From a bacterium (GTDB lineage: Bacteria; Sumerlaeota; Sumerlaeia; SLMS01), in NCBI GenBank assembly GCA_016125005.1, contig WGMQ01000068.1, forward strand, positions 1-40,238: DNA of 40,238 nucleotides, read 5' to 3'. The translations under genes and the position numbers were made by a program. Numbering within the stretch: the first letter of the stretch is position 1; each line of letters opens with the position of its first letter. Positions 1 to 40,238 of this stretch are shown here, piece after piece. Below the pieces are notes generated by a model, which worked only from the letters and a program-made list of their open reading frames with translations, did no database searches and had not been told where the DNA came from.

Positions 1-563
1 GCGCAAAAGCGCCCGTCCCTTCGGGTTTCCGATTGGCGGGCGCCCGATGGCGAACCGGTCTTGCCCGATGCACGGGCATCGCGCTGCGCCCGTTTCTACA
101 ACGGATCGCACGCGCCAATCGGGAAACGGAATTGACCCGTCATCGGGTGGAAGCGCCCTAACCGCAACATGGACGTCCGGCCGCGTGTCTTTCAGACACG
201 TACCAGTCCGAGGCGGTTCGGCTTGTCCGCCAGGGCCGGTCGACGACCACGTTCTCCCGCCATTCGCCCACGACGTCCACGCCGGTGCGGTTGCCCGGCA
301 AGCCGTTCCCGCCTGCCCGACAAATCGGCGCCGGTCTTTTCAGGACATGCGGGCGATGAAATCGCATTCCAGGGCGCGGAAGGTTCCTTCGGAGTTGTGA
401 AATAAATTTCATCTACTGAATTTTCAATCAAAACGATTGACTCCGCGTCCGGGTGCTGGTTTGAAATAGCTGTCTGCGAAAAAACTCGCAGGATGAAATT
501 TCTTGCAGAATGGGCCGGTTTCCTCGAAGATCGGACCGAGGCAGGAAACCAAGGGAGGAACAA
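1..563. other. Leader region with no convincing gene
   Basis: No reading frame here gives a protein I recognise; the open frames on both strands are arginine/proline-rich and look like GC-rich shadow frames. Several small inverted repeats are visible: TTTCCGATTGGCG (26-38) pairs, with a one-base bulge, with 113-126; CGTGTCT/AGACACG (184-190/194-200) is a perfect 7-bp stem with a 3-base loop. From about 398 the sequence becomes AT-richer and carries the probable promoter and operator of the downstream ABC operon. A decayed gene or insertion-sequence remnant in 1-390 cannot be excluded. Confidence 0.5.
398..503 (+). promoter_or_regulatory. Candidate operator/promoter of the sugar-polyol operon
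   Basis: An AT-rich stretch precedes the binding-protein gene. It contains a perfect inverted repeat TGAAAT-AA-ATTTCA (398-411), a related TGAATTTTCA (417-426) and the palindrome GAAATTTC (495-502). The segments 404-413 and 492-501 are also exact reverse complements of each other, so two like sites face each other about 80 bp apart. TTGACT (437-442) could be a -35 box, but no good -10 is evident. The likely ligand-responsive regulator is the SorC-type protein encoded at 4256-5236; this link is inferred from position. Confidence 0.4.
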
Positions 564-1583
564 ATGAACAGAGTTGGATTGGCCGGGCTCGTCGCCGCGG
601 CAACGTTGTCTTTCGGTCTGGCCTCGGCTAGTGGCGCGGCCGCCCAGAGCAAGTTCCAGTGCGAACCTGGAGAAACCTACATCATGAACGTCATGGTTTC
701 CGCGCATCCCTATTGGGTGCCGGTCTACCAGGGCTTCAAGCAGGCGGCCGCCGCCATGGGCTGCAAGACCATCTTTTCGGGCACGCCCGACTACGACATC
801 ACCAAGCAGATCGCGTCATTCGAACAGGATCTGGTCAAGAGCCCGGCCGGCGTCCTGCTTCATCCGATGCAGTCGGATCCCTTCATCGAGCCGATCAACC
901 GCGCCATCGATGGCGGCACCGCGATTGTGACCTTCGCGGCAGATTCGCCGAAGTCGAAGCGCACCGCCTACATCACGTCGGACAATCTGGCCGAAGCGAA
1001 GTTCGCGGCGGAGGAAATCGTCAAGCAGGTAGGCGACAGTGCGGAGTATGCGGTGCTGGAGAATCCCGGCCAGAGCAATCATGACCTGCGCGTGACGGCC
1101 CTGATCGACTACATGGAGAAGAACTACCCGAATATGAAACTTGTGGGTCGCCAGGCCAGCAACCAGGACAGCAACGCCGCCTACCGGGCGACCGCCTCGA
1201 TGCTGCAGGCAAACCCGAACCTCAAGGCAATGTGGATTCCCGAGGCCGGATCGGCCGAAGGCGCCGTCGCGGCGGTGCTCGAGGCAAAGGCCAAGGTGCT
1301 GATCATGCACGCCGACGTCACGCCGACCACGCTCGAGCACATCAAGGCCGGAAACATCCACATGGCGCTGAACCCGAACCAGGGCGTACAGGGCTTCATG
1401 GGCTTCATCGCGACCTTCCTGGCGGCCCATCCGGACATGTTCGATCCGTTCAACGACTACAAGGTGTCGGGCTACAATCCGATGCAGATCCCCTTCGTGG
1501 ACAACGGCTTCGCCGTCATCACAAAGGAGAATGCGGATTCGTTCGATCTGAACAAGTACATGGAAGGCCGCGACCCCAACTGA
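564..1583 (+). CDS. Sugar ABC transporter periplasmic binding protein (RbsB type)
   Basis: A 339-residue periplasmic substrate-binding protein of the ribose/galactose/autoinducer-2 class. The start at 564 follows GGGAGGAA with good spacing and gives a typical signal peptide (basic MNR, hydrophobic core, Ala-rich cleavage region about residues 23-27); an upstream ATG in the same frame at 510 would put 18 charged residues before the signal and is unlikely. The mature protein has the two-lobe periplasmic fold pattern, with early segments reading MNVMVSAHPYWVPVYQGFKQ and later VLLHPMQSDPFIEPINRAID, typical of family members binding pyranose or furanose sugars. It opens an operon with its own ATPase and permease. 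Ligand is unknown; the downstream kinase and dehydrogenases point to a sugar or polyol. Confidence 0.9.
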   Translation: MNRVGLAGLVAAATLSFGLASASGAAAQSKFQCEPGETYIMNVMVSAHPYWVPVYQGFKQAAAAMGCKTIFSGTPDYDITKQIASFEQDLVKSPAGVLLHPMQSDPFIEPINRAIDGGTAIVTFAADSPKSKRTAYITSDNLAEAKFAAEEIVKQVGDSAEYAVLENPGQSNHDLRVTALIDYMEKNYPNMKLVGRQASNQDSNAAYRATASMLQANPNLKAMWIPEAGSAEGAVAAVLEAKAKVLIMHADVTPTTLEHIKAGNIHMALNPNQGVQGFMGFIATFLAAHPDMFDPFNDYKVSGYNPMQIPFVDNGFAVITKENADSFDLNKYMEGRDPN

Positions 1584-1606
1584 GGTCAGCCATGCAACGA
1601 CATCGG

Positions 1607-1636
1607 CCCGCGCCTGTCCCTTCCGGCAGGCGCGGG
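1607..1636 (+). promoter_or_regulatory. Intercistronic stem-loop after the binding-protein gene
   Basis: CCCGCGCCTG (1607-1616) and CAGGCGCGGG (1627-1636) form a perfect 10-bp GC-rich stem with a 10-base loop. No T-run follows, so it is not a standard terminator. Hairpins in this place, between a binding-protein gene and the transporter genes, commonly protect the upstream message from 3' decay and give excess binding protein; that role is inferred here. Confidence 0.55.
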
Positions 1637-1682
1637 TCCCGCGAAATCACCGCATCCAGGCCCATGAACCGAAGTCAGCGAC

Positions 1683-3215
1683 ATGCCCCGCGATAATCAG
1701 GACGATCTCATCCTCGAGATAAGGAACATGTCGAAATCGTTCGGGCAGATCCACGCCCTGCGCGGCGTCCAGTTCGAGCTGCGTCGCGGCGAGATCCATG
1801 CGGTCGCCGGTGAAAACGGGGCCGGAAAGTCGACGCTCATGAACATCATCGACGGCATTCTGCGTGCGGACGAGGGTACGATTCGCCTCGACGGACAGGA
1901 GGTCGACATCACCTCTCCGGCGGTCGCCCAGGAACTCGGGATCGGTTTCGTCCACCAGGAGATCGCGCTGTGCCCGGACATCACGGTCGCCGAAAACATC
2001 TTCATGGGCGCGACCAGCACCAGCCGCCGCACGCTGATGAACTACGCCGACATCGAGCGAAAGGCCTCGCAGATCCTGCGCCCCCTCGGCGATATCGATC
2101 CCTCCGCGCTAGTGCGGAGCCTTTCCATATCGCAGCAGCAACTCGTCGAGATCGCCAAGGCGCTGACGCTCGACTGCCGCGTGCTGATCCTCGACGAGCC
2201 GACCGCCGCGCTGACCGAGCGCGAGGCCAAGGCGCTCTTCGAGATCGTCCACGCCCTTGCCGCCCAGGGTATCTCGATCATCTATATCTCGCACCGCATG
2301 GTGGAGATCTTCGAGAGTTGCGATCGCGTCACCGTTCTGCGCGACGGACAGTACATCAAGACAATGACGGTCGCCGACACCACCCCGCGCGAAGTGGTCA
2401 GCGCCATGGTCGGCCGGGTCATCGACAGCCTCTATCCCGAAAAGCAGCGCGCCGACGAACGCTCCGACGAGATCATTCTGGAGGTTCGCAACCTTACTGA
2501 AAAGACCCGCTTCCGCGACATCTCCTTCCAGCTGCGCAAGGGTGAAATCCTCGGTCTGGCCGGCCTGATCGGCGCCGGGCGCAGCGAAATCGCGAAGGGC
2601 GTGTGCCGGCTCGGGCTCGACGTGACCGGCGAGGTCGTGCTCACCGGGCGCCGCCTCGCCCTGCGCGATTACGGCGACAGCATCGAACAGGGCATCGTCT
2701 ACCTTTCGGAGGACCGCAAGGGCGACGGCCTTTTCCTCGACATGTCGATCGCAGCAAATGTCTCCGCCCTCGATCTGCGCCAGATCGCGGGAGGCCTCGG
2801 GATCATCGACGAAAGCCGCGAGGCCGATCTTGCGAGCGGTCTGGCCGATCAGCTCGGCCTCAAGCACGGCCATGTCCGCCAACCCGTCAGCGCGCTGTCG
2901 GGCGGCAACCAGCAGAAGGTCGCCATCGCCAAGATGCTTTCCGTCAATCCGAAGGTGATCTTTCTCGACGAGCCGACGCGTGGCGTCGATGTCGGCGCCA
3001 AGGCCGAGATTCACCGTATTCTGCGCGAACTTGTCCGCAGCGGCGTGGGGATCGTCGTCATTTCCTCGGAGCTGCCGGAACTGATCGGCGTCTGCGACCG
3101 CGTCCTGGTCGTGCGCGAGGGCGAGATCGCCGGCGAGGTGGCGGGAGACGAGATGACCGAGGAAATGATCATCTACCTGGCGTCGGTGGGGCAAGACCGC
3201 CGGAGAAACTCATGA
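1683..3215 (+). CDS. Sugar ABC transporter ATP-binding protein, duplicated (RbsA/MglA type)
   Basis: A 510-residue ATPase with two fused nucleotide-binding domains, as usual for ribose/galactose-type importers. Domain 1 has Walker [10 protein letters not shown] near residue 44, the family's modified signature [15 protein letters not shown] and Walker [12 protein letters not shown]. Domain 2 has the degenerate Walker [10 protein letters not shown] (Lys replaced by Arg, normal in this family's second half), [15 protein letters not shown] and [12 protein letters not shown]. It couples ATP hydrolysis to transport through the permease encoded next. Its stop overlaps the permease start (ATGA at 3212-3215), indicating translational coupling. 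Confidence 0.93.
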
Positions 3216-4234
3216 GCGAGGGGAAAAACATGGCAACCACGGGTGCGACGGCGCCGTTCCGGCCGAGGCAGGGCGCCGGTCCCGCCGATATCGTCAGGCG
3301 CCTGCTGCGCATGCGCGAGACCGGGCTGGTCCTGATCATCCTGGCGCTGTTCCTGGTGATGTCGTTCGCCTCGCCCTACTTTCTGACCTGGGTCAACATG
3401 CGCGCGATGGCCATGGCCTTTGCGGTTGAGGGCATCGTCGTCGTCGGCATGACGATCCTTCTGATTTCCGGCGGCATCGACCTTTCGGTCGGATCGGTGA
3501 CGGCGCTTGCGATGGTGATCGCCGGGCTTCTGTTTCTCGCCGGCGTCGATCCGTGGATCGCCTCGGCGATCTCGATTGCCGCCTGTGCGTCGATCGGCGC
3601 CGGCATGGGCTTCTTCGTAACCCGGGTCGGTCTGCACCACTTCATCGTGTCGCTGGCGGTGATGGTGATCGCGCGCGGCCTTTGCCTGCTCGGCACCGGC
3701 GGGCGGCCGCTCGGCCTCTACACCCTGCCGCCGGAGTTCAAGTTCATCGGCCAGGGCTCGATCGGCGTCATTCCGGTCGTGATCGTCGTCTTCGTCGTCG
3801 TGGTGGTGGCCTTCGACTTCATGCTCCGGCGCACCACCATGTTCCGCAAGGTTTTCTACACCGGGAGCAACGAGAAGGCGGCCGCCTATTCGGGCATCCG
3901 CACCAAGAAGGTGGTGTTCCTGACCACGACGCTTTGCTCGGCGCTGTGCGGCGTCGCCGGCATCATCTACATGGCGCGTTTCGGTTCGGCGCAGCCGACC
4001 TTCGGTATCGGCATGGAGCTCAACGTGATCGCCGCGGCGGTGATCGGCGGCGCCAGCCTGTCGGGCGGAACGGGCACGATCTTCGGCGCGATCCTCGGCG
4101 CGATCCTGCTCTCCGTGGTCTCCAGTTCGCTCGCCCTGCTGGATGTCTCCGTATACTGGCAGGACATCATCCGGGGTTCGATTCTCCTGAGCGCGGTGAC
4201 GATCGACCACTACCTCAACAAGCGGCGCGGCTGA
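3212..4234 (+). CDS. Sugar ABC transporter permease (RbsC type)
   Basis: A 340-residue inner-membrane permease of the BPD_transp_2 (ribose/AraH) family. After a polar N-terminus of about 40 residues come roughly nine to ten hydrophobic segments. Family hallmarks are visible: [16 protein letters not shown], the cytoplasmic coupling region around [13 protein letters not shown], and the C-terminal [19 protein letters not shown]. The start at 3212 overlaps the ATPase stop; a second Met seven codons in (MATTG) is possible. It forms the transmembrane channel for the upstream binding protein and ATPase. Confidence 0.92.
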
Positions 4235-4255
4235 ACGGCGCCGGCTGGAAAGATC

Positions 4256-5225
4256 ATGGCTGAGAAGAAACCCGATTTCGATGCGATCCGGCAGATCCAC
4301 ACCGTTCTGGTGCTGCACTTCGTCGACGGACTGAAGCAGTCGGAGATCGCCCTTGCGCTCAACCTGTCGACCTCCAAGGTCAACCGGCTGATCACCCAGG
4401 GCCGCAAGCTCGGCATGGTCAGGATTGCCATCGAAAGCCCGTTCCAGCGGCTCGTCGATCTCGAAAAGCGGCTGAACCGGGTCGCCGGGCTGGCGATGAG
4501 CGTGGTCACGCCCACGGTTTCCGGAAGCCTGGAATCGACGCTGCAGCAGGTCGGCAAGGCCGCCGCCAACCAGGTCCTGGAAACCCTGCGCGAGGGCGAC
4601 GTCATCGCCATCACCGGCGGAAAGGCGGTCAGCGCGGTGGTCGAGAACATGCAGGCCGAGCGCAGCTTCGACGTTACGGTCGTTCCGCTCACCGGCGGCG
4701 TGCAGGGCAAGTACTACACCGACGTCAACCACCTGGCGACGCAACTGGCCGAACGCCTGGGCGGCAAGACCATGCTCGTGCATGCGCCGCTGTTCGCCGA
4801 GAACCAGGCCCAGCGAAACATGCTGCTCGACATGGCCTCCGTCAAGGAGGTCTTCGACCTCGCCCGCCAGGCGGCGATCGCGCTTGTCGGCATCGGCTCG
4901 ATCGATACGCCGGGTTCGAGCTATTTCGATCTGCACCCGATGTCGAACCCCGACCGGAAAGAGATTGTGCTCAGCGGGGTGCGCGGCGAGTTCCTCGCCC
5001 ACCTGATCCGCGAGGACGGCACGCTCGCCGACTACCCCTTGAATTCGCGCCTGGTGGCGCTCGACCCGGCAGAACTGTCGCAGATCCCGCGACGTATCGG
5101 CGTTGTCGCCGGCGTCGAAAAGGTGCTGCCGATCCAGGCCGCCCTTAACGGCCGCTTCCTGGATTCCCTCGTCATCGACGAAGTGACCGCGGGCGCGGTC
5201 CTCGAACGAATGGAGAACTTGCAGA

Positions 5226-5236
<11 letters not shown>
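4256..5236 (+). CDS. SorC/DeoR-type sugar-binding transcriptional regulator
   Basis: A 326-residue regulator with an N-terminal helix-turn-helix (about residues 20-50, KQSEIALALNLSTSKVNRLI) and a large C-terminal sugar-phosphate-binding domain of the SorC family (about 60-320), with GDVIAITGGKAVSAVV and the conserved LVGIGSID stretch. Proteins of this family, such as EryD of erythritol catabolism, sense a phosphorylated intermediate. It lies inside the operon it probably controls, 21 bp after the permease, and its last codons overlap the aldo/keto reductase start. The TGAAAT-type palindromes at 398-503 are candidate binding sites. Confidence 0.88.
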
Positions 5237-6221
<985 letters not shown>

Positions 6222-6279
6222 CCCGATTTCCCCAACGATGGAGTTAAGCCGCTGCCTTCGCGCGGCGAACGGCGAAGCC

Positions 6280-8001
6280 ATGTCCGAACAACGAGACAAG
6301 AAACTTGAACTGATGCGCCGCGATGGCCGCTTCGATGTGATCGTCGTCGGCGGCGGCATCAATGGCATTGGCGTCTATCGCGAACTCGCCGCGCAGGGCC
6401 TGCGCGTGCTGCTCGTCGAACGCAACGATTTCTGTTCGGGCTGCAGCGCCGCCCTGTCAAGGATGATCCATGGCGGTTTGCGATATCTTGAGAATGGCGA
6501 ATTCGATCTGGTGCGCGAATCGCTGCGCGAGCGCGACGCATTGCTGCGCAACGCCGCCCACATGGTGAGGCCCTTGCCGACGACGATCCCCGTCAATTCG
6601 GTGTTTTCCGGCCTGCTCAACGGCACGGCGAGCTTTCTCGGGCTTTCCAGGCAGCCCTCGAGCCGCGGCGCGCTGCCGGTGAAGATCGGCCTGGCGATGT
6701 ATGACTGGATCACCCGCGAGCGCCGGGCGTTGCCCAGGCACAGCTTTCGCGGCCGTGACGAAACCTTGAAGCTGTGGCCCAGGCTGAATCCGCGCCTGCT
6801 CTATTCGGCAACCTATCACGACGCCTGGATCAGCTACCCCGAAAGGATGGGCGTCGAACTCGTCCTCGACACCGAACGGCTCTCGCCGCAGAGCGTGGCG
6901 CTGAACCATGCCCGGATCACCCGTCGCCAGGACGGCTTTGAGGTCGAGGACCGGATAACCGGCGAGACATTCGCGGTCGGGGCGCGCGCCATCGTCAACG
7001 CCACCGGCGCCTGGCTGGATGATGCGCTCGATCAACTCGCGCGGCGCAGTCCCGGGTCGAAGCCCTTCGTCTCGGGCACCAAGGGATCTCACCTGGTGAT
7101 CGAAAACGCCGATCTGCACGAGGCGCTCAACGGGCACATGATCTATTTCGAGAACACCGACGGCAGGGTTTGCATCGTCTTTCCCTATCTCGGCAAGGTG
7201 CTGGCGGGCGCGACCGATATCCGGGTCGAGAAGGCAAGCCGCGTGCGCTGCGAACCGGAGGAGCGCGACTATATCGTAGAGGCGCTGAAGTCGGTGTTTC
7301 CGGCGATCGTCATTGCCGAGGGCGACGTGGTCTACAGCTTCAGCGGCATCCGGCCGCTGCCGCTCAGCAACCAGGAATTCACCGGCCGCATCTCGCGCGG
7401 CCATTTCGTGCATCGCCTCGACGGTCCGCTCCCGCATTTCTGCCTGGTCGGCGGCAAGTGGACCACGTTCCGCGCCTTCGCCGAACAGACGGCCGATGCG
7501 GTGCTGGCCGAACTCGATGTGCCGCGAAAGACCGGCACGCTGGACATGGCCATCGGCGGCGGGGCCGGCTTTTCCGCCGGCCATGCCGGCGAACTGGTCG
7601 AGCGGTACGGAATACCGGATGAACGCGCCGCGTATCTCGCCGATCTCTACGGCACCCGTGCCGGCGAGGTGCTTGCCTTCTGCGCCGGCCGCGACGACGA
7701 CATTGCGCTGGACGGCCTTTGCCAGACCACCGCCGCCGAGATCGCCTTCCTCGTCCAGCGCGAATGCGTCTGCCGGCTCGGCGACATACTGCTCCGGCGC
7801 ACGCCGCTGGCGATCCGCGGCGAGGTTTCCGGCGCCCTGATCGACAGTGTCGCCGCCATCCTGGCGGCAGAGGCCGGCTGGGACGAGGAGAAGACACGCC
7901 GCGAGGCCGGCGACTTCCGCGCCGAACTCGAAACGTTCCACGGCGTCTCCGGCGAGATGCTCGAACGCAGAACCCGCGACAGGAGAAACGCATGCGCATA
8001 A
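6280..8001 (+). CDS. GlpD-like FAD-dependent polyol-phosphate dehydrogenase
   Basis: A 573-residue flavoprotein of the aerobic glycerol-3-phosphate dehydrogenase family. The N-terminal Rossmann motif VIVVGGGINGIG, the family block MIHGGLRYLENGEFDLVRE and the later VYSFSGIRPL with VGGKWTTFR are all present, and a GlpD-type C-terminal domain follows. It passes electrons to the quinone pool from a polyol phosphate. It could be a true glycerol-3-phosphate dehydrogenase or, given the SorC regulator and FGGY kinase, a paralogue working on another polyol phosphate in the way of EryB. The start is uncertain: an upstream ATG at 6238 and one at 6313 are also in frame, and none has a strong ribosome-binding site. 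Confidence 0.85.
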   Translation: MSEQRDKKLELMRRDGRFDVIVVGGGINGIGVYRELAAQGLRVLLVERNDFCSGCSAALSRMIHGGLRYLENGEFDLVRESLRERDALLRNAAHMVRPLPTTIPVNSVFSGLLNGTASFLGLSRQPSSRGALPVKIGLAMYDWITRERRALPRHSFRGRDETLKLWPRLNPRLLYSATYHDAWISYPERMGVELVLDTERLSPQSVALNHARITRRQDGFEVEDRITGETFAVGARAIVNATGAWLDDALDQLARRSPGSKPFVSGTKGSHLVIENADLHEALNGHMIYFENTDGRVCIVFPYLGKVLAGATDIRVEKASRVRCEPEERDYIVEALKSVFPAIVIAEGDVVYSFSGIRPLPLSNQEFTGRISRGHFVHRLDGPLPHFCLVGGKWTTFRAFAEQTADAVLAELDVPRKTGTLDMAIGGGAGFSAGHAGELVERYGIPDERAAYLADLYGTRAGEVLAFCAGRDDDIALDGLCQTTAAEIAFLVQRECVCRLGDILLRRTPLAIRGEVSGALIDSVAAILAAEAGWDEEKTRREAGDFRAELETFHGVSGEMLERRTRDRRNACA

Positions 8002-8846
8002 GCAACAAGGCCCGGATGAACCGGATGTTCACCAATGGCGGTTGCCTCGACGTCGCCATCGACCACGGCGTCTGCAACGAACCGGGTTTTCTGGTCGGGC
8101 TGGAAGACATGGCGGGCGTTGTCGATACGCTGGTCGAGGCCAGGCCCGACGCGATCCAGATGGCCTATGGCCAGGCGGACCTGCTGCAGGCGCGTCCGGA
8201 AAAGGACAAGCCGGCGCTCGTCATGCGCATCGACATGGGCAACCCCTACAATCCCCAGCGCCACCGGGTGATGTGGTCGATGCTGCAGAACCATGACGAT
8301 CCTATCGTCGGCGCGCTCGAAATGGACGCCGCCTGCGTCGTGGTGAACCTGTTCATGTTGCCCGACGAGCCGGAGCTTTTCCGCCAATGCGTCGAGAACA
8401 TCGCCAAGGTGCGCGGCGCCTGCCACAAATACGGAATGCCGCTGATGATCGAGCCCCTGGTGATGCTGCCCAACGACATTCGCGGCGGCTATCAGGTCGA
8501 CGGCGACGCCGACAAGATCGTCACGCTTGTCCGGCTGGCTTCGGAGATGGGGGCAGACATCATCAAGGCCGACCCCACGGACGACCCGCGGGATTTCCAC
8601 CGGGTGGTGGAAGCCGCGCGCGTGCCGGTCCTGGTGCGCGGCGGCGGCAAGGAGGATCTCAGAAGCGTGCTGGCGAAATCGGCCGTGCTCATGAAGCAGG
8701 GCGCCAGGGGCATGGTCTACGGCCGCAACATCTACCAGCACGACAACCCGAAGGCTGTCGTCAACGCGCTGATGGCGATGATCCACCACGGCGCCGACGG
8801 CGAGGATGCCTGGGACATCTACAATCGGGGATCGGGGCGTGGCTGA
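7992..8846 (+). CDS. Class I aldolase of the DhnA/LsrF type
   Basis: A 284-residue (beta/alpha)8 aldolase. The pattern is that of archaeal-type class I fructose-bisphosphate aldolase and LsrF: VAIDHG near residue 22, a Schiff-base lysine candidate K192 in ADIIKADPTDD, and the phosphate-binding end VLVRGGGKED ... GARGMVYGRNIYQ. It probably cleaves, or transfers an acyl group from, a ketose phosphate made by the neighbouring kinase and dehydrogenases. The start at 7992 overlaps the end of the GlpD-like gene by 10 bp and follows AGGAG. The exact substrate is unknown. Confidence 0.85.
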   Translation: MRISNKARMNRMFTNGGCLDVAIDHGVCNEPGFLVGLEDMAGVVDTLVEARPDAIQMAYGQADLLQARPEKDKPALVMRIDMGNPYNPQRHRVMWSMLQNHDDPIVGALEMDAACVVVNLFMLPDEPELFRQCVENIAKVRGACHKYGMPLMIEPLVMLPNDIRGGYQVDGDADKIVTLVRLASEMGADIIKADPTDDPRDFHRVVEAARVPVLVRGGGKEDLRSVLAKSAVLMKQGARGMVYGRNIYQHDNPKAVVNALMAMIHHGADGEDAWDIYNRGSGRG

Positions 8847-10347
8847 GAAAGGACCCTTCCTTCTCGGCCTCGACGCCGGCAACACGGTTATCAAGGCGGT
8901 GTTGTTCGATGAAGCCGGCCGACAACTCGCCATGCACGGGCTGGACGGCCACACACGGACGCCGAGGCCCTGTCACGTCGAGCGCGACGTGGACGAGTTG
9001 TGGGCCAATGCAAGCGATGCGATCCGCGCCTGCATCGCCAAGGCCGGGGTCGAGCCGGCTCAGATAGCGGCGATCGGGACGGCCGGCCACGGCAACGGGC
9101 TCTATTTGCTCGACCGCGAGGGCGGCGCGCTGATCGGCATCCAGTCGCTCGACACCCGCGCGGCGGCGCTTGCGGGCGAACTTGACGCGGAAAACGGCGC
9201 GGCGATGCACGCCATCAACCTGCAGCGACCCTGGCCATCGCAGACGCCGGTCCTGCTCGCCTGGCTGAAGCGCCACCAACCCGCGCTCTACGCGCGTGCG
9301 GGAACGTTGCTGTTCGCCAAGGATATCGTGACGTTTCGCCTGACCGGCGAACGCGCCAGCGAGATTTCCGACATGTCGGGTGCGGGCCTGCTGCGGCTGC
9401 CGGAAGCTGTCTATGACGATGAATTGCTGGCGCTCTACGGACTGGCGGACGCCAGGGTCATGCTGCCGTCGCTGCGCCGCCCGACCGAGATTGTCGGCCA
9501 TGTCACCGCGTCCGCCGCCGCGTCCACGGGGCTGTGCGAAGGCACGCCGGTCGTCGGCGGCTATTTCGACGTTGTCGCCTCGGCGCTCGGCTCCGGCGCG
9601 GTCGGCGCCGGAGCCGTCTCGATTGTCGTTGGAAGCTGGTCGATCAACCAGGTGTTTTCCGCAGCGCCGGTGCGCGACGAGCGGGTCTTCATGGTCTCGG
9701 CCTATGGCGACGGGCGTTACGCCAACATGGAGAACAGCGCGACATCCGCCGCCAATCTGGAATGGTATGTGCGCACGCTGGTCGAGCGCGGCGGCCACCA
9801 CGACGATCCCTTCGCCTTGGTGAACGAACTGGTGGAGGCAGTGACGCCGGCCTCCAACGATCCGCTGTTTCACCCCTTTCTCTATGGCGGTCGAATGGGC
9901 GCGCACCAGCGCGGCGGCTTCTACGGCCTCGGCGGCTGGCATCAGGAGGGCCATTTGCTGCGGGCCCTCTTCGAGGGAGTGATGTTCGAGCACCGTCGCC
10001 ATATCGAGGTGCTTGGTCAGGCCGGGGTCTGCTTCGACAAGGCGGCGTTGTCGGGTGGCGGTTCGCGTTCGCGGTGCTGGCCGCAAATGTTCGCTGACGG
10101 ACTGGGCGTCACCGTAACCGTGGCCGAGGCGCGCGAGACCGGCGCGCTCGGTGCGGCCATCGCGGCTGCGGTCGGCGCGGGCATCCACGCCGACGAGGTC
10201 GCGGGCGTGCGGGCGATGGTGCGCCAGGAACGGAGCTACCGCCCGAACAGCGAGATGCGGGCGCATTACGACCGCCGCTATGCTATCTGGACGCGATTGA
10301 CCGCCGCCATGGAACCGATCTGGAAAGATCTGGAAGGCTTGCAATGA
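8839..10347 (+). CDS. FGGY-family carbohydrate kinase (LyxK/xylulokinase-like)
   Basis: A 502-residue sugar kinase of the FGGY family with the actin-like ATPase fold. The first phosphate loop reads LLGLDAGNTVIKAVLFD. GTPVVGGYFDVVASALGSG and ATSAANLEWY resemble the corresponding parts of E. coli L-xylulose kinase LyxK as I recall it, and the adenosine loop ALSGGGSRSRCWPQMFAD is intact. It should phosphorylate a ketose or polyol imported by the upstream ABC system. The start is a GTG at 8839, whose frame overlaps the aldolase stop (GTGGCTGA), an arrangement for translational coupling; an in-frame ATG at 8806 inside the aldolase gene is less likely. Confidence 0.87.
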   Translation: MAEKGPFLLGLDAGNTVIKAVLFDEAGRQLAMHGLDGHTRTPRPCHVERDVDELWANASDAIRACIAKAGVEPAQIAAIGTAGHGNGLYLLDREGGALIGIQSLDTRAAALAGELDAENGAAMHAINLQRPWPSQTPVLLAWLKRHQPALYARAGTLLFAKDIVTFRLTGERASEISDMSGAGLLRLPEAVYDDELLALYGLADARVMLPSLRRPTEIVGHVTASAAASTGLCEGTPVVGGYFDVVASALGSGAVGAGAVSIVVGSWSINQVFSAAPVRDERVFMVSAYGDGRYANMENSATSAANLEWYVRTLVERGGHHDDPFALVNELVEAVTPASNDPLFHPFLYGGRMGAHQRGGFYGLGGWHQEGHLLRALFEGVMFEHRRHIEVLGQAGVCFDKAALSGGGSRSRCWPQMFADGLGVTVTVAEARETGALGAAIAAAVGAGIHADEVAGVRAMVRQERSYRPNSEMRAHYDRRYAIWTRLTAAMEPIWKDLEGLQ

Positions 10348-11951
10348 GGCCCTTGAAGCTCGAAGGACGCTACGACTACATCATCGTCGGCGCAGGCACG
10401 GCCGGATGCGTTCTGGCGAACCGGCTGAGCGCGGAACCGGGAACGCGCGTGCTGGTGATCGAGGCCGGCGGGAGCGATAACTACCACTGGGTCCACGTCC
10501 CCGTGGGTTATCTCTACTGCATCGGCAATCCGCGCACCGACTGGATGATGAAGACCGACGCCGAGCCCGGCCTCAACGGGCGGGCGATCGCCTATCCGCG
10601 CGGCAGGATCCTGGGCGGCTGCACCTCGATCAACGGCATGATCTACATGCGCGGTCAGGCAAACGACTATGACCACTGGCGCCAGCTCGGCAATACCGGC
10701 TGGGGTTGGGACGACGTGCTGCCCTATTTCCTGAAATCGGAAGACCATCACGGCGGCGGGGGGCAGCTGCACGGTTCCGGCGGCGAATGGAAAGTGTCGC
10801 GGCAGCGCCTGAAGTGGGACGTGCTGCGCGCGGTCCAGGAAGGCGCACAGGAATTCGGCGTCATGCCGCGCGGCGATTTCAACGATGGCGACAATGAGGG
10901 ATCGGGTTTCTTCGAGGTCAACCAGCGTCGCGGCATTCGCTGGAACGCGTCAAAGGCCTTCCTGCGGCCTGCGCTCAAGCGGCCCAATCTCCGACTGGTC
11001 AAGCAGGCCCATGTCGAGGCGGTGATCCTGCGGGGCCGCAAGGCGATGGGCATCCGTTTCGTGCGCGACGGACGGCTGCACGAAGCGTTCGCCGACCGCG
11101 AAGTGCTGCTGGCGGCCGGCGCCGTCAATTCCCCGGGGCTGATGGAGCACTCCGGCATCGGACGGCCGGATGTGCTGCGCGGCCTGGGCATCGAGGTCGC
11201 GCATGAAAGCCCGGGCGTGGGCGAGAATCTGCAGGACCATCTTCAGATTCGCACCGCGTTCAAGGTGACCGGCGCCAAGACGCTCAACACCATGCTGGCC
11301 GGCCCGCTCGGGAAGGTGCGGGTCGCGCTGCAATATGCGCTGACGCGGAACGGCCCCCTTTCAATGGCGCCGAGCCAGTTCGGCATGTTCACCAGGTCCG
11401 ATCCCTCGAAGGCGACGCCCGACCTCGAATACCATGTGCAGCCCCTGTCGACGGACAAGCTCGGCGATCCGCTGCACCCCTTTCCGGCGATTACCGTTTC
11501 GGTGTGCAATCTGCGCCCGCAAAGCCTCGGCTCCGTCCATGTCCAGAGCCGCGACACCTACCGCCAGCCGGCGATCCGGCCGAACTATCTGTCCACTCAG
11601 GACGACCGCCGGGTCGCGGTGGAATCGGTGCGCCAGGCGCGCAGGATCATGACGGCGAAGGCCCTGCAGCGCTACCGGCCGCAGGAATTCCTGCCCGGCC
11701 CGCAATACCAGTCCGACGAGGAAGTTCTCGAACAGGTGGGGAATATCGCGACGACGATCTTCCATCCGGTGGGCACATGCAGGATGGGCGGCGACGACAA
11801 GGCGGTGGTCGGCGCCGACCTTCGGGTGCACGGCATAGACGGACTGCGGGTGATCGATGCCTCGATCATGCCGCGCATCGTGTCGGGCAACACGGCCTCG
11901 CCCGTCGTGATGATCGCCGAAAAGGCGGCCGACATGATCCGCGCCGGCTAG
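10344..11951 (+). CDS. GMC-family FAD oxidoreductase (choline dehydrogenase-like)
   Basis: A 535-residue glucose-methanol-choline oxidoreductase. It has the dinucleotide motif YIIVGAGTAGCVLANRL near the N-terminus, GMC signature 1 (GRILGGCTSINGMIYMRG, about residues 89-106), signature 2 (LLAAGAVNSPGLMEHSGIG) and the C-terminal active-site region FHPVGTCRMG followed by GLRVIDASIMPRIVSGNT. It oxidises a primary or secondary alcohol and hands electrons to the membrane chain. Its start overlaps the kinase stop (ATGA). It probably supplies the first or last oxidation in the polyol pathway and closes the operon. Confidence 0.92.
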   Translation: MRPLKLEGRYDYIIVGAGTAGCVLANRLSAEPGTRVLVIEAGGSDNYHWVHVPVGYLYCIGNPRTDWMMKTDAEPGLNGRAIAYPRGRILGGCTSINGMIYMRGQANDYDHWRQLGNTGWGWDDVLPYFLKSEDHHGGGGQLHGSGGEWKVSRQRLKWDVLRAVQEGAQEFGVMPRGDFNDGDNEGSGFFEVNQRRGIRWNASKAFLRPALKRPNLRLVKQAHVEAVILRGRKAMGIRFVRDGRLHEAFADREVLLAAGAVNSPGLMEHSGIGRPDVLRGLGIEVAHESPGVGENLQDHLQIRTAFKVTGAKTLNTMLAGPLGKVRVALQYALTRNGPLSMAPSQFGMFTRSDPSKATPDLEYHVQPLSTDKLGDPLHPFPAITVSVCNLRPQSLGSVHVQSRDTYRQPAIRPNYLSTQDDRRVAVESVRQARRIMTAKALQRYRPQEFLPGPQYQSDEEVLEQVGNIATTIFHPVGTCRMGGDDKAVVGADLRVHGIDGLRVIDASIMPRIVSGNTASPVVMIAEKAADMIRAG

Positions 11952-12003
11952 GGAACTGCCGCCCGGTGGATGGTTCCTGCTCCGGCGTTGACGGCAAGGG
12001 CGG

Positions 12004-12987
12004 TCAGCCGGCAACAACCTTCTGGTCGATTGCACCGAAGATCGACGCGCCATCGGCGTCGAACATCTCGATGCGAATGGTGTCGCCCGGTTTCATGAAC
12101 GCGATCTCGGTCGAACCCTTTTCGATGATGTCGATCATCCGCTTTTCGGCCAGGCAGGACGAGCCAACCGTGGCGTAGTCGTTGTTGGATACCGTGCCCG
12201 AGCCGATGATGGTGCCGGCCGCCAGATCACGGGTCATCGCCGCATGCGCGATCAATGCCGGGAAGTCGAAGGAAAGGTCCTTGCCGGCGTCAGGTGCGCC
12301 GAACCACTGGCCGTTAAAGGTGGAAACCAGCGGCAGGCACAGCTTGCCCCCGTCCCAGGCAGCGCCCAGTTCATCGGGTGTTGCGCAGACCGGAGAAAAT
12401 GCGCTGGCGGGCTTGGACTGGAAGAAGCCGAACCCCTTCTGCAGTTCGGTTCGCATGACCTCGCGCAGGGAAATGTCGTTGCACAACATGACCAGCTTGA
12501 TGTGGCTCCCGGCCTGCGCTGCGGTGGTGCCGCGCGGCACATCGTCCGTGATCACCGCGATTTCGGCCTCGAAGTCCAGTCCCCACTCCGTGTCGCGCAA
12601 CGCAATGTCGTCCGTCGGCGCCAGGAAGATGTCCGAACCGCCCTGGTAGAGCATCGGATTGGTTTCCGCGTCGGCTGGCAGTTCGGCGCCGCGGGCCTTG
12701 CGGACCAGACGCATATGGCTGAGATAGGCGCTTCCATCGGCCCATTGGAAGGCGCGGGGCAGCGGGGAGGCCAGTTTCGCCGGGTCGAATGGCGCCGATG
12801 CCGACCATTGTCCGCTCTCCAGTTGCGCAGCACGCTCGCGCAACGCCGGCTCGACGGCGGCCCAGGACTCCAGGGCTTCGCGCAGGCTCGGTGCAATGTC
12901 GGCGGCGTCCGCGCAGCGGGAAAGATCCCTCGAAACGATCGTCAGGCGGCCGTCGCGGCTATCGCTTTTCAGGCTTCCCAGCTTCAT
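12004..12987 (-). CDS. Fumarylacetoacetate hydrolase-family protein
   Basis: A 327-residue FAH-fold hydrolase. Members cleave C-C bonds of acylpyruvates or handle 2-keto-4-pentenoate-type products of aromatic ring cleavage. Metal-ligand candidates are E140 and E142 (WGLDFEAEIAVI) and D171 (LCNDISLREV); GSGTVSNND near 263-270 is also family-typical. The start at 12987 follows GAGGAAAAG; an upstream in-frame ATG at 13104 lacks such a site and would cross the divergent promoter. It is transcribed away from the extradiol dioxygenase gene, from a shared 116-bp intergenic region, which suggests that the two act in one meta-cleavage route. Confidence 0.9.
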   Translation of the reverse strand: MKLGSLKSDSRDGRLTIVSRDLSRCADAADIAPSLREALESWAAVEPALRERAAQLESGQWSASAPFDPAKLASPLPRAFQWADGSAYLSHMRLVRKARGAELPADAETNPMLYQGGSDIFLAPTDDIALRDTEWGLDFEAEIAVITDDVPRGTTAAQAGSHIKLVMLCNDISLREVMRTELQKGFGFFQSKPASAFSPVCATPDELGAAWDGGKLCLPLVSTFNGQWFGAPDAGKDLSFDFPALIAHAAMTRDLAAGTIIGSGTVSNNDYATVGSSCLAEKRMIDIIEKGSTEIAFMKPGDTIRIEMFDADGASIFGAIDQKVVAG

Positions 12988-13045
12988 CTGCTTTTCCTCA
13001 TCTGGTCGCGCCCTGTCGGGGCGAATTTTGTCGAAACGTTGTACA

Positions 13046-13068
13046 ATATTCCTAGTATGTGCGAATAT
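13046..13068. promoter_or_regulatory. Inverted repeat in the FAH/dioxygenase divergent promoter
   Basis: ATATTC (13046-13051) and GAATAT (13063-13068) are perfect inverted arms separated by 11 bp, in the middle of the 116-bp region between two divergent catabolic genes. The position suits a dimeric regulator controlling both. The central CACATAC (on the - strand) is faintly like the repeated motif found at 17055-17101, but the match is too weak to call it the same site. Confidence 0.35.
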
Positions 13069-13103
13069 GGAAATCAATGAGGTTTCGCGAAGGGGTGCCC
13101 GCA

Positions 13104-14108
13104 ATGCAGCTATTGTCGCTTGGATATGTCGGCGTCAGCACGTCGAACGCGGACGATTGGCGCAATTACGGCGTTGGCCTGCTCGGCCTGCAACTCGTCG
13201 ACAGATCGGCCGGCACTCTGGCATTCAGGATGGACGACAGAAGCCAGCGCATCCATGTCGAACAGGACGGCCGTGAAGGCTGCCGCTATTTCGGCTGGGA
13301 GGTCGCCGGCGCCGCCGCGCTCGATGAGGCCGGCGCGGAACTGGAAGCACACGGCATCGCCGTGGAACGCGGAGATGCGGCCCTGCTGGCGCAACGCCGA
13401 GTCTCCGATCTCATCGGCTTCCATGACCCGCTCGGCAACCGGGTGGAACTCTTCTGGGGAGCCGAAGTCGCCGATACCCCATTCAGTCCGGGCCGCTCCA
13501 TTTCGGGCTTTCGCACCGGGCCGATGGGGATGGGGCATATCGTGCTTACCGCCGAGCGCATCGACGCCGTCATTCCGTTTTATCGGGATATCCTGGGGTT
13601 TCGCCTGAGCGACTTCGCATTGAAGCCGTTCAAGGCATATTTCTTCCACGTCAATCCGCGCCATCACAGCCTCGCTTTCGTCGAGACCGGGCGAAAGGGC
13701 GTGCACCATCTCATGATGGAACTGATGAGTCTCGACGATGTCGGGCAGGGATACGACCTCGCGCAGGCGGACCCGGAGATCATCGGCGCGACGCTGGGCC
13801 GCCACACCAATGACTTCATGACGTCGTTCTACTCCTGGACGCCCTCGAAATTCATGGTCGAGTATGGCTGGGGCGGCCGTGAGATCGACCCGGCCACATG
13901 GCGGCCGGAGGAACTGGCTCACGGGCCGAGCCTGTGGGGTCACGACCGCACCTGGCTCGACGAGCACGGCCGCGCAATGGCGCGCGATCTTCGGCTCGGG
14001 GCGGCGCAAGCCGGCATGCGCGAGCCGGTGCAGGTTCTGGATGGGAACTACAATGTCATGTCGGGGCATTGCCCGTGGTGGGATGGCGTCAAGAAGGCAG
14101 CCGGCTGA
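13104..14108 (+). CDS. Type I extradiol ring-cleavage dioxygenase (VOC superfamily)
   Basis: A 334-residue Fe(II) dioxygenase of the 2,3-dihydroxybiphenyl 1,2-dioxygenase/catechol 2,3-dioxygenase class, made of two double-module VOC domains. The C-terminal domain carries the 2-His-1-Glu iron facial triad: H145 (MGHIVL), H202 (VHHLMME) and E253 (FMVEYGWGG); the segment LGRHTNDFMTSFYSWTPS is the classic extradiol fingerprint. It opens a catecholic ring next to a hydroxyl. The start at 13104 matches the family N-terminus (LLSLGYVGV); an upstream in-frame ATG at 13059 is less likely. It faces the FAH-family hydrolase across a divergent promoter. Confidence 0.94.
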   Translation: MQLLSLGYVGVSTSNADDWRNYGVGLLGLQLVDRSAGTLAFRMDDRSQRIHVEQDGREGCRYFGWEVAGAAALDEAGAELEAHGIAVERGDAALLAQRRVSDLIGFHDPLGNRVELFWGAEVADTPFSPGRSISGFRTGPMGMGHIVLTAERIDAVIPFYRDILGFRLSDFALKPFKAYFFHVNPRHHSLAFVETGRKGVHHLMMELMSLDDVGQGYDLAQADPEIIGATLGRHTNDFMTSFYSWTPSKFMVEYGWGGREIDPATWRPEELAHGPSLWGHDRTWLDEHGRAMARDLRLGAAQAGMREPVQVLDGNYNVMSGHCPWWDGVKKAAG

Positions 14109-14181
14109 ACAGGCATCGAGCCGTTTCCGGGATGGGGAAACCTGCGCTTCAAACGGGGAACTGCGCCATGCGTCCGGTGGC

Positions 14182-14694
14182 TCACGCGCTTTCGGTGGCG
14201 GGCAGATAGGCAAATGAAGACCGGAAATACAGAAGCGGCTGCTTCGTCCGGTCGTGGCGGAGCTGCGCGACCCTGCTGACATTGATGAAGTGATCGCCGC
14301 CGTCATATTCGCGATGCGTTCTGCAGGAAATGCTGAGAATGCCGCCGTCCAGGACCGGCTGCCCGAAGCAGTCCTCGCTCCACGAGGTGCCGCTCCACCT
14401 GTCGACGGCCTTCTGGCTGAACCGCAGCGCAAGGTGTTCCTGATCGGAAGACAATACATTGATGCAGAAGCGATCGAGCCTGCGCAGCACGCTGTAGCTT
14501 TCCGAGGTCTTGCCGGCAAAATACGAGACCAGCGGCGGATCGAGCGACAGGGAATGGAAGCTCTGGCAGGTCATGCCGACGAGTTCGCCCCCGGCGTTCT
14601 TTCCGCTGATCACGGTCAGCCCGGAGCAATAGCTGCCAAGGCACTCGCGCATCTCGGCTGCCGGAATGTCATATGGCGTGCACATCGCGTTCAA
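14182..14694 (-). CDS. Flavin reductase of the HpaC/HsaB type
   Basis: A 170-residue protein of the flavin reductase-like FMN-binding family. The characteristic start (CLGSYCSGLTVIS) and the block GMTCQSFHSLSLDPPLVSYFA are present. It would use NAD(P)H to make free reduced flavin for a two-component monooxygenase; the luciferase-like protein encoded at 15952-17025 on the same strand is the obvious partner. A second in-frame Met (residue 4, at 14685) is an alternative start. It may be transcribed after the serine hydrolase gene, 87 bp upstream on the same strand. Confidence 0.9.
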   Translation of the reverse strand: MNAMCTPYDIPAAEMRECLGSYCSGLTVISGKNAGGELVGMTCQSFHSLSLDPPLVSYFAGKTSESYSVLRRLDRFCINVLSSDQEHLALRFSQKAVDRWSGTSWSEDCFGQPVLDGGILSISCRTHREYDGGDHFINVSRVAQLRHDRTKQPLLYFRSSFAYLPATESA

Positions 14695-14781
14695 TGACAG
14701 TTCTTTCGAAAGATCGGCGCTGCCCGCTGCGACCGAAGGTTGGCTTGTCTCTGCGCGGATCGTCCCCTGCCGGGGTCCCGT

Positions 14782-15885
14782 TTACGAGCCCAGCGCCTGG
14801 GCGGCGATCGTGGACAATTCCCGGGCCCGGGGATGGAAACATCCTCCGGGCGGAAAGACGACTGTGTTGGTCAGATAGCTGAAAGACAGGCCCGTGGCCG
14901 GATCGGCCCACACGATCTGCCCGCCCTGGCCCTGATGGCCGAAGGCCGCAGGAGAGGTCAGGGCTCCGAAGAAGGTGCGTTCCGAATACCGCTCGTCCGG
15001 TTCTCCCGCCAGATGAAACGAGAGCGTTCGGGTCACCGGCCTGCCAAGCGGATCGCTCATCCGCACGCGCACATTGGAGCGGGCGTCCTCGAGCACTTCC
15101 TCGTTCCAAAGCCCCTTCGGATTGTGCAAATAGGCCTGGTAGAGCAGTGCAAGGCCGGACGGGGTGCCGACGGCGCCGGATCCGGGAACGCCGACCGAAA
15201 GTCCGTGCTCGGTGTCGTATTCCAGGACGGCGGACGGACGCTTCGAGGGATCGGGCACCCATCCGTGGACGCAGTTGATCGGCTTCAGCGTGCGTTTCTG
15301 ATCTTCTTCCGGCGCACCCAGGCTCAGCATGGCGATGTCGGCAAGGCCCAGCGGCTCCAGGACCTCCCGCTTCAGGAATTCGCGGTAATCCGTGCCGGAA
15401 ATGCGCTCGATGATTTCGGCAAGGACCCAGTTGCCGCTCCCGACATTGTATTCGTAGAAACTCCCCGGCTCGCCGTCGGGCTTCCACCTGGCGAATGCGG
15501 CGAGGCGTTTTTCCCTGTCCTCGTGGTCGGGGTTGCCGATCTGCTGGCTTGCCAGGGCGGCGGTGTGGGTCTGCAACATTTCGAGCGTGATCGCGTCCTT
15601 GCCGTTGCTTGCGAATTCGGGAACGAACTCGGCGGCCCGGTCGCCCGGCGCGATCTTTCCACCGCCATAAAGGACCCACATCGCGGCCTCCATGACGGTT
15701 TTTGTGGGGGACATGATCACGAAAGGCGTGTCGACCCCGGCGGCGCCGAACGCCTCGGCGAACACGATTTCACCCTGATAGCCGATCGCCAGCGAACAAC
15801 CTTCGACACCGCCATGCTGCAGGCCGGCATCGACGTCGCGTTGCGCCCTGTCCCTGAGGGCCCGGAGTTTTGACTGGTCTAGCAT
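14782..15885 (-). CDS. Serine hydrolase of the beta-lactamase/EstB esterase family
   Basis: A 367-residue class C beta-lactamase-fold hydrolase, most likely an esterase. The catalytic SxxK is S59-P-T-K62 (MSPTKTV), the Tyr motif is YNVGSGN (typical YxN) and the third motif appears as FGHQGQGGQIV. No signal peptide is visible, so the enzyme is probably cytoplasmic, in line with a catabolic esterase rather than a penicillinase. The start at 15885 follows CGGAGG with 7-base spacing. It lies between the flavin reductase and luciferase-like genes on the same strand and may cleave an ester or lactone formed by the monooxygenase. Confidence 0.88.
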   Translation of the reverse strand: MLDQSKLRALRDRAQRDVDAGLQHGGVEGCSLAIGYQGEIVFAEAFGAAGVDTPFVIMSPTKTVMEAAMWVLYGGGKIAPGDRAAEFVPEFASNGKDAITLEMLQTHTAALASQQIGNPDHEDREKRLAAFARWKPDGEPGSFYEYNVGSGNWVLAEIIERISGTDYREFLKREVLEPLGLADIAMLSLGAPEEDQKRTLKPINCVHGWVPDPSKRPSAVLEYDTEHGLSVGVPGSGAVGTPSGLALLYQAYLHNPKGLWNEEVLEDARSNVRVRMSDPLGRPVTRTLSFHLAGEPDERYSERTFFGALTSPAAFGHQGQGGQIVWADPATGLSFSYLTNTVVFPPGGCFHPRARELSTIAAQALGS

Positions 15886-15951
15886 CTCGCGCCTCCGGGG
15901 TTCTTGCCGCAATCGGGCGTGGCGTTTGCTGTGGCGGTCATCCGCATCGCC

Positions 15952-17025
15952 TCACCTGGCGGCGGCAAGCGGTGTTTCCGCCTTTCGGCCCTCGACTGCC
16001 GGGATGATCCGCGAACCGAAAATCTCTATCGACCGCCGCACGAAGGCCGGATCCCTTCCGCTGAAGGTCAGGTTGACCACATCGATGCCCCGGTCGCGAA
16101 TGGCGCCGACCTGCTTGATGCACTGGTCGAGCGTTCCGGCGATGAGCTGGTGGTTTTCGAGCAGGTCTTCGATGGAGGCCTTCGAGAATGCCTCGTAGTT
16201 CGGGCGATGCGTGCTGTAGGTTTCGTCATTGTCGCCGGGTCGGTCGGTGATCGACCGCGAGAAATGGTCCTTGCGCTTCTCGAACTGATGCGCGATCTGC
16301 TCATGCGCTTCGTCGAAGCTGTCGCCGATCGCGACATCGGCGGTGATCGAGAATTTCCCTTCTCCCTTTCGGTCCGGATTGTGGCGATCCCACTGGCGCT
16401 TGTACTCGGCCATGTGCGAATCGGAGACCTTTCGGGTGAGCAGCGCCGTGGCGCAGTACATTCCGAGCCGCGCGGCCTTCTCCATGGAGGAATCGCTCGC
16501 GGCGCTGAGCCAGAACGGCGGATAGGGCTTCTGGGTCGCCTCCGGAATGGCGAAGGCCTGGCTGCCCTTCCACCATGGGGTGTCGTAGTCGACCCTCTCT
16601 CCGCCCAGCAGGCGGCGAATGATGTCGAAGCCGGCGTCGAACATGTCGACGGTTGCGCTTCTGTCTGTGCCGAACGCGGCCTGCTCGGTGCGGACCTGGC
16701 CCCGCCCGAAGCCCACGACGAGGCGTCCGCCCGTGAGCGCGTCGAGCATCCGGATTTCCTGGGCCAGGCGATAGGGATGATGGAACGGAATGAGATTGAC
16801 GAGGTTGCCGAGCTTCAGCCTCTTCGTGCGCTGGCTCAGCGCTGCGATCATCAGGTTGGGCGAGGGGAGCAGCGAAAAATCGGGATTGCCATGGTGCTCG
16901 GCGAAAAACCAGCCGTCGAAGTTCACCTGCTCGGCCATGGCGACCGTGTCGAGGTAGTCGGCATAGAGCCCGGCATGCGATTGATCCTTGTGCTCCGGCA
17001 GCAGCGTGAAGCCGTAATATTCCAT
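15952..17025 (-). CDS. Luciferase-like (LLM class) flavin-dependent monooxygenase
   Basis: A 357-residue bacterial-luciferase-family oxygenase. Family features are the N-terminal strand YYGFTLLPEH, FDGWFFAEHHG, LGNLVNLIPFHHPYRLAQEIRMLD and GGRLVVGFGRGQ. Such enzymes use reduced FMN supplied by a separate reductase, here probably the flavin reductase at 14182-14694, to hydroxylate or oxygenolytically open substrates including N-heterocycles. The ATG at 17025 follows GGGAGGGA. The paired 19-bp motif begins 30 bp upstream of the ATG, so expression is probably controlled by the divergently encoded IclR regulator. Confidence 0.92.
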   Translation of the reverse strand: MEYYGFTLLPEHKDQSHAGLYADYLDTVAMAEQVNFDGWFFAEHHGNPDFSLLPSPNLMIAALSQRTKRLKLGNLVNLIPFHHPYRLAQEIRMLDALTGGRLVVGFGRGQVRTEQAAFGTDRSATVDMFDAGFDIIRRLLGGERVDYDTPWWKGSQAFAIPEATQKPYPPFWLSAASDSSMEKAARLGMYCATALLTRKVSDSHMAEYKRQWDRHNPDRKGEGKFSITADVAIGDSFDEAHEQIAHQFEKRKDHFSRSITDRPGDNDETYSTHRPNYEAFSKASIEDLLENHQLIAGTLDQCIKQVGAIRDRGIDVVNLTFSGRDPAFVRRSIEIFGSRIIPAVEGRKAETPLAAAR

Positions 17026-17054
17026 GAAAATCCCTCCCGAACGACGCAGCCGTC

Positions 17055-17101
17055 GAATTGCAGCATATGTGAAGCAGTTGGCAAATTACTGCATATATGA
17101 A
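17055..17101 (-). promoter_or_regulatory. Operator pair 1 (19-bp motif, two copies)
   Basis: On the - strand two copies of TTCAYATRYGNAGTARTTG-like sequence read toward the luciferase-like gene: 17101-17083 (TTCATATATGCAGTAATTT) and 17073-17055 (TTCACATATGCTGCAATTC), with a 28-bp period. TTGCCA lies between the copies and could be a -35 box, with the second copy covering the -10. The region also faces the IclR gene, so autoregulation is possible. Matching pairs occur at 18073-18114 and 23125-23169. Confidence 0.65.
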
Positions 17102-17202
17102 TTATGTGCAATATCGCTCCGGATTTTGCGTCGCGGCTCGAGCGGGGCCGTGCGGCTCGGGCTGCTTGCCGCCTCTTGCGCCTTGATATAATCCGTCGGC
17201 GC

Positions 17203-18003
17203 ATGGCTACGCAGTCTCGCATGCTCAAGGTCATGATTCTGTTCAGCGAAGCGGAATCGGCCCTATCCGCCGAACAGATCGCGGAGCGGCTGGGCGCGAC
17301 CCTGAGCACGACCTATCGCGACCTGCAGAAGCTCCGCCAGTACGGGTTCATCGAACAGATTCTCGATGACCGGTTCGTCCTCGGCGGGCGCATCAGCATC
17401 CTCGACCGAATAGCCCGCACGACCAGCCCGTTGCTGAATGCCGCAGGCGACGAGATGGAACGTCTCTCTGCCGCGACCGGCCTGACGGTCACGCTCACCC
17501 GGATTTACGGCAACGCCATTCTCGGCCTCGGTCATGTCGACGGCGACAGCATGCTCAGCATCGGTTACGAGCGCGGTCAGCTCGTGCCCTTGTTTCGCGG
17601 CTGTACGGGAAAGGTGATCCTCGCGGCGCTGCCCTGGCGCAGCCTCAGGAAGATCTTCGACGGCAGCAAGGACGATATCCGGGCGGCCGGGCTCGGCGAG
17701 AACTGGCAGCAGTTCCGCACCAATGTGCGAGGTTTCGGCAGCCGGCCGGTTCTGTGGACGGAGGGCGAGGTCATGCCTGACAACATCGCTGTCGCGACCG
17801 TGCTGCTCGGACCGTCGGGCATGCCGCTCGGCAGCATGACCATTATCCTGCGTCGCGCCATCGAGGGCATTCTCGACCGCACGGAAATCGAGCGCAAGCT
17901 GATTCGCTCGCGTCAGAGGATCGAGAGCGGTTTGGCGGTCAGCCCACCCGGCAAGACCGAACCGTTGCCCCAGGCACACCTTCCATCCGCGTCCCGGTCT
18001 TGA
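17203..18003 (+). CDS. IclR-family transcriptional regulator
   Basis: A 266-residue regulator with an N-terminal winged helix-turn-helix (about residues 5-60; LSAEQIAERLGATLSTTYRD) and an IclR effector-binding domain (about 75-250; LTVTLTRIYGNAILGLGHVDG, then GCTGKVILAALP). IclR proteins commonly sense aromatic or organic acid intermediates. I chose ATG 17203, just before the HTH domain; an in-frame ATG at 17104 would add 33 Arg-rich residues and cross operator pair 1. TATAAT at 17187-17192 lies only 11 bp before this ATG, so the message may be almost leaderless or may start at ATG 17221. It is the best candidate to bind the three motif pairs. Confidence 0.87.
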   Translation: MATQSRMLKVMILFSEAESALSAEQIAERLGATLSTTYRDLQKLRQYGFIEQILDDRFVLGGRISILDRIARTTSPLLNAAGDEMERLSAATGLTVTLTRIYGNAILGLGHVDGDSMLSIGYERGQLVPLFRGCTGKVILAALPWRSLRKIFDGSKDDIRAAGLGENWQQFRTNVRGFGSRPVLWTEGEVMPDNIAVATVLLGPSGMPLGSMTIILRRAIEGILDRTEIERKLIRSRQRIESGLAVSPPGKTEPLPQAHLPSASRS

Positions 18004-18072
18004 ACTCCACGCATTGCGCGCGGCGTGTCAAGGCGCCGTCTGGCACGAGGTGCGGCGACCTATTGCTAGTGC

Positions 18073-18114
18073 TTCATATATGGAGTAGATGATAGTTCAT
18101 ATGTGTAGTAATTG
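18073..18114 (+). promoter_or_regulatory. Operator pair 2 (19-bp motif, two copies) in a convergent gap
   Basis: Two + strand copies, TTCATATATGGAGTAGATG (18073-18091) and TTCATATGTGTAGTAATTG (18096-18114), period 23 bp. They lie between the 3' ends of the IclR (+) and MarR (-) genes, where no promoter is expected. GGAGG at 18116-18120 and ATG at 18129 follow at once, so this is a complete control region for a + strand gene that is no longer there. Confidence 0.6.
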
Positions 18115-18128
18115 CGGAGGTTCGTTCG

Positions 18129-18226
18129 ATGTGCCGCATTCGCAGGGGCGGCCGTGGTTTCGAGCGCGGGGGCGTTGAATACCGCTTCGGCGGCGGCGGG
18201 TATCTGAGCCGGTCTGTGCTTGCCTG
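18129..18226 (+). pseudogene. Orphan translation start with no gene body
   Basis: A GGAGG ribosome-binding site (18116-18120) and ATG 18129 sit right behind operator pair 2, but the frame soon runs antisense into the MarR gene and encodes Arg/Gly-rich sequence without resemblance to any family I know. The simplest reading is the 5' end of a former catabolic gene whose body was lost when the MarR segment was joined here. A small regulated peptide or an antisense transcript to the MarR gene are alternatives. Confidence 0.35.
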
Positions 18227-18826
18227 TTACGAACTGGCCTGCAGCTTCCTGGAGGCGCGTGCCGGTTTCCGGACCTTCTTGTCTTCGCCGGATTTGCTCG
18301 TCGAAGCCGCCAGGCGCGCGCCCGTTGAAAGATCCCCGGCGCGGGAGATCATGTCTTCTATCGAGACCGTGAACTGCTGCAGGTCCTTGGTGTCCATGAA
18401 CGCCATCAGGTCGATGAGAAAACGCCGATGCGGTTCGACAACTTCCTGGGCGATCTTCAGGCCTTTCGGCGTGAGCTTGACCCTGGTGCTGCGCCCGTCA
18501 AGGGGATTGGATTCGCGCTTGACGAAACCGTCGCGCACGAGCCGGCCAACGACCGAATTCGCATTCGATGCGTTGCACATCAGATAGCGGCTCAACTCCA
18601 CCATGGTCATCGAACGCTTCTTCAGCAGTCCCCGCAACACGGCATATCGCGGTACCGAAAGCCCCCAGTTCGACAGATGGGTGTCGACAACCTTGTTAAC
18701 CACGAGCGATGCGTAATGGAACATCAGGTACGCCCGGATCGATGCATCGGGAACGGACCCGGCCTCCCTGAGCGCATAGTCGACCTGCTCTCCGGGCGCG
18801 GAGGGCTTTTTCGGGTTTTCATTCAT
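18227..18826 (-). CDS. MarR-family transcriptional regulator
   Basis: A regulator of about 199 residues with the MarR winged helix: LSVPRYAVLRGLLKKRSMTM, ELSRYLMCNASNANSVVGRL as the HTH and DGFVKRESNPLDGRSTRVKL as the wing with its conserved Asp-Arg. The lysine/arginine-rich C-terminal tail (GEDKKVRKPARASRK) is unusual for the family. The start is uncertain: ATG 18826 follows ACGGGGA, ATG 18844 follows GGAAAAG at short distance, and a TTG at 18895 is also in frame. It is divergent from the FAD hydroxylase gene, which it probably controls in response to a phenolic ligand. Confidence 0.85.
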   Translation of the reverse strand: MNENPKKPSAPGEQVDYALREAGSVPDASIRAYLMFHYASLVVNKVVDTHLSNWGLSVPRYAVLRGLLKKRSMTMVELSRYLMCNASNANSVVGRLVRDGFVKRESNPLDGRSTRVKLTPKGLKIAQEVVEPHRRFLIDLMAFMDTKDLQQFTVSIEDMISRAGDLSTGARLAASTSKSGEDKKVRKPARASRKLQASS

Positions 18827-19149
18827 GCCGGTCCCCGTGAGCATCTTTTCCATGTTCCCAATCTGCTCGGCCACCAATCGGTAACGTGTCTTCAATCAAG
18901 GCCCGACAGCCGCCCCTGGCATCAAGTGGCGTTCACCATTCAGCCATCTATTAGCACGCGCCCGTTTGCGTTCCACCCCGATTCGCCGGGTGGCGCGGCA
19001 CCCCGCATGCGCCCTTGCTCCACACGTCGCGCGAATGCCGGCTCGTCCACCGGGAAGTCCATCTTCCGGCCGGTATTCGCATTGCGGGCCGGGTAGTCGC
19101 AAGGCAGGCGCATTCCATTCCAAGTAATAGCACAGGAGGAGAAAGAAAC

Positions 19150-20679
19150 ATGACCGATACATCCCTGGATGCCGACATCATCATTGCCGGCGCCGGCCCC
19201 TCCGGTCTCATGGTCGGGTGCGAAACCGCTCTGGGCGGCGCACGAACGATCATTCTGGAGAAGCGCGCCGAACCCTGGCTGACAAGGGCAGGGACCCTGG
19301 CGCCGCGCGTGCTCGAGATATTCGCAAGCCGCGGCATGATCGACTCCTTCATGGATCGCGCGTTTGAACTGCACACCGACCCCCGCTCGCCTGACGGCAT
19401 ATGGGCTGGCCTGCCGGGCATCGACTACAGGGCGGTGGCCTCCGACTATCCCTATGTGGTGATGTTTCCGCAGATCGAGACCGAGCGACTTCTCGCCGAG
19501 CATTTCGTCAGCCGTGGCGGAGAAATCCGCCGAAACAGCGAAGTCGTGGGTGTGGAACAGGACGAAGGTTCGGTAACGGTCCGCTACCGGACGCAAGCGG
19601 GCGAGGAGCGGAGCCTCAGGGCGCGCTATCTCGTCGGCTGCGACGGGGGTCGAAGTGCGGTCCGCTCTGCGGTGGGCATCGAATTCCAGGGCCGCCCAGC
19701 CGGAAGGCTCGCCATGAATGTCGATGCCTTCGTCGACAATCCCTATTCCAGGAATGTCTCGGTTTCGAACAGCGCGAACGGCTGGGCGATGACCTATCCT
19801 CTGCGGGACGGGCTGACGCGCTTCGCCATGATCGACGCCGCCACCTGCCACGATGTGTCCGCCAAGGCGCCGGACCTGGAGGAGGCGAAGGCGATGCTGC
19901 GGCGCGTGCACGGTTCCGATTTCGGCATCGAAAAGGTTCACTCGATCAATACCTTCCATGATGCATTGTTTGTTGCGGCGCAATTGCGAAAGGGACGCGT
20001 CTTCCTCGTCGGCGAGTCGGTGCGCATCCACTATCCCGCTTCCGGCGTCGGCATGCAGTTCTGCCTGCAGGACGCCTTCAACCTCGGATGGAAACTGGCC
20101 TATGCCGCGCGCGGCGAGGGGCCGGACTGGCTGCTCGACACCTTCGTCAGCGAGCGGCAGCCGGAGATTGACCGCCTCCTCGACAATGTTCGCACCCAAT
20201 GCGCCATACAGTTCAACTTCGACGACGAGCACGTCGCCTTGAAGCGAAGGCTGGAGCACGACTTTCTTGCCATTCCGGAAGTCAGCCGCAGGATCGCCGA
20301 GGATCTTGGCGGGCTCGCGGCCCGCTATGCATCCGACGGCAACGCCCACGACATCGTCGGCCGGCGCATCCCCAACCTGGCGCTGAATCCGGAAGGCCAC
20401 GGAAGTGATTGCGTCTTCACCCTGCTGCGCAAGCAGAAATTCGTCTTGCTGGACCTGACCGCGCAATCCGCCTTGCCCGGGTTCCGGGGCGACCAGTCGA
20501 TCCTGGCGGCTTCGCTCGCTTCGCCCGCGACGGGGGACCTGCAAGACGTCGCGAGCGCATTGCTGCGCCCTGACGGCCATGTGGCCTTGACGGGACAGCT
20601 TCCATTGGCCGAGTACCTGCCGCGGGACGAGATTGCGAAATGGTTGCCCGGCGCAACCGGCGAAGCGCCGCATGCTTGA
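19150..20679 (+). CDS. FAD-dependent aromatic hydroxylase-like monooxygenase (PheA/TfdB family)
   Basis: A 509-residue flavoprotein monooxygenase of the phenol hydroxylase/MhpA class. The FAD-binding GAGPSG motif is near residue 16 and the DG motif is VGCDGGRSAVRSAVG. The usual second FAD motif (GDAAHxHPPxGGQGMNxGxQDA) is altered: here it reads VGESVRIHYPASGVGMQF followed by CLQDAFNLGWKLA, so the Asp is Glu and the HPP is HYP. A thioredoxin-like C-terminal domain typical of the longer members seems present in reduced form. The start at 19150 follows a strong AGGAGGAG. It is divergent from the MarR gene and ends before a strong terminator. It would hydroxylate a phenolic or N-heteroaromatic ring, feeding the extradiol dioxygenase. 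Confidence 0.88.
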   Translation: MTDTSLDADIIIAGAGPSGLMVGCETALGGARTIILEKRAEPWLTRAGTLAPRVLEIFASRGMIDSFMDRAFELHTDPRSPDGIWAGLPGIDYRAVASDYPYVVMFPQIETERLLAEHFVSRGGEIRRNSEVVGVEQDEGSVTVRYRTQAGEERSLRARYLVGCDGGRSAVRSAVGIEFQGRPAGRLAMNVDAFVDNPYSRNVSVSNSANGWAMTYPLRDGLTRFAMIDAATCHDVSAKAPDLEEAKAMLRRVHGSDFGIEKVHSINTFHDALFVAAQLRKGRVFLVGESVRIHYPASGVGMQFCLQDAFNLGWKLAYAARGEGPDWLLDTFVSERQPEIDRLLDNVRTQCAIQFNFDDEHVALKRRLEHDFLAIPEVSRRIAEDLGGLAARYASDGNAHDIVGRRIPNLALNPEGHGSDCVFTLLRKQKFVLLDLTAQSALPGFRGDQSILAASLASPATGDLQDVASALLRPDGHVALTGQLPLAEYLPRDEIAKWLPGATGEAPHA

Positions 20680-20704
20680 ACTTCCGGCGCTGCGGGTCTG
20701 ACGT

Positions 20705-20810
20705 ACCTGTGTGGGAACATCTTCCGCACAGGTGGCCCGCCAGCGCCGCCGATCCCGGCCGCTGGCGGTCAACGGGCCGCCATGCGCTCGGTAGGCGGCC
20801 CGAGGGTTTT
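20705..20810 (+). terminator. Stacked hairpins ending in a rho-independent terminator
   Basis: Three stems follow the hydroxylase gene: ACCTGTG/CACAGGT (20705-20711/20727-20733), CCGCCAGCG/CGCTGGCGG (20737-20745/20760-20768) and CGGGCCGCC/GGCGGCCCG (20773-20781/20794-20802). The last has a 9-bp GC-rich stem and is followed by AGGGTTTT (20803-20810), which makes a plausible intrinsic terminator for the + strand. It also separates this unit from the convergent hydrolase gene. Confidence 0.65.
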
Positions 20811-20817
20811 CCGGCCG

Positions 20818-21636
20818 TCAGGGCTCGAGTTTCGCCTTGAGCCAGGCGGCGGTCATGGCGAGGTTGGAAACGCTGTCGAACTTCGGGTCTTCGTGACCTG
20901 CAGCCGCAATCAGGCACAGGGTGGCGTCGATGCCCTCTCGCGAAAACGCGGCGAGCAGATTGGCGCTTTCCGACGCCTGCACGATGCTGTCGCAATCCCC
21001 ATGGGCGATCAGGAACGGCGGAGCGTCCGCACGGATTCGCCGCACGGGGCTGGCGTTTCTGACAACCGGGTTGTCGCCCGCCACCTCATCCACCCCGAAC
21101 AGGCCGGCGGCCAGCGTCTTTCCCTGAAGGCGTTTCTCCAGTGGAGACTGGTAGCTCGTGGTCATGAAGTCATGTAAGCTGAACCAGCTGACGACGGCCT
21201 GTACCGCGCTCGACTGGTCGAGGTGGTCGCCGACCTCACCTTCAAGTTCGTCATCGCCGGCGGTCAGCCCCACCATGACTGCGATATACCCGCCCGCCGA
21301 TGCCCCCCAGGCGCCGATCTTCCCGACGGACAGACCGCGCGACCTCCCGTTGGCGCGCAGCCAGCGGACAGCCGCCTTGGCGTCTTGAATGTTCGTCGGA
21401 TAGACGAATTCGGGAACGAGGCGATAATTCGCCGAGGCGACCGCCACGCCATTTGCCGCCATGCGTTCCAGGCGTTCCGCGAAGTCGCGCTTGTCTCCCC
21501 GGGCCCATCCGCCGCCATGCAGATAGAGCACGACAGGCACGTCGCCTGAAACATCAGGGCGGTAGATGTCGAGGCAAAGCTCCTGTCCGGCGGCTTTGGC
21601 GTAGCAGATATCGTGTTCGATTGTTACATCATGCAT
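20818..21636 (-). CDS. Alpha/beta hydrolase (HSL/carboxylesterase or formamidase-like)
   Basis: A 272-residue alpha/beta-hydrolase. The oxyanion motif HGGGW is at 40-44, the nucleophile elbow GASAGG gives S113, the acid is D214 or D216 (AHGDCDS) and the base is H248 (AGHED). The arrangement matches BD-FAE/kynurenine formamidase-like esterases. No signal peptide, so cytoplasmic. The start at 21636 follows AGGGA. It lies downstream of the amidohydrolase on the same strand (77 bp), so the two may act in sequence on an ester- or amide-containing intermediate. Confidence 0.88.
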   Translation of the reverse strand: MHDVTIEHDICYAKAAGQELCLDIYRPDVSGDVPVVLYLHGGGWARGDKRDFAERLERMAANGVAVASANYRLVPEFVYPTNIQDAKAAVRWLRANGRSRGLSVGKIGAWGASAGGYIAVMVGLTAGDDELEGEVGDHLDQSSAVQAVVSWFSLHDFMTTSYQSPLEKRLQGKTLAAGLFGVDEVAGDNPVVRNASPVRRIRADAPPFLIAHGDCDSIVQASESANLLAAFSREGIDATLCLIAAAGHEDPKFDSVSNLAMTAAWLKAKLEP

Positions 21637-21713
21637 GGGAGCATCCCTTCACTGGTTGCCTGCGGCCTCGCGGCCTTGTTGGGGGCGGGCGCGGCTGTTG
21701 CGCAGATCGGCGG

Positions 21714-23048
21714 TCAATCGGCGAGAATGTAGTGCTGCGACTCGTGGGCGCGTTGCCGGATGTCCGCCAGGTCGATCCCGACCAGTTTGCCGTCCTTCTT
21801 CAGGATGCGGCCTTCCACCATCACCGTGTCGACATTGCCCGGGTGACAGCCGATCACGACGGCCGCCACGGGGTCGATCACCGGCAAGAGGTTGATTTCG
21901 CTCAGGCGGATCATGATGATGTCGGCGGATTTGCCCGGGGCGATGGTGCCGATCTTGTGCAGCATTCCGTTGGCGCGCGCCCCTTCCACGGTTGCGAACT
22001 GGAGCACGTCGCGGGTCGTGATCGTCTCGGGCGGGTTGACCGCCCTGGAGTGCCCGCCGCCGACATAGGAGCGGTAATAGGCCAGGGCCGAGCGCATCTG
22101 GGTGAACATGTCGGCGCTGCCGAGGGTTTCGGTGTCGCCGCTCAGGCTCGGCCGCACGCCCAGGGCCAGCAACCGGTCGAGCGGGATGTCTCCAAGGCCC
22201 GGCGAGTTCATCTCGACATAGACGCCCAGCGAGACGGTCACGCCATTGTCAGCAATCATCTGCAACTCGTCGTCGGCGCTGGAATTGCAGTGAATGAAGG
22301 TGATGTCGTCGCCCAGCATCCCGTATTTGTTCATCTCGGCGATGCCGCGCTTTGCGCCGTTGAAGGCGAACGCGCCCATATGGATGCTCGAACGAATGCC
22401 GAGATCGCGTGCGAGCTTCAGGTCCGATTGCCAGGTTTCGGTCGACGCAATCTCCGGACCGCGCCCCGCCATCACCAGCGTCAGCAGCGAATCGTCCGAA
22501 CTGAACCGTTCCCGGCGGAGCCGCGCTATGTCGGCGGGGTGCGGCCGCACGCTGTTCGGCGTTCGCGAGCCGGCTTCGGTCAGCGACCAGCCATGCCCGA
22601 ACACCGCGCGGATGCCGGATTGCTGGAGCGCGTCGACCGCGGCGTCCGAATGTTCCGGAGTATTCTGGATCTGCGACCAGTCGAGCATGGTCGTGACCCC
22701 GCCATCGATCGCGCTCAAGGCGCCGAGATAGTTGCCGATCCACACGTCCTCGGGTCGATAGCGCGGACCCCGCTTGAACATCATTTCCTGGAAATAGGCG
22801 AACGGGGGGTGGATGTCGGCGCAGCGATGGCGCACGCAGGTCTGCCATGTATGGCGATGGGTATCGACAAAGCCCGGCATGACGATCATGTCGCTTGCGT
22901 CGATCACGCGCGCATCCGCCGCGTCGATTTGCGGGGCGACGTGAACGATCTTGCCATCTTCGATGAGAATCTGCCCCGCCGAGATCCCGCCCGGCGCATT
23001 CTCCATGGTGATCAGATAGCCGCACTTGATAAGCTGACGCTCGCTCAC
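21714..23048 (-). CDS. Amidohydrolase-family deaminase/hydrolase (TrzA/MtaD type)
   Basis: A 444-residue metal-dependent hydrolase of the cytosine deaminase/atrazine chlorohydrolase/SAH deaminase group. The metal site is visible: H64 and H66 in GFVDTHRHTWQ, a third His in RSSIHMGAF, a fourth in ITFIHCNSS and the catalytic Asp in SLSGDTETLG. The C-terminal GTIAPGKSADIIMI is the usual composite-domain return. The start is a GTG at 23048 after GGGAGGAA; the open frame continues far upstream but only antisense to the binding-protein gene. It is divergent from the second ABC importer, from a region carrying operator pair 3. It may deaminate or hydrolyse an N-heterocycle. Confidence 0.88.
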   Translation of the reverse strand: MSERQLIKCGYLITMENAPGGISAGQILIEDGKIVHVAPQIDAADARVIDASDMIVMPGFVDTHRHTWQTCVRHRCADIHPPFAYFQEMMFKRGPRYRPEDVWIGNYLGALSAIDGGVTTMLDWSQIQNTPEHSDAAVDALQQSGIRAVFGHGWSLTEAGSRTPNSVRPHPADIARLRRERFSSDDSLLTLVMAGRGPEIASTETWQSDLKLARDLGIRSSIHMGAFAFNGAKRGIAEMNKYGMLGDDITFIHCNSSADDELQMIADNGVTVSLGVYVEMNSPGLGDIPLDRLLALGVRPSLSGDTETLGSADMFTQMRSALAYYRSYVGGGHSRAVNPPETITTRDVLQFATVEGARANGMLHKIGTIAPGKSADIIMIRLSEINLLPVIDPVAAVVIGCHPGNVDTVMVEGRILKKDGKLVGIDLADIRQRAHESQHYILAD

Positions 23049-23124
23049 GCTGAATTCCTCCCTGTTTTCCGACGTTGCCGGTTCGCCGCAGCCGCCATCG
23101 CTTCGACGCTGCCGGCAGAATAAC

Positions 23125-23169
23125 TTCACATACGCAGTAGTTGCAACAGTTTCACATATGTAGTAGTTG
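23125..23169 (+). promoter_or_regulatory. Operator pair 3 (19-bp motif, two copies)
   Basis: TTCACATACGCAGTAGTTG (23125-23143) and TTCACATATGTAGTAGTTG (23151-23169) are direct repeats with a 26-bp period, upstream of the second ABC importer and divergent from the amidohydrolase. TTGCAA (23141-23146) between the copies could be a -35 box. These two copies are the closest to each other of the six found (two mismatches). Confidence 0.68.
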
Positions 23170-23249
23170 TTCGCGGGGATGGAGACGGTCGGCTTGTTGG
23201 CGGCCGTTCGAGGGGACCCGAATTGCAATCCGAGGGAGGAGTGAAGATC

Positions 23250-24299
23250 ATGCGACACAGTTTTTTTTCGCGTCGGCTGACAATCGCCATTGCAGGCGCA
23301 TGTCTTTCCGTGCTGCCGGCGATGGCGGGCCTGGCGCACGCCGACGATGCCGATTTGAAGGCGCTCTATGAAGCGGCGAAGTCGGCGGGCGAGGACACCG
23401 TTTCCGTCTACATGCCGGCTGCCGCTTCGAACCAGCCATTGTTCGACATCTTCCAGGCCGAGTTCCCTGGCATCACCATCACGCCGACCGATATCTTCGG
23501 AGCGGCAATGTTCGCCCGCCTCGAAGCGGAGGTTGCGACCGGAAAGCCCCAGGCCGACGTGCTGTCTTCGGGCGATCTCGACTTCCCGACGCTCTTTTCC
23601 AAGGGCTACCTTGAGTCGTTCGCGCCGGCTGGCGTCGCAGATCTTTCCAAGGGTTATGTCGGAACGGACAACAGCTGGTATGTATGGACGCTTGTGCCTG
23701 TCGGGCCGGGCATCAATACCGACATGATCAGCGGCGACGGGCCGACCAGCTGGGCGGATCTCCTTGATCCCGCGCTCAAGGGCAAGATGGCGATGACCAG
23801 CGCCACGACGCTGACCACGTCGCCGATGGCGATGGTTCAGGCCCTCGCCGGCGGCGCCATCGACGATGCATGGATCAGCGCATTCGCGGCCCAGAAGCCG
23901 TCGATCGGCAAGGGAACTTCCGCGACAATGCTGTCGGTCGCCCAGGGCCAGTTTGCCGTGGCGCCATTCATGGCGCTTACCGTGCTGAACGCCGCCAAGG
24001 CGAAGGGCGCGCCCGTCAAGTTCAACTATCTCAAGGAAGGCAATGCCGTCGTGCCGCTCTCGGTGGGATTGATGAAGGGCGCTCCGCATCCCAATGCGGC
24101 GAAGCTGTTCATTTCATGGCTGTTGTCTCCGAGTGGCGCAAAGATCGCCGCAGAAAAGCTCGGCTCGGTCGGCACCATGCCCGGCTCCCCGGAACCTGAA
24201 GGCATGCCGGCCAACCACAAGCTGCTCGTGCTGACGGGAGACGCCATGCAGGCGGCGCTGAAGGATTGGGTGGCAGGTCAGGCCGCGAAGTTCGAGTAG
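23250..24299 (+). CDS. ABC transporter binding protein, family 1 (Fe3+/polyamine/thiamine type)
   Basis: A 349-residue periplasmic binding protein of the extracellular solute-binding family 1. The signal peptide (RRLTIAIAGACLSVLPAMA, then GLAHA) probably ends near residue 30. The body has the family's pattern: VSVYMPAAASNQPLFDIFQ, PQADVLSSGDLD, TSWADLLDPALKGKMAM and a C-terminal HPNAAKLFISWLLSPSGAKI. The start at 23250 follows GGGAGGAG. It serves the fused permease and ATPase downstream. Although the family is often annotated as an iron or spermidine binder, the setting in a catabolic island suggests an organic substrate of the neighbouring oxygenases. Confidence 0.88.
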   Translation: MRHSFFSRRLTIAIAGACLSVLPAMAGLAHADDADLKALYEAAKSAGEDTVSVYMPAAASNQPLFDIFQAEFPGITITPTDIFGAAMFARLEAEVATGKPQADVLSSGDLDFPTLFSKGYLESFAPAGVADLSKGYVGTDNSWYVWTLVPVGPGINTDMISGDGPTSWADLLDPALKGKMAMTSATTLTTSPMAMVQALAGGAIDDAWISAFAAQKPSIGKGTSATMLSVAQGQFAVAPFMALTVLNAAKAKGAPVKFNYLKEGNAVVPLSVGLMKGAPHPNAAKLFISWLLSPSGAKIAAEKLGSVGTMPGSPEPEGMPANHKLLVLTGDAMQAALKDWVAGQAAKFE

Positions 24300-24312
24300 T
24301 CTTGGCGCGCTG

Positions 24313-24339
24313 GGCCGAATAACAATCATGCATTCGGCC
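24313..24339 (+). promoter_or_regulatory. Intercistronic stem-loop after the second binding-protein gene
   Basis: GGCCGAAT (24313-24320) and ATTCGGCC (24332-24339) form a perfect 8-bp stem with an 11-base loop between the binding-protein and permease genes, without a T-run. Like the one at 1607-1636, it may protect the binding-protein message. Confidence 0.45.
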
Positions 24340-24357
24340 AGGACAAGGGAGTCCAGC

Positions 24358-26136
24358 ATGCAACCATCGAGCCTCCCGGTTCGCCCATGGACCGGGAGGT
24401 TCGGACGGGTGGCGTTCCGGATTTTCCTCGCGGCGCTGATCGTCTATTGCCTCCTCTGGCCGATGGTCATGCTCTTGAGGGGGTCGCTGACCGGATCGCC
24501 GTTCGCGTCTGAAACCCATTGGACATTGAGCGGCTTCCGCCAGGTCCTCGGCGATCCGCAATTGCTCTCCAACATCTGGGCGACGATCCTTCTTTCCGTC
24601 GGGGTGACTGTCGGAAGCCTTGTCGGCGGCACCTATTTCGCGGTTCTCGCCACGCGGTTCCAGACGCGTTTCCGCTCCTGGATCACCCCGATGATGGTGC
24701 TCGTGGCCGCGACGCCGGGCCTTTTCTACGCGATAAGTTGGGCAATGCTGGCCAATCCGAGCGCGGGCGTTGTGTCGAAGCTCCTGGCCGCCATCGGGAT
24801 CGGGGGGCTCGGCCAATGGTTCAACGCGGTGAGCTGGCCGGGCATGATCATCACCGGCTCGCTCAAGGTGAGCGGGTTCGCCTATCTGTTCCTCGTCGGC
24901 CCCATCTCGGCCGCCGACCGTGGTCAGGAAGATGCCGCGGTAATTTCGGGCGCGAGCCGGCTGAACGCGTTCTTCACGATCACCCTTCCATCGCTTGCGC
25001 CGGCCTATTTCGCCATCGGCATGCTGCTGATCGTGGCGGGAATACAGTCATTCGACATGCCGGCCATCCTTGGCCTTCCGATCGGAATCAAGACGCTTTC
25101 GCTGCGCGTCCACGATTATCTCGTCGGCTACGCCACGCCGAACTGGCAGGCGGCGAATGCCGTCGCTGTGCTCACGATGGTGTTCGTTGCGTCCATTGTC
25201 GCGGTTCAAATCTGGCTGTTGCACGGCAAGGATCACACAACGGTCTCGGGCAAGTCGCCACCTGTCACGCCGCTGGCGTCAAAAGGCTGGGGCTGGCTGA
25301 TCGACCTTTCGATTCTGGCCTTTGCGTTCGTCGCCCTGGTCGCGCCGGTCGCGCAGTTCGTCATCGGGTCCTTCCAGCCCTTTTTCGGGCTCTATGGACG
25401 GTGGACCCTGGACAACTACATCTGGATCTTGAACGACCGCGTGGGCGTCGGTGCGTTGCAATCGACCCTGATCATCGCCTTCGTCGGGGCGTCTGTCACC
25501 GTGATGGCCGGCTTCTTCATGGCCTATGCGATCTCCCGCGCGCCGGCGAGCTTTCTGGGTGTTCTATCGCGAATAGGGTCCTGGATTCCGGCGACCGCGC
25601 CAGGCATCGTGCTCAGCGTCGCGCTGCTGTTCACCTACATCAAGACCCCGTTGATCCGCGACCTGTTCGGGACGCACTGGCTGATGATGTTCGCCCTGAT
25701 GGTGGGTGCGATTCCGATCGCGGTCCGCGCCGCGGAGGGCATGATCGCGCAGATTTCGCGCGAACTCGAGGAAGCGGCCTATATCAGCGGCTCTTATCCG
25801 ATTCCCACCGTTGTCGGCATCGTCGCGCGGCTTTGCGCCCCAAGCCTCGTAGGAGCCTGGCTGCTGATCTCGCTCTGGATGGCGGGCACGCTCGACATCC
25901 CGCTGCTGCTGCAATCGACCAACAGCCAGACGGTTGCGACCTATGCGTTCTCGCTTGTGTCACAGGGAGAGTATTCCATTGCCGCTGCCATGCTGGTGAG
26001 TTTTCTGCTGCTGCTGGCGTTTGCGACCCTGATTCTCTTCGGGATATTCCAGATCGCCCGCAGGCTCTTCGATCGACCGCGAACAGCGGCTTCAACAAAA
26101 TCATCCCTCGCCAGGGAGAACATGCATGGCAATTGA
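24358..26136 (+). CDS. ABC transporter permease, fused two-domain (AfuB/ThiP type)
   Basis: A 592-residue inner-membrane protein with two BPD_transp_1 domains in one chain, about twelve hydrophobic segments in all. The first half carries its EAA-type coupling loop at about residues 190-220 (EDAAVISGASRLNAFFTITLP), the second at about 475-505 (ELEEAAYISGSYPIPT). Fused permeases of this size belong to iron, thiamine or polyamine-type importers. The start at 24358 follows AAGGGAG. The gene overlaps the ATPase gene by 11 bp. Confidence 0.9.
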   Translation: MQPSSLPVRPWTGRFGRVAFRIFLAALIVYCLLWPMVMLLRGSLTGSPFASETHWTLSGFRQVLGDPQLLSNIWATILLSVGVTVGSLVGGTYFAVLATRFQTRFRSWITPMMVLVAATPGLFYAISWAMLANPSAGVVSKLLAAIGIGGLGQWFNAVSWPGMIITGSLKVSGFAYLFLVGPISAADRGQEDAAVISGASRLNAFFTITLPSLAPAYFAIGMLLIVAGIQSFDMPAILGLPIGIKTLSLRVHDYLVGYATPNWQAANAVAVLTMVFVASIVAVQIWLLHGKDHTTVSGKSPPVTPLASKGWGWLIDLSILAFAFVALVAPVAQFVIGSFQPFFGLYGRWTLDNYIWILNDRVGVGALQSTLIIAFVGASVTVMAGFFMAYAISRAPASFLGVLSRIGSWIPATAPGIVLSVALLFTYIKTPLIRDLFGTHWLMMFALMVGAIPIAVRAAEGMIAQISRELEEAAYISGSYPIPTVVGIVARLCAPSLVGAWLLISLWMAGTLDIPLLLQSTNSQTVATYAFSLVSQGEYSIAAAMLVSFLLLLAFATLILFGIFQIARRLFDRPRTAASTKSSLARENMHGN

Positions 26137-27247
26137 ATCCGACGGGGGGCGGCGCTCGGGCATCACCATTGCCGGGCTCGTCAAGCTGTATGGCAGCCTG
26201 AAGGTCTTGAACGGTATTTCGCTCGACATCGAGCCCGGGGCCTTCGTGGCCCTGCTCGGACCGAGCGGTTGCGGCAAGACCACGCTGCTTCGCACCATCG
26301 CCGGCCTGGCTGATGCGAGCCACGGCACCATCGACATCGGCGACCGGCGCGTCGTGGACGCCGACAAGGGCGTGTTCGTGCCGCCTCAGCAGCGACGCCT
26401 CGGCATGGTCTTCCAGCACTATGCGCTATGGCCGCACATGACGGTGAGAAACAATATCTGCTTTCCGCTGCGCAAGCAGGGGTTCCCGCGGGCAGAATGG
26501 GATGCCCGGATCATGGCCGTTGCGGAAACCGTGGGGCTGCCGACGATCCTGGATCGCTCACCCTCCCAGCTTTCCGGCGGCCAGCAGCAGCGTGTCGCGC
26601 TGGCTCGCGCGCTGGTTTCCGAACCCAAGGTCTTGTTGCTCGACGAGCCGCTTTCCAATCTTGACGCCAATCTGCGCGACCAGCTTCGCCGGGAGCTCAG
26701 GCAGTTGCATGACAGGCAGGGGACGACGACCGTTCTGGTTACGCACGACCAGCACGAAGCTGCGATGATGGCCGATACCATCGTGGTGATCGAAAGCGGC
26801 TCGATCGTGCAGGTCGGCCCTCCGGGCGACATACTGGACCGGCCCGCCAACCGCTTTGTGGCGGGATTTGTCGGATACGACAATTTTCTTGCGGGCGTTG
26901 TGGAGCAACTCGACGGGTCCGCGGTGCAGATCCGCCTCTCCGGCGGCGATGTCGTCACGCTCCGCAACCGCGGAAGCGGCCTCAAGGCCGGACAGCCCGC
27001 GACCATCGCGGTGAGAAGCGAGCAGCTGTCGCTGGCCGGCGCCAGCCAGGCTCCGCAGGAATCCTTCGTCGAACTGCCCGCCCGGGTGGCAGGGGTGCAG
27101 GGTCTCGGCCGCTGGCGCGAAACCTATGTCGACTACGCAGGAACGAAGCTGTCGGCGCGCGATCTGGCAGACGCCCCTCCCCAGGGCGAACAGGGCAGCA
27201 AGGTGTTCGTTCGCATTCCCTCCCATTCCCCGGTCTTCGTCGACTAG
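26126..27247 (+). CDS. ABC transporter ATP-binding protein (PotA/FbpC type)
   Basis: A 373-residue ATPase with Walker A GPSGCGKTTLLRT, signature LSGGQQQRVALARAL, Walker B VLLLDEPLSNLD and switch His in LVTHDQHEA, followed by a TOBE-like C-terminal domain of about 110 residues. It energises the fused permease encoded upstream. Its TAG stop (27245-27247) lies inside the terminal CTAG of the inserted hairpin element, so the original C-terminus may have been changed by the insertion. Confidence 0.92.
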   Translation: MAIESDGGRRSGITIAGLVKLYGSLKVLNGISLDIEPGAFVALLGPSGCGKTTLLRTIAGLADASHGTIDIGDRRVVDADKGVFVPPQQRRLGMVFQHYALWPHMTVRNNICFPLRKQGFPRAEWDARIMAVAETVGLPTILDRSPSQLSGGQQQRVALARALVSEPKVLLLDEPLSNLDANLRDQLRRELRQLHDRQGTTTVLVTHDQHEAAMMADTIVVIESGSIVQVGPPGDILDRPANRFVAGFVGYDNFLAGVVEQLDGSAVQIRLSGGDVVTLRNRGSGLKAGQPATIAVRSEQLSLAGASQAPQESFVELPARVAGVQGLGRWRETYVDYAGTKLSARDLADAPPQGEQGSKVFVRIPSHSPVFVD

Positions 27248-27411
27248 TGGTCCGATCATGACATTTGCATCCCGTTCAGCAGCATTGAGTGCAAATGTCA
27301 TGATCTCAAGGACCACTAGCAACATTATGATTCTAGTGGAATTTTTGAATTTGACATTTGAGCAATGATGTCGCTGCAAGCGGGACTCAAATGTCAAATT
27401 CATTCCACTAG
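27244..27411 (+). repeat. Double-hairpin MITE-like element, left copy
   Basis: A 168-bp element starting and ending with CTAG. Hairpin A (27244-27319) has terminal arms CTAGTGGTCC/GGACCACTAG and inner arms 27254-27269/27290-27305 that are perfect reverse complements. Hairpin B (27333-27411) has arms CTAGTGGAAT/ATTCCACTAG and inner arms 27347-27362/27386-27401, also perfect. The two inner arms share TGACATTTG, so the hairpins look like diverged duplicates. No coding capacity. An inverted copy lies at 27957-28123. Probably a non-autonomous transposon relic or REP-like unit. Confidence 0.85.
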
Positions 27412-27465
27412 CACTGGCCTGACGCCGGCATCGCTATCCATTGCGCAATTGAAAGGCACGGAACC

Positions 27466-27960
27466 ATGAAAGAGATGGCCGATTTGGTCGAAGAGCTGCA
27501 GCGGAATGTCCGGCTCTTGCTGGACGAGCGCGAAATCACCCGGCTTCTCCTGGCGCTCTCACGCACGGTCGACGAAAAGGACTTCGAGGGACTGGCGTCG
27601 CTTTATGCCGTCGACGGCGCGCTCGTCACCCCCTGGGGAAGCCATACGGGCCGCGAGGGGCTGGCCGAATATGTGAGCAAGGATATCGGCCATTTTCACG
27701 CGATGCACCATGTCGGCGCCGGCTATGAGATCGACGTGGCGCCCGGCGCCTCGAGCGCAACGGCGCGAATGACCCTGCTGGCGACGCATGTGTCCAACGA
27801 CGACGGAACGCAGTTCACGACTGTTGGCGGCTATTACGACATCGAGCTCGTCCGCGAGGACGGCAAATGGCGCCTCAAGCGGGTGATGCCCATGCCGCAA
27901 TGGCGCTTCAGCGCCGCCGGCAACGAGGAGGCCGGACAAGACGAGCGTTGGCTCCCCTAG
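27466..27960 (+). CDS. SnoaL-like/NTF2-family protein
   Basis: A 164-residue small alpha+beta cone-fold protein. The pattern DEREITRLLLALSRTVDEKDFEGLASLYAVDGALVTP is the usual start of SnoaL-like domains, followed by ARMTLLATHVSNDDGTQ, then GGYYDIELVREDGKWRLKRV. Such proteins may be ring-hydroxylating enzyme partners, dehydratases, isomerases or ligand-binding proteins, so no reaction can be given. It is bracketed by two inverted copies of a double-hairpin element and its TAG stop (27958-27960) is supplied by the right copy; the last residues (DERWLP) may therefore not be ancestral. It lies in the same direction as the ABC genes and the following hydrolase. Confidence 0.85.
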   Translation: MKEMADLVEELQRNVRLLLDEREITRLLLALSRTVDEKDFEGLASLYAVDGALVTPWGSHTGREGLAEYVSKDIGHFHAMHHVGAGYEIDVAPGASSATARMTLLATHVSNDDGTQFTTVGGYYDIELVREDGKWRLKRVMPMPQWRFSAAGNEEAGQDERWLP

Positions 27961-28123
27961 TGGAATGAATTTGACATTTGAGTCCGGCTTGCAGTGACAT
28001 CATTTCTCAAATGTCAAATTCAAAAATTCCAGTAGAATCAAAATCTTGCTAGTGGTCCTTAAGATCATGACATTTGCTCTCGATGCTGCTGAAACCGGAT
28101 GCAAATGTCATGATCGGACCACT
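27957..28123 (-). repeat. Double-hairpin MITE-like element, right copy (inverted)
   Basis: The reverse complement of this 167-bp segment matches the left copy (27244-27411) along almost its whole length, with about a dozen differences by eye including a one-base indel. Hairpin B' spans 27957-28035 (arms CTAGTGGAAT and ATTCCAGTAG, one mismatch) and hairpin A' spans 28049-28123. The outer end is CACTCGG instead of CACTAG, so the terminal CTAG has decayed on that side. Confidence 0.85.
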
Positions 28124-28219
28124 CGGCCGGCGCAGCCGTTTCGGGCGGCGGCGCGCGGAGCAAGGGCAGGAACAGGTCGGCATTCGCCGGATGGGCATTG
28201 GCAGGAAGGACATGAAGTG

Positions 28220-29065
28220 ATGAGCAGGATTTCCCATACGTCCCCGGATGCGGCGGCCGCCGTCGAAAAGCCCGGCGCCTCGTTCGAGCACGGAACCGTC
28301 GAAGTGTTCGGCCATTCCGTCGGCTTTGCAAGCGCCGGCACGGGAGAAGACGTCCTGGTGATCTGTCCGGGCTCGGCGGGTGCGGACGGCAGCTGGGCCA
28401 AGGACATGCTCGCGGAGAAGATGCGGGTGGTCGAACTCAATCCACCGGGTTGGGGAACGACCGTGTCCCTCGACCACAGGATGGACCAGCGTGAACTGGC
28501 GCTGGTGCTGGCTGCCGCGATCGGGGAACTCGGCATCGTGCGATATCATCTGCACGGTGCGTCAATGGGCGGCGTGACCGCATTGTGGCTGGCCGTGCAG
28601 CACCCCGAGCGGGTGGTCACAATATCCTTCGAGGGCGGCATGAACTTCGTGCGCGAGGAAAATCTGGTGAGCCCGCAGAACGTTCGTATTCTGCGGGAAA
28701 TGGTCGCGCGCAACGATCCGGAGGGTAGCGGCTATCCGCGCGCCGCGCCGCATCCGCGCAAGCCATGGTCCGACGACGACTATGTTCGCGGGCAGATGCG
28801 CAAGCGTATTTCGATGATGAGAATGCTCTCCAACAAGCACGAGGCCGAGCTTGAGGCGCGCGTGAAGGACTTCCAAATTCCCGCGCTGGTTCTGCTGGGG
28901 GAAGAGGATGAACTGCTGAAGCCCAACCATCTGGAACGGTGGAAGCAGGTGTGCCCGGCGGCGCGAACGCTGCTGATACCGGGTGCGGCGCACGACATCC
29001 AGAATACGGAACCAGAACAACTCGTCGAGGCGCTGACCAGGTTCCACGCTGAAGCGGCGCAGTAA
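28220..29065 (+). CDS. Alpha/beta hydrolase (meta-cleavage or ester hydrolase type)
   Basis: A 281-residue alpha/beta-hydrolase. The nucleophile elbow is LHGASMGG, the acid is in LLGEEDELL and the base is the His of GAAHDIQN. The N-terminal 20 residues are polar and probably flexible. Length and order of motifs suit C-C-bond hydrolases of meta-cleavage pathways as well as plain esterases or lactonases. The ATG at 28220 follows AGGAAGGA; the open frame upstream reads through the inserted hairpin element and is not real coding sequence. It is the last gene of the ABC/SnoaL unit and converges on the AraC gene. Confidence 0.87.
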   Translation: MSRISHTSPDAAAAVEKPGASFEHGTVEVFGHSVGFASAGTGEDVLVICPGSAGADGSWAKDMLAEKMRVVELNPPGWGTTVSLDHRMDQRELALVLAAAIGELGIVRYHLHGASMGGVTALWLAVQHPERVVTISFEGGMNFVREENLVSPQNVRILREMVARNDPEGSGYPRAAPHPRKPWSDDDYVRGQMRKRISMMRMLSNKHEAELEARVKDFQIPALVLLGEEDELLKPNHLERWKQVCPAARTLLIPGAAHDIQNTEPEQLVEALTRFHAEAAQ

Positions 29066-29070
29066 TCCGG

Positions 29071-29091
29071 GTCGCGCGCGCTGGGCGCGAC
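29071..29091. terminator. Possible bidirectional hairpin between convergent genes
   Basis: GTCGCGC (29071-29077) and GCGCGAC (29085-29091) form a 7-bp GC-only stem with a 7-base loop, just after the hydrolase stop and before the end of the AraC gene. No T-run follows on either strand, so this is a weak candidate. Confidence 0.25.
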
Positions 29092-29184
29092 GGCCGCTCG
29101 GACGGCCGACGCTGACGGTTGCGCCTTGCGTGTGCAGCTCCGTATCCGCAGTGCCGGATCGGCGCGCGACAACAACCGCCGATA

Positions 29185-30027
29185 TCAGAACCGTGTGGGA
29201 AGATACTCGCCGCGACTGTTGGACGGTGTTCGGTAGCCTTTTGTCTTGCGCAGATGGGTGGGGGAACTTCCGTAGAGCTCCTTGATATGGCGTGAAAAGT
29301 GGTAAGGGGAGTTGTAGCCACAGGCAAAGGCGATTTCCCCGCTGCTGAGCGATGTGTTCAACAGCAGGTGCGTGGCCCGTGCGGCGCGTTGTTTCCATAA
29401 ATAGCGGATCGGCGTCGTACCGACGAAACGGCGGAAGGCGCCTACCAGATGGTTTGGCGTCATGGCGGCAATCTCGGCCAGTTGCGAAAGCGTGACCGCC
29501 TCTGCGAATTTCTCGTCGAGATGACGCCTCACACGATAAACGCCGGAGGGCGTGCTGCCGATGATCTCACTCTGGCGACTTTCGAACTGGTAGGTCGCAA
29601 GCAGAGCCCTTCCCAGCGCGCTGCGCAACTCATTGTGTGCGGTCGTCGAGGTCGTGCCCAGATCCAGCCCCATTGCGTGCAGCCGCTTGAGCTGGTCCGA
29701 TGCCGGCAGTTTGGCTGACAGGCTCTGCTCGCTTCTGTTTGAAGCGGTGATTGGCGTAGGCTCGGCCTCGCACCAGGCGACATCGGTGTTGATGTGTTTC
29801 TGATAGCTGAAATGGAGCGAATTGCGGTTGGTCATCACCGCACATTCACCGCCGACCAGACTTAAAGTCGTGTCATCTGCGGTTACGCGGACCGCGCCCC
29901 GATAGACGAGCATGAAATACACAAAAGGACCCAGGAGCGGGCCATAGCTCCCGCCATTGGCATAGGTGGTGCGTCCGAAACTGAAGCCGCGTCCGGCCTC
30001 AATGATCCCGCCGATAGAGACTGTCAT
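29185..30027 (-). CDS. AraC-family transcriptional regulator
   Basis: A 280-residue regulator with a cupin-like N-terminal half (about 1-120) and a C-terminal AraC DNA-binding domain with both helix-turn-helix units: AVTLSQLAEIAAMTPNHLVGAF near 190-215 and LSSGEIAFACGYNSPYHFSRH near 235-260, ending with LYGSSPTHLRK. It is transcribed divergently from the N-demethylase-like operon across 239 bp, so it is probably that operon's activator, responding to a purine-like effector. The effector cannot be read from the N-terminal half. Confidence 0.9.
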   Translation of the reverse strand: MTVSIGGIIEAGRGFSFGRTTYANGGSYGPLLGPFVYFMLVYRGAVRVTADDTTLSLVGGECAVMTNRNSLHFSYQKHINTDVAWCEAEPTPITASNRSEQSLSAKLPASDQLKRLHAMGLDLGTTSTTAHNELRSALGRALLATYQFESRQSEIIGSTPSGVYRVRRHLDEKFAEAVTLSQLAEIAAMTPNHLVGAFRRFVGTTPIRYLWKQRAARATHLLLNTSLSSGEIAFACGYNSPYHFSRHIKELYGSSPTHLRKTKGYRTPSNSRGEYLPTRF

Positions 30028-30266
30028 GAAGATCGCATCGTAATCTCAGACAAATTTATAGCTAAACGAGGCATCGCACTTTTCCCAGTCTGTGGCAAGC
30101 TGCGGCTCAACACACGCAATAATCCAGCGATATGGCGTTTGTTGAGGCGGCCAACGGCTCCAGTGCCGAAGGCCAAAGCCAGACATGCAAATGAGTTTGA
30201 GACAAGAGGGCGCGGCCTGCTGCGGCTGCGCTCATCGACCCCTCATGTTCAATCGGAGCATCTTGT

Positions 30267-31142
30267 GTGAACAGGACGGAAAGCGAACCTTCTCGCCATC
30301 TCTGGCATCCGGTCGCAACCGTGGCCGAGGTCAACGGCACATTGAACACGATGCTGATGGGCGACGCCGTGACGGTGAGGGTCGCCGGTGATCATTCAGG
30401 CATTGTCGTCTTTCACGGTGATCGCAAACTGCCGGTCATCGTTCGGTTCGGCTTCATATGGACATCGCTCGGCAGCCCCCCTTCCGATCTTTTCGAGATC
30501 CCGGAAGCGGCTGAAGCCGACCGGCGCAATGTCTCGGCAGGGCCGGTAGGGGTCGCCACCTCTGCGCCCCGGGCGATCGAGAACTTTCTCGACATGGCGC
30601 ATTTTCCCTTTGTTCACACCGATATTCTCGGCGCCGAGCCACATACCGAAGTCAAGGATTACGACGTCGAGTTGAAGGAAACGGAGAATGAAATCCTTGC
30701 GACGCGCTGTCGATTTTTCCAGCCGATGGCAGCGCTCAGCGCTGCTGGCGGCATGGAGGTCGACTATGTCTACCGGGTGCCGCATCCGTTCTGCGCGGTG
30801 CTTTACAAGTCCTCTGGCGCAGACGCGCGACGCATGGATGTGATTGCAATTTTTGCGCAGCCCACGAGTGAAGAGAGCATTCGGGCCCATCTGTTCCTGT
30901 CCATGATCGACACCACCCACACCGATAGCGAAATGCGGCGTTTCCAGCAGCTTATCTTCGGACAGGACAAGCCGATCCTCGAGAACCAGCGGCCGAGGCG
31001 CCTGCCGCTCGATCCTCGTTCCGAAACGCCTATCCGTGCGGACCTATCGAGCATCGTTTACCGGCGCTGGCTGTCTTCCAGGAATATCGGCTACGGCGTC
31101 ATTCCGGCTGCCGGTCAGTCAGGGAGCGCAGTCCATGGCTGA
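30267..31142 (+). CDS. ndmC: NdmC-like Rieske-type oxygenase subunit lacking the Rieske cluster
   Basis: A 291-residue protein with the mononuclear non-heme iron domain of ring-hydroxylating/demethylating Rieske oxygenases but no Rieske [2Fe-2S] ligands. The catalytic motif is N106-F-L-D109-M-A-H112-F-P-F-V-H117, and a distal iron-ligand candidate is D234 (FGQDKPILENQ). Residues 11-68 keep both edges of a Rieske domain (HLWHPVATV and RFGFIWTSLG), but the cluster-binding loops between them are gone. P. putida CBB5 NdmC, the 7-methylxanthine N7-demethylase subunit, has this same lack and works only with NdmD and NdmE. The start is a GTG at 30267, 8 bases after GGAG. The end overlaps the next gene by 8 bp. 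Function as an N-demethylase is inferred. Confidence 0.8.
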   Translation: MNRTESEPSRHLWHPVATVAEVNGTLNTMLMGDAVTVRVAGDHSGIVVFHGDRKLPVIVRFGFIWTSLGSPPSDLFEIPEAAEADRRNVSAGPVGVATSAPRAIENFLDMAHFPFVHTDILGAEPHTEVKDYDVELKETENEILATRCRFFQPMAALSAAGGMEVDYVYRVPHPFCAVLYKSSGADARRMDVIAIFAQPTSEESIRAHLFLSMIDTTHTDSEMRRFQQLIFGQDKPILENQRPRRLPLDPRSETPIRADLSSIVYRRWLSSRNIGYGVIPAAGQSGSAVHG

Positions 31143-32823
31143 GCTTTCCGGCTGGTTTCCCGTCGCCGCATCCCACGACCTGCCGCTTCGGCACGTTTTC
31201 CAGGCGAAGCTTTTCGATCGCGAGATGGCGATCTGGCGGGCGGATGACGGCAATGTCAATGTCTGGGAGAACCGCTGCCTGCATCGTGGCGTGCGCCTCA
31301 GCATCGGCGTCAATGAAGGCCTCGAACTGAAGTGCCAGTATCACGGCTGGCGTTACGCCAACAAGACTGCGGGATGCATCTATATTCCGGCTCATCCCGC
31401 CAACGCGCCGGCCCGGCAGATCACCAACCGCACCTATCCGGCTGTCGAACGGTTCGGATTGGTCTGGACCACGCTTGAAAAGGACCTGTCTTTCGATGTC
31501 GTGTGGCCCGATGGCGACTGGTCGGTCCTGCGCGCGATCCCCGTGCATGCGGGACCGGATGCAGTCGCCGCCGCGCTTTGCAAGGTGCTCGGCGCCGTTC
31601 CGCGCCCTGACATCCATGCTTTCGCCTATGCGCTTTCCACGCTCTGCGAGGCGCCGGTGCTGGCGCTGTTGCAGCCGCAGGATTCCGGCAAGACGGTGAT
31701 CAGGTGCCTGCTGTCCGGCGGAGCGCAAATGGAGAGGCGACTTGCAGTGCAAGCCAATGCCACTCTCACCCGGTTTCGCAATATTGTCGAAGCAGATGCA
31801 AGCCTTGAGCCCGTTGAGAGCGAGCCGGTTTTCGAGCCGGTGGCGTCGGAACTGGCCGAGCCGCCGGCCGCCTCGCCGGACGCGATGACTGTACGGGTCG
31901 AGCGCAAATGGCAGGTTGCAGAAGGCATTACCGGTCTCACCGTGGTCCCGACCACAGGAAACCTGCCCGCCTTCCAGCCCGGCGCCCATATCGACGTGAC
32001 ATTGCCGACAGGGGTGAAGCGCCAATATTCCATCACCGACGGACCCGGTACCTGGAAAAGCTGGACCATCGCCGTCAAGAACGAACCGAACTCGCGCGGC
32101 GGTTCGCGCTTCATTGCCGAAACGCTTCGGCAAGGCGATCTCCTGTCGGTCTCGGAACCGCGCAACAATTTTCCGCTTCGCCGCGACGCCGCCGAAACGC
32201 TGCTGATTGCCGGCGGCATCGGCGTAACACCGCTCCTGGCAATGGCAAGAGCGCTTGCCGCAGTGCGGAGCGGCTTCCGCCTGCATGTCTTCGCCCGAAG
32301 TGAAACCCATGTTCCCCTGGCCGACCAATTGGATGGGCTCTTGCCCGCCGTGACCCTTCATCTGGCGCTCGATCCGGCACAGGTCGCACAACGGTTGGCC
32401 GAAGTGATCGGACCGCATGCGCCCGGACGCCAGATCTATGCCTGCGGGCCGGGAGGGATGACGCAATCGGTTCTGGCGATCGCGGAGGAACTGGGCTGGC
32501 CGGAAGAAGCCGTCCACTTCGAGAACTTCAACAATGACCATGTCATCGACACGAGTTCGGCATTTGCGGTCGATCTGGCGCGCTCGGCGCTGTCGATCGA
32601 TGTTCCCGCCGGTCAAAGCCTGCTTTCGGTCCTGCGCGCACACGGCGTCGAACTGCCGTCTGCCTGCGAGCGCGGCGCTTGCGGCACCTGCAGGGCCGAG
32701 GTGATCGAGGGAACGCCGGATCATCAGGACGCCTATCTGTCCAGGGGCGAACGAGCGTCCAACCGGCACATCATCACCTGCGTCTCCAGATCGCGGACGC
32801 CAAGACTGGTGCTCGATCTGTGA
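31135..32823 (+). CDS. ndmD: NdmD-like Rieske domain-reductase fusion
   Basis: A 562-residue three-part electron-transfer protein. Residues 1-118 form a Rieske domain with C48-L-H50 and C67-Q-Y-H70. Residues about 120-215 are a linker domain of unknown role. Residues about 250-470 are a vanillate-demethylase-reductase-type FMN/NAD module with RQYS at 296-299, GGIGVTP at 360-366 and ACGPGGM at 436-442. Residues 480-562 form a plant-type ferredoxin with C511, C516, C519 and C549. This order is that of NdmD, which carries the Rieske cluster missing from NdmC and moves electrons from NADH to the catalytic iron. ATG 31135 follows GGGAG and overlaps the upstream gene; the stop overlaps the next start (TGATG). 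Confidence 0.85.
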   Translation: MAELSGWFPVAASHDLPLRHVFQAKLFDREMAIWRADDGNVNVWENRCLHRGVRLSIGVNEGLELKCQYHGWRYANKTAGCIYIPAHPANAPARQITNRTYPAVERFGLVWTTLEKDLSFDVVWPDGDWSVLRAIPVHAGPDAVAAALCKVLGAVPRPDIHAFAYALSTLCEAPVLALLQPQDSGKTVIRCLLSGGAQMERRLAVQANATLTRFRNIVEADASLEPVESEPVFEPVASELAEPPAASPDAMTVRVERKWQVAEGITGLTVVPTTGNLPAFQPGAHIDVTLPTGVKRQYSITDGPGTWKSWTIAVKNEPNSRGGSRFIAETLRQGDLLSVSEPRNNFPLRRDAAETLLIAGGIGVTPLLAMARALAAVRSGFRLHVFARSETHVPLADQLDGLLPAVTLHLALDPAQVAQRLAEVIGPHAPGRQIYACGPGGMTQSVLAIAEELGWPEEAVHFENFNNDHVIDTSSAFAVDLARSALSIDVPAGQSLLSVLRAHGVELPSACERGACGTCRAEVIEGTPDHQDAYLSRGERASNRHIITCVSRSRTPRLVLDL

Positions 32824-33500
32824 TGAGGCTCTTCGATTACGAATACTCGGCCGAATGCTACAAGGTGCGGCTTCTGCTTTCGATCCTCGAGATCGACCAC
32901 GAGATCGTGCCGGTCGATGTCCATCCCGGCCGCGAAAATGAGAGCGCGGAATTTCTGGCGCTGAACGTGTTGGGCGAAGTGCCGGTGCTCGTGAGCGATG
33001 AGCTGATCCTGCGCGGTGCAAACGCCATTCTGGTCTGGCTTTCGCGGCGGTTTGATCCCGAAGCCAAATGGCTGCCAAATGAGCCAATGCCCGCCGCTGT
33101 TTGCCAGGGCTGGCTAACCATCGCAGATCGACTGGCCGCCGGCGTGGGGACGGCGCGAATGACGCTTTCCCGCGGTGAGACCCTGCCCGACAAGCGCGCG
33201 ACAAGCGAGGCCCACCGGCTGCTGCGAGCCGTCGATGAGCATCTCTGGTTCGCCGAACGTCGCGGCGATGACTGGCTTGTGCCCTTGCCTCATCCGACGC
33301 TCGCGGAGATCGCCTGCTTTCCCGATATCGCCCTGTGCGAAGAGGCAGGCGTCTCGCGCATTGATTATCCGGCTATCCGAAGATGGATGGATCGCGTGCG
33401 CCGCATCGAGCGCTTCACCCTGATGTCGGGGATATTCCCGGCTTCGCCTCCTGCACCGCGCACGCCCGTCAATCAAACACAAACAGAGTCGCTGTCATGA
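32823..33500 (+). CDS. ndmE: NdmE-like glutathione S-transferase-family protein
   Basis: A 225-residue GST-fold protein with a thioredoxin-like N-terminal half (1-75) and an all-helical C-terminal half. The cis-proline loop GEVPVLV (51-57) is kept, but the glutathione gamma-glutamyl-binding Glu/Gln-Ser pair is replaced by G65-A66 (LRGANAILVWLS), so normal glutathione chemistry is doubtful. In P. putida CBB5 the GST-like NdmE is needed as a structural partner in the NdmCDE complex, and this gene's place, size and residue loss fit that. Its start overlaps the NdmD-like stop, and its own stop overlaps the next start (ATGA). Confidence 0.75.
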   Translation: MRLFDYEYSAECYKVRLLLSILEIDHEIVPVDVHPGRENESAEFLALNVLGEVPVLVSDELILRGANAILVWLSRRFDPEAKWLPNEPMPAAVCQGWLTIADRLAAGVGTARMTLSRGETLPDKRATSEAHRLLRAVDEHLWFAERRGDDWLVPLPHPTLAEIACFPDIALCEEAGVSRIDYPAIRRWMDRVRRIERFTLMSGIFPASPPAPRTPVNQTQTESLS

Positions 33501-34651
33501 CCATATCCGCCGCTTCGACCATTGAGGACACACCCCCCTTGGACCCCGTTACAATTCGGCGACGCGGCGTCGGCCTTCGCCTTTGCGACAGGCAGCGCAG
33601 CGCCGGAGGCTATACGCTGTTTACGCCGCAAACCGGCAACGGCGCCGTCTATCTGATCGATATCGACGGCGAGGTGGCGCACCAGTGGCAAATGCCGGTT
33701 CGTCCCGGCAGGGAAGGCGTGCTGCTGCCGAACGGCAATCTCGGCTATAATGGCAGTCACGCGACCTCGCTGGCGCTCTATCCCGCCTGGGATCTGTGGC
33801 ATGGCGGCGATTTCTATGAGGTCACGCCCGACGGCGAAATCGTCTGGCGGCATGAGGACCCTCGCCACCACCATGACGCCCAATGGCTCGCCAATGGCCA
33901 CCTGCTCTACACCGTGTGCGAGGCCCTGCCGCCCGAGATGGCCGCCCGCATCTGTGGCGGCGATGAACGCAAGGACGCAGCTGACGGCATCATCCAGGGC
34001 GACACGGTTGTCGAAGTGGACCGCGACGGCAAGATTGTCTGGCAATGGCGGTGCTGGGAGCATCTGGCTCCCGAGGATTTTCCGATCCACGATATCTTCG
34101 ACCGCCGCCACTGGCCCCTGATCAACGGGCTCCACGCCACCGATGACGGGCTCGTGCTGATGAGCCTGCGCGTCACCTCGGGAATCATCGCGGTCCGCCG
34201 CGACACAGGAGAGGTTGTGTGGAAGATCGGGCCGGATGTTCTGGCGCAGCAGCATTCTCCCATCATGACGCCTGCCGGCACCGTGCTTGCCTTTGACAAT
34301 GGCAATCTGCGCAAGGGGGCGACCTCTCCGCATTCGCGGATCGTGGAGGTCGAACCGCAGACCGGCAAGCTTGTCTGGCAATATGCTGACGAGAACGCGC
34401 CCGCCTTCTTCACGCCCTATATGGGCGGCTGCCAATTGCTCGAAAACGGCAATGTCTTCGTCTGCGAATCCGCATTCGGCCGCCTGTTCGAGGTCACCCG
34501 GTCCGGCGAGACAGTCTGGGAATATGTGATCCCCTTCTTCGACGCCTATCCGCCCGAAGTCCGCAAGTACACGGACGGCCAGCACAATGGTTCGTTCCGC
34601 GCCTACCGCTACCCGGAAAGCCGGATTCCATGGCTTGCCGGTCGCAACTGA
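33497..34651 (+). CDS. Arylsulfotransferase-like beta-propeller protein
   Basis: A 384-residue protein of the ASST/PQQ-propeller type. Repeated blades end in phrases such as DGEIVWRHEDP, DGKIVWQWRCW, TGEVVWKIGP, TGKLVWQYAD and SGETVWEYVI, so five to six blades are readable. Prominent histidines resemble the arylsulfate sulfotransferase set: H126 (HHHDAQWLANGH), H213 (INGLHATDDG) and H253 (QQHSPIMTPAG). Unlike periplasmic ASST there is no signal peptide, so it is probably cytoplasmic. It sits between the demethylase-like trio and a purine-type transporter with coupled starts. Its role there is unknown; sulfotransfer should not be assumed. Confidence 0.75.
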   Translation: MTISAASTIEDTPPLDPVTIRRRGVGLRLCDRQRSAGGYTLFTPQTGNGAVYLIDIDGEVAHQWQMPVRPGREGVLLPNGNLGYNGSHATSLALYPAWDLWHGGDFYEVTPDGEIVWRHEDPRHHHDAQWLANGHLLYTVCEALPPEMAARICGGDERKDAADGIIQGDTVVEVDRDGKIVWQWRCWEHLAPEDFPIHDIFDRRHWPLINGLHATDDGLVLMSLRVTSGIIAVRRDTGEVVWKIGPDVLAQQHSPIMTPAGTVLAFDNGNLRKGATSPHSRIVEVEPQTGKLVWQYADENAPAFFTPYMGGCQLLENGNVFVCESAFGRLFEVTRSGETVWEYVIPFFDAYPPEVRKYTDGQHNGSFRAYRYPESRIPWLAGRN

Positions 34652-34698
34652 CAATTTTCCGCTTCCGCCCGAACCCAACCCGAACAGGAGTTCACATC

Positions 34699-35655
34699 AT
34701 GGTATCCAAAATCGGTATCGCCTTCACCGTCCTCTCCCTCGGCCTGATATCCTCGGCGCCGGCCCTTGCCCAGGACGAAACCGAAGTTCGCCTGCTCATG
34801 AACTGGTTTCCCCAGGCCAATCAGGGCGGTTACTGGCAGGCACAATTGGACGACCAGGACGGTGATGGCGTCAAGATCACCACGCTTCCCGGCGGCCCGC
34901 GCATCCAGACAATCCCGCAGGTGGTCTCGGGGGAAGCCGAATTCGGTATCGGCTATGCTGACGACATCATCCGCGCCCGCCAGATGGGGGCGCCCGTCAA
35001 GGCCGTCTACGCGGCGCTCGATCATGCCCCCTATGATCTGGTCTATCATCCCGACCAGGGCATCAAGGGGGTCGAGGATCTTGCCGGCCGCACCGTCGCC
35101 GTCTCGCTTGGCGCGGCCTATTGGGACTGGACCAAGCTCACCTATGGCATCGAGACGAAGGACATTCCCGTGTCCGGCGACATGTCCCTGTTCGCCAATG
35201 ACCTGGCGATGGTTCAGCAGGGGCTTTACCTGTTCCTTCCCTTCCGGATGAAGGAGGCCGGCATTGCGCATGAGCAGTTCCGCATCGCCGATCTCGGCTA
35301 TCGGCCCTACGAAGTTCTGTTCACGACCGATGCGATGATTGCCGATCACCCCGACACCGTTCGCGCAACGATTGCCGCGGTGAAGAAGGGCTGGCAGGAA
35401 TTCATGGCTGACCCCGATCCCGTCAGCACGAAGAGCCTCGCGGTCAATCAGCAGATTTCGCCTGCAGCCAACGCCAATGCGATCGCGTTGATGAAGTCCA
35501 GCGGCCTGCTGCCGGAGGATTCGAAGCTGTTTGGCTGTATGGACAGCGCGCGCTGGGAGGAACTGGCCAAGCAGATGATGGCAATCAAGGTCGTTCCCGA
35601 AGACTTTGATGTCAAAGCCGCCTATGATGTCAGCTTTGTGAGCGGCTGCGAATGA
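34699..35655 (+). CDS. NMT1/ThiY-type ABC transporter binding protein
   Basis: A 318-residue periplasmic binding protein of the NMT1/THI5-like family, whose members bind flat ligands such as pyrimidine precursors, riboflavin, nitrate or sulfonates. The signal peptide (VSKIGIAFTVLSLGLISSAP, then ALAQ) ends near residue 25. The mature start LLMNWFPQANQGGYWQA is the family hallmark, and EAEFGIGYADDIIRARQMG and GVEDLAGRTVAVSLG follow. The start at 34699 follows CAGGAG. It lies between the demethylase-like genes and guanine deaminase, so a purine or methylpurine ligand is the natural guess. The stop overlaps the ATPase start. Confidence 0.88.
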   Translation: MVSKIGIAFTVLSLGLISSAPALAQDETEVRLLMNWFPQANQGGYWQAQLDDQDGDGVKITTLPGGPRIQTIPQVVSGEAEFGIGYADDIIRARQMGAPVKAVYAALDHAPYDLVYHPDQGIKGVEDLAGRTVAVSLGAAYWDWTKLTYGIETKDIPVSGDMSLFANDLAMVQQGLYLFLPFRMKEAGIAHEQFRIADLGYRPYEVLFTTDAMIADHPDTVRATIAAVKKGWQEFMADPDPVSTKSLAVNQQISPAANANAIALMKSSGLLPEDSKLFGCMDSARWEELAKQMMAIKVVPEDFDVKAAYDVSFVSGCE

Positions 35656-36473
35656 TGCCGGGCATTCCGCTTCAGGAAAGAGGCGAAAAGGCTGCTGCGG
35701 CCGCCGCATCCGCGCCCCGGCGCGGTCGCGGCGGCGCGGTTTCCATCGCGCTGTCGGGCGTTTCCAAGCGCTTTGACGATATCGTGGCGCTCGAGCCCGT
35801 CGATCTCACGATCAAGGGCGGCTCCTTCCTTGCGATCGTCGGCCCTTCCGGCTGCGGCAAGTCAACGCTGTTGCGCATCATCGCCGGACTGATCGCGCCA
35901 TCCTCGGGAGCGCTGACGCTGCCAGGCCACGCCGTCGGCGCGTTCGTCTTTCAGGAAGCCGCGCTTCTGCCTTGGCGCAATGTGCAGGCCAATGCCGAAT
36001 TGGTCATGGAACTTGAGAACATTCCAAAGGCCGAACGCGTGAAAAGGGCCCGTCACGCTCTGGCGCAGGTTGGGCTTGAAGGGTTCGAGCGCCGCTATCC
36101 GCACCAGCTTTCCGGCGGCATGAAGATGCGACTGTCGCTGGCCCGCGCCATGGCGCTGCGGCCGGATTTCCTTTTGCTGGACGAGCCGCTGGCGGCAGTC
36201 GACGAACTGACCCGCGATCAGCTGCAGGATGAATTGCTCGCTCTGTGCCGCAGTTCCGGCGTCACGGCGGTGCTCGTCACCCACAATGTCTATGAAGCGG
36301 TGTATCTGGCGGATCAGGTCGTGGTGATGAGCGCCCGGCCTGGCCGCGTCATCGACCGCTTCGATGTTCCTTTCGGCGACGATCGCGCCCCGGAACTCAG
36401 ATCGTCACCGGAATTCGTGTCGCTTGCCGCAGCGGTTTCGGCGTCGCTGCGCAAGGGGAGAGTCGATGACTGA
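35652..36473 (+). CDS. ABC transporter ATP-binding protein (SsuB/TauB/ThiZ type)
   Basis: A 273-residue ATPase with Walker A GPSGCGKSTLLRI, signature LSGGMKMRLSLARAM, Walker B FLLLDEPLAAVD and LVTHNVYEAVYLAD. The first 30 residues are an Ala/Arg-rich extension before the domain begins at VSIALSGVSKRF; a later start is possible but the ATG at 35652 is coupled to the upstream stop (ATGATG). It powers the permease encoded next, whose start it overlaps by 8 bp. Confidence 0.9.
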   Translation: MMPGIPLQERGEKAAAAAASAPRRGRGGAVSIALSGVSKRFDDIVALEPVDLTIKGGSFLAIVGPSGCGKSTLLRIIAGLIAPSSGALTLPGHAVGAFVFQEAALLPWRNVQANAELVMELENIPKAERVKRARHALAQVGLEGFERRYPHQLSGGMKMRLSLARAMALRPDFLLLDEPLAAVDELTRDQLQDELLALCRSSGVTAVLVTHNVYEAVYLADQVVVMSARPGRVIDRFDVPFGDDRAPELRSSPEFVSLAAAVSASLRKGRVDD

Positions 36474-37260
36474 CCGCCTTGCCTTTCGCCGCACCGCCCT
36501 CAACATTGCCGCGCCCTTGTTCGTGGCCGTGGCATTCGTCGGGTTGTGGTACGTCCTCTCCGTAACGGTCTATGCCGACAAGGCGTTCCTCCTGCCGGGA
36601 CCGGTTGCCGTCATCAAGGCGATGCATCGCGATTTCGGGACGATCCTTGCTGCCACCCTTGTGACTTTCAAGGAAGCCTTCAGCGGCTATGCCGCAGCAA
36701 CCCTCCTGGGGATCTCGGCGGCCGCGTTGATGAGCCAGTCGCGACTTCTGGAGCGCAGCTTCTACCCCTATGCCGTGTTGATGCAGACTGTTCCGGTCGT
36801 CGCAGTCGCCCCGCTGATCGTGCTCTGGTTCGGCTATGGCGAAACCTCGGTCATCATCGTCAGCGCGATCATCTCGCTGTTTCCGATCATCAACAACACG
36901 CTTCTGGGGCTGCAATCCGCGTCGTCGAGCCTTGTCGAATTGTTCGCCATGCACAAGGCCGGCAGGCTGACCGCCTTCCGCAAGCTCCGCCTGCCCGGCG
37001 CCGTGCCCAACATCATCGCCGGTCTCAGGATTTCGGCCGGATTGTCGGTGGTGGGCGCGATCGTTGGCGAGTTTCTCATCGGATCGGGCAATTCCCGCGG
37101 CGGCCTCGGCGTCCAGATCATCTTCGCGCAAGGGCGCATGGACACGCCATTGCTGTTTGCCGAGGTAATTTTCGCCACCTTTCTCGGTTTCGGCTTCTTC
37201 ATCGCCGTCTCGCTTGTCGGGCGATTGCTTATCGGCCATTGGCACGAGTCGGCCCGGTGA
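36466..37260 (+). CDS. ABC transporter permease (SsuC/TauC/ThiX type)
   Basis: A 264-residue inner-membrane permease with one BPD_transp_1 domain and about six hydrophobic segments. The coupling loop region ELFAMHKAGRLTAFRKLRLP (about residues 160-180) is typical, as is VPVVAVAPLIVLWFGYG. The start at 36466 overlaps the ATPase stop, and its stop overlaps a GTG start of the deaminase (GTGA at 37257-37260). It probably works as a homodimer. Confidence 0.9.
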   Translation: MTDRLAFRRTALNIAAPLFVAVAFVGLWYVLSVTVYADKAFLLPGPVAVIKAMHRDFGTILAATLVTFKEAFSGYAAATLLGISAAALMSQSRLLERSFYPYAVLMQTVPVVAVAPLIVLWFGYGETSVIIVSAIISLFPIINNTLLGLQSASSSLVELFAMHKAGRLTAFRKLRLPGAVPNIIAGLRISAGLSVVGAIVGEFLIGSGNSRGGLGVQIIFAQGRMDTPLLFAEVIFATFLGFGFFIAVSLVGRLLIGHWHESAR

Positions 37261-38609
37261 ACGTTCGCGGCAAGACCCTGAGAGGCAATTTCATTCATGC
37301 GCCGCAAGCCTCCAGCGTGGAGGCGCTGACGGATTGCCTGCTTGCCGTCGACGGAAGTGGCCGGATCGCTGCGATCTACCCGGTTGACCATGCGGAGCGG
37401 GAGCCTGCCGAAAACGCCGCCCGTCAAGCTGGCAATCTGGTCGAGTTCGGCGAAGCGGACTTCCTTGTTCCCGGCCTGATCGATCTGCATGTCCACGCGC
37501 CGCAATATCCGCAGCTGGGGCTCGCGCTGGACGAGCCGCTCGAGGTCTGGCTCGAAAAATACACCTTTCCGCTCGAGTCCCGCTACGCCGATCCCGAATT
37601 CGCGCGGCAATGCTATTCGCAACTCGTCGACGACTTGCTGCGAAACGGCACCACCACTGCAGCCTATTTCGGGACAGTACATCAGGAAGCCACGCGCATT
37701 CTCGCCGATATATGCATCGAGAAGGGACAACGCGCCCTGGTCGGCAAGGTCGCGATGGACAACCCGGATTCATGCCCTGATGACTACCGCGATCGATCTG
37801 CGGAAGAATCTGTGAGCGGAACGCGCGCCCTGATCGACTATATCCGGGGCCATCCCGGCAATCGGGAGAACCGTGTCCTGCCGGTCGTGACGCCGCGTTT
37901 CATCCCGTCATGCACGGATGCGGCGCTCGCTGGCCTGGGTGCGCTTGCAGCCGAATGCGGTTGCCACATCCAGACGCATTGCTCTGAGAGCGATTGGGCG
38001 CACGCCCATGTCCTCGATCGCCACGGCATGACGGACGCTGCCAGCCTGGACCGGTTCCGGTTGCTGGGCCGCAGGACGATCCTGGCGCATGCCACGAGGC
38101 TGGAGGAGGCGGATTGGAAACGGCTTTGCGTGCGTGGCTCCGCCATCGCCCATTGTCCGCTTTCCAACGCATATTTCGGCGATGCCGTATTTCCGCTTCG
38201 CGCGGCCTTGGCAAGGGGCGTCCATGTCGGGCTCGGCACCGATATTTCCGGTGGGCCGACAGCATCTGTTCTTGAGAGTGCGCGCATGGCGATGGCAGCC
38301 TCACGAATCCTGCAGTCCGGCGCGGATCCGGATCGCGCGCCCGGGGATCGAAACCGCCCCAACTCCGCCATCGATTTCCAGACCGCATTCCATCTGGCTA
38401 CCAGCGCCGGGGGGACGGCGCTGGACCTGCCCATCGGCCGGTTTGAGGTTGGCTATCGTTTCGACGCTCTGCGCATCGATGCTGCCGCCCCTGACGGCAC
38501 AATACGACTGTTCGGAACGACCGATGCGATCTCTGTCCTGCAGAAGATCGTCCACACCGCCTCGCGACCCAACATCGCCGACGTCTGGGTGGATGGCGTA
38601 AGGGTCTGA
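37257..38609 (+). CDS. guaD: Guanine deaminase
   Basis: A 450-residue zinc aminohydrolase that matches guanine deaminase (guanine to xanthine plus ammonia) throughout. Zinc ligands are H78 and H80 (LIDLHVHAPQYPQLG), H241 (IQTHCSES), H278 (TILAHATRL) and D329 (LGTDISGG). Substrate-contact motifs known from the family are also kept: Q83, R214-F215 (VTPRFIPSC) and the catalytic Glu of HCSE. The start is a GTG at 37257 overlapping the permease stop. In this operon it could deaminate an imported methylguanine before demethylation, or guanine after it. Confidence 0.9.
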   Translation: MNVRGKTLRGNFIHAPQASSVEALTDCLLAVDGSGRIAAIYPVDHAEREPAENAARQAGNLVEFGEADFLVPGLIDLHVHAPQYPQLGLALDEPLEVWLEKYTFPLESRYADPEFARQCYSQLVDDLLRNGTTTAAYFGTVHQEATRILADICIEKGQRALVGKVAMDNPDSCPDDYRDRSAEESVSGTRALIDYIRGHPGNRENRVLPVVTPRFIPSCTDAALAGLGALAAECGCHIQTHCSESDWAHAHVLDRHGMTDAASLDRFRLLGRRTILAHATRLEEADWKRLCVRGSAIAHCPLSNAYFGDAVFPLRAALARGVHVGLGTDISGGPTASVLESARMAMAASRILQSGADPDRAPGDRNRPNSAIDFQTAFHLATSAGGTALDLPIGRFEVGYRFDALRIDAAAPDGTIRLFGTTDAISVLQKIVHTASRPNIADVWVDGVRV

Positions 38610-38669
38610 TCTTGGAGCTTGGCGTCGACAGCGCCGTCACAAGCGCCGGACAGATCAAGGTGACGTCCC

Positions 38670-39036
38670 GGGACGGGGGTGTGTAACTGGGTGGCGCGGC
38701 GATCATCGGCGCTTTCCGGCAGGGTCCGGTCGCGACGCCAACCTTTCCGGAGAGACCACCGGTGACCGACGACATGCTGACCGCCGTCATCCGGGAAGCC
38801 GGAGCCTGCCCTCGGGCCTGCCCCGTGGGTCCAGGGCATCCCGACGCGCTCGGTCGACGACCTGGTCAAGGCCACGGGCATGAGCGGCATCTCCAAGAGC
38901 CGGGTCAGCCGCCTCTGCGAGGCGATCGACAGCAAGGTGAAGGCCTTCCTCGAACGGCCGATCGAAGGCGACTGGCCGTATCTCAGCATCGACGCCACCT
39001 GCCTGAAGGTCCGCCGCGGCGGCGTCGCGGATCGTG
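38670..39036 (+). pseudogene. IS256-family transposase remnant
   Basis: A collapsed insertion sequence. GTG 38762 begins a short stretch (MTDDMLTAVIREAG) resembling the start of IS256-type transposases. After a frame change, 38829-39027 encodes VQGIPTRSVDDLVKATG, MSGISKSRVSRLCEAID and KVKAFLERPIEGDWPYLSID, then ATCLKVRRGG, which is the well-conserved region before and around the first catalytic Asp. The rest of the DDE domain is missing. Non-coding sequence from about 38670 (TGTGTAACTGGGTGG) looks like the element's left end; no right end is found. Confidence 0.75.
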
Positions 39037-39063
39037 ACGCGGCTTGTCTGATGACGGGTTCGA

Positions 39064-39543
39064 TCAGGCGGCAGCGTAGCTGGTGAAGACTTCGGTCGAT
39101 CCATCGCGCCGGACCAAGAACACATCATAGGCCTCGCGCTCGTTCTCCGGACCCATTCCGGGCGAGCCGTAGGGCATCCCAGGGACGGCCAGACCGACCG
39201 CGTCGGGGCGCTCATCCAGCAGACGGCGAATGTCGGCAACAGGAACGTGACCCTCGATCATGTAGCCCTCGATGCGGCCCGTATGGCAGGAGGCCATCTC
39301 CTGGGGGATGCCGCTGTCCAGCTTGTAGCGCATCAGAACCGCCCCGGCGCCCGGTTCCGTCGTGACGACAAAGCCGTCGTTCTCGATGATCTCGATCCAG
39401 GCCGAGCAGCAGCCGCAATTCGGATCCTTCATCACATGAATCGCTCGTCCGGCGCCTTGCGCCAGCGCCCCCAGGGGCGATGCGGCCAGCAGTGCCGCCC
39501 CACCGATCAGGAGCGTGCGGCGGGAAAAACTGTCTTGGATCAT
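39064..39543 (-). CDS. DUF411 metal-binding protein with export signal
   Basis: A 159-residue DUF411-family protein, often found with copper resistance genes. The N-terminus has a twin-arginine-like signal (SRRTLLIGGAALLAASPLGA) followed by the family's metal-site motif KDPNCGCCSAW, and later CHTG and PGMPYGSPGM. It is probably periplasmic and binds Cu or another soft metal. The start at 39543 follows AAAGGAAAA; ATG 39567 in the same frame has no ribosome-binding site. It is downstream of the chimeric short gene and the DUF302 gene on the same strand and ends next to the IS256 remnant. Confidence 0.88.
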   Translation of the reverse strand: MIQDSFSRRTLLIGGAALLAASPLGALAQGAGRAIHVMKDPNCGCCSAWIEIIENDGFVVTTEPGAGAVLMRYKLDSGIPQEMASCHTGRIEGYMIEGHVPVADIRRLLDERPDAVGLAVPGMPYGSPGMGPENEREAYDVFLVRRDGSTEVFTSYAAA

Positions 39544-39582
39544 CTGATTTTCCTTTCGAGGTTGCATTTGTGTACTGGCAGG

Positions 39583-39840
39583 TCAGAGATCGACCCGCCC
39601 AAGCCGCAAGGCGTTTGTGATCACGAAGACCGAGGAAAGGCCCATCGCTGTCGCCGCGATCATGAGCGTGACGATCACGACCGGCCCCCACAGGCCCATG
39701 CGCGCCACCAGCATCTCGAGATGCTTGCCGTCCATCAGTCCGCGTGCCTCGGTGAACGCGGAAGGCGCAAACAGCCAGACACCGAGCATGGCGATCCCGA
39801 GGATCGCCATCGCCACGAGAATGATTGCGCGCAGGCTCAT
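39583..39840 (-). pseudogene. Chimeric short ORF: TVP38-like N-terminus joined to copper-ATPase tail
   Basis: An 85-residue frame. Residues about 1-60 (MSLRAIILVAMAILGIAM ... LVARMGLWGPVVIVTLMI) look like the start of a TVP38/TMEM64 membrane protein, cut before its main domain. Residues about 61-85 (AATAMGLSSVFVITNALRLG) look like the extreme C-terminus of a CopA-type P1B ATPase. An in-frame deletion joining two neighbouring genes explains this best. The product could still be a small two-helix membrane protein. It follows the DUF302 gene by 1 bp. Confidence 0.6.
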
Positions 39841-39841
39841 C

Positions 39842-40228
39842 TCAGATCGCCGCGACGGCCTTCGCCAGAAGGTCGCGCACCTGGCCTGCGACCGCCGTCA
39901 GTTCGGCGTTGTCGATCGCCTGCATCGACGCCACCGGGTCGATGGCACTGACTTCAACGCCGCCATCGACTTCGCGCAGGATGACGTTGCAGGGCAGCAT
40001 CGCGCCCACCCGGGGTTCGATCCCGATCGCCTGATGCGCCATCTTCGGATTGCAGGCGCCGAGGATGCGATAGGCCGGCATCTCGACATCGAGCTTCTTC
40101 TTCATCGTCGCCTTGACGTCGATCTCGGTCAGGACGCCGAAGCCGTGGTCCGCCAGCGCTCGTCGCGCGCGGGCGTCGACATCGTCGATACCCGCGCCAG
40201 AGAACATGCGATTGATTGTGTAGGTCAT
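39842..40228 (-). CDS. DUF302-family protein
   Basis: A 128-residue DUF302 protein, complete by length. Typical pieces are GFGVLTEIDVKATMKKKLDVE, YRILGACNPKMAHQAI, then VGAMLPCNVILRE and the C-terminal DPVASM. The biochemical role of DUF302 is not established; these genes often accompany heavy-metal or sulfur genes. The start is ATG 40228, close to the window edge, so its promoter is only partly visible. Confidence 0.88.
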   Translation of the reverse strand: MTYTINRMFSGAGIDDVDARARRALADHGFGVLTEIDVKATMKKKLDVEMPAYRILGACNPKMAHQAIGIEPRVGAMLPCNVILREVDGGVEVSAIDPVASMQAIDNAELTAVAGQVRDLLAKAVAAI

Positions 40229-40238
40229 TGCGAAGTCC

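What the first reader, a model, noticed from the sequence alone, without database searches (positions are those of the whole stretch)
30267..38609. Predicted methylguanine salvage operon: importer, guanine deaminase and N7-demethylase together
The demethylase-like trio shares an unbroken, tightly coupled operon with an NMT1-type importer and a guanine deaminase with a full active site. Known caffeine pathways do not need guanine deaminase. A route of uptake of 7-methylguanine, deamination to 7-methylxanthine, and N7-demethylation to xanthine would explain every catalytic member. 7-methylguanine is a natural breakdown product of RNA caps, tRNA and alkylated DNA, so this could be a widespread but undescribed salvage route rather than a plant-alkaloid pathway. 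Alternatives are another N-methylated purine or demethylation before deamination.
Basis: inference. Interest (0 to 1): 0.93.

Follow-up and report, generated by a model that had tools for sequence, protein, structure and literature searches.

The report
Likely methylated-guanine salvage operon
This stretch of bacterial DNA holds eight tightly packed genes, including relatives of a caffeine-demethylating enzyme set, an importer and a guanine deaminase, that likely recover nitrogen from methylated guanine left over from RNA, a route that, if confirmed, would give a job to many unexplained relatives of the caffeine enzymes.

Summary
The operon is real: eight + strand genes at 30267-38609, with overlaps of 1-8 bases and one 47-base gap. 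The oxygenase belongs to the NdmC family (43% identity to authentic NdmC) but to another clade. In related genomes this family keeps meeting purine genes. A guanine deaminase lies within 10 kb of it in 11 of 59 surveyed genomes (0.38 expected) and within 5 kb downstream in 35 of the 80 best loci. One actinobacterial run holds xanthine dehydrogenase, guanine deaminase and C-D-E together. Xanthine dehydrogenase is over cut-off in 34 of 35 genomes checked, which speaks against a mere xanthine-hydroxylase role. So coupled demethylation and deamination of an N-methylated guanine is the best reading. 7-methylguanine itself is untested, 20 of the 21 nearest relatives lack a deaminase within 10 kb, and the NMT1/propeller module was not found with C-D-E elsewhere. 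By composition the contig does not fit its assigned genome, so host gene content cannot be used. New variant of a known kind; activity wholly untested.

The parts
29185..30027 (-). AraC-family regulator, divergent from the operon, 239 bases from its first gene; likely the regulator
   Evidence: HTH_18 75.1 bits; role inferred from position
30267..31142 (+). C: NdmC-like non-haem iron oxygenase subunit without a Rieske domain (291 aa, GTG start)
   Evidence: VanA_C 85.7 bits; no CxH...CxxH, metal motif at 105-117 and 233; 42.8% over 278 residues to P. putida NdmC P0128; AlphaFold2 pLDDT 86.9, Foldseek best hits Rieske oxygenases GxtA/SxtT, then NdmA/NdmB
31135..32823 (+). D: NdmD-like reductase with an N-terminal Rieske domain, FMN/NAD reductase and plant-type ferredoxin (562 aa)
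   Evidence: Rieske 67.8 and Fer2 51.3 bits; PDB match to NdmD ferredoxin domain 6icm_D E 5.4e-15; motifs; 52% to S. meliloti D, 31% to K. pneumoniae plasmid D
32823..33500 (+). E: NdmE-like glutathione S-transferase-fold protein (225 aa)
   Evidence: GST_N 44.6 bits; 50% to S. meliloti E, 43% to K. pneumoniae plasmid E
33497..34651 (+). Arylsulfotransferase (ASST)-like beta-propeller, no signal peptide evident by eye; role unknown, sits beside transporters elsewhere
   Evidence: PF05935 81.5, PF14269 54.8 bits; next to a transporter gene in 10 of 10 contexts examined
34699..35655 (+). NMT1/THI5-type ABC substrate-binding protein
   Evidence: PF09084 100.9 bits; best plasmid relative 53%, Variovorax, beside an ASST-like gene
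35652..36473 (+). ABC transporter ATPase (taurine/nitrate/sulfonate group)
   Evidence: ABC_tran 102.9 bits; best NCBIfam matches are taurine, SaoA, phosphonate and nitrate types, the 25 shown all under cut-off
36466..37260 (+). ABC transporter permease
   Evidence: BPD_transp_1 96.9 bits
37257..38609 (+). Guanine deaminase of the amidohydrolase (human cypin/GDA) class, GTG start
   Evidence: TIGR02967 400.1 over cut-off 375.4; human GDA 2uz9 E 1.4e-74; 62% to the C-linked guaD of R. tumorigenes, 30-34% to the guaD copies in L150, L153 and L009

Best explanation
The operon encodes an NdmCDE-type split Rieske oxygenase set, an NMT1-type importer and a guanine deaminase, and would likely take up an N-methylated guanine, remove its methyl group by NADH-driven oxidation and deaminate it to xanthine. 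Shown here: the genes, their domains and motifs, their packing, and repeated neighbourhood of such oxygenase sets with purine deaminases, importers and urate-pathway genes in other genomes. Inferred: electrons pass from NADH through FMN and the ferredoxin domain of D to the Rieske domain of D and on to the iron site of C, with E holding the complex together, as described for NdmCDE; the methyl leaves as formaldehyde; GuaD removes the 2-amino group. The order is open: deamination first (7-methylguanine to 7-methylxanthine to xanthine) fits the known NdmCDE substrate, demethylation first (methylguanine to guanine to xanthine) fits strict guanine deaminases. 7-methylguanine is the best single guess for the substrate; 1-methyl- and N2-methylguanine are not excluded. 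The ASST-like protein is left without a role.
For: Architecture: C without Rieske, D with an extra Rieske, GST-like E; PMC4408171 (passages) calls NdmCDE the first reported case of such a split. Tree of 74 rows: C proteins form one group apart from three full-length Rieske oxygenases incl. HpxD (93/94), with authentic NdmC nested inside. Linkage: guaD within 10 kb of C in 11 of 59 genomes, 0.38 expected, from 397 genomes drawn evenly from one order; 35 of 80 loci have guaD on the same strand within 5 kb downstream. A divergent guaD class is the linked one: 11 of 24 copies within 16 kb of C against 2 of 46 of the other class (Fisher p 5.7e-5; distance chosen after seeing the data, relatedness ignored); 12 genomes carry both classes. 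Nocardioides L009: xdh (TIGR02965 950 > 849.5), guanine deaminase (NF006679 477.5 > 351; TIGR02967 374.5, just under its 375.4), C, D, E in one run. L150 and L153: HIUase in one, urate oxidase in the other, with guaD and BMP ABC genes beside C-D-E. Other C loci carry adenosine or 8-oxoguanine deaminases over cut-off. Mo-XDH over cut-off in 34 of 35 such genomes. Rat cypin, same deaminase class, accepts the guanine analogues acyclovir and valacyclovir (PMC11694556 passages; that they are N9-substituted is recalled).
Against: No activity is known to me for any member outside NdmC, and NdmCDE is reported as specific for 7-methylxanthine (PMC10380055 passage). Of the 21 genomes nearest to the window's C, 1 has a guaD within 10 kb and one more at 12.6 kb; of 14 stretches read around such relatives, all have C, D and E and 12 show no deaminase to my reference set. 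The window's binding protein and ASST-like gene were not found with C-D-E elsewhere. No formaldehyde-handling gene is among the operon's family hits, unlike frmAB beside ndm in CBB5. A cytidine-deaminase-type guanine deaminase rejects 1- and 9-methylguanine (PMC11651626 passage), so deamination of a methylated base is not a given. Nearest folds of C are GxtA/SxtT (hydroxylases, by recall), ahead of NdmA. Residues flanking the iron-site motifs differ from NdmC (S-A-P-R against S-G-L-R; QDKPIL against QDLMIL).
Confidence: 0.5

Rival explanations
1. Molybdenum-free xanthine or guanine oxidation: the importer brings guanine, GuaD makes xanthine, and C-D-E hydroxylates xanthine to urate, doing the job of HpxDE.
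For: HpxDE is involved in oxidising hypoxanthine and xanthine in Klebsiella, and xanthine riboswitches precede sets of NMT1/tauA-type ABC genes, Rieske and 2-oxoglutarate dioxygenases and guanine deaminases, which the authors read as purine oxidation (PMC7373994 passages). Nearest folds of C, GxtA and SxtT, are hydroxylases by recall.
Against: HpxD has its own Rieske domain (by recall and length; not scanned here) and is 27% identical to C, outside the C family. Mo-XDH over cut-off in 34 of 35 genomes with C-type clusters and in the same gene run in L009. Two C genes side by side in at least 6 of 59 genomes and in S. meliloti fit position-specific demethylases better. No xanthine riboswitch reached its gathering score in the window or in 14 loci searched; I did not check that this family is in the library.
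Confidence: 0.17
2. Plant methylxanthine use with plain guanine as a side branch: C-D-E demethylates 7-methylxanthine or another alkaloid as in P. putida, and GuaD only adds ordinary guanine to the same xanthine pool.
For: The only characterised member of the family that I found, NdmCDE, acts on 7-methylxanthine (PMC4408171 and PMC10380055 passages); C is 42.8% identical to NdmC.
Against: The window C is not in the NdmC clade; no second Rieske-type oxygenase lies in the window's operon; a divergent guaD class exists beside a second guaD in 12 genomes, and in 5 of the 12 the divergent copy is within 10 kb of C, which a generic guanine branch would not need.
Confidence: 0.15
3. The substrate is not a purine base: another N-methylated heterocycle (pterin, guanidino or sulfated compound) is imported, which would give the ASST-like gene a place.
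For: The ASST-like gene is unexplained by any purine route and sits beside varied transporters in 10 contexts: 6 three-gene ABC systems, 3 uracil-xanthine permeases, 1 tripartite tricarboxylate binding protein.
Against: GuaD is over the guanine-deaminase cut-off with the full motif set; 3 of the 10 ASST partners are themselves annotated uracil-xanthine permeases; neighbours of C-D-E elsewhere are often purine genes.
Confidence: 0.08

Closest known systems
NdmCDE, 7-methylxanthine N7-demethylase complex of Pseudomonas putida CBB5
   Same: Rieske-less oxygenase C, reductase D with an extra fused Rieske domain, GST-like E, in one operon; C 42.8% identical to NdmC
   Different: Other clade of the family; no second oxygenase and no formaldehyde gene in the operon; C-D-E followed by an ASST-like gene, an NMT1 ABC system and a guanine deaminase
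Orphan ndmCDE homologues of Sinorhizobium, Mesorhizobium and others, noted as 'unknown function' (PMC4408171 passages)
   Same: Window C is in the same clade as S. meliloti C2 (57%); D 52%, E 50%
   Different: In S. meliloti pSymA they sit beside a BMP-type ABC system, with no deaminase annotated in the 25 kb stretch read
Rhizobial clusters of C, Rieske protein and GST with guaD and BMP ABC (for example R. tumorigenes pRt1078)
   Same: C 52%, GuaD 62%; oxygenase plus guanine deaminase plus importer
   Different: Short Rieske protein with no reductase annotated in the stretch, extra amidohydrolases, BMP-type importer; clade sister to NdmC
HpxDE, molybdenum-independent xanthine hydroxylase of Klebsiella and Pantoea
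   Same: Rieske-type oxygenase in purine use
   Different: HpxD is 27% identical and stands beside a PDR/VanB-type reductase with no GST in the stretch read
Human/rat guanine deaminase (cypin)
   Same: Same amidohydrolase class, human 2uz9 E 1.4e-74; motifs of the class found
   Different: Operon-borne, divergent bacterial class

Membership tests
NdmCDE-type oxygenase | Oxygenase subunit without a Rieske cluster but with the iron-site motif | tested here: met
   No CxH...CxxH in C; D109, H112, H117 and D234 invariant in 32 aligned rows
NdmCDE-type oxygenase | Reductase with an extra N-terminal Rieske domain plus FMN, NAD and plant-type ferredoxin parts | tested here: met
   Rieske and Fer2 families and all four motifs
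NdmCDE-type oxygenase | GST-like third subunit in the same operon | tested here: met
   GST_N families; 50% to S. meliloti E
NdmCDE-type oxygenase | C groups with NdmC apart from full-length Rieske oxygenases | tested here: met
   71 C rows against 3 outgroups, support 93/94; outgroup branches are long
NdmC proper (7-methylxanthine N7-demethylase) | C falls inside the NdmC clade | tested here: not met
   Window is in a separate 23-row clade (94/91); NdmC is in a 13-row clade sister to the 24-row rhizobial clade (99/97)
NdmC proper (7-methylxanthine N7-demethylase) | Demethylates 7-methylxanthine | not testable with these tools
   Needs protein
HpxDE xanthine hydroxylase | Oxygenase carries its own Rieske domain (by recall) | tested here: not met
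   In the window the Rieske domain is only in D
Guanine deaminase (TIGR02967) | Score over the equivalog cut-off and active-site motifs | tested here: met
   400.1 > 375.4; motifs found
Guanine deaminase (TIGR02967) | Deaminates guanine, and here a methylguanine | not testable with these tools
   Needs protein
NMT1-type purine importer of xanthine-riboswitch operons | Xanthine riboswitch (NMT1 motif RNA) upstream | tested here: inconclusive
   No Rfam family at gathering score in the window; presence of this family in the library not checked
Arylsulfotransferase (ASST) | Pfam score over gathering cut-off | tested here: met
   PF05935 81.5 > 24.2
Arylsulfotransferase (ASST) | Catalytic histidine/arginine set of AssT | not tested
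   Residues not aligned to a characterised AssT

The most novel reading that the evidence does not exclude
Bacteria run a dedicated salvage route for N-methylguanines shed by RNA and alkylated DNA: a split Rieske demethylase (C-D-E) paired with its own second guanine deaminase and a purine importer turns 7-methylguanine or a positional isomer into xanthine, and this, not caffeine, is the main job of the many orphan ndmCDE homologues.
Probability: 0.33. Interest if true: 0.8.

Novelty: new variant of a known kind. Interest (0 to 1): 0.55.

Why it matters
Homologues of the caffeine demethylase set were reported as clusters of unknown function (PMC4408171 passages), and the family is large: 59 of 397 genomes of one order hold a C, and 4914 proteins match it at E 0.001 (that list can include full-length Rieske oxygenases). 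A methylguanine route would give these sets a common job in everyday RNA turnover in place of a rare plant alkaloid, would name an enzyme for a base with no bacterial catabolic route found in the open-access papers searched, and is directly testable with one purified complex and five bases. Even if the rival (molybdenum-free purine hydroxylation) wins, it would assign function to the same orphan family.

Tried and rejected
Host metabolism as evidence: the assigned genome lacks Mo hydroxylase PF02738 (28 of 40 genomes of the phylum have it) but has an OHCU decarboxylase on a contig with HIUase-, allantoinase-, cupin- and M20-like genes (partly by eye), which would have favoured the hydroxylase rival. 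I dropped this because the window's tetranucleotide profile lies 0.505-0.594 from the centroid of 19 stretches of that genome (their own values 0.157-0.290), and nearest to rhizobial loci among those held, a set rich in rhizobia. Also, two window genes, C (E 1e-30) and 15952-17025 (E 1e-40), are absent from the 39 other genomes of the phylum.

Xanthine riboswitch control: nothing at gathering score in the window, and none of that family in 14 loci; the single weak hit in the operon, snoZ206 at E 0.7, is taken as chance. Promoter scan: 0 found; 11 terminator-like sites against 7.0 expected, not used. Label error of mine: a 375-aa gene of the K. pneumoniae plasmid cluster was called NdmB in my scripts; it has no Rieske motif by eye and no NCBIfam match, and the label is not used. 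Pocket-level comparison with NdmA was not possible without coordinates. A DNA-level source for the contig was not sought.

Papers: the searches listed no title or abstract on a methylguanine demethylation route or on ndmCDE-guaD linkage; most listed papers were not opened, and subscription papers are not held. Passages only were read of PMC4408171, PMC8055839, PMC7373994, PMC11694556, PMC11651626, PMC9299380, PMC4947994, PMC10380055 and PMC11855574. The last two name both NdmCDE and guanine deaminase, but the latter only in their reference lists.

Full report
What is there. The + strand from 30267 to 38609 carries eight genes: C 30267-31142, D 31135-32823, E 32823-33500, an arylsulfotransferase-like gene 33497-34651, and the ABC genes 34699-35655, 35652-36473 and 36466-37260, ending with a guanine deaminase 37257-38609. 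All neighbours overlap by 1-8 bases except one 47-base gap before the binding protein. An AraC-type regulator (29185-30027) is divergent. Pfam and NCBIfam give VanA_C without Rieske for C, Rieske plus ferredoxin for D, GST for E, ASST for the fourth gene, NMT1 for the binding protein and guanine deaminase over its curated cut-off, 400.1 against 375.4. Motif checks agree.

Whose contig. The window is listed in a genome of a phylum with 40 held genomes. C is in none of the 39 others at E 1e-30, nor is a luciferase-like gene 14 kb away at E 1e-40. The tetranucleotide profile of every part of the window tested lies at 0.505-0.594 from that genome's centroid, while 19 stretches of the genome lie at 0.157-0.290. 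The nearest of the loci held, a set rich in rhizobia, are rhizobial, 0.29-0.33. The contig is therefore probably a stray, perhaps from an alphaproteobacterium, and I do not use that genome's gene content as evidence.

Family of the oxygenase. Among solved structures C matches SxtT/GxtA, NdmA and NdmB. An AlphaFold2 model (pLDDT 86.9) gives the same order by fold: GxtA/SxtT from E 4.3e-18, NdmA 1.6e-13, NdmB 4.6e-12. A homology search returned 4914 proteins at E 0.001. A second search found authentic NdmC (UniRef M1EY73, P0128): 42.8% identity over 278 residues to the window C, against 27% for HpxD. In a 74-row tree the C proteins form one group against three full-length Rieske oxygenases (93/94; the outgroup branches are very long). 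NdmC and relatives (13 rows) are sister to a rhizobial clade of 24 rows (99/97). The window lies in a third clade of 23 rows (94/91) with S. meliloti, Aminobacter, Devosia, Nocardioides and Pseudonocardia proteins. It is thus an NdmCDE-type set, not NdmC proper.

Neighbourhoods. In the 80 best loci of at least 553, 35 of 80 have a guanine deaminase of 45% or more identity (to the window's or the R. tumorigenes copy) on the same strand within 5 kb downstream of C. These are rhizobial, Kaistia, Mesorhizobium and acetic-acid-bacteria loci and some kin; the 10 of the 35 that I put in the tree all fall in the rhizobial clade. For a less biased view, 397 genomes drawn evenly from the order of Methylobrevis were searched: 59 hold a C at E 1e-60 or better. 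Of these 59, 57 hold a guaD match and 11 have it within 10 kb of a C, where 0.38 would be expected from genome sizes (related genomes are not independent, and copies on separate contigs count as unlinked). The guaD copies fall into two score classes, 46 above 515 bits and 24 below 430 (two of them partial); 11 of the 24 and 2 of the 46 are within 16 kb of a C (p 5.7e-5, distance chosen after seeing the data). Twelve genomes hold both classes, and in 5 of these 12 the divergent copy is within 10 kb of C. The window's GuaD is 62% identical to a C-linked copy and 30-34% to the copies in L150, L153 and L009.

Independent settings. Nocardioides L009 has xanthine dehydrogenase, a different guanine deaminase, C, D and E in one run. 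L150 holds an HIUase, guaD, BMP ABC genes and C-D-E; L153 holds a urate oxidase, guaD, BMP ABC genes and C-D-E. An acidimicrobial and a rhodobacteral locus carry an adenosine deaminase over cut-off near C, and a Gluconobacter locus an 8-oxoguanine deaminase over cut-off. Niallia, a Bacillota, has guaD, an NCS2-like permease (by eye) and a full-length Rieske oxygenase with a catalytic domain 36% identical to C side by side. So oxygenases of this family keep company with purine deaminases; 47 of the 80 loci also hold a BMP-type binding protein, a type that by recall imports purine nucleosides.

Results against. All 21 genomes whose C is nearest to the window's (E below 1e-100) have D beside C in the short loci returned, but only 1 of 21 has guaD within 10 kb, one more at 12.6 kb. 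Of 14 stretches fetched around such relatives, all 14 hold C, D and E, and 12 show no deaminase to my reference set; two shown in detail, L142 and L146, have C-D-E beside a divergent dehydrogenase, Ldh_2 by Pfam in L142. The window's binding protein has no match in the 80 loci or the 14 stretches, and the ASST-like gene is in 1 of 397 genomes of the order. The exact combination in the window is therefore local; what recurs is oxygenase plus purine deaminase plus some importer.

The overlooked gene. Of 12 plasmid records with an ASST-like gene at 47% identity or more, I looked at nine contexts plus one genome; H188 and H192 were not fetched and H193 was fetched without annotation and not read. 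All ten have a transporter gene next door: six three-gene ABC systems (one matched by the window's binding protein at 53%, one annotated NrtA/SsuA type, the rest typed by eye or not typed), three annotated uracil-xanthine permeases and one tripartite tricarboxylate binding protein. Variovorax has the same order as the window: ASST, SBP, ATPase, permease. The pairing with uracil-xanthine permeases hints that the importer handles a purine- or pyrimidine-like ring, but no step is assigned to this protein.

Hydroxylase or demethylase. Xanthine riboswitch operons combine NMT1/tauA-type ABC genes, Rieske or 2-oxoglutarate dioxygenases and guanine deaminases, and the authors read the oxygenases as purine oxidisers (PMC7373994, passages). 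That rival is serious. Against it, Mo-xanthine dehydrogenase is over cut-off in 34 of 35 genomes with C-type clusters that I checked of the 80, it stands in the same run as C-D-E in L009, at least 6 of 59 genomes hold two C genes side by side, and the one characterised Rieske-less member demethylates.

Which base, which order. Nothing here fixes the methyl position. Rat cypin, of the window's GuaD class, deaminates the guanine analogues acyclovir and valacyclovir (PMC11694556, passages; N9-substituted by recall), while a guanine deaminase of another superfamily rejects 1- and 9-methylguanine (PMC11651626, passage). There is no evidence that free 7-methylguanine is made into nucleotides, and in part it is oxidised or demethylated (PMC9299380, passage). 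That 7-methylguanine is common in tRNA, caps and alkylated DNA is recalled knowledge. I commit to demethylation plus deamination of an N-methylated guanine, 7-methylguanine as best guess, at 0.5.

Verdict. A real, coherent operon; a new variant of the NdmCDE kind whose family shows recurrent, above-chance linkage to guanine deaminase.

Noticed in passing
window 1-40238: The contig does not match the composition of its assigned genome (tetranucleotide distance 0.505-0.594 against 0.157-0.290 for 19 stretches of that genome) and is nearest to rhizobial loci among those held; probably mis-binned.
   Followed up: yes
window 510-11951 (+): Sugar or polyol use set: periplasmic sugar-binding protein, sugar ABC ATPase, Sugar-bind regulator, glycerol-3-phosphate dehydrogenase-like DAO, FGGY kinase, choline-dehydrogenase-like GMC enzyme.
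   Followed up: no
window 12004-14108: Fumarylacetoacetate hydrolase-like gene (12004-13104, -) next to an extradiol dioxygenase (13059-14108, +), suggesting aromatic ring cleavage.
   Followed up: no
window 21714-24089 (-): 791-aa frame whose residues 350-790 match a PRK08204 amidohydrolase (548 bits over cut-off 391); the first 350 residues have no match in that search.
   Followed up: no
L096 7719-14373 (Klebsiella plasmid), also L051, L053, L055, L057: Cluster of C-D-E with an isopenicillin-N-synthase-like oxygenase, in L096, L051, L053 and L055 also a 355-aa Rieske oxygenase and a 375-aa protein without NCBIfam match; related to but not the ndmABCDE cluster.
   Followed up: partly
L092 11056-12867, L150, L153 and six genomes: Two C paralogues side by side next to one D and E, suggesting two positional specificities for one electron donor.
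   Followed up: partly
L176 3000-15000 and L108 7790-12858: ASST-like gene plus a three-gene ABC system under a divergent LacI-like regulator (by eye); a TPP riboswitch precedes a separate NMT1-like ABC system at L176 4962-5068.
   Followed up: no
L156 (assigned genome, contig C56): Urate/ureide gene set: fused allantoinase- and OHCU-decarboxylase-like frame, HIUase-like, cupin and M20 amidase genes (partly by eye).
   Followed up: partly
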